Notes under the pieces: generated by a model | What the model saw: only the letters and a program-made list of their open reading frames with translations | What the model was told of the DNA's origin: nothing | Database searches by the model: none | NCBI GenBank assembly: GCA_964058805.1 | Contig: CAXKVV010000506.1 | Coordinates: 1 to 33,103, forward strand | Length of the DNA: 33,103 nt | Reading direction: 5' to 3' | Source of the DNA: Schoenoplectus triqueter | Lineage: Eukaryota > Streptophyta > Magnoliopsida > Poales > Cyperaceae | Position numbers and translations under genes: made by a program | Part shown: positions 1 to 33,103 of the stretch, piece after piece | Layout: every line of letters starts with the position of its first letter | How positions within the stretch are numbered: position 1 is the first letter of the stretch

Positions 1-4
1 AAAT

Positions 5-19
5 CCCCCCCCCCCCCCC
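5..19. repeat. poly-C homopolymer (15 C)
   Basis: There are fifteen consecutive C near the window edge. Such runs are error-prone in sequencing and assembly. Confidence 0.95.
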
Positions 20-116
20 AAACTGACATAATACAAATAAATGGCAAGTCCTTGATTTTAGTTTTATAAAAATTATATGTGCCCAACGTTATCAGTTTCC
101 ACAAGATCGGAATCCA

Positions 117-383
117 GTGACCTAAAATTCAGATTTTTTTTGGTAAATAAAATAAAAAATAGGAAAATGATATGATTTCAGTGAAATGTGCATTCATAAT
201 TAGATTTGAGCTGGGACCGAATTTAAAATTCAGTCCCATTTTTTTTTTTACAAAATTTTGATGTTTTGATTACATTTTTTTTGAATTTTTCCAAACATAT
301 GTTATATAGGATCCGATCATATTGTTATATATTTCATAATTAATTAAAAATTTGATGATTCTTCTTAATAATTTTTCATATTG

Positions 384-430
<47 letters not shown>

Positions 431-1320
431 ATAATGGTTAATTAGTGCATTTATATTTTTTTTCTTGTAGAAAAGTAATGGTTAAGTCATCCAAGTAAGG
501 ATGGAGTGAATTACCATTAATAAATTAAGCTAGAGAACTGGCTAATAAAAAATAATTTATTGATATAATTTTTAAATTTAAATATATAGTTGAAGAACGT
601 ATAAATATAAGTATATTTATCATTCAAATATAAATAAGTATTTGATAGATAATAAAATTGTACTAATAAATATCATTTTTTATTTTTTTAAAATATACAT
701 AATTACAATGATGATTTTAAAACAAATTTCGGTGAGGGGGCAGCCACTATTCCTACTTCTTCCTACTCATTTTAATCCATAGTAGTTAGTAATATTTTTA
801 AATATTTTTGTCCATTTTCTGTCTTTTTTTTTGTTTTGCTGAATTTATAAATAATATGATTTTTTTTTCATATTATTCATAAAAAATACATATTTTATTT
901 TGTTATTAAGATACTAATATTTTATTATATTACTTATTATAATAAAAATAAAAAAAAATATTTTTTAAAATATATTTTTATCATATTAAAATAATGAATT
1001 ACATGCAGAATAAAATATTAATATCTATGGCCTATACTGATTTGTAATAATTTTCATTACATAGCTGGGTCTTGTGTATTAATTTTCTGACGAATGTATA
1101 TGTGATATGGATCACGTTGAAGTGTTTGAAAAAGTTTCAAAAAAAATAATTAAAACATCAAAATTTTGTAAAAAAAAAGGGACCGATTTACAAATTCAGT
1201 TCCTGCTAACTGAAACCTAATTTGAAACTCGAATTTGAGTATGAGTGCACATTTCCACTAAAATTATATTACTTCCTTATTTTTTATTTTATTTACCAAA
1301 AAAATCTGCCTAAAATTACT
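117..1320. mobile_element. long-terminal-inverted-repeat element, ~1.2 kb, non-coding
   Basis: The sequence at about 117-300 recurs as a reverse complement at about 1126-1317 with many mismatches. Shared segments include the run ending in TTTGGTAAATAAAATAAAAAAT, the ATGTGCA block and ACAAAATTTTGATGTTTT. The roughly 800-bp interior is AT-rich, holds an (AT)21 tract and has no coding capacity. Long arms and absence of coding suggest a non-autonomous Mutator-like or foldback element. I could not define exact ends or a target duplication. Confidence 0.55.
386..427. repeat. (AT)n microsatellite
   Basis: About 21 uninterrupted AT units inside the 117-1320 inverted-repeat element. Confidence 0.95.
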
Positions 1321-2488
1321 AATTTACTATCCCTTCAAATTAAATTATAGCTACTCTTGTACACCTGGACCACTTTGGTGGCTTGCATCAGACAATCAAA
1401 GCACGCTACACGCCAAGTAAACGATCCTATTGCTCAAGCCCTAAATCACAGATGCATACAGCAACAAATTTGGGCCCATAGCACGTTCTTAGATCGATGT
1501 TCAAGGAATGTACAGTCGTCGCTTTGGATTAGCAGGAAAAGGACACGGGCCTGACAAAAGTGGAGAGGGGGCTATTTCAAAGATAGTTTCAAATTCTTTA
1601 TTATTATGTTTTTAATGTCAATGTCGCAGAAAATTTCATTGAAACAGGATAATAAAACGTCGTTTTATTTACTTGGGTTAATTTTCTATATACCCTTAAA
1701 CTCTTCTTCAATTTCTTATTTCTCCCTCAACTTTTTTATCTCTCTTATTTATCCTTCAAGTGTTATAATTTATTTCTTATTTATCCATCATATCAATACT
1801 ATTAAATTAACAGTTTTTTAATTCAATAATTCCATAATTCTTCTTTAAAAAGACAAAAATACCCTCCTGTAACCATGCTCACTCTCTTATATATTTTTTC
1901 ATTCCTAATCTCTGACCCATGGACCTTCTGACCTGCTGCAAACAATTAGAAATCGGAGTTGATAAGAGAAAAAAAATACGAAATTGTTTTTCATATTAAA
2001 AATCTGAAGTTATTTCTCTTTTCGATATTTTAAAGAATACCAAACTTACTGAGAGGAGAGGAAAGCTGGGGTATTGAAAGTGAAACTTGGTTTGCGTGCG
2101 CGCGCACACAGATGAGTGCGAATGATTTGATAAAATAAACATTACCTTTGAGTGCGGTTCCTGCAGAACAAGCTCCTCTTGTACCAAGTTAATTTGTACT
2201 ATTTATGTATGAGTTGTATTATTTTTTTTTGCAGATCATGTATATTGCTTTTGTGTGGGTCTCTTCATTGATTGTTTATTTCATAGTTCAAGATAAATAA
2301 ATACTATGAATTATGAAAGAGCATGCATGAGACTCTATAAGTAATAAAAGATGAGAAGTATCTTTTCCAATGCAAAGAGATGTTGTCAGGAAGAGTCAAA
2401 GAGATGAAGCAAAAGACAAAATAGAAGGAGATGAGCTCAGCTAGCTGCTTAAGTTCATAGCATTCTTGGCTTGACCTATCATAATTAG
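1321..2488. other. non-coding stretch, no gene recognised
   Basis: A less AT-rich part (1355-1575) gives short open frames without recognisable homology. 1665-1860 is strongly pyrimidine-biased, with phrases such as CCCTTAAACT and AATACCCTCCTG that resemble one arm of a MITE, but I found no partner arm. A Z-DNA-prone run lies at 2093-2110. Confidence 0.5.
2093..2110. repeat. alternating purine-pyrimidine run (Z-DNA-prone)
   Basis: Eighteen bases alternate strictly between pyrimidine and purine (TGCGTG, then CGCGCG, then CACACA). GC-rich runs like this are the classical Z-DNA-forming type. It is unusual in this AT-rich context. Confidence 0.8.
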
Positions 2489-3655
2489 TAGAGGTAGCAG
2501 AATCCGAACCGATCCGAAAAATTCATCTGACCCGTTATAGTCCAATACGATTCAAAATCTGAAATAAACCGACACTGAATGACCTGATAACCGATCCAAC
2601 CCGATCTAATACAACTCAAAATCCGAAATGACCCAACACTATGATCCAATACCTAACCCGATCTGAATGTCCTGAAACCCGAAATGATCTGATACCCGAC
2701 CCGATCTGATACAACCTGAAACCTGAAATGATCCAACACTAGATGATTTGATATCTGACCCGATTTGATACGATCCGATAGTAAAATTCTTGTAATTGTG
2801 GTTAGAACTTGGATGAATTATGAAAACATTATCTCCAGGCTCCAGCTCACGTTCTTGAAAACTTAGACGTGACCTCCGCAGGTCCCGTGTAAATATCAAA
2901 TAAGTTGAATAATTTAATTATTATTGTGAATAATAACTTATTTAATTTAAATAATAAAGTTAATATTAATTATAATATTAACTATGATATCTATTAAATT
3001 TTTTTCAATCAACAATTCAACATACTTTTCAAATGAAACTTGTATTGTATGGATGACGAATAATTGAGGATTGAGAAGACAAATTATAAATACAAAAGAG
3101 TTTAATTCAATTGAAATTAAGGTGAAACATGCATGACTCAAATATACATCACTTAGATATTTAATTTGATATGATTCATCCGATATGACTAGATCAGGCA
3201 CATAGATGATGAAATCTGATCTGATCCGATCCGATCTAGTCTGATATGATTTAAAACCGAAATGATCCGACATTAGATGATCTGATAACCAATCTGACCT
3301 GACCTTATATGACTCGAAACTCGAAATGACTCGACACTAGATAACCCGATAACCGACCCAACCCGACCTGATACGATTCGAAACCCAAAATGACCTGACA
3401 CTAGATGACCTGATAACCGACCCAACCTGACCTAATATGACTCAAAATCTGAAATGACCCGACACTAGATAACCCGATAATCGACCCGACTCGACCTAAT
3501 ATGACCTAAAACCTGAAACAACCAGACACTAGAAGACCCGATATCCAACCCGACCCAACCCGACCAGACCCGTGACCCAACAATCTTATTAAATTAAATT
3601 GATCCAACCCAAACCCGAACCCGAACCCGCCCGACCCGTCCGATTGCCACCTCTA
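2489..3655. mobile_element. hAT-like non-autonomous element with TAGAGGTRGCA ends and a 64-bp tandem-repeat interior
   Basis: The left end reads TAGAGGTAGCA and the right end is the complement of TAGAGGTGGCA. The interior is rich in GACCCGA/GATCCGA words in two blocks (about 2500-2795 and 3185-3645), separated by about 300 bp of AT-rich DNA. The flanking 8-mers (ATAATTAG and ATCATATT) do not match, so no target duplication supports the ends. The hAT assignment rests on similarity of ends and word density to the better-supported elements at 23804, 15438 and 29523. Confidence 0.5.
3205..3560. repeat. 64-bp degenerate tandem repeat (about 5 units)
   Basis: The motif GACA[C/T]TAGA starts at 3269, 3333, 3397, 3461 and 3525, exactly 64 bp apart each time. 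The unit runs through GATAACCGACCC, then GACCTGATATGACTCGAAA, then GAAATGACC. Further copies with the same 64-bp step lie at 2571 and 2635 in the left block of the enclosing element. Confidence 0.9.
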
Positions 3656-5067
3656 ATCATATTGATCATTCTTTGACTTGATCTGACATGACATTACATG
3701 AAAAAAATAATTCTTTCAAACCTCCCATCTACAGCTGGGGCATCTTCTTTCACCACCGGCATATCTGCTGTATCTGCAAAACTATCTTACCATCTCTCCA
3801 TTTCCTGAGTAATGGTCATCTTCATTTATCGGCTAATATAAGTAAAGGATACAAAGTAGTTCTTATAAGAATGTTTGAACATAAGAGTTTGTTCATGGTT
3901 GAAAAGTAGAACAGCAAAGTTAAGAGAATGGAAGAAGAGGGTTTAGCTGTATTTCTCTTTTAATTTAGAATAAATAATATTTTCTAATAGAATTATTATA
4001 GGACATTTATTTGAAGGGCATAGAAGAAATGATTATAAAAATCAATGGTAAATAAGAAATTTGACTGAAAGGAGAGAAAACAATTTGAGAGGTTTTGAAG
4101 AAATTAAGCCTAATTTTATTGTTTCGATTATTACATCATCCGATTTTTCAAATTAATCTTAACTAAATCCCTGTGACAGTTCGCTCAAAGTTTTAATCCG
4201 CATTGCAGATTACAGAGATATAGTTGAAAATAATAATATACGTTTAATAAGACACTTTCGTATTTTTATTTTAATTTGATGAGACATAATGTAACTGAAC
4301 ATAGAAATATACGTTAATAAATTAAAATTTTATATTAGTATATTATTGTATAAGGTTCTTTGACCCAGTTACAGTTTCAATCGTTTAAGTTTGATTGAAA
4401 TGTTGTGTCAACAAAATATCACACAATCACTTCCGTCTAATCAAATGTCTCTGCCAGCATGATTTGCACAAATTTTGTTGAGATTGGCCAAAAAACCCAT
4501 CATTCCTCCCACTTCCATAAGCATCAAACAGTCGGAAAACAACACAGCATGAAAATAAAACACTTCTAAAAGATCAATTTCAGTACTTTCGTGTTCAAAT
4601 TAACTTCTTGGGAAAGAAGATTAGACTAGAAATGGAAGCCAGAGAGCCAGTATAGTATATATGTTCTTTTTGTTGAGATGAATCATTTTTTTTCCTTTTG
4701 GATAAATAGGACGACGCGTGGTATACCATAATATTGTATAATCAGTAGGAGGAACTAACAGTTTGGAATTGTACAGGAGAATAACAATAATGTTCTGCAA
4801 AACTCTTTTCTGTCAAGCCTACTGCTGGCTGTCAAGTGAATATATATATATACGTCCAAAGGCTGTAAAAGGATATAATTGAAATATATATACACCAAAT
4901 TGCTGTATGAAAAAGGCGGGCTTATTCACACAAGTAAAAAAGTTAAGTCGTTAGCATCTATAGTTAGATGTGTCTGCTGCATCTGTACTGTTTTCAAGCT
5001 ATATCCAAGTATCAACTTATGGGTTTGGCCTTAGGACAATAGCAAAATTAAAGATCAGCTCAGCTCT
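3656..5067. other. downstream flank of the Sec14-like gene, no other gene recognised
   Basis: AT-rich with scattered short frames lacking recognisable domains. The part nearest 5067 presumably contains the 3' UTR of the minus-strand gene. No clear AATAAA on the minus strand stands out apart from one overlapping the last codons. Confidence 0.5.
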
Positions 5068-8000
5068 TCATCTTTTATTTGGATAGGTCCGGCAACTGCC
5101 CAACCAACATGAGTTCTGCACAACAGAACAAAGAAGGTAATTAGAATTTCATCTATATATTGCAATTCTAGAATTTCTATATTTAAGAACATCGGTGCCA
5201 TTTTCTGTGTTATCAAAATAATAGAAATTTAAATTACTCATCACTATAATAATTGAAGAACAGTTTTTTTATTCAACATACCTGTAAACTGGACTCCCTC
5301 AAATTCTCAAATGTTTCTGCCAACTCATCTTGCTTTATTGAGGTTGCATTTAAAGTCTGCACAAAAAGAGTCCATATTATCAAACGAGGGCAATGCATAT
5401 AGAACGCACTTAGAACATCAATTTAGTGTACTTACATAACGTGTCCTTTGCAGATCATGCTCAAGGGTCTTGATCCGATCTAAAGATTCTGAAATCATGA
5501 TATCCTTCTCAGGAGGGATTCTTTTCGGCTTTTTATCCAGGTCGGCTATCAATTCTTCCAGTCTCTGCAACCTCTCTAAGCATGGATGGAAAGAGGTGTC
5601 TCCATCAACATCTCGACTAATATAATTTCCATCCCCGGCAGTTGCTGCCGTGGTGGGTTCTTCAGGTGCCTTATCATTCAGAGATTTAAGCTCTGCCTTG
5701 TGCAAGATGGTACATCCATCCCGAAATAAATAAAGAATAAGAGCTAATAGTTTAAATGTGATGCTTGCCATGCATTGTAAGAGTTGCTTGAGGTACTTGA
5801 GTGATATCATTGAAGAAGCATCTGCTATGATGAGAGCAAGAAGAGGAAAGCAAATAAGAAAATCAGATAAAAGATGTAAAAAAGCATGCACATTTGGTAG
5901 CTAAATGTTATTAGCAAAAAGACCCAAAGAAACTAATGGCTACAAGTGATGTATAAAGAAGTGATTTGTTGCCCATACATATACTTGCCAAACTTGCTAA
6001 TGTCTCAAATAAAAGCTTAAAAGTAGCTCAAACAGAAAATATAGAATTTATACATATCGCGTTGGACACAGATAGCCTATCTATCAAGTTCTGTGCAATT
6101 TCAGTATAGACCCATAATGCACTAGCTGAAGAACAATAGCATTCTGCAGATCACTGAAAAGTTCACAAATATTTATGAACAGTGAATATGAACTAATACA
6201 CAAAAAGTTATCTCATATGCCTGATACAGGCACATCTATTGTGTTTCATTATCAATTGATACTAGCCCTCACGATATGACACCAAAATACCGAATTAAGT
6301 TCTACCTCTAGCATTTGCGCCATCATATCGATGAATCAATCTGTCTGAAGCCATTTGTCCACCTACCTGTTGCTCAGAAAGAAAAGTAATAACACTAAGA
6401 TACTAAATTCAAAATTTGAAGGGAAAAAAATATAAGAACATGATTCTTAATTCAATAAAATACCAAGTAAACTAAATGAATGGCTCCTAAAGTCCCATCC
6501 AACTTATGCACTTGTCCCCCCAAGCTCCATGGTTCTTAATTCAGCCTTAGCACCTTTTGATTGGTACTTTTTAGTCATTGTCAACAATACATGGAATTAG
6601 TCACCTTTATGGATTATAACATGAAAATGACTTCATTTATCATCCATCTGACGGTAGAAAGATAGTGTGTTTTAAAAACAATGATACACGCTGCACTTTT
6701 TATGAACCAAATTACATAATTTGGATCTTTACATAAGGAATGGTAAATTTCATCTGACAGTATACTTGATATTTGAAGAATAGTATGAGCAGACCTCATC
6801 TCCATTGATCGGAGCAGACTGGGCTTCTGAATTTGATCTATTTATCTCTAAATTTATTGAACCCAGATCCAAATGTTCTCCAGTAATTGCATCCTGTAAT
6901 TAACAAATGAGAACCTATTAAATCTAATGGACAAGTACATATGATTAATAGCACCATTTAACACTAGAACCTGGAAATTTTCATGTTCTTCATCAGATAA
7001 TTCAGCTGTCTCCACCAGGCCTTTCTGGGGCAGAGGTGATCCCTAAAAAGTTTAGCCAATTGAAAGTTCATGATGGAGTATTATATCTTATAAAAATTGA
7101 ACTATTAATTATGCACCGGAAGTAACATTTCTTTTTAGAAAAGGTATTTCCTGCTTTCTTAGAGAATTGAGATGGGTAATTCCCATGTCTCATTTATCAG
7201 GGGAAAAAACTACAATGATGAGGCTTTGGATTGTAGGAAAACAGATCAGTTACCCATCCAATTCCCTAAAGAAAGCCACTGTTAGATGGCTGTAGTTGTA
7301 CAATGAAGGAAGCAGAGTCCCATACGAATATATATACGCAGGAAATACAAACAAAAATAAACATATATCTTTGCCTAAATGTTGATATCTATACATTAGT
7401 TTGTTCAAATTCTTTCCAAGGCCCCTTGTATGACCTAAGGCATCCTCCCTCGCTAGAGCAAGAACAAGCTCCGCCAAAAAAAACAGGCAGCTCACTGAAA
7501 TGTAATTGAAATATTGAAATTAGCTAAATTCACAAATATAATAACAAAAGACACAAACCAATTTAAATATTTTATCAAATACAGTACATAAACAGACCTC
7601 TTATTTATATAATCAAGCAGTGTGCTTTGGTACGAATCTCCTAGAACCTGTGAGGGGAAAAAAATTCTTCATTCTAGTAAATATAATTTTGTGACTACAA
7701 AATAGACCAAATAATAAGCCCAAGAAGAATAAAAAACAACTCTTATTACCTGTATCTTTTCCGAAGTTCTTGGGTCAATGAATCCTTTTAAAGCGTTCCA
7801 CAATAGTCTGAAGCTGCTGCTAGCATTGATAATGAACAACTTATGCAAAATCTGAAAAATTAAGTCTAGCTTTCAGAAAAAGTATGCAACCCAACATGAC
7901 AGAAGGAAAGAAATGACAGTGATGTTTTTCACCTCAGGGTAGTTGTCACTGTCGATTTTATTAATGCATAGAACGACATCAGTCACCAATTTACGCACTT

Positions 8001-10269
8001 TCATCCAATTCTTCAAGAAATGAAAAAAAAAAGTGATAAACCAATGAGTGCACATTACTGGTAAAGAATTCATCGCAATATAATGTTTTGATTTGTACTA
8101 TGATTAACAGAACTAATGATATTGAGGATCTCCTTAGGCCCAGGCCCAGGCCCGAGTGAGTAGAAATTAAACAAATCCTAAAATATCAAAATACATGTAT
8201 GATACAGGTACAGCACCAAAACTGATCAATATTAATACCTGTTACTTCTGATACTTTATACTCATTCTAAACATAACTGTTTTGTGTTACATTTCCCAGA
8301 CCCAATAAGCCCAAACTAGCCATGCTGAAAATGTAGTAACTAGTAAGGAGGTCATCTCCTATTTGATGCTGTATAAGGTATAATTTTATTTGTGACAATG
8401 TGATAGTGTGAGACGAGTGGTTGCTTTGCTCCATTAAAGAGTACGGTGAGGGACACACTCGTTTAGAGAGGTGTCTTGGATCTAGTTGAGATCAAATTTG
8501 GATCGCTTGATAGATCGAAAAGATATTTACAGATATAAATCTTGGAACCCTCCCTAGTAATTTCTTCCTGCTAAGTGAATTGTCTAGTTGTTGCCTTCTG
8601 GTGGAGCAGTCACTGCCATGAATGGTGCTTATTTGCAACTCCAGGCTGCACTCATTTTTCACATTCTTAGTATTCTAATTACTTCCTAAACCAGTTTCCC
8701 AATTTGTGATTGCTTATCGACTAATGTAAGATTCTAAAGGTTCAACGAACGAGTGAATACTTTTGCTTATCTAAAGCAGCCTTGGTTTGCACTAATGTAT
8801 TTAATGAATAATTTCTCAGAGAGGCAACAAGGTATTGACAGCTTTCTGCATAATACCTCGAAAGAGAAATTCAAACATTTAGTGCACTGGTGACATCCCA
8901 AAAGTGTTAATTTTACACACAAACTTAACCAACTCGAAGGCAATTTTAATTTCTGAGCCTAAATCACAACCTATCAGATCTCAACAAAAGCTGGACCAAA
9001 AAGGGAATGGAAGATAAAAGAAGAAAACTTACCACACCATTGACATCTAATATTGTAACAACTGTATCAATGTGATTTCCTGCTTTTGCAGAACAAGCGG
9101 GGAATTTTTCAGTGAACAGTCTCTCCAATTGTTGGACATGGTACTTCAAAAAGCGGTCTACTGTAGTTACACTCATGAGTTTGTTGAAGTCGATTTTACC
9201 AAGCATCTCAACATAAACAGGCCTCCCTTCTTTGTCTACACCATGATAGCCATGAGGGTAGTACTGTAACACCTCTTCCCATTCAGTGAAAACAAAATCC
9301 TGAATAATGAAGTTCAATTTTTAAGAGGATTTTGCAGCTGCAGTTTTAAAGGCTTTAGGCAATAAGTTCAAGAAAGAAACAAATGATTGTTCACTTGATT
9401 ACCTTCAAGATAGAATCTGCACCAAAATCTGACCTCCATTTAAGCATATCTGACCACATACTGATGGTTTTCTCAACATTAAACCCTCTCGCCTTCAAAA
9501 ATCTTTTTTTTTAAAAAAAAAAAAGAAGAAGCAAGCATAAGATACTCTGAGAGAACAATCGTGCTTAGATCTTTTGTTAACACCTATTAGTAGTTATTTG
9601 AACAAAGGAACAAGATTCAAAGTTCCCACTATCTTTCTTTATAAGAAAAGGATTCTAATAACCACCTGAGCCACTACACCTAAATCAGTGAACCATTAGC
9701 TTCATTAAAACTTTGAAACAAGAGACAGCTATGTAATGCCATACTATTTAGGAGATTATTATGATCACAACTACAAATAATTTTCAAAGGTGTGATTCCT
9801 AGATGATTTTCATATTTTATACAACATAAGAAACGCACAGCTATTTGAACTTGCATGTAATGCACTTGCCTTGATTTGATATCTAAGAACTCAGAAATAA
9901 AAACTTTTAGTCTTCTTGCTAAGCACACTGTGATTGGTAAGTACTCTATAATCTTCAACTTTTCGCTTCTTTGTACAGCTTAAATGATGAAACCTCTATA
10001 ATTTGATTGAAAATGTATTGCAATCCCTTTCGACCTCTTAACCTTTTAAGCCAATCTTACCTAATCAGCCATCCCTACCAGATGATCAACCCTGATCTGA
10101 CCAGCTTGAAAATAGACTCTGATAATCAAAAGTAAATTAAGTTAAAAACAACACACCTTCTCATTTTATGAAAATCGTCATGGCGAGCAGGCAGCAAATC
10201 CCTTGCAATCAGAGCCTCTCTAAATTCAGCCACGGCTGTCTCATCGATTGAATTCTTAATCGTCTCCAT
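5068..10269 (-). CDS. Sec14-like phosphatidylinositol/phosphatidylcholine transfer protein (SFH family), 13 exons, 517 aa
   Basis: Exons in transcript order: 10157-10269, 9403-9502, 9033-9299, 7933-8010, 7750-7851, 7598-7647, 7395-7494, 6971-7042, 6795-6893, 6306-6366, 5436-5824, 5282-5356, 5068-5115. They sum to 1554 nt (517 codons plus TGA), all introns are GT..AG and all phases agree. The family exchanges phosphoinositides and phosphatidylcholine at membranes. Residues about 10-70 form the CRAL-TRIO N-terminal helices ([33 protein letters not shown]). Residues 72-250 are the lipid-binding fold ([50 protein letters not shown]), followed by the plant-SFH block [12 protein letters not shown] and [11 protein letters not shown]. 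Residues 366-381 are hydrophobic, and 429-477 are coiled-coil-like with PPEK at 451-454. The C-terminus is short (NSCW at 503-506), with no lysine-rich nodulin tail. An in-frame TGA at 10282-10284 fixes the start unless a leader exon exists. Odd points: exon 4 lacks the usual GLK, and the usual INAGPGF reads INASSSF. The exon 7 donor (AAT|GTATAG) and exons 8-10 are the least certain parts. Confidence 0.9.
8011..9032 (-). other. intron 3 of the Sec14-like gene (1022 bp)
   Basis: This is the longest intron. Its donor is strong (GTG|GTAAGT). Its acceptor is TTGAAG|AATTGG after a T-rich run, and it is the only AG that keeps frame near the conserved KNW motif. It contains a short GGCCCA triplicate near 8135-8152 and nothing else recognisable. 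Confidence 0.75.
9503..10156 (-). other. intron 1 of the Sec14-like gene (654 bp)
   Basis: The donor is AG|GTGTGT. On the sense strand the acceptor lies after a T-rich tract followed by nine A's and G, so the polypyrimidine tract is displaced about ten bases from the AG. I saw no other feature inside. Confidence 0.75.
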
Positions 10270-10306
10270 CCACTCCTCTTTTCAAACCCGTTCGTTCACT
10301 TTCTCT

Positions 10307-10335
10307 TATCGCACCAATAGAGAATTAGTGCGATA
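10307..10335 (-). promoter_or_regulatory. 8-bp stem hairpin in the 5' leader
   Basis: TATCGCAC at 10307-10314 is the exact reverse complement of GTGCGATA at 10328-10335, with a 13-nt loop. In the minus-strand transcript it would form a short hairpin about 40-65 nt upstream of the start codon of the Sec14-like gene. The stop codon of the possible upstream ORF falls in its loop. No function is known. Confidence 0.3.
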
Positions 10336-10522
10336 GAGGATGGAACGAACAAATTCGAGAAGCGAATGGGGACAGGTGGCAGGAAAAGTAAAAGGAGGTT
10401 GAATCGGATTGGATTCTTGAAAACTGCACTAACCTAGCGCCTTTGAAATTTGGGGTTGGAAATTGAAATCGTCGACAGGGGAGACGAAAAGTGAAAGCGC
10501 GCACGTAGCGATCGGACGACAA
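10325..10522 (-). other. possible 65-codon upstream ORF in the 5' leader of the Sec14-like gene
   Basis: This ATG-started frame ends with TAA at 10325-10327, 55 nt before the main ATG at 10269. It is serine-, arginine- and phenylalanine-rich and I recognise no domain in it. If transcription starts near 10550, it would be an upstream ORF able to reduce translation of the lipid-transfer protein. It may equally be chance, or be removed by a leader intron. Confidence 0.25.
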
Positions 10523-10577
10523 AATTGAACCGCTTGAAATTTGGAAGTGCGCTGAGGGGATCGCGCTCGGTTTCGGT

Positions 10578-10586
10578 CTATAATAT
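10578..10586 (-). promoter_or_regulatory. TATA-like box candidate for the Sec14-like gene
   Basis: The minus strand reads TATTATA here, about 310 nt upstream of the start codon, in a locally GC-richer stretch (10490-10700) that contrasts with the AT-rich spacer beyond. Position and sequence suit a plant core promoter, but in AT-rich DNA such a match is weak evidence. Confidence 0.25.
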
Positions 10587-10589
10587 TCC

Positions 10590-13500
10590 TTGAACCTGGT
10601 TCTGTAACTGTGGTTCCCTTAAGGCCACCGAATAGTGGACCCCGTCCGGGTTGGTACGGAGCCCCGGATAGAAAGAGAGTCGGTCTACCGATGGACGAAA
10701 AAAGGTTGCTTATTTACACCACTAACTATTAAAAGAGAGGCGAACTGTCGCGAAAATATGTTGTAAATTTATATTATTATATAAAAAAACAGTTAAGAAT
10801 TTAACAGATCCATTTTTTATAATTTCTTTTAAATTTTTTATATTCTAAAATATTTCTCATCTAATAATTTATATTAATTTTGACTAATCAGACGAACACG
10901 ATAGCATCCATTATTTTATATTTTTCTTCATTTTTTTACCATATAGAAGGAAGGGAATTAAAAATTGAAAGAAATCACGCGAGATTATATTTGATATAGC
11001 ATATGTAATTGATTTTATAATTAATCTTGAATTTATTGATTTTTTTCATATTAGAATGACGTATATATTATTATGTGATATTTTTTATATCTAAATAAAA
11101 AATTCACTGCAACACACGATACACAGCTAGTTCAAATTATACACGAAAAGACGAAATGGTAGAAATGTCAAATATATATATAATTTAAATTGACACTTAA
11201 TAGGTGTCAATCATGTGCAAAATATGGTTCTACAAGTATCTCATCACATATTCACATCTAAATAAAAGTCGTAATACCAGAATTAGATAGAATTTTAAAA
11301 ATTATATGGATCGCATTTAGTCAATTTTTACAAGTGATAATCGCGTAGTAATTTAAATTTAACAAAGAAATTACACTTCTGATTATTTCACCCATCAGAA
11401 TCTATATTGAAATATCAAATATCAAATGATCTCATTGGTGGTAAAAATATAATTTCCTTAAATATTTCGTCTTATAGATTTAAGTACTAAATTGATATGT
11501 ATTTTCTAAAGATGGACTCGAATGATCTCACTGTGCGGCTTTTTATTAACTTTTATTATTTTAAGCTCGAATGATTTAATAAACTACCGATAACAATAGA
11601 GAAACGAATCAGAAACATTAAAAAAGTATAGAAGTATATGCCAATAGACAGTAAGCAAAAAAAAATGTACCATCAGCAGAGTTCAAAATTAAAAGTAATT
11701 ATTTAATTGGGTTGATATCAGTCAAAATAATAATTATCCGACATAACCGACAGTTAAAGGAATTTAGGGAATGGATATTTATCTAGAATTATATACTTTG
11801 ACTTTGAGCGTAGTATTATTTTTTTTCTATTGCTAATTAAATGCAAGCCCTATACGCAAGCTGACAATTGGTAGGCTGATAATGTGCATCAGCTTCTTAC
11901 TCAGAAGAAATGATAGCTTTGGCTCCTTATTTAAAAATAAACATAAGTTGGGCACGACCTATTTGAATTAATTAATCTAGTTTACATTTGAAATTTAGTG
12001 GAAAACCCAAACTTTTATTTTTTAATATATACTCTTTTATACGGTAAAGATAATTTTTTTATCATCCAATTTTTTTGAAAATCAATAAAATTTTCACTTC
12101 CGAGAGAAAATTTAAGAAACAGGGAAAAAAATAAAGTGTGGTTTCCTACAAATTTTTGAAGTAGATTGTAAAAAAACGACTAATTATTCAAAGTCTGTTA
12201 ATCTCGGCCCCATGCTTTCCAATTTCCAAATCATAATGGTATACTTCTAATTAATTAATCGTTTATTAAATTCCTGGGTTATAACAAAATACAACGTCAT
12301 TTGGAAAGAACTTGACATTTTATGACTTTATATATTGAGGATATTAAATTAATATCCTCCTAGGTTACGAAATACAATAGCCCGACAACAATAATACAAT
12401 TTAACGAAATATTACAAATTGAATTGCTAACCCAAATCACAAACTCAAGTATCACCCAACCGCCAATATTTGTTATACATAGCATTATATAATTGTTGCA
12501 ACTAAAATAGCATTAGAAAGAAATAATAATATTTGCAATTATCCCGTCAATGCTGTCATCATCGTAGACGCCAATGATATCCCCCTAGAAAACGAGTGCT
12601 CAAGAAGTGATCTTCACGTCAGATAGACCCCAAGAAAAGGGGTTTGGTCCAAAACTCCCCATGAAGACCAGTGTGGTAAAAAAAAACAGCCGTCAAAATC
12701 ATAGTCAATTGATCATAATTGATACATAAACTTTTATGTATTATAATTAGTTGATTATTTTTTTCGTCGGACTATGTAATATTATATAATTAAATTATAT
12801 ATTTTTTATCTGATTTTATTTTTTATGATTAGAAACTTTGTATAAACTATATTTCATCAACTTTAATTAAATATTAATATTTTACTCAATAGGTGTTTTT
12901 AATTTAATATCCTGGTAATTTTAATTGTTTAATTTTCTCAATACATCAAGAATTTCACCACCAGCTGATCTGACCACCGACATCAATAAATACATGAGCC
13001 TATTTTTTTTTTAATATATGTACATCGGCCGCCTAATTAGGAAAACAATTGGATCAAGTCCAATAACATCCTTTGTGTTATGAGGCCCATTATACGGAAG
13101 CCCAAATTAACATAGACCATACCATACTAATCCATATTCCACGGCAACTTGATTGCTCAAAATTTCAAACACAATCCAACATTATATTGTTGTTGTCCAG
13201 CAATACAACGAGTCGATGATCCATGGGTCTCGCGTTATTTCGGTCACTTCATTACATATATAGACGTCTGTCGCTATTTAGTATTTAGATGGATGCTTGC
13301 TTTAATGAAAACTTTAATTCTTCCGAAATTTTAAAATTACTAGGTTGAATAATTGGAATGTCATATATATTACCTGGTGGCTGGTGTGGAGTATTGACAT
13401 ACAAATATACAATAACTGGTATTAGTTTGTACACTAAAAACATTTTTTTTTCAACTAAAATTTATCAGAGCAAAAACCATGTCTCAAATTTGAAAACCCT

Positions 13501-13794
13501 ATGTTATAGTTTATATATGCGGAATGCGGTATCTAATAAAATTTGACACGGTTTAAGAATCATCTGAATATTGACATGTTCCGTATAGACTAAGTAACAT
13601 TATAGTCGCTTAGAATCGTTGGAATTCAAATTATTAAGAAGTTGATTGATAGATGAATGAAACAAATATCAAATTTAATCATTGATATTGCCAGTTCGTA
13701 ACAAGTCACAACTAAGCCAGCGGAGGAAAATATTGTGACCATAATAATCTCTTCTTTGTTGTTCTGTGATGCGGCCTCTTGCTCAAGCAAAGTG
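10590..13794. other. AT-rich intergenic spacer, no gene recognised
   Basis: This 3.2-kb stretch has no convincing coding frame. I noted a perfect small palindrome around 11190-11210 (TTGACACTTAATAGGTGTCAA) and a diverged hairpin around 12695-12755. 12545-12680 is less AT-rich and may be an old LTR fragment, but nothing confirms that. Confidence 0.5.
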
Positions 13795-14020
13795 TAGAGG
13801 TGGCAAAATTTATTTGATTTGAGAATTTTATCTTGTGATTTAATTTGATTTTTTTAAATAAGACCAACTTGATGTGACTCAAATCTGATCTGATTTAAAA
13901 TAAAAAATATAATCTAATTAAAATAAAAATTAATATATAGATTGACTCGATTCTAATCTGACTAATTCGATTTCTTTCAGAAGACCAAATTGATTCGACC
14001 CGACCTACCCGAACTCAAAC
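13795..14020 (+). mobile_element. truncated element related to the 2489-3655 family
   Basis: It begins with TAGAGGTGGCAAA, the same terminus as the element at 2489-3655, and continues with related degenerate words (GATTGACTCGATT, CGACCCGACCTACCCGA). The expected right end (TGCCACCTCTA) is absent. The sequence changes near 14020 into an LTR-like fragment, so the element looks cut off there. Confidence 0.4.
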
Positions 14021-14276
14021 TCAAGCTGTCTCGTCCAATTACAAGTTTAGTACCAAGCCGGTCTGAGGCCCCTGAGAGGAAACTCCTACAAATCGCCAAA
14101 AAGGCTCAAGCTCGGGCCTGCTTCTCACAGGAGGAAACCGCCCTGACACCAGTTGACAAGAACCACACTACGAACCCAATAAGTTGAGATATTATCTGTT
14201 TTACTGTTCATCTGTCCATTTTCCTTTTTTTTCAATGAACTATTCAATATATTTTTTACAGTACTATAGAGAATAG

Positions 14277-14343
14277 ACGTCCATAGCTCCTCCCATAACT
14301 GCTCGTACAGGAGGTCAGGAGCCCTATATAAGATCGAGATTGA
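14277..14343 (+). repeat. 67-bp direct repeat, copy A
   Basis: It runs from ACGTCCA through GCTCGTACAGGAGGTCAG and CTATATAAGATCGAGATTGA. Copy B at 15292-15356 matches with a few substitutions and small indels. The copies bracket the hAT transposase remains. Confidence 0.85.
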
Positions 14344-14444
14344 ATGATGTGTTTGATACTAAAATTATGTTGTAGAAAATGAGGAATAATGGTTGGGTAA
14401 ATTGGTTCAAGAAGTGTGTGAATTTTATGAGAGATAATATTTAA

Positions 14445-15063
14445 GTTTTAAATATGGATGTTTTATATGTCGATAATCCATAAAATCAAACAAGTATAAC
14501 TAATTTATATTATTATCGTGTTAATATATTTTACATGGTTATTGATATGTAATTGTCAGAGCTTAATAACATATTCATAGAAATAAATATCAAACTTCTC
14601 ATTTGTTTATTATGTTTGGATCCGAAGAATTCTTTTTCATCATTTAACAAAGATAGGTTGCTTCAATTAGCTCAATTCTATCCCTCTAATTTTAATCAAT
14701 TTGAATATCCTATCCTTGTAAGTCAATTAGAGAATTATATTATGGATGTATAAAATGATAAAGACTTTTTGGAGGTAAATAACTTGGTTAAACTTTCTTA
14801 AAAAAAATGGTGTAAACGAATAGACATAATGTTTATACATTGGTTTATAAGTTAATAAAATTAGAGTTACTATTGCTAATAGCAACTGTTAGTGTTGAAC
14901 GGACATTTTTGATAATGAATTTGATGAAAACCGACAATAAGTAGTATGAGAGAAAAATAGATGAATGATCGTTTGATTACTTTCATTGAGAAAATAATAT
15001 TTAATACCGTGGATAATAAAATAATTATGTAAAGATACCAAAATATAAAGCCCCGTAAAGAAA
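14445..15063 (+). pseudogene. decayed hAT transposase (TTF/ZMYM1-like, C-terminal dimerisation region)
   Basis: Conceptual translation gives in order: VLNMDVLYVD, a stop, NLYYYRVNIFYMVIDM, a stop, and an open stretch with SELNNIFIEINIKLLICLLC, FNKDRLLQLAQFYPSNF and LENYIMD. After a frame change come YKLIKLELLLLIATVSVERT, LITFIEKIIFNTVDNK and YQNIKPRKE. This is the layout of the C-terminal part of plant TTF-type/ZMYM1-like hAT transposases, where the conserved core reads LP(V/I)ATASVER. At least three stops and one or more frameshifts make it inactive, and the N-terminal zinc-finger and catalytic parts are missing. Sequence at about 15265-15293 (GGGACTAAAATTC...TTCGCCTCC) resembles the right end of such elements. 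Related transposases could have moved the short elements at 20309 and 24531. Confidence 0.8.
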
Positions 15064-15291
15064 ATTTTGTCTTCATTGACTTAATCATCTATTAGTTTGT
15101 GTTTTATTTTTTTGTTATTTTTAATATGTAAAAAGAATATTATTTTAATAATTTTTAATTAGATAAAAATATATGTTAAATGTTGAATTATTATTATTTT
15201 TATTTAGTATCAGATTATATAATAAATTTGAATTCGATAAAGTATTATAATTTAATTATTATATCGGGACTAAAATTCTACATTCGCCTCC

Positions 15292-15356
15292 ACGTCCACT
15301 CCTCCCGTGATTGCTCGTACAGGAGGTCAGGGAGCCCTATATAAAATCGAGATTGA
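15292..15356 (+). repeat. 67-bp direct repeat, copy B
   Basis: Imperfect second copy of 14277-14343, again containing GCTCGTACAGGAGGTCAG and a CTATATAA box. It is far longer than any transposase target duplication, so it may reflect two LTR fragments or a local duplication. Confidence 0.85.
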
Positions 15357-15437
15357 GGCCGAGAAAGGGATTGGTTTTTGAGGAATCCTCATTCCATCAT
15401 TACTAGAGACAAGACAATAGTCACACACTCTACTCTC

Positions 15438-16070
15438 TAGGGCTGCACAAAAAAGATCGGGCTCGTGGCTCAGCTCGGTCTCGAGCTAATCTAGCTCGAG
15501 CTAAAATGACTCAAGCTAATTTTAGCTCGAACTAATCTGGCTCGGTAGTTAAATGAGCCGAGTTTGAGTTGGTGTTGGCTCGGCTCGTGGCTCGACTCAG
15601 CTCGAATAAAAAATATATTTTTTGCTGAACTCTAATCTGATAACTCTTCTCTCATTATCTCTCTTCATATCACCCGGCTTAATGACGTCTTTTACTCACT
15701 CGTAATTAGATTTATATATCTGACTCAATAATTTTTTATTGATCTATCCATTCAAATTAATGCATCAAAAATATCATTGAAAATATAGTTTGTTGATATA
15801 CTAACTTTGTACCAACTCTTATATCAATCTTCTAGATATACCAACTTTATAGTTTATAGATGTACTAAATCTAAATGTCAATTTGAGTCAACGCACATGC
15901 ATTGGCTCGTGAGCTAGCTCACGAACTAGCTCAAATAGTAACGAGCCGAGTTTGAGCTATGTTTTTCAGCTTGAAGCGTTTCATGAGCTCGGCTCGACTC
16001 GACTTGAATTTTTATGAGCCGAGCTTGAGCTAAGCCCAACTCGGCTTGACTCAACTCATTTGCAGCCCTA
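15438..16070. mobile_element. hAT-type MITE packed with GAGCTCGGCTCG-like words, 8-bp TSD
   Basis: 633 bp. Both ends read TAGGGCTGCA inward, and the flanking 8-mers are identical (CTACTCTC at 15430-15437 and 16071-16078). Eight-base target duplication and TA-start termini are typical of the hAT superfamily. Roughly 150-190 bp at each end is dense in GCTCGAGCT, GGCTCG and GAGCCGAG words on both strands; the centre (about 15610-15890) is plain AT-rich DNA. It has no coding capacity and sits inside the LTR-like fragment, so it is younger than that fragment. Confidence 0.9.
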
Positions 16071-16234
16071 CTACTCTCATCCTTGATACAGACTATCCAC
16101 TTAGGATATGTTGTACCATCCTGTTTGCTAAGTGGGTCAATTTGTCTCAAAGAAAGTAAATCATTGCTAATACATTATTCCATTCTAATACATTTATCTA
16201 AACTGCATACATTAGCACGTGGGGTGAATCAATC

Positions 16235-16885
16235 TGTTAGAATTTATTATTATTAATTACAATATGTATGGGGTTATATGTAATAAATATATATTATATA
16301 ATGGACTGTCAAATTATATTCATAATGAACTGATCAAATTATGTATCGGGTTTATTATATGTCATGAGAAGTGGACCTTTTAATGTGTAGAATGTGTATT
16401 AATGATTTTATGATTAAGTGATGGTCTGAATTATATAAAGTCTGATAATAATACAATTATGTTATTGGTCCCAGGAGAACATAATTATAGGCAGTTTTCT
16501 GATTAAGCAACGAACTCGTTAAGAGAGTTTTGGATCCGATATGGATCCGCTAAGATATAACTGCTCTCAGTTATATGGGTGTCCATTATATATAGGGATA
16601 CTGTTGGTTTTCGAAACCATTCTTATTTTCTCCATTTTTCTGCCACCCTTTCGTTTCCCAACAGAGATCCATCTCTCTCTAAACAGAGTTCCAAAAGAGA
16701 ATAAACTATTTGTGCCAGTCCTCTCAATCACTCCATCGGATTAGAGAAAAATCGTTGGAAGACTAAAGGAGTCTGGTGATCAACGGGGTTGTATCTCTCT
16801 AGAAGATCGACAACATGGATCAAGGTAATATAATTTATGATTTGGGGTTCACTAGAGGATCACTGCCATATAAAAATATCTAATA
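16235..16885 (+). repeat. 5' LTR of a Ty1-copia retrotransposon
   Basis: 651 bp, beginning TGTTAGAATT and ending ATATCTAATA. It is collinear with the 3' LTR at 19050-19699 and roughly nine-tenths identical by eye. It contains a TATATAAAG-like promoter motif near 16434. It is followed immediately by the primer-binding site. It ends in TA rather than the canonical CA in both copies. Confidence 0.9.
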
Positions 16886-16887
16886 AT

Positions 16888-16900
16888 TGGTATCAGAGCC
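16888..16900 (+). other. primer-binding site complementary to initiator-Met tRNA
   Basis: TGGTATCAGAGCC, three bases after the 5' LTR, is the standard plant copia primer-binding site matching the 3' end of tRNA-iMet. It fixes the element as an LTR retrotransposon on the plus strand. Confidence 0.92.
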
Positions 16901-17041
16901 TTCTATAGTAGAACTGTTAAGATCTGATGACTGATTCAAAAATTTCTCAAAAATTCAGACTTTTTAATTGGATATGTTATTTTAATCAAATAGTTTATGA
17001 ATAATTCAAAAATATGTAGATCTGTTTGTTAGAATTAAATT

Positions 17042-18166
17042 AAGTCATATATCGATAAAATTCTCAAGCGATATGGTATAGAAAATTATAAACCAGAAAA
17101 TACCCATGTTGCTAAAGGAGACAAGTTTAGTCTTGATCAGTGCCCAAAAATAGAACTCGAGAAATAAAAAATGCATCAGATTCCATATGCTTCATTAATA
17201 GGAAGTCTTATGTATGCTCAAGTGTGTACGCATCCGGATATTGTGTATATCACAGGAATTCTTGGTCGCTACCTCAGTAATCCTGATATGAATCACTGAA
17301 AAGCAGCCAAAAGGATACTAAGGTACTTGCAAAGAACGAATAATTATATGTTAACATATCAGCGATCAGACCAGTTTGAGGTCATTGGGTATACTGATTC
17401 CGACTGAGAGCTCAGTCATGTATGAAAAAAAATTCCATCTAAACAATTTAGAGAAATAGTTAAGAGTTTAAAAACTCAGTAGGTTACTCCTATTTCACCT
17501 ATATCGATTGATCCGGGTGAAAATCCCACTTAAAGGCTGGTGGTAAATCATCGGGGTCTTCGCACGCGCCTCAATAAACCAAAAAATCAAAATCTTAGGG
17601 TAAACAATTTACGCTGCTTATGACTAAAGTTCCATAAAACCGACGAATCGCCAGGTTCGAGAATAAGGTGGGATCCTTTTTATAATCCAGTTCAAGCAGA
17701 ACTAGCCAACTGTGGGTTGTGTGGATAGCTTAAAGTCAACATTCGGTTATATTTTTATGTTGGCTGGAGAAACTATTTCTTGGAGGAGTGCAAATCAATC
17801 CATGATTGTCTCCTCCACCATGCCAGCCAAATTCATTGCATGTTTCGAGGCATCGAACCATGGAATATGTCTAACAAACTTTATCATAGGGCTGCGTATT
17901 ATGGATACTATTAAGTTACTACTTAAGTTATATTGTGACAATAGTTCAGCAGTGTTGTATTCTAACAACAACAGGATTTCGTCGAAATCTAAACATATCG
18001 ACATTAAGTTCCTTGCTGTGAAAAAGAGAGTTCATAGTGGACTTATAAGTATTGAGCATATTGGTACAACTTCCATACTAACAGATCTACTGACTAATGG
18101 ATTGATACCCAAACAGTTTCATGAGCATGTCGCTCATATGGGTATATATGTTACAAAGGATTATTA
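17042..18166 (+). pseudogene. copia pol remnant: RT C-terminus and RNase H, interrupted
   Basis: The first part reads YIDKILKRYGIENYKP, then QIPYASLIGSLMYAQVCTHP, then KAAKRILRYLQRT and FEVIGYTDSD, with in-frame stops near 17167, 17297 (a conserved Trp position) and 17410. After a ~290-bp insert the frame resumes at 17712 (CVDSLKSTFGYIFMLAGETI) and stays open to 18165, with YCDNSSAVLYS, SKSKHIDIKFLAVKKR and a C-terminal FHEHVAHMGI. RNase H normally uses the Glu of an xAEF/xAEY motif; here it reads PAKF, so a catalytic residue is lost. The open 3' half could mislead gene predictors, but it is a dead retrotransposon fragment. Confidence 0.88.
17411..17702. other. ~290-bp unrelated insert within the copia RNase H region
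   Basis: Copia coding sequence breaks directly after GATTCCGAC (the DSD codons) and resumes at GGTTGTGTGGATAGC (GCVDS). The intervening sequence has no coding match and is less AT-rich than its surroundings in places (around 17510-17580). It has no clear terminal repeats or target duplication; a small hairpin (AGTTC..GAACT) lies next to the right break. Origin unknown. Confidence 0.6.
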
Positions 18167-18596
18167 GGTTGAGTGGGAGTTTGTACTTATATTTCATTTT
18201 TATATTTTATATGATATACTTTTTCAGATATTATGTAGTAGTTCTTATATGATATTCTATGATTTCGTATGTATCATGCAGTTATTCAATTATTCAGTCA
18301 TTCAGTTTTATATACACTCTGAACTTATAATTGATCTCAAATTTAGAATAATTAAAGTGACCAAATTGAAAATAGGCATGTGGATCACATTGCATGTAAT
18401 TTTCAAACTATACATTCCCTTTATGATTCATGTCATTCAGTTATATTTATATCGTGATTTGTGTTAGTTTAGTTTCGCTTTATGAGATGAATACTACATA
18501 AGTCCTTATAAATATGATTGATGGACGAAATTGGATGATGACATAAAATGTTAAGAAAGCACAGTTAAGAGTACTCAATTCAGTGTATATATATAG

Positions 18597-18977
18597 AGTA
18601 AAGATACCGTGAGCTTAAGCTTACGAAGGTCTTCCGTGAGCTTAACTCAAAAAATATATCAAATCATCTCTAAATTTTAATTTATCATTCTCATTAAATT
18701 CTTTATATGAAAATCTCATGGGATGCAAAAATTTAGAGCGTTTTGAGCTTTTTAAGTCGTGATTTTTAATTTTTGAAAATCACCTCTAAAAATAATAATA
18801 AAAATTTAATATTTGAACATCATTTTAGAAAATTAAAAATGGTGGGTTAAAAAGCTCAAAATGCTCCAAATTTTTACATCCCATGAGATTTTCATATAAA
18901 TAATTTAATGAGAATGATAAATTAAAATTTGGAGATGATTTGATATATTTTTTGAGTTAAGCTCACGGTATCTTTAC

Positions 18978-18978
<1 letters not shown>
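18597..18978. mobile_element. 382-bp foldback MITE forming one long hairpin
   Basis: It starts AGTAAAGATACCGTGAGCTTA and ends with the exact complement. The two arms are complementary for essentially their whole length (about 150-180 bp each) with few mismatches, apart from a roughly 27-bp extra segment in the left arm near 18618-18644 that repeats GTGAGCTTAA. No coding capacity. It sits between the copia pol remnant and 3' LTR in TA-rich DNA, so a target duplication cannot be read. The arms are much better preserved than the host element, implying a more recent insertion. Confidence 0.9.

Positions 18979-18980
<2 letters not shown>

Positions 18981-19020
<40 letters not shown>
18981..19020. 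repeat. (AT)20 microsatellite
   Basis: Pure AT repeat directly after the foldback MITE, inside the copia element. Confidence 0.95.
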
Positions 19021-19022
<2 letters not shown>

Positions 19023-19049
19023 CAGATACATATAGACCAAGTGGGAGAT

Positions 19050-19699
19050 TGTTGGAATTAATTATTATTAATTACAACATGTATGGGCTTATATGTAATA
19101 AATATATATTATATAATGGATTGTCAAATTATACCCGTAATGAAGTGATCAAATTATGTATCAGGTTTATTATATGTCATGAGAAGTAGACCTTTTAATG
19201 TGTAGAATGCATATTAACGACTCTATGATTCAGTGATGGTTTGAATTATATAAAGTTTGATAATAATACAATTATGTTATTGGTCCCTGGAGAACACAAT
19301 TATAGATAATTTTCTGATTATGCAACGAACCCGTTAAGAGATTTTTGGATCCGATATGGACCCTCTAAGATATAATTGCTCTCAATTATATGGGTGTCCA
19401 TTATATATATGGATATTGTAGGTTTTCGAAACCATTCCCATTTTCTCCATTTTTCTGCCACCCTTTCATTTCCCAACAGTGATTCATCTCTCTCTAAACA
19501 GAATTTCGGAAGAAAAAAAAACTGTCTGTACCAGTCCTCTCAATCGCTCCATCAAAGTAGAGGAAGATCGCTGAAAGGCTAAAATAATCTGATGATCAAC
19601 AGGATTATGTCTCTCTGGAAGACCAACAACATGGATTAAAGTAACATAATTTATGATTTGGAGTTCATTAGAGGATCAGGCATATAGAAATATCTAATA
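19050..19699 (+). repeat. 3' LTR of the Ty1-copia retrotransposon
   Basis: 650 bp, collinear with 16235-16885, starting TGTTGGAATT just after the polypurine tract and ending ATATCTAATA. The many substitutions between the two LTRs indicate an old insertion. Confidence 0.9.
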
Positions 19700-20300
19700 C
19701 TTTCAACCACCAACCGCAATGTAATCTATGTCTATCTAGAAAAACAAGTGAAATTTCATGCATGTAATCGTGGTGACTAGGTTGTAGCTCATTATTGCAC
19801 TAACCCATCAACAATAAAGCAATGAGAGCCCGTGATCTCCAAAAAAAGATGGGACGGATGCTTGAAGCATGCAGATTATGTGCCCACTCACTTTTAGGAA
19901 CTGATTCGCATCTCCGGTTCGAGCTAACAAGTTCCTCCCGATGAGTCGATCACCCAGTTGATTGGAATGAAAATGGTGCTTATTTTCACGGTATTAACAA
20001 GATTCCTATAATTGAAATGTGATAGTTTCACCCAAATAGAAATCAGATATTTTAGTCATAGTGCCACTGCGCTTGAAAATTTGAAATTTCTAAGAGTTAG
20101 ATCAAATTAAGACCATCCAACTTGCTTGGATGACTCTTTATTAAATTTTTACTTTGTCATTTCGCCGTTTCCGAAGGTACAACGGCATATCGAAATTTCT
20201 GATGTGCTACTGCTTTCAAAGAAGATGACAATTTTATTTATCATTTTGAAGTTACTTATAAAGAATAAATTAAATTTGGGTTAATCTTACAGAAATTATC
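19700..20300. other. non-coding stretch, nothing recognised
   Basis: Mixed composition. 19840-19960 is less AT-rich but has no convincing frame. No repeats or RNA genes seen. Confidence 0.4.
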
Positions 20301-20308
20301 TCAATATG

Positions 20309-20642
20309 CAGTGACGAAACCAGACAAAGTTTGAAGCAGGGGCCAAATTTATTTAAAACCAATAAAAAATATTGAATTAAAAACTTTTAAATAAACAATA
20401 TCCAAGCTTGAAAATAAATATGTCGTCTCTTGTGGTGGTTTTGAAAATTTTCTAAAGTATCTCTCTATAATTTTTAGAAATTAAAAATGACAATAGAAAT
20501 TAAATTTACTCAAACTATGCATACTTTACAACTTTATAAGGTAAGAAGATATCAATCAATCAATTAAATTACTCTAACAATCAAAGTTAAGAGTAAAGAG
20601 CAATTGAGGGGGGGGGGGGGACCCTCTCTCCCTCCGTCACAA
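20309..20642. mobile_element. hAT-type MITE with perfect 8-bp TSD (TCAATATG)
   Basis: 334 bp. The left end reads CAGTGACGAAACC and the right end, on the opposite strand, TTGTGACGGAGGG, sharing GTGACG. TCAATATG occurs immediately left (20301-20308) and right (20643-20650). The termini resemble those of TTF/ZMYM1-type hAT elements (CAGTGGCGRA...), whose dead transposase is seen at 14445-15063. The interior is AT-rich and non-coding and includes a G13 tract at 20608-20620. Confidence 0.85.
20608..20620. repeat. poly-G homopolymer (13 G)
   Basis: Thirteen G near the right end of the 20309-20642 hAT-type MITE. Similar elements often carry G-rich subterminal DNA. Length may be unreliable. Confidence 0.95.
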
Positions 20643-21060
20643 TCAATATGGATCTATCCAATTCTTGAATAGTACTCATAATAATTAAATTAAGTAAAAT
20701 TTTAATTATCTAAATAATAATAGAATCTAAAAAATATAAAATTTGATCTACAACTAAATTTTTATATAAAAATCATTTTGACCCCATTTGAACTTTGAAA
20801 ATGAAGAAATAGAAATTACATAACTCCAAATAGAAATTACATAACCGGTATTATTTATGGTGTTCATCTCCGTCAAAATATCATAATATAAAAATATCCC
20901 ATCAAAATTCATTATATTTTCTTATAATCTTCTTTCTATCCTTAACTTTTTTTTATTTTGTTTAAGAGTATTAAATTTACCATTTTATCCTACTCTGCAG
21001 CGGAGATGCTTTTTTTTTTTACAGCAGAACCAAGAATAGAATATTGATTTATTTATTCTC

Positions 21061-21466
21061 CAGTTTTTTTTGTATATAATAATTATATTATTAATAATAA
21101 GAGTGATAAAAATAAAATTTGAAATCTACGAATGACAGCGCGCCACTGACAGTCACGTCTTTGTATAAAATAGTGTAAACACGCCACTGGCAGTGGCGCG
21201 TTTGCTCTTACTCATCCTGATAACGATCCATTACCATTGGATCAACATTACTACTGACGATCAACCACCAAAAACGTCATTGGTAGTGACACGTTTACAA
21301 AGACGTCACTGCCAGTGACGCGTTTGCTCTGTGCCACTGCCAGTGGCGCGTTTGCTCCGTGGCACTGCCAGTGGCGCACTGCCATTCGTAGATTTCAAAT
21401 TTTACTTTTATCACCTTTATTATTAATAATATAATTATTATAATTATTATATACAAAAAAAAACTG
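21061..21466. mobile_element. long-TIR MITE (Mutator-like) with palindromic CACTGCCAGTG repeats, 9-bp TSD
   Basis: 406 bp. Arms of about 80 bp start CAGTTTTTTTTGTATATAAT and continue to CTACGAATG, nearly identical apart from a 9-bp insertion in the right arm. The flanks are TTTATTCTC (21052-21060) and TTGATTCTC (21467-21475), 8 of 9 bases equal, which fits Mutator-like transposition. The interior carries about six copies of a 28-30-bp unit centred on the palindrome CACTGNCAGTG followed by CGCGTTTGCTC. Short minus-strand frames over these repeats are not genes. Confidence 0.85.
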
Positions 21467-21475
21467 TTGATTCTC

Positions 21476-22779
21476 TTGTTCCTCAAAATGCATTGTGTCG
21501 TACTTTGAAGATGGTTCTCATTGGTAGTTTTGAACCATGATTATTGGATATGAGTTTGTGGCACAAAGGGACCAACTAATAATGTATCATGTATTAGGTA
21601 AGGATTGTGATTTTAACTGATCCGTTATATTAGATTGAATCATGGATTTGTGTTTTTTTCAATATTAATTATCTTGAGCTAGCCGTATACATTCAAATGT
21701 GATATATTTTTTTCAAATTTCTATGCATAATTTGTCGTGTAATCAATAAAATAATTATTTAAGAGTTAAGTTTTCACTTTGTACTTTAATTTTTGCTATG
21801 TAATTTTTGTTATGTTTTTTTTTGTTTCGTTTTGTTTTATGGATGTAATATGTCATTCTTTTTTCAATATTAATTATCTTATGTTTTCCTCCTATGAGAT
21901 GTAACAATATTTAATATTTAATTTATTATTCATATTTAATGTTGAATTATCTTTATTCATTCATATTTATTAAATTTCAATTATAGAGTTGTAATGTTAT
22001 TAATATTATGTTTAATATTAATAAAAAACATATTAGGTTATTCAATTGAAATCACAACCTGTAAAAACTCACATAAAAATTATATGGATCGAGTTGAGTT
22101 ATGAGTGGGTCAACTAATTTTTTTTTTAAACGTGATTAACCAAATTGGGTTCAAATTTTGATAAAAATTCATTAACCTGTTCGTTATACACCCCTAATAT
22201 TGATATAAAAATACTGAACTTATGTTTTATGAATGGATTTTACATCTCCGATTAATCATCTTTATAACAGTAAGAATCGGATATTTAAGCATGAATCCAA
22301 TTGTTTGATACGTGAATTGTTTTCTAAAATATACTTGAACCAGTTGCCTATTAGTACTCAAGTACCTTAGAACGAGAATCAGCGGAGAGGAAAAAGAAAA
22401 GAATAGAATAAAGCTACGAAGGAAATAAAGGAGTATTCTCAGTCTCACATTCTTGTTTTGTGCTATAACATAATAAAATGGACATATTCATTTTGAAGAA
22501 AGGATTAAAAGTTACATTCCGTACATAAAAAAAGATTAATAAGAGTAAGAGGTTAAATAAGAGAAGGGAATAACATAAAATACAATAATTTTGATGTAGA
22601 TAATAAGATATTGTCGTGTTTTGATAATTACATTATTTTTATGAGTTTAGCAAAAATTAACTATTCGGATTTGCTGAGACTGGGACTCAGAGCAAAAGAG
22701 TTTGTACTTGCATTCCAAAAAAGAAAAAAAAATGTATAGACCCGACAGTCTTGCTCAAGTTAAAATGCCTGGTCCATAA
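21476..22779. other. AT-rich stretch with one orphan transposon end
   Basis: No gene recognised. At 22180-22196 the sequence reads, on the minus strand, TAGGGGTGTATAACGAA, the terminus type of the hAT-like MITEs here. Nearby words (GATCGAGTTGAGTT, GGGTCAACTAA, AACCAAATTGGGTT) resemble decayed subterminal repeats. I could not find a matching left end. Confidence 0.4.
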
Positions 22780-23042
22780 GAGCATCCGTATTTCATTGTC
22801 AAGTTGATTGTCAAATCTCATTTGATAATTGTCATTTGAATTTTAGGGATGCAAAAACTAGGCAAAATTAGATAATTGTTTAAATTTGACAAGCCACGTC
22901 AGTGAAAAAACAAAAAATTAATTACGAAAGTGTCATTTTGACAATTTCATTATATTCAGAGATGTCACTCTTAAAATAAATTGTTAATTGATGATATGAT
23001 ATAAAAATTTAATTTTAACGGTCAATATCAATGTGGATGTTC
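22780..23042. mobile_element. Tourist-like (PIF/Harbinger) MITE, TAA target duplication
   Basis: 263 bp. The left end is GAGCATCCGTATTTCATTG and the right end, on the opposite strand, GAACATCCACATTGATATTG. TAA flanks both sides (22777-22779 and 23043-23045), the typical 3-bp TWA target of PIF/Harbinger elements. The interior is non-coding with TTGTCAA/TTGACAA words in both orientations. Confidence 0.8.
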
Positions 23043-23339
23043 TAATAAATACACGTCTTTCTTAATTGGATAGTCGCCGTTATCTCTTGATCAATATCAA
23101 ATTGCAAGCACACAAGAGAATTCGCTTTTTAACCTTTCGTATGATCAGAACGGAGGAGCAAAGTGAGAGAAGAAACGAGTTGGCGAGAATTAAGGAAGCT
23201 CAAATCGCGATTGTGAATTTTCCATAAAAAGTGAGGTATTTGACGAGAATTGCTCCGTCAGCGAGATACTTCTAATTTTATTCCGTTTTAATAATTGGTG
23301 GAGAGATGAAAAGAAACGGAAGAGAGATGAAACTGCGAA

Positions 23340-23600
23340 GTTCACAACAAGATCTTTCACTCACAGTTAGCAAGAACTCTCAAAAAGAAAAGAAATTAAG
23401 CTGAAAATACTTAATTTTCTAATAAACTGAAAGAAAAACAGAAACAGAACAACCAAAAGTCAAAGAAAAAACAAAGATATTCAAGACATTGATTTTATTA
23501 TTCAACACATTCAACATTCTGTCTGTTAAAATCAATTAGCCTTATATAGGCAACTATACTCCGTAACTAACTTGTAACTAACCAATATTACACTCTAACA
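23340..23600 (-). repeat. probable solo LTR on the minus strand
   Basis: Read on the minus strand from 23600: it starts TGTTAGAGTGTAATATTGG, then has CCTATATAAGGC (TATA-like, about 23540), then AATAATAAAATCAATG (polyadenylation-like, about 23490) and a T/C-rich tail. This order (TG start, TATA box, AATAAA) is that of a plant copia LTR. I did not find the other LTR, internal domains, the exact 3' end or a target duplication. Confidence 0.5.
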
Positions 23601-23803
23601 AACAAAAATTATTATACAATTATTATAATTTTGAATAAGCTGAAGTGTTATAACGATTCTCAAATCAAATCGTTATAAAGCGTTATACGCTTACCAAACT
23701 ATCACTCCCACCCAGCTTCTGCTTGAACTACGCCCAAATAGTTATAACGTTTGGATATAGCGTGGTAACAGTTGTCAACTATTTCTTTTTCATTACACCC
23801 GAC

Positions 23804-24161
23804 TAGGGCTGTCAATAAATTTCGTTTCGACCGCGTTTCGTTTCGTTTCGTGGTAACGAAACGGTTAACGAAATGAATTTCTGTTTCGTTTTATTAAACG
23901 AAACGGTTAACGAAACTGTTTTTTATTTCGCGAAACGGCCGAAACGGTTAACGAAACGGTATTTTCATTTCGTTAAGAGTATTTCAGTGTAAAATTCCGT
24001 TTCGACCGCGTTTCGTGATAAATGAAACGGTTAACGAAATGATTTTTTGTTTCGTTTATTAAACGAAACGGTTAATGAAACCGTTTTCTGTTTCGTTTAT
24101 TAAACGAAACGGTTAACGAAACGACACTGTTTCGTCACCGTTTCGGCCGTTTGACAGCCTA
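23804..24161. mobile_element. hAT-type MITE packed with CGAAACGGTTAACG words, perfect 8-bp TSD
   Basis: 358 bp. The ends read TAGGGCTGTCAA and, on the other strand, TAGGCTGTCAAA. CACCCGAC occurs directly on both sides (23796-23803 and 24162-24169). Nearly the whole interior is made of GTTTCGTT, CGAAACGG and the palindromic GTTAAC in both orientations; at least eight plus-strand AAACGG and about four complementary copies can be counted. AAACGG is the known core bound by maize Ac transposase in its subterminal regions. No coding capacity. Confidence 0.93.
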
Positions 24162-24169
24162 CACCCGAC

Positions 24170-24522
24170 CTCTCATTAATTTGTCCCAATCCGTCCAACC
24201 CACAATACTATTATAGATTCTCTAAAAAAAATATGTTCTAACCTGACCCATCAAACTCATCAAATCATCCAACCTATGAACCGACCAGCACTTTGGACCA
24301 TTTAAATTTAACTGACCCGCACCGATCCCTCAAGCCTGTAATAACACACTAGTCGCCAGTTAATTTGCTACCCACCATCTTTCTCTAACAAAACCAAACG
24401 GGGATCCTATTACTAGGTCTTCTGATCCATCCGATCAATATTCGGTCACAAGAATTATCCGATACCTTCCGTTCTACAACAGACGGTCTAATGTGGAATG
24501 TGGATCAGAAACTCCAATCCAT
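24170..24522. other. non-coding stretch between two hAT-type elements
   Basis: No gene recognised. The part at 24240-24340 has weak CTGACCC/GACCCGC words like those in the 2489 and 29523 elements, possibly older debris of the same type. Confidence 0.35.
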
Positions 24523-24530
24523 ATCTACAC

Positions 24531-24841
24531 CAGAGGCAGAGCTTCATTGGGACCAACCTGGGCTATGGCCCCCTGGATTAAAATTTCTTCTTCTTAAGGA
24601 TTAGTTAAACCCCCAACTCATTCCAGCCTAGTTTATTTTCTGATGTTGCGGTACTTTTTTTTTTCATTTGAGGGGATAGCAGGGTAGGACAAAAGAGGGC
24701 ATTGGAAGTAGTATCCATTAAATTAATTATAAGAGAGAGAAATCTATTTGAGGGGATAGCTGCGTTTTTTTTGTTTAGATAAAATGAACAGTGACTAAAT
24801 TATTCGGCCCCCTCTTACTTTTCATTGAAGCTCCGCTACTG
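24531..24841. mobile_element. hAT-type MITE with TTF/ZMYM1-like ends and near-perfect 8-bp TSD
   Basis: 311 bp. The left end is CAGAGGCAGAGCTTCATTGG and the right end, on the opposite strand, CAGTAGCGGAGCTTCAATGA, the terminus style of TTF/ZMYM1-type hAT elements. The flanking 8-mers are ATCTACAC and TTCTACAC (7 of 8 equal). Interior non-coding; GAGGGGATAGC occurs twice (about 24671 and 24750). Confidence 0.85.
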
Positions 24842-24849
24842 TTCTACAC

Positions 24850-25350
24850 TATTGTAGAGGATCCTAAACATACTATCTCGATGGGGCAGACAGCCGCGGC
24901 AAATGAGACATCAATCCGTGAAGAAAGGTGGGACCCACCGTCCGGGCCGATGGTGGGGGCATATCCGGCGAAAAGAGAATCTGGTCGTCTTGTAGACTGC
25001 GCTAAAAGCGCCTTGTCTTTTTCGCCTAAGCTCTGATTCGAATACATAATTAAACTCTGGTTTTAAATTTTTAATCAACTAGCGCTCGTCCTTTTCCTCG
25101 TGCTGTCGTGTTTGATTAGAATTTAGAAAACATCACGACTATTTATGCTCCAGATTTCTCAATTAACAAGGGTCATTAGGTACAACAAACTCCGAGCCAT
25201 CGACATCCGTGCGAGGAAAACCTTTTCGTAATCTCTTTTCAGTTTTCAAAAAGAAAGATAGATTTTCGAAATACGAAGTTATATTATATTTAGTGTTTAG
25301 ATTCTTCATCGCACATGTGTATGGTACTTCATTCTAAAAAATAGTAATTA
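24850..25350. other. locally GC-rich stretch without a recognised gene
   Basis: 24880-25025 is the most GC-rich part of this half of the window (GGTGGGACCCACCG, GGGCCGATGGTGGGG). Open frames exist on both strands here, but neither shows a domain and both are short. It could be a relic promoter or exon of a lost gene. Confidence 0.35.
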
Positions 25351-25655
25351 ATACGTCCTAGATTCAAACACCATTTCGTATGAAAGAAATGAAGTGTAAG
25401 AGAGTTTGCAAGTGTGTGTGGAGAGTGAACGAGAACTATTTCTGATTTATATGCTTTATGTGTATGTGAAAAATTAAATCTCTTCTTCAGTCCTAAGCAA
25501 AGTCTTATATAGAAGTTATAGAGATAATGATATGGAATACACATAATTATGTCTAATTATAACTGTTGTATATGATCATGAATAATTACGAAAACTATTG
25601 TACTCGAGATGAACATCTTAGAGCCAAGTATTTGAGGCTAAGGTAATTGGACCTT
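25351..25655. repeat. diverged ~0.3-kb direct repeat, copy A
   Basis: It runs from ATACGTCCTAG through GAAGTGTAAGAGAGTTTGCA and GTGAAAAATTAAATC, a TATATAGAAG box, to CTAAGGTAATTGGA. Copy B at 26986-27295 keeps the same order of blocks with many substitutions. The TATA-like box inside would suit an old LTR, but canonical LTR ends are not visible. Confidence 0.75.
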
Positions 25656-26282
25656 CTAATTTGGAGAAGAGGTCGGATGGGGTTAGAGTTTTTGATGGAG
25701 AACAATTAATTTGGAGCAGAAATTTTTATTAGTTGAGGCGAATTTAATCAGCTGCACTGATTTTTCGGAGAGACGGATAAGATTTCGCTCAAATAATCGG
25801 GTTTATAGCGTTGCAATCAGATTTTTTTTTGGACGGTAGACACTCTGTCTCTAATTAGTCGTTGTAAGAAACACATTTTGTTGTAGTGCTATTTTTCAGA
25901 AAGTAACCAATGTATCACGCGTCAATTTGTGAAACCAATAATGTATTTGTCATAACATCTCAAGAAATTTAATTATTGCACCATACTGAAGGTGGTGGTT
26001 ATATTTTTAAATTATATTCCCAGTCTTATGCTTGTATCCTTCTTGGATGGAAGATCATGCTTCGACATATGCACGCATTAGTAATGACAGAATTTATATT
26101 TTCGTCACTTGTAATCCTTGTAATATTCTTTATATATTCCTGATAGTTTTAATGAGAATTAAATGAAGAAGAAATGATAGAGATCATGTGAGGTAATGGC
26201 ATATTTTATGAGAGATCATGGAAGTTAATGACCAGCTAATAACCGATTAATGAGAGGGTAAAAAGTATCATCCAATTGTTAT

Positions 26283-26510
26283 AACCTTTTCTCTCTGATC
26301 GAACTCCTACAGGAGAGTTATTTTGTATATTATTGGATTTTATATTCGATATTTATAGCATTTACTAATAATATCGCTTTAGTAACTCTTGAAAATAATT
26401 CACAGGAGAATTATAGCATTTACTAATAATATCGTCTAAGTTATGAATTTGGTTGAAACTTTTTCTTTCTGATCGAACTCCTACAGGTTAATTATTTTGT
26501 ATATTGTTTA
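26283..26510 (+). repeat. local interrupted tandem duplication
   Basis: The block CTGATCGAACTCCTACAGG, followed by a TTATTTTGTATATT run, occurs near 26296 and again near 26469. Between them, ATAGCATTTACTAATAATAT also occurs twice (about 26356 and 26413). Two overlapping small duplications explain the pattern. Confidence 0.75.
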
Positions 26511-26985
26511 TGATGGTACAATGACCAACCTCATATACTTTTTCGCTTGATACTCCAATATTGTATTTAATTTAATATAACATGTGTAATACTATCAATA
26601 TATCAGCATCCGAAGACAGTGATATTATCTATATTCTAATTGAAGTGTAAGTTGACTAGGCAGGGTTAACCTATGCCTTTATCAAATGTTTCGTATGTTG
26701 TCAGTTTTGTTTTCATTTTAATCCATGTCTTTCTGCGGATTGGATAATTCTACCTTCACAAAAGATATGTTAATCTATGTAGAATAAAGAAAGATAGTAC
26801 CAAAATTGTGCTTGAGGTCTACAGAAAGTAGATGGTATTGAGACAGCGAGATAAGTAGCATGACGATCATGAGATTCTCTCCATAGATGTTATGAAAATC
26901 ATATGCCGCCATCAAAGTTTTCAGCGAGACAGATCCGTCATGTCCCTTGACCTTGTTGTTGATGAAGGTTTGAGTACGGTGGATG

Positions 26986-27295
26986 ATACGTCTTAGGTTT
27001 GGGTATCAGACCATATGAAAGAGATGAAGTGCAAGAGAGTTTGCAAGTGTGTAGGAGGTATACAAGAGTTATTTTGAACTATATATTTTTTGCGTGTGTG
27101 AAAAATTGAATCCCCTGTTCAGTTCTAGGCGTGACTTTATATAAGGAGAAGAGTCATAAATATTATGATAGAATGCACATGATCATGACTAATTAATATG
27201 TTATATGTGATATATTATGGACGGTTACGAGAATTGTTATACTCAAGATGAGCGTTTTAGAGTTAAATGTTCATACCTAAGGTAATTAGATTTTC
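26986..27295. repeat. diverged ~0.3-kb direct repeat, copy B
   Basis: Counterpart of 25351-25655: ATACGTCTTAG, GAAGTGCAAGAGAGTTTGCA, GTGAAAAATTGAATC, TTTATATAAGG and CTAAGGTAATTAGA in the same order. About 1.3 kb separates the copies and shows no coding domains. Confidence 0.75.
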
Positions 27296-28885
27296 GAAAA
27301 CACAACTAATAATAAATGAAAAATATGGTACTTTCAATTCCATATGTATTTTTTCTTTTCGGAAAAAAGTTTGGAGTCTTTTCCATTTAGCTGAGAGCCT
27401 CGAACGCAAAATGACTTTTAGATAATTTTTACGTGCATGTGCACTGGTGGTTTTAATATTATTCTAACTCCACTGTCGTTGAGAGAGAATTAATAAATTA
27501 ACGAATCCTAATAATATCTGAATATATAATAGCTGCAGAACAATTACACACTGTTTTTAATCAATAAATATTAATTTTGTCTTATTATCGTGCAACTAAA
27601 GCTTTAATTATAAATAAGCCAGAGAAATTGAACGGCGAGCCTTTTTGTTTAAAGTTCATATAATTTCAATTAATAGAAGTTTGTAATGAACTGTTGGCAC
27701 TTAGCAGTGTCGTGATTATCCACCTCTGACGCTCTGGATAAGTAACCTGGAGCTAAAATACATAATTTTTTTTTCTTATAAATCCTTACTCATATACTTC
27801 ACGGAACTGTCGATCTCAATTCTCTCCCATAATAAATTGCTTAAAACCTTCTCTCAAAAAAATAAATAAAATAAATTGCTTAAAACCAAATCTTCTATTT
27901 TGTTATAGCTTGAAAGCTGCATCAATCACTACACGGTATCAGAGTACTGTGCCTGTGCGGCCCCACAGCTTCAAGTCAGTAACAATATATATAGTCAGTC
28001 AGTGAAATCATGAAATGCAGTTCTTTGTTCTTTTCTCTGATTTCAACGTTCAAATTCCACATGATTGTTCCGTGTTTATACACAAATCAACTTTTGATCT
28101 AATGACAAGGATAATATTTGATGATAGATTCGAAATCCGAATGAAATTCTTTATGGACAATAATTAAGTGATAAATAATTTATACTTTCATCTTTGTTTT
28201 AAAAAAAGAACAGATGCGCACAAGCACACAAAGAAAGAACAATTCCCTTAGTTTGTTAATTTCTAAAGAGCATATTAATAACACCGGCTAAACTATTTAA
28301 AAAAATTACCATATAATGGTTATCCTCAAATCTTGATAATGAGATTTTTAATAAATCCAAAAAACCATTAGAAGATCTTAAAAATAGAAAATTATTTATA
28401 GGCATATTGTCAAATTAACTTAAAATATAGATGAATTATATTTCAATTTTCATGTAATTTTGATAGTTGTTTGATAGTCTATAAAATTATTAAATTAGAA
28501 CTATTACAAATTGATACAATATTGATGAGCTATCAAATGATGGTGAAATTGGTGAGTTATATGAAATTTCAAACACTATCAATCTATGAGTTCAAAGATG
28601 TATATTAACTTTTTTCTATTTTATTTTTTTCAAATTCATTTGAAATCCTATTGTCAAGCAGTAGCGGATGTTTAGAGAAAATTAAGAGGTCCAATAATTT
28701 TTAATTAATTATACTAAATAGATAGGACCATTTATACCTCCAAATAAATTTTGGCTTAAAATAACAGAGTAATAATAATTTAGGGTGGTGGTGATGGGGG
28801 TTGTTCGTCTTCAACGTTTCCTCCCTGGAAATAGGGTATATATAAAAAGCTACCTCTGTAAGTTCAATCAAATAGGTTAATATAG
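27296..28885. other. AT-rich non-coding stretch with possible transposon-end fragments
   Basis: No gene recognised. CGGTATCAGAGTAC at 27935-27948 resembles a copia primer-binding site with changes; no LTR pair supports it. CAGTAGCGGATG at 28659 resembles the left end of TTF/ZMYM1-type hAT elements, but no right end was found. Confidence 0.35.
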
Positions 28886-29031
28886 GTATATTTTCACTCA
28901 TCCTAAAACACATCTAATTAAATGTTCGGTTCATATATGTATATTTTCACTCATCCTAAAATACATCTAATTAAATGTTCGGTTCATATATGTATATTTT
29001 CACTCATCCTAAAATACATCTAATTAAAATG
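28886..29031 (+). repeat. 53-bp tandem repeat, about 2.8 copies
   Basis: GTATATTTTCACTCATCCTA starts at 28886, 28939 and 28992, exactly 53 bp apart. The copies are nearly identical (one A/C difference noted in the first), so the amplification is recent. Confidence 0.95.
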
Positions 29032-29176
29032 CTCGTCGACGACTGTTATTTGTTTTTTCACTTATTAGCGTGTTTGATATTTTCTTAAACATAGCGTTTA
29101 TTTTGTCAAAAATAGTTTTAAATTTTATATGCATTTTCCGAATCATCTTAAAATACAAACTTAGCAATTGTATAAT

Positions 29177-30225
29177 GGAAGAATTCGCCTTTTATCCTGA
29201 ACTTAAAAAAATAAAGGTAATTCTTAAACTCTCAATTGCACCAAATTGATTCTTAAACTTTTTAAAAATATCAAGTTCAACCTTGAACTTCGTCAAAAAA
29301 AAAATTAAATCAGTCCTTAAACTTTAAAGTACATCAAACAAATCTTTAAACTTTCAGTTTAAAAAATAATTTAGTCCCTAAACTATCAAAAAATGACTAA
29401 ATAAGTTTTTGTTTTAACATTATTTTTTATTTCCTAAATTTAAATAAAATCGAAATAAAAATTTATTAAAAAAATAAAAAATACTAATTAATATATGGAC
29501 AAAGAATCTACAGCGCATGACGTAGGGAATTAATTATTGACTAGACCCGATGAGTTAACCCAACCTGATTTGAACCCGACCCGATCCGATATGATCCGAA
29601 AATAAATCGGTCGGGTATGGGTTTAATTTTTTTGACTCGAATCAGGTCTGGTCGGGTTCGAGTCAACCCGACCCGACCCGATTAATTATATTTTTAAAGT
29701 AATTTTGTGATTTAGTACTAATTAAAACTTAAATATATACTAATTAAGATTAATTATAAATTACTTAATATCTAATTGCTTAAAATTATATAAAAATTAT
29801 TAATAATTAATTAATTTATTTATACATATCGGGTCGGGTCGACCCGTGACCCAATCGGGTCGGATCGATCCATGACCCGATCGGGTTGGATCAAGAAAAA
29901 TATTAAAATAATTTGACCAGACTCAACAATTGACACCCCTAGCATGACATGAACCATTAATAACTGATCAATTATTACACATAAAATATACACATTGATC
30001 AAATTAGTTTTTTTTTTAAGTTCAGGGATTAAATTAGTATTTATATTAAAAGCTCAATAAATTATTTAGTGCACTTTAAAGTTTAGGGACTAATTTTTTT
30101 TGGAGAAGTTTCAGGACTAGTTTAGTATTTTTTAAAAAGTTTAAGGATGAACTTGGTGCAATTAAAAAATTAAAAACTAATTATTTTTTTATAAAAGTTC
30201 AAAATTTAAAAAGGTTAATTCATCC
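29177..30225. mobile_element. long-TIR Mutator-like non-autonomous element with perfect 9-bp TSD, carrying a nested MITE
   Basis: 1049 bp. TTGTATAAT flanks both sides exactly (29168-29176 and 30226-30234). The ends read GGAAGAATTCGCC and, on the other strand, GGATGAATTAACC. The arms continue as an imperfect inverted repeat for several hundred bases, with blocks such as AATTGCACCAA, CCTTAAACTTTTTAA and AGTCCCTAAACTTTAAAGT present in both. A 9-bp duplication and long arms fit Mutator-like elements. The interior is split by the hAT-type MITE at 29523-29941. No coding capacity. Confidence 0.85.
29523..29941. mobile_element. hAT-type MITE with CCCGACCCGAT words, nested in the 29177-30225 element
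   Basis: 419 bp. The ends start TAGGGAATTAATT and TAGGGGTGTCAATT (opposite strand). The flanking 8-mers are GCATGACG (29515-29522) and GCATGACA (29942-29949), 7 of 8 equal, as for hAT. Subterminal DNA is dense in CCCGACC, GGTCGGGT and GTCGAC words in both orientations around an AT-rich centre (about 29680-29825). It interrupts the larger inverted-repeat element and so is the younger insertion. Confidence 0.82.
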
Positions 30226-30234
30226 TTGTATAAT

Positions 30235-30408
30235 TACATCAGTGGCAAAGGCAATTTTTTTTGAATGAGGTTCAATAATATATTAATTTATATTATAATA
30301 TTAAATTTAAATAAGTTATTGCACCATAATATATTAATACAATCATTTATTTACACAATATATTTTTTGGGTTCAAACATAAAAAGTCTAAAAAATGAAC
30401 TCAATATA

Positions 30409-30441
<33 letters not shown>

Positions 30442-31368
30442 TAATCATTTGACCAACTTATTGTACCATAATATTAAATTTTTCCTAGGACAACAATTTG
30501 AAAGCAAAAATCAATTTTGAATTCAAATCTAATATAATAACAAAACTAGCTTCTTGAGAAGAAATTTGGACTAAATAATATTAATCATTTTGCAAAATCA
30601 AATGAGCTGAATTATTTTAATCCATTTTTATTTTTTGAGCATATTTGTTACATCACCTAAAGAAGTGGACAAAGAAATAATTTTATAAAGTATTTCTTCT
30701 CATGAAGGTACAGGGATTGAATTGTCTATTTGCTACCTTTCAATCTCTAAAGAATTTAAGAAAAATGTTAAATAAGTAAAATATTTCATAAGAGAATAGA
30801 GATTCATTAGTAAAATATTATATAAATTTTATGGGATTTACTAATGAAACATTATATAAAATTTATGGATTCAGATGCATATAATTATTGGAAATTAAAC
30901 TATTGTTAGTATAAATTTTATTAATATAGTAACAATAATAAAGTATATAAATTGCATACGTGTTTGAGGGTTAAAGAGAACGAATTCAACAATTAAATAT
31001 ACACATTTATTTTTCCTTTTTATAAAAGGTTGAGAAAACAGTTGAACATATAAGAACATTCACAGTTTCATACCTGAAAAATATCTAAATTTACCAACGA
31101 AACTGCAATTATTTCCGTAGGACTGAAGGAAAACCAAATCCGATCAGGGTATGATACCAATACCATCATTATTTTATTTATTTATTTACTTTTGCTAGGC
31201 CAAGTCTTTGACGGCAACCTCCAATGCAAATTATGCAGTGCTCGACGTGGACCATATCAGAAACTGAGAAGAATTCCTCAAAAAAAAAAAACCTGAGAAG
31301 AAAAAACAGAATAATTTTCTTCTGACAAGTTGGAGGAAAAAAAACAGAAATGTGACAGTGGCAGTCCT

Positions 31369-31372
<4 letters not shown>
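30235..31372. other. AT-rich stretch, no gene recognised
   Basis: CAGTGGCAAAGGC at 30240 resembles a hAT left end without a matching right end. A (TA)n/(GTAT)n microsatellite lies at about 30404-30441. Nothing else stands out. Confidence 0.4.
30404..30441. repeat. compound (TA)n-(GTAT)n microsatellite
   Basis: A short TA run passes directly into about six GTAT units. Confidence 0.95.

Positions 31373-31412
<40 letters not shown>
31373..31412. repeat. (AT)20 microsatellite
   Basis: Pure AT repeat. The Ile-Tyr runs it encodes in overlapping frames are not protein-coding. Confidence 0.95.
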
Positions 31413-31414
<2 letters not shown>

Positions 31415-31547
31415 TTAATTTTCTCGGAGCAGCCAACGATGATTTGTCGCGCTGTGTCTTATTCTACATGGCTCCGGATGCTCTTGCTAGCAGACGGCGA
31501 CCATACAGTCTCCAATAACGTGACTCCACCCTCTCCTCTCCGTCCAT

Positions 31548-32215
31548 TAGGGTGTTAACGGATAATATTCGATTTTATATTACGATTTGAAAAATGATAA
31601 AAATTATTCAATCCGTATTCGTATCCGGAGATATCCGTATCCGAAATTTTTTACGGATGCGAATACGATAAGACTCTTATCTATCCGTATCCGACCGTTT
31701 AGCTATTATTCATCAATATCCAACATTATCCGAAGGTATACGATCTGAATATGTATCTGAAATATTTCTATTATATATTTTTTAATTAGATTTTTATCAT
31801 TCATTATAAATCTAATTTAATTTATATTTAATTTATGTTAATGTATCATATTTTTTATAATTCATTGATACATTTAAGCTACTAATATAATAATAATTAA
31901 TATTTAAAATTTATAATTAATAATTTTATCATAAAATACTATGTAATTTTTTTTTTCAATGATACATATAATATTTTTATTTAATATCCGAAATATATCC
32001 ATATTCGTATTTATATCCGTCCGATATCCGATCCGTATCCAGTATCCATCGAATATCTGATCCGTATCTGATATCCGTCGAATATCCGATCTGTATCCGT
32101 ATCTGAATTCATATCTGAATCTGTATCCAATAATATTCGTATCCAGATCCATATCTGAAAAATTATAACGAATACAGATACGATAAAAACATTATCCGAT
32201 CCGTTTACAGCCCCA
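31548..32215. mobile_element. hAT-type MITE packed with GGATATCCG-like words
   Basis: 668 bp. The left end is TAGGGTGTTAACGGAT and the right end, on the opposite strand, TGGGGCTGTAAACGGAT. Both ends are dense in TATCCGTATCCG, GATATCCG and GGATACGG words in both orientations, with an AT-rich centre at about 31770-31980. The flanking 8-mers (CCGTCCAT and TCCCACCC) do not match, so the target duplication is lost or the ends are slightly misplaced. The family call rests on termini and word architecture shared with 15438, 23804 and 29523. Minus-strand open frames here are repeat artefacts. Confidence 0.7.
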
Positions 32216-33103
32216 TCCCACCCCCTTTTCTTAATTTTAATTTGTTGCTTTCTGTCTGTCCAACCTCGCACCACAATCAGCTCCGTGTTAACACACTGAA
32301 ACATTAAAGTATATAAGATAATAAGAGGTAGTGCCGTAGTGGGTGTTTTTGCTTAAGTTACCTTGGAAAGTGGGTAGATAACAAATTTATTGAATGAAGT
32401 GTGTTTATTGTGGCCGACAAAAATTAATGTAATTTTTTGTTTATTTTTATCTTAGAACGAAAACTAAAAAGTAACGTGAAATAACTAACAAGTGTCAATT
32501 ATACATGTACGGGCTAAATCAGCATTTTAGTATAAAAAGGTTGAGATTAAAATTTACATTACTAAAATATTAAAATTGACAAATTAAAAGAATCAATAAA
32601 CCTTAGAAATAAAAATATATGATAAATTCTAACTTTGACATGTAACTTCTATAAAATTGGAAGGGGCAGTCACTTATCTCTGCCCCTGTATTTCTATTTC
32701 TTATTAAACACATAAGTGTTCTGATCTTGTAACGGTTTAGATTTTTTATTAAATTTTTGGAGTTAATATCATTCATCAGATTAAATTAATCATCAATTTT
32801 GATTATTACACAAAATGCTGTATAATTTAGAAGTACAATTGCATTACTTTATTTCTTTTTTTTCTTAAATTGTCATCAATTATGAATTTTAACTTTTCGT
32901 AAATTATGAATGTCAATTTTTCTCTCAATTCTGTATTTGTTTTACATTAATTATGTATTTATAAAAGACATTGCCACGTCGACTCTCCCCAGTCCGGACC
33001 TTGCCTAACCCGTGAGTGACCCTAACGCGTTAAAAATCCGATCCTAACAAAGATTGGATTTAAATATTTTCACATTGTTCCTTCTATTTCCATAAAGATT
33101 GGC
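32216..33103. other. AT-rich window end, no gene recognised
   Basis: Contains a small hairpin (AGGGGCA at 32662-32668 with TGCCCCT at 32681-32687). The last ~130 bases are less AT-rich, with ACGTCGAC and ACGCGTT, and may begin something beyond the window. Confidence 0.4.

Follow-up and report, generated by a model that had tools for sequence, protein, structure and literature searches.

In the maize element Ac, the transposase binds AAACGG hexamers in the subterminal regions, the terminal inverted repeats (TIRs) are short and target duplications measure 8 bp, whereas short derivatives (Ds1) have in common with it only the TIRs and a few hexamers (PMC3260210). Tag1 of Arabidopsis and Herves of mosquito likewise carry family-specific repeated subterminal motifs bound by transposase (AAACCC/TGACCC; CGATTCAT), and Tol2 provides a further precedent for subterminal motifs (PMC3143072). 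Among BED-domain proteins encoded by hAT elements, the motifs measured on arrays for four are described as matching the subterminal sequence of the transposons that encode them (PMC8097297), and the BED domain of Hermes has been cited as a precedent (PMC10368747). Family-specific subterminal sites are thus already known from Ac, Tag1 and Herves; here, we describe another case, a set of candidate transposase/site pairs in the single genome of Schoenoplectus triqueter.

The window, a stretch of 33,103 nucleotides, contains four short, word-packed, non-coding elements of 358–668 bp, which we denote A to D. Element A (15438..16070; 633 bp) has the ends TAGGGCTGCA/TGCAGCCCTA and the word CGAGCC/CGAGCT, and is flanked by exact 8-bp target duplications, CTACTCTC, at 15430..15437 and 16071..16078. 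Element B (23804..24161; 358 bp; ends TAGGGCTGTCAA/TTTGACAGCCTA), with the words CGAAAC and GAAACGGTTAACG at a repeat spacing of approximately 41 bp, is likewise flanked by exact 8-bp duplications, CACCCGAC, at 23796..23803 and 24162..24169. Element C (29523..29941; 419 bp; ends TAGGGAATTAATTATTGAC/ATTGACACCCCTA) carries the word GACCCGA/TCGGGTC, mostly inverted between its halves, and element D (31548..32215; 668 bp; family ends TAGGGGTGTAAACGGAT) carries the word TATCCG, 13 of its 14 copies sharing a strand. None of the three open reading frames of at least 110 aa in the window falls inside A to D. The 11-bp terminal repeat of Ac is absent, the ends reading TAGGGCTGCA, TAGGGCTGTCAA, ATTGACACCCCTA and GTTTACACCCCTA, all of TAGGG types.

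Each element represents a repeat family, for which at least 40 places, including that of the query, were scored from 338 (A), 73 (B), 1095 (C) and 222 (D) candidate places. The initial annotation had assigned target duplications of 8 bp to the elements, where preserved; those of A and B are exact and that of C agrees at 7 of 8 bases (GCATGACG left, GCATGACA right), but the window copy of D, the right end of which reads CAGCCCCA, has none, although an exact duplication flanks a sister copy. At 8 A loci, including that of the window, the duplications match at 8/8 bases in six, 7 in one and 2 in one. Inspection by eye of five C copies gave 7/8 for L120, 6/8 for L122 and no duplication at the aligned ends of the other three, and that of three D copies gave 8/8 for L124 (GCCGTCCC), 7/8 for L125 and none seen for L126; for C and D, the 8-bp duplication was counted family-wide. 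Being short, multicopy and non-coding, with terminal inverted repeats, A to D have the properties of MITEs. Their hAT-type ends and duplications, together with the transposase-bearing relatives of A and B in the same genome, uphold the earlier assignment to the hAT type, and support the view that A to D are non-autonomous hAT-type transposons of four families.

We place a probability of roughly 80% on the reading that A to D belong to four hAT families in each of which the word is the putative site of the BED zinc finger of a related transposase. The likeness to maize Ac/Ds lies in the 8-bp duplications, the short TIRs, the clustered CpG-containing subterminal hexamers and the short derivatives described for that system (PMC3260210). 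In element B, AAACGG itself occurs 12 times counting both strands; the words of A, C and D are different. Tag1 and Herves share the repeated subterminal motifs but, in the accounts drawn upon here, are single families from separate organisms, whereas about a dozen word types, by our grouping, occur in this one genome, where they are known from sequence alone. The CGG-binding hAT-derived proteins are BED-domain proteins with diverse motifs, often containing CGG or CGC (PMC8097297); those described come from animals and a fungus and were measured on arrays, whereas the plant elements are known only as sequence.

As the initial annotation had claimed, each element is crowded with its own word. 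The count of the top CpG-containing 6-mer was 8 in A (mean 3.0 and maximum 6 in 500 dinucleotide shuffles), 20 in B (6.4 and 11), 13 in C (3.3 and 6) and 14 in D (6.0 and 12), and 0 of 500 shuffles reached the observed count in each case. Elsewhere in the window, beyond the four elements, stretches of matching length reached the count of A in 5 of 279 cases, all overlapping the element at 2489 described below, and those of B, C and D in 0/292, 0/290 and 0/277. Within a scope of the element plus 60 bp on each side, the B word occurred at 26.0 per kb inside versus 0.19 per kb in the flanks (30 loci) and the A word at 38.4 versus 0.26 per kb (8 loci). Hence, the proposed check for words at similar density outside the elements found those of A and B to be confined, being approximately 140-fold denser in the copies than in the flanks.

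Self-complementary cores, proposed for all words, are prominent in A (AGCT 15 times) and B (GTTAAC 5 times), but not in C (GTCGAC only once) or D (GATATC three times), the word of which is better written TATCCG or ATCCGTAT. The suggestion that site amplification built the elements applies to B, in which the words were clearly amplified by duplication (41-bp spacing plus an internal duplication of 165 bp), and to one 26-bp tandem pair in C, but not to A and D, which have no regular repeat unit. The repeats in B and C would be expected if the words were products of slippage or tandem duplication, passively carried by elements that move by their terminal repeats alone, and some Ds1 elements without AAACGG hexamers do still move (PMC3260210). 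We nevertheless regard such passive carriage as unlikely, given that the word persists in diverged copies of B, CGAAAC being present 4 to 22 times at every one of 30 loci, that four transposase elements with both ends delimited have 41 of their 46 words no more than 260 bp from an end, and that, over 11 families, the words go with the relatedness of the transposases (see below).

The partner of A is a transposase-bearing hAT element of 4596 bp (G000:C300:4929-9524), flanked on both sides by the target duplication ATTAAACC. Positions 1–162 at the left end of A align with positions 1–171 of this element (71%, E 1e-21), and positions 482–633 at the right end with positions 4444–4596 (66%, E 2e-8). 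Its single 736-aa hAT transposase frame contains BED (PF02892), RNase-H-fold (PF14372) and dimerisation (PF05699) domains, and its nearest named relatives appear in public records as RICESLEEPER 2-like. The partner of B is a 3.5-kb element on G000:C149, with the left end of which B aligns over positions 2–194 (67%, E 4e-18) and with the right end over positions 217–358 (66%, E 6e-13). The transposase gene of the C149 copy is damaged, since its 359-aa frame matches PF02892 and PF05699 only, without an RNase-H-fold match. In CpG 6-mer matching among 35 hAT ends (37 were named by eye, of which L067 and L075 were not found), A was matched best by the L042 clade and B by the L054/L062/L055 clade. 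Transposase-bearing elements sharing the words, the complete absence of which had been set in advance as counting against the proposal, were thus found for A and B, with both ends collinear and the word matching, but not for C or D. Because the partners of A and B carry the same word at both ends, the words look like addresses by which a transposase finds its own elements.

For C and D, no collinear transposase-bearing partner was present among the nine sequences compared, and the partners appear to be mixed, with no single element matching both ends and the word. The 17-bp end ACCCATTGACACCCCTA of L044 recurs in two copies of the C family, L005 and L120, neither being the copy in the window; the family end GTTTACACCCCTA is common to D and L039, and the 15-mer TATCCGATCCGTATC is common to D and the left end of L044. 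The search included a protein search from L039 and a reading of 3' sequence from the additional candidates C853, C803 and C1801, which had neither a word array nor a hAT end. L052 and L054 were rejected as carriers of the C word, their own end being of B type and the C-like array lying beyond it. Exact end patterns were found at 16 places for the D type and 185 for the C type, the latter not all checked to be copies of C, versus 0 for reversed controls. In a comparison by eye with the lists of domains, a single one of the 16 D-type places shares a contig with a listed domain (C266, approximately 40 kb away), and among the C-type matches listed only the end of L044 itself follows a same-strand domain at a distance of 1.5 kb or less downstream. 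A search of the published literature, as distinct from repeat libraries, returned no description related to the TAGGGGTGTCAA end.

The two further positions put forward as possible members gave a divided picture. The element at 2489..3655 (TAGAGGTAGC...GCCACCTCTA; forward strand) is indeed word-carrying, with ACCCGA 16 times on the forward and 0 times on the reverse strand, but its ends are TAGAGGTRGC rather than TAGGG; its flanks, ATCATAAT/ATCATATT, agree at 7 of 8 bases if the start is set at 2486. At 13795..14060 (forward strand, end coordinate approximate) lies the remnant of a decayed element of the same TAGAGGTGGC type, recognisable by its left end, for which a right end was sought and not found. 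GACCCG-type words accompany three kinds of end, TAGTGTATTAAAATCG, TAGAGGTGGC and TAGGGGTGTCAA, and are present in the form ACCCGAC in the L039 element. The proposed pairing of one word with one transposase therefore fails, because GACCCG serves at least three unrelated end types; moreover, no one element serves as the partner of C or of D.

Different hAT clades carry different words. Among hAT 3' flanks, 31 of 51 contain a CpG 6-mer in at least 5 copies per 250 bp (20 have no array at this threshold) versus 9 of 66 control flanks, which come from 27 B and 6 A loci, lie near other elements and in those 9 cases carry an array themselves. Of the 54 flanks read, L061 (204 bp), L076 and L086 are outside the 51, and L085 and L093 were too short for use; L052 and L054 are included despite their B-type end. 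L076, first taken for a transposase flank, contains a D copy into which a TAGAGGTGGC element is nested, and was excluded from the hAT counts. Of the 35 arrays, 15 are not above the 95th percentile of the control for repetition. A CG in every word, as first claimed, proved usual rather than universal: the top word contains CG in 15 of 19 hAT arrays (representatives chosen from the 35, relatives included) versus 47 of 216 control pieces, and lacks it in L044, L049, L041 and L098. This preference, together with a CpG observed/expected ratio of 1.10 to 3.32 in A to D versus 0.78 in control flanks, could also be explained if the words were sites for host proteins, such as CpG methylation readers or transcription factors, with the transposase reading the terminal repeats only. 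We hold this to be less probable still than passive carriage: a shared reader would favour one common word, whereas the words differ by clade and track the transposase, and in some arrays the top word has no CpG. Across 11 families, words are more alike where the transposases are more alike (Spearman 0.59, 0/5000 permutations), a correlation that includes close relatives, of up to 90% likeness, but not the second hAT lineage, four families of which dropped out where the search pattern did not match their domain.

Under the favoured reading, in which the word is a transposase site, the N-terminal BED zinc finger of the transposase from a related transposase-bearing element would bind the word, the repeats at both ends would gather several transposase subunits before cut-and-paste, and the cut-and-paste step would leave the 8-bp duplications. 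Recognition of the word by the BED finger is a prediction; A and B were presumably moved by the C300 and C149 clades, and C and D may have used relatives to which no exact match turned up in the sequence read. More tentatively, and with the odds against it, the words of the distinct candidate pairs in this one genome may have drifted by small steps along the transposase tree, mostly keeping a CpG, so that methylation may gate them jointly, and with family-specific orientation rules. GCTCGAGC and GTTCGAAC differ by one transition per half-site between clades 75–81% alike in the dimerisation domain, and three variants of the B word occur at 76–82%. In D, L039, L044 and the TAGAGGTGGC class, a single strand carries all or nearly all of the words, even though the terminal repeats themselves are inverted. 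If such drift is real, the recognition code of BED fingers would be readable from natural sequence. Few hAT transposases have measured subterminal sites, and this genome offers many clades, many with their own repeated word, and two MITE families with transposase-bearing elements of matching ends, such that both the recognition code of BED zinc fingers and the rules by which helpers cross-mobilise MITEs can be tested directly.

The four hAT-type MITEs of the window, A (15438-16070), B (23804-24161), C (29523-29941) and D (31548-32215), are each crowded with a short CpG-containing repeat, or word. The words are real, as the initial annotation had proposed: the highest CpG 6-mer counts are 8, 20, 13 and 14 in A to D, respectively, and 0 of 500 dinucleotide shuffles of any element matched its count. 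Without the CG requirement, the top 6-mers are CGAGCC, CGAAAC, ACCCGA and CGGATA, respectively. The claimed ends with 8-bp target duplications were confirmed exactly for A and B; C has the claimed ends with a duplication matching at 7 of 8 bases, and the window copy of D has no duplication. In the genome sequence searched (82.1 Mb, 2086 contigs), the duplication is exact at 6 of 8 A loci, the window copy included, and matches at 7/8 bases in one and 2/8 in one (aligned ends). Read by eye, it matches at 7/8 and 6/8 bases in the C copies L120 and L122 (5 copies read) and at 8/8 and 7/8 in the D copies L124 and L125 (3 copies fetched). With both strands counted, 357 copies of CGAAAC lie in 13.7 kb (30 B elements plus 60 bp on each side) versus 16 in the surrounding 83.5 kb, and the A words occur 201 times in 5.2 kb (8 elements) versus 6 times in the surrounding 23.3 kb. 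Equal word density outside the elements, which would have spoken against the proposal, was thus not seen for A and B at the loci counted and was seen in part for C, because arrays of the C-type word GACCCG also occupy elements whose ends are of quite another type.

When the genome sequence was searched for the hAT dimerisation domain, 150 out of 273 candidates were scored, every one over the cut-off. We read 54 3' flanks (30 loci from this search plus further loci) and located the end in 35, where a word array and the end lie approximately 0.65 to 1.3 kb downstream of the domain. Word and end are CGAGC and TTTGCAGCCCTA or TTGCAACCCTA at loci L042, L043 and L050; AACGAAACGGTTAAC and TTTGACAGGCCTA at L052 and L054; AACGAAACGTTCA and TTTGACACCCCTA at L048 and L055; AACGCAACAGTTAACGC and TTAGACACCCCTA at L062 and L065; TTCGAA and GTTTACAGCCCTA at L046; ACCCGAC and GTTTACACCCCTA at L039; TACCC and ATTGACACCCCTA at L044; GACCCG and TTTTAATACACTA at L069 and others; and TACCCG with GGCAATCCTCTA at L071 or GGCAAATCACTA at L068 and L100. 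L070 has the word GGACCG, and L073, L092 and L096 are represented by CACGGCACG. CpG arrays (5 copies per 250 bp) were present in 31 of 51 hAT flanks versus 9 of 66 control flanks (probability 2e-6, a guide only, as copies of the same family are non-independent); scored without the CG requirement, 20 of the 35 arrays lie above the 95th percentile of the control (216 pieces). CG is part of the most over-represented 6-mer in 15 of 19 hAT arrays versus 47 of 216 control pieces, the exceptions being L044, L049, L041 and L098, so that CG is usual in the words, not universal as had been claimed. A second hAT lineage (L069, L070, L071, L073, L090, L091, L092, L094, L096, L097, L099 and L101) has TAGTG- or TAGAG-type ends and the related yet different words GACCCG, GGACCG, TACCCG and CACG; the single N-terminal protein piece searched gave no Pfam match.

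With 5' stretches added, five elements were bounded: an A-type element (contig C300:4929-9524, 4596 bp), the L039 element (C22, 3880 bp), the L044 element (C656, 3388 bp) and a B-type element (C149, about 3487 bp, its left end one base ahead of the scripted position), with ATTAAACC, GTTAGATA, GTTTCTAG and GGGGTGGG, respectively, duplicated on both sides, and a B-variant (C39, 3803 bp) flanked by CCCACGAT/ACCACGAC (6/8). Related words are carried at both ends by all five, and 41 of 46 words in the four elements counted are no more than 260 bp from an end. In the A-type element, a single 736-aa frame spans BED and dimerisation domains plus an RNase-H-fold match. Its protein search (2280 matching of 7979 scored, 120 of the matches listed) gave, as named entries among the 19 best, proteins of sedges and of sunflower relatives with identities of 57-69%, and one JGI protein is 92% identical across 56% of the query. 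CGAGC-rich stretches lie directly outside both ends of this 4.6-kb element (L077, L042), which may have inserted into another A-type sequence. The B-type element has a 359-aa frame with BED and dimerisation domains; the domain search found no RNase-H-fold match in it, and we therefore term the element transposase-bearing, not autonomous.

In alignments, the two ends of A are collinear with those of the C300 element, and the same holds for the two ends of B and those of the C149 element. Among 35 hAT ends, the CpG 6-mer profile of A is nearest L042, L050, L043, L056 and L063 (0.63 to 0.45, next 0.10), and that of B is nearest L054, L062, L055, L052, L065 and L048. By word, C is nearest L097, L099 and L039; its family copies L005 and L120 terminate in ACCCATTGACACCCCTA, from which the window copy differs. 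This end pattern, found at 185 places versus 0 for reversed controls, is also the end of L044. D is weakly nearest L044 and L045 (0.30), the GTTTACACCCCTA end occurs both in its family and in L039, and D has TATCCGATCCGTATC in common with the left end of L044. Given this sharing of words and ends, we place C and D in the part of the tree that holds L039 and L044, their exact helper probably lying outside the sequences read.

Word orientation varies by family. ACCCGA is skewed 16 to 0 in the 2489 element and 19 to 0 in the inner element of L076, TATCCG 13 to 1 in D, the L039 words 8 to 0 and ATACCC 0 to 6 in L044, so that these words point in the same direction at both ends despite the inverted terminal repeats. 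The halves of C differ (left 6 to 2, right 1 to 4), and CGAGC in A and ACGAAAC in B are on mixed strands, with AACGGTTAACG in B at 5 to 0. The 2489 element, a fifth in the window (2486-3655), runs from TAGAGGTAGC to GCCACCTCTA with all 16 words on one strand, its flanks ATCATAAT/ATCATATT matching at 7/8 when the start is set at 2486. The inner element of L076 (C541:17286-19200) is a 328-bp TAGAGGTGGC element nested in a D copy. Two ORFs also lie in the window, one (17712-18167) presumably similar to a Ty1-copia RNase H fragment and one (8964-9317, minus strand) that we take to resemble a Sec14-like lipid-transfer protein exon.

Across 11 families, word similarity correlates with domain identity (Spearman 0.59, 0 of 5000 permutations), with close relatives contributing and the second hAT lineage left out. 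One word per transposase, as first proposed, is too strict, because relatives can differ in word (L046 versus L042 and L056, domains 75-81% alike, words GTTCGAAC versus GCTCGAGC) and distant end types can share one (GACCCG).

A transposase whose recognition site is short would gain grip from repeated words near the element ends, multimers would add to it, and cutting of the ends would come next. Repeated near-end sites, multimers and subsequent cutting of the ends are described for Ac (PMC3260210), Tag1 and Herves (PMC3143072) and Hermes (PMC10368747). A study of CGG-binding proteins shows that motifs are diverse among hAT BED proteins and that those of four hAT-encoded proteins match subterminal regions of their own transposons (PMC8097297). 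For the families of A to D, we infer every step past the sequence matching, and this mechanism is the most likely one. The principle is already known; what is added is these families and their breadth within one genome.
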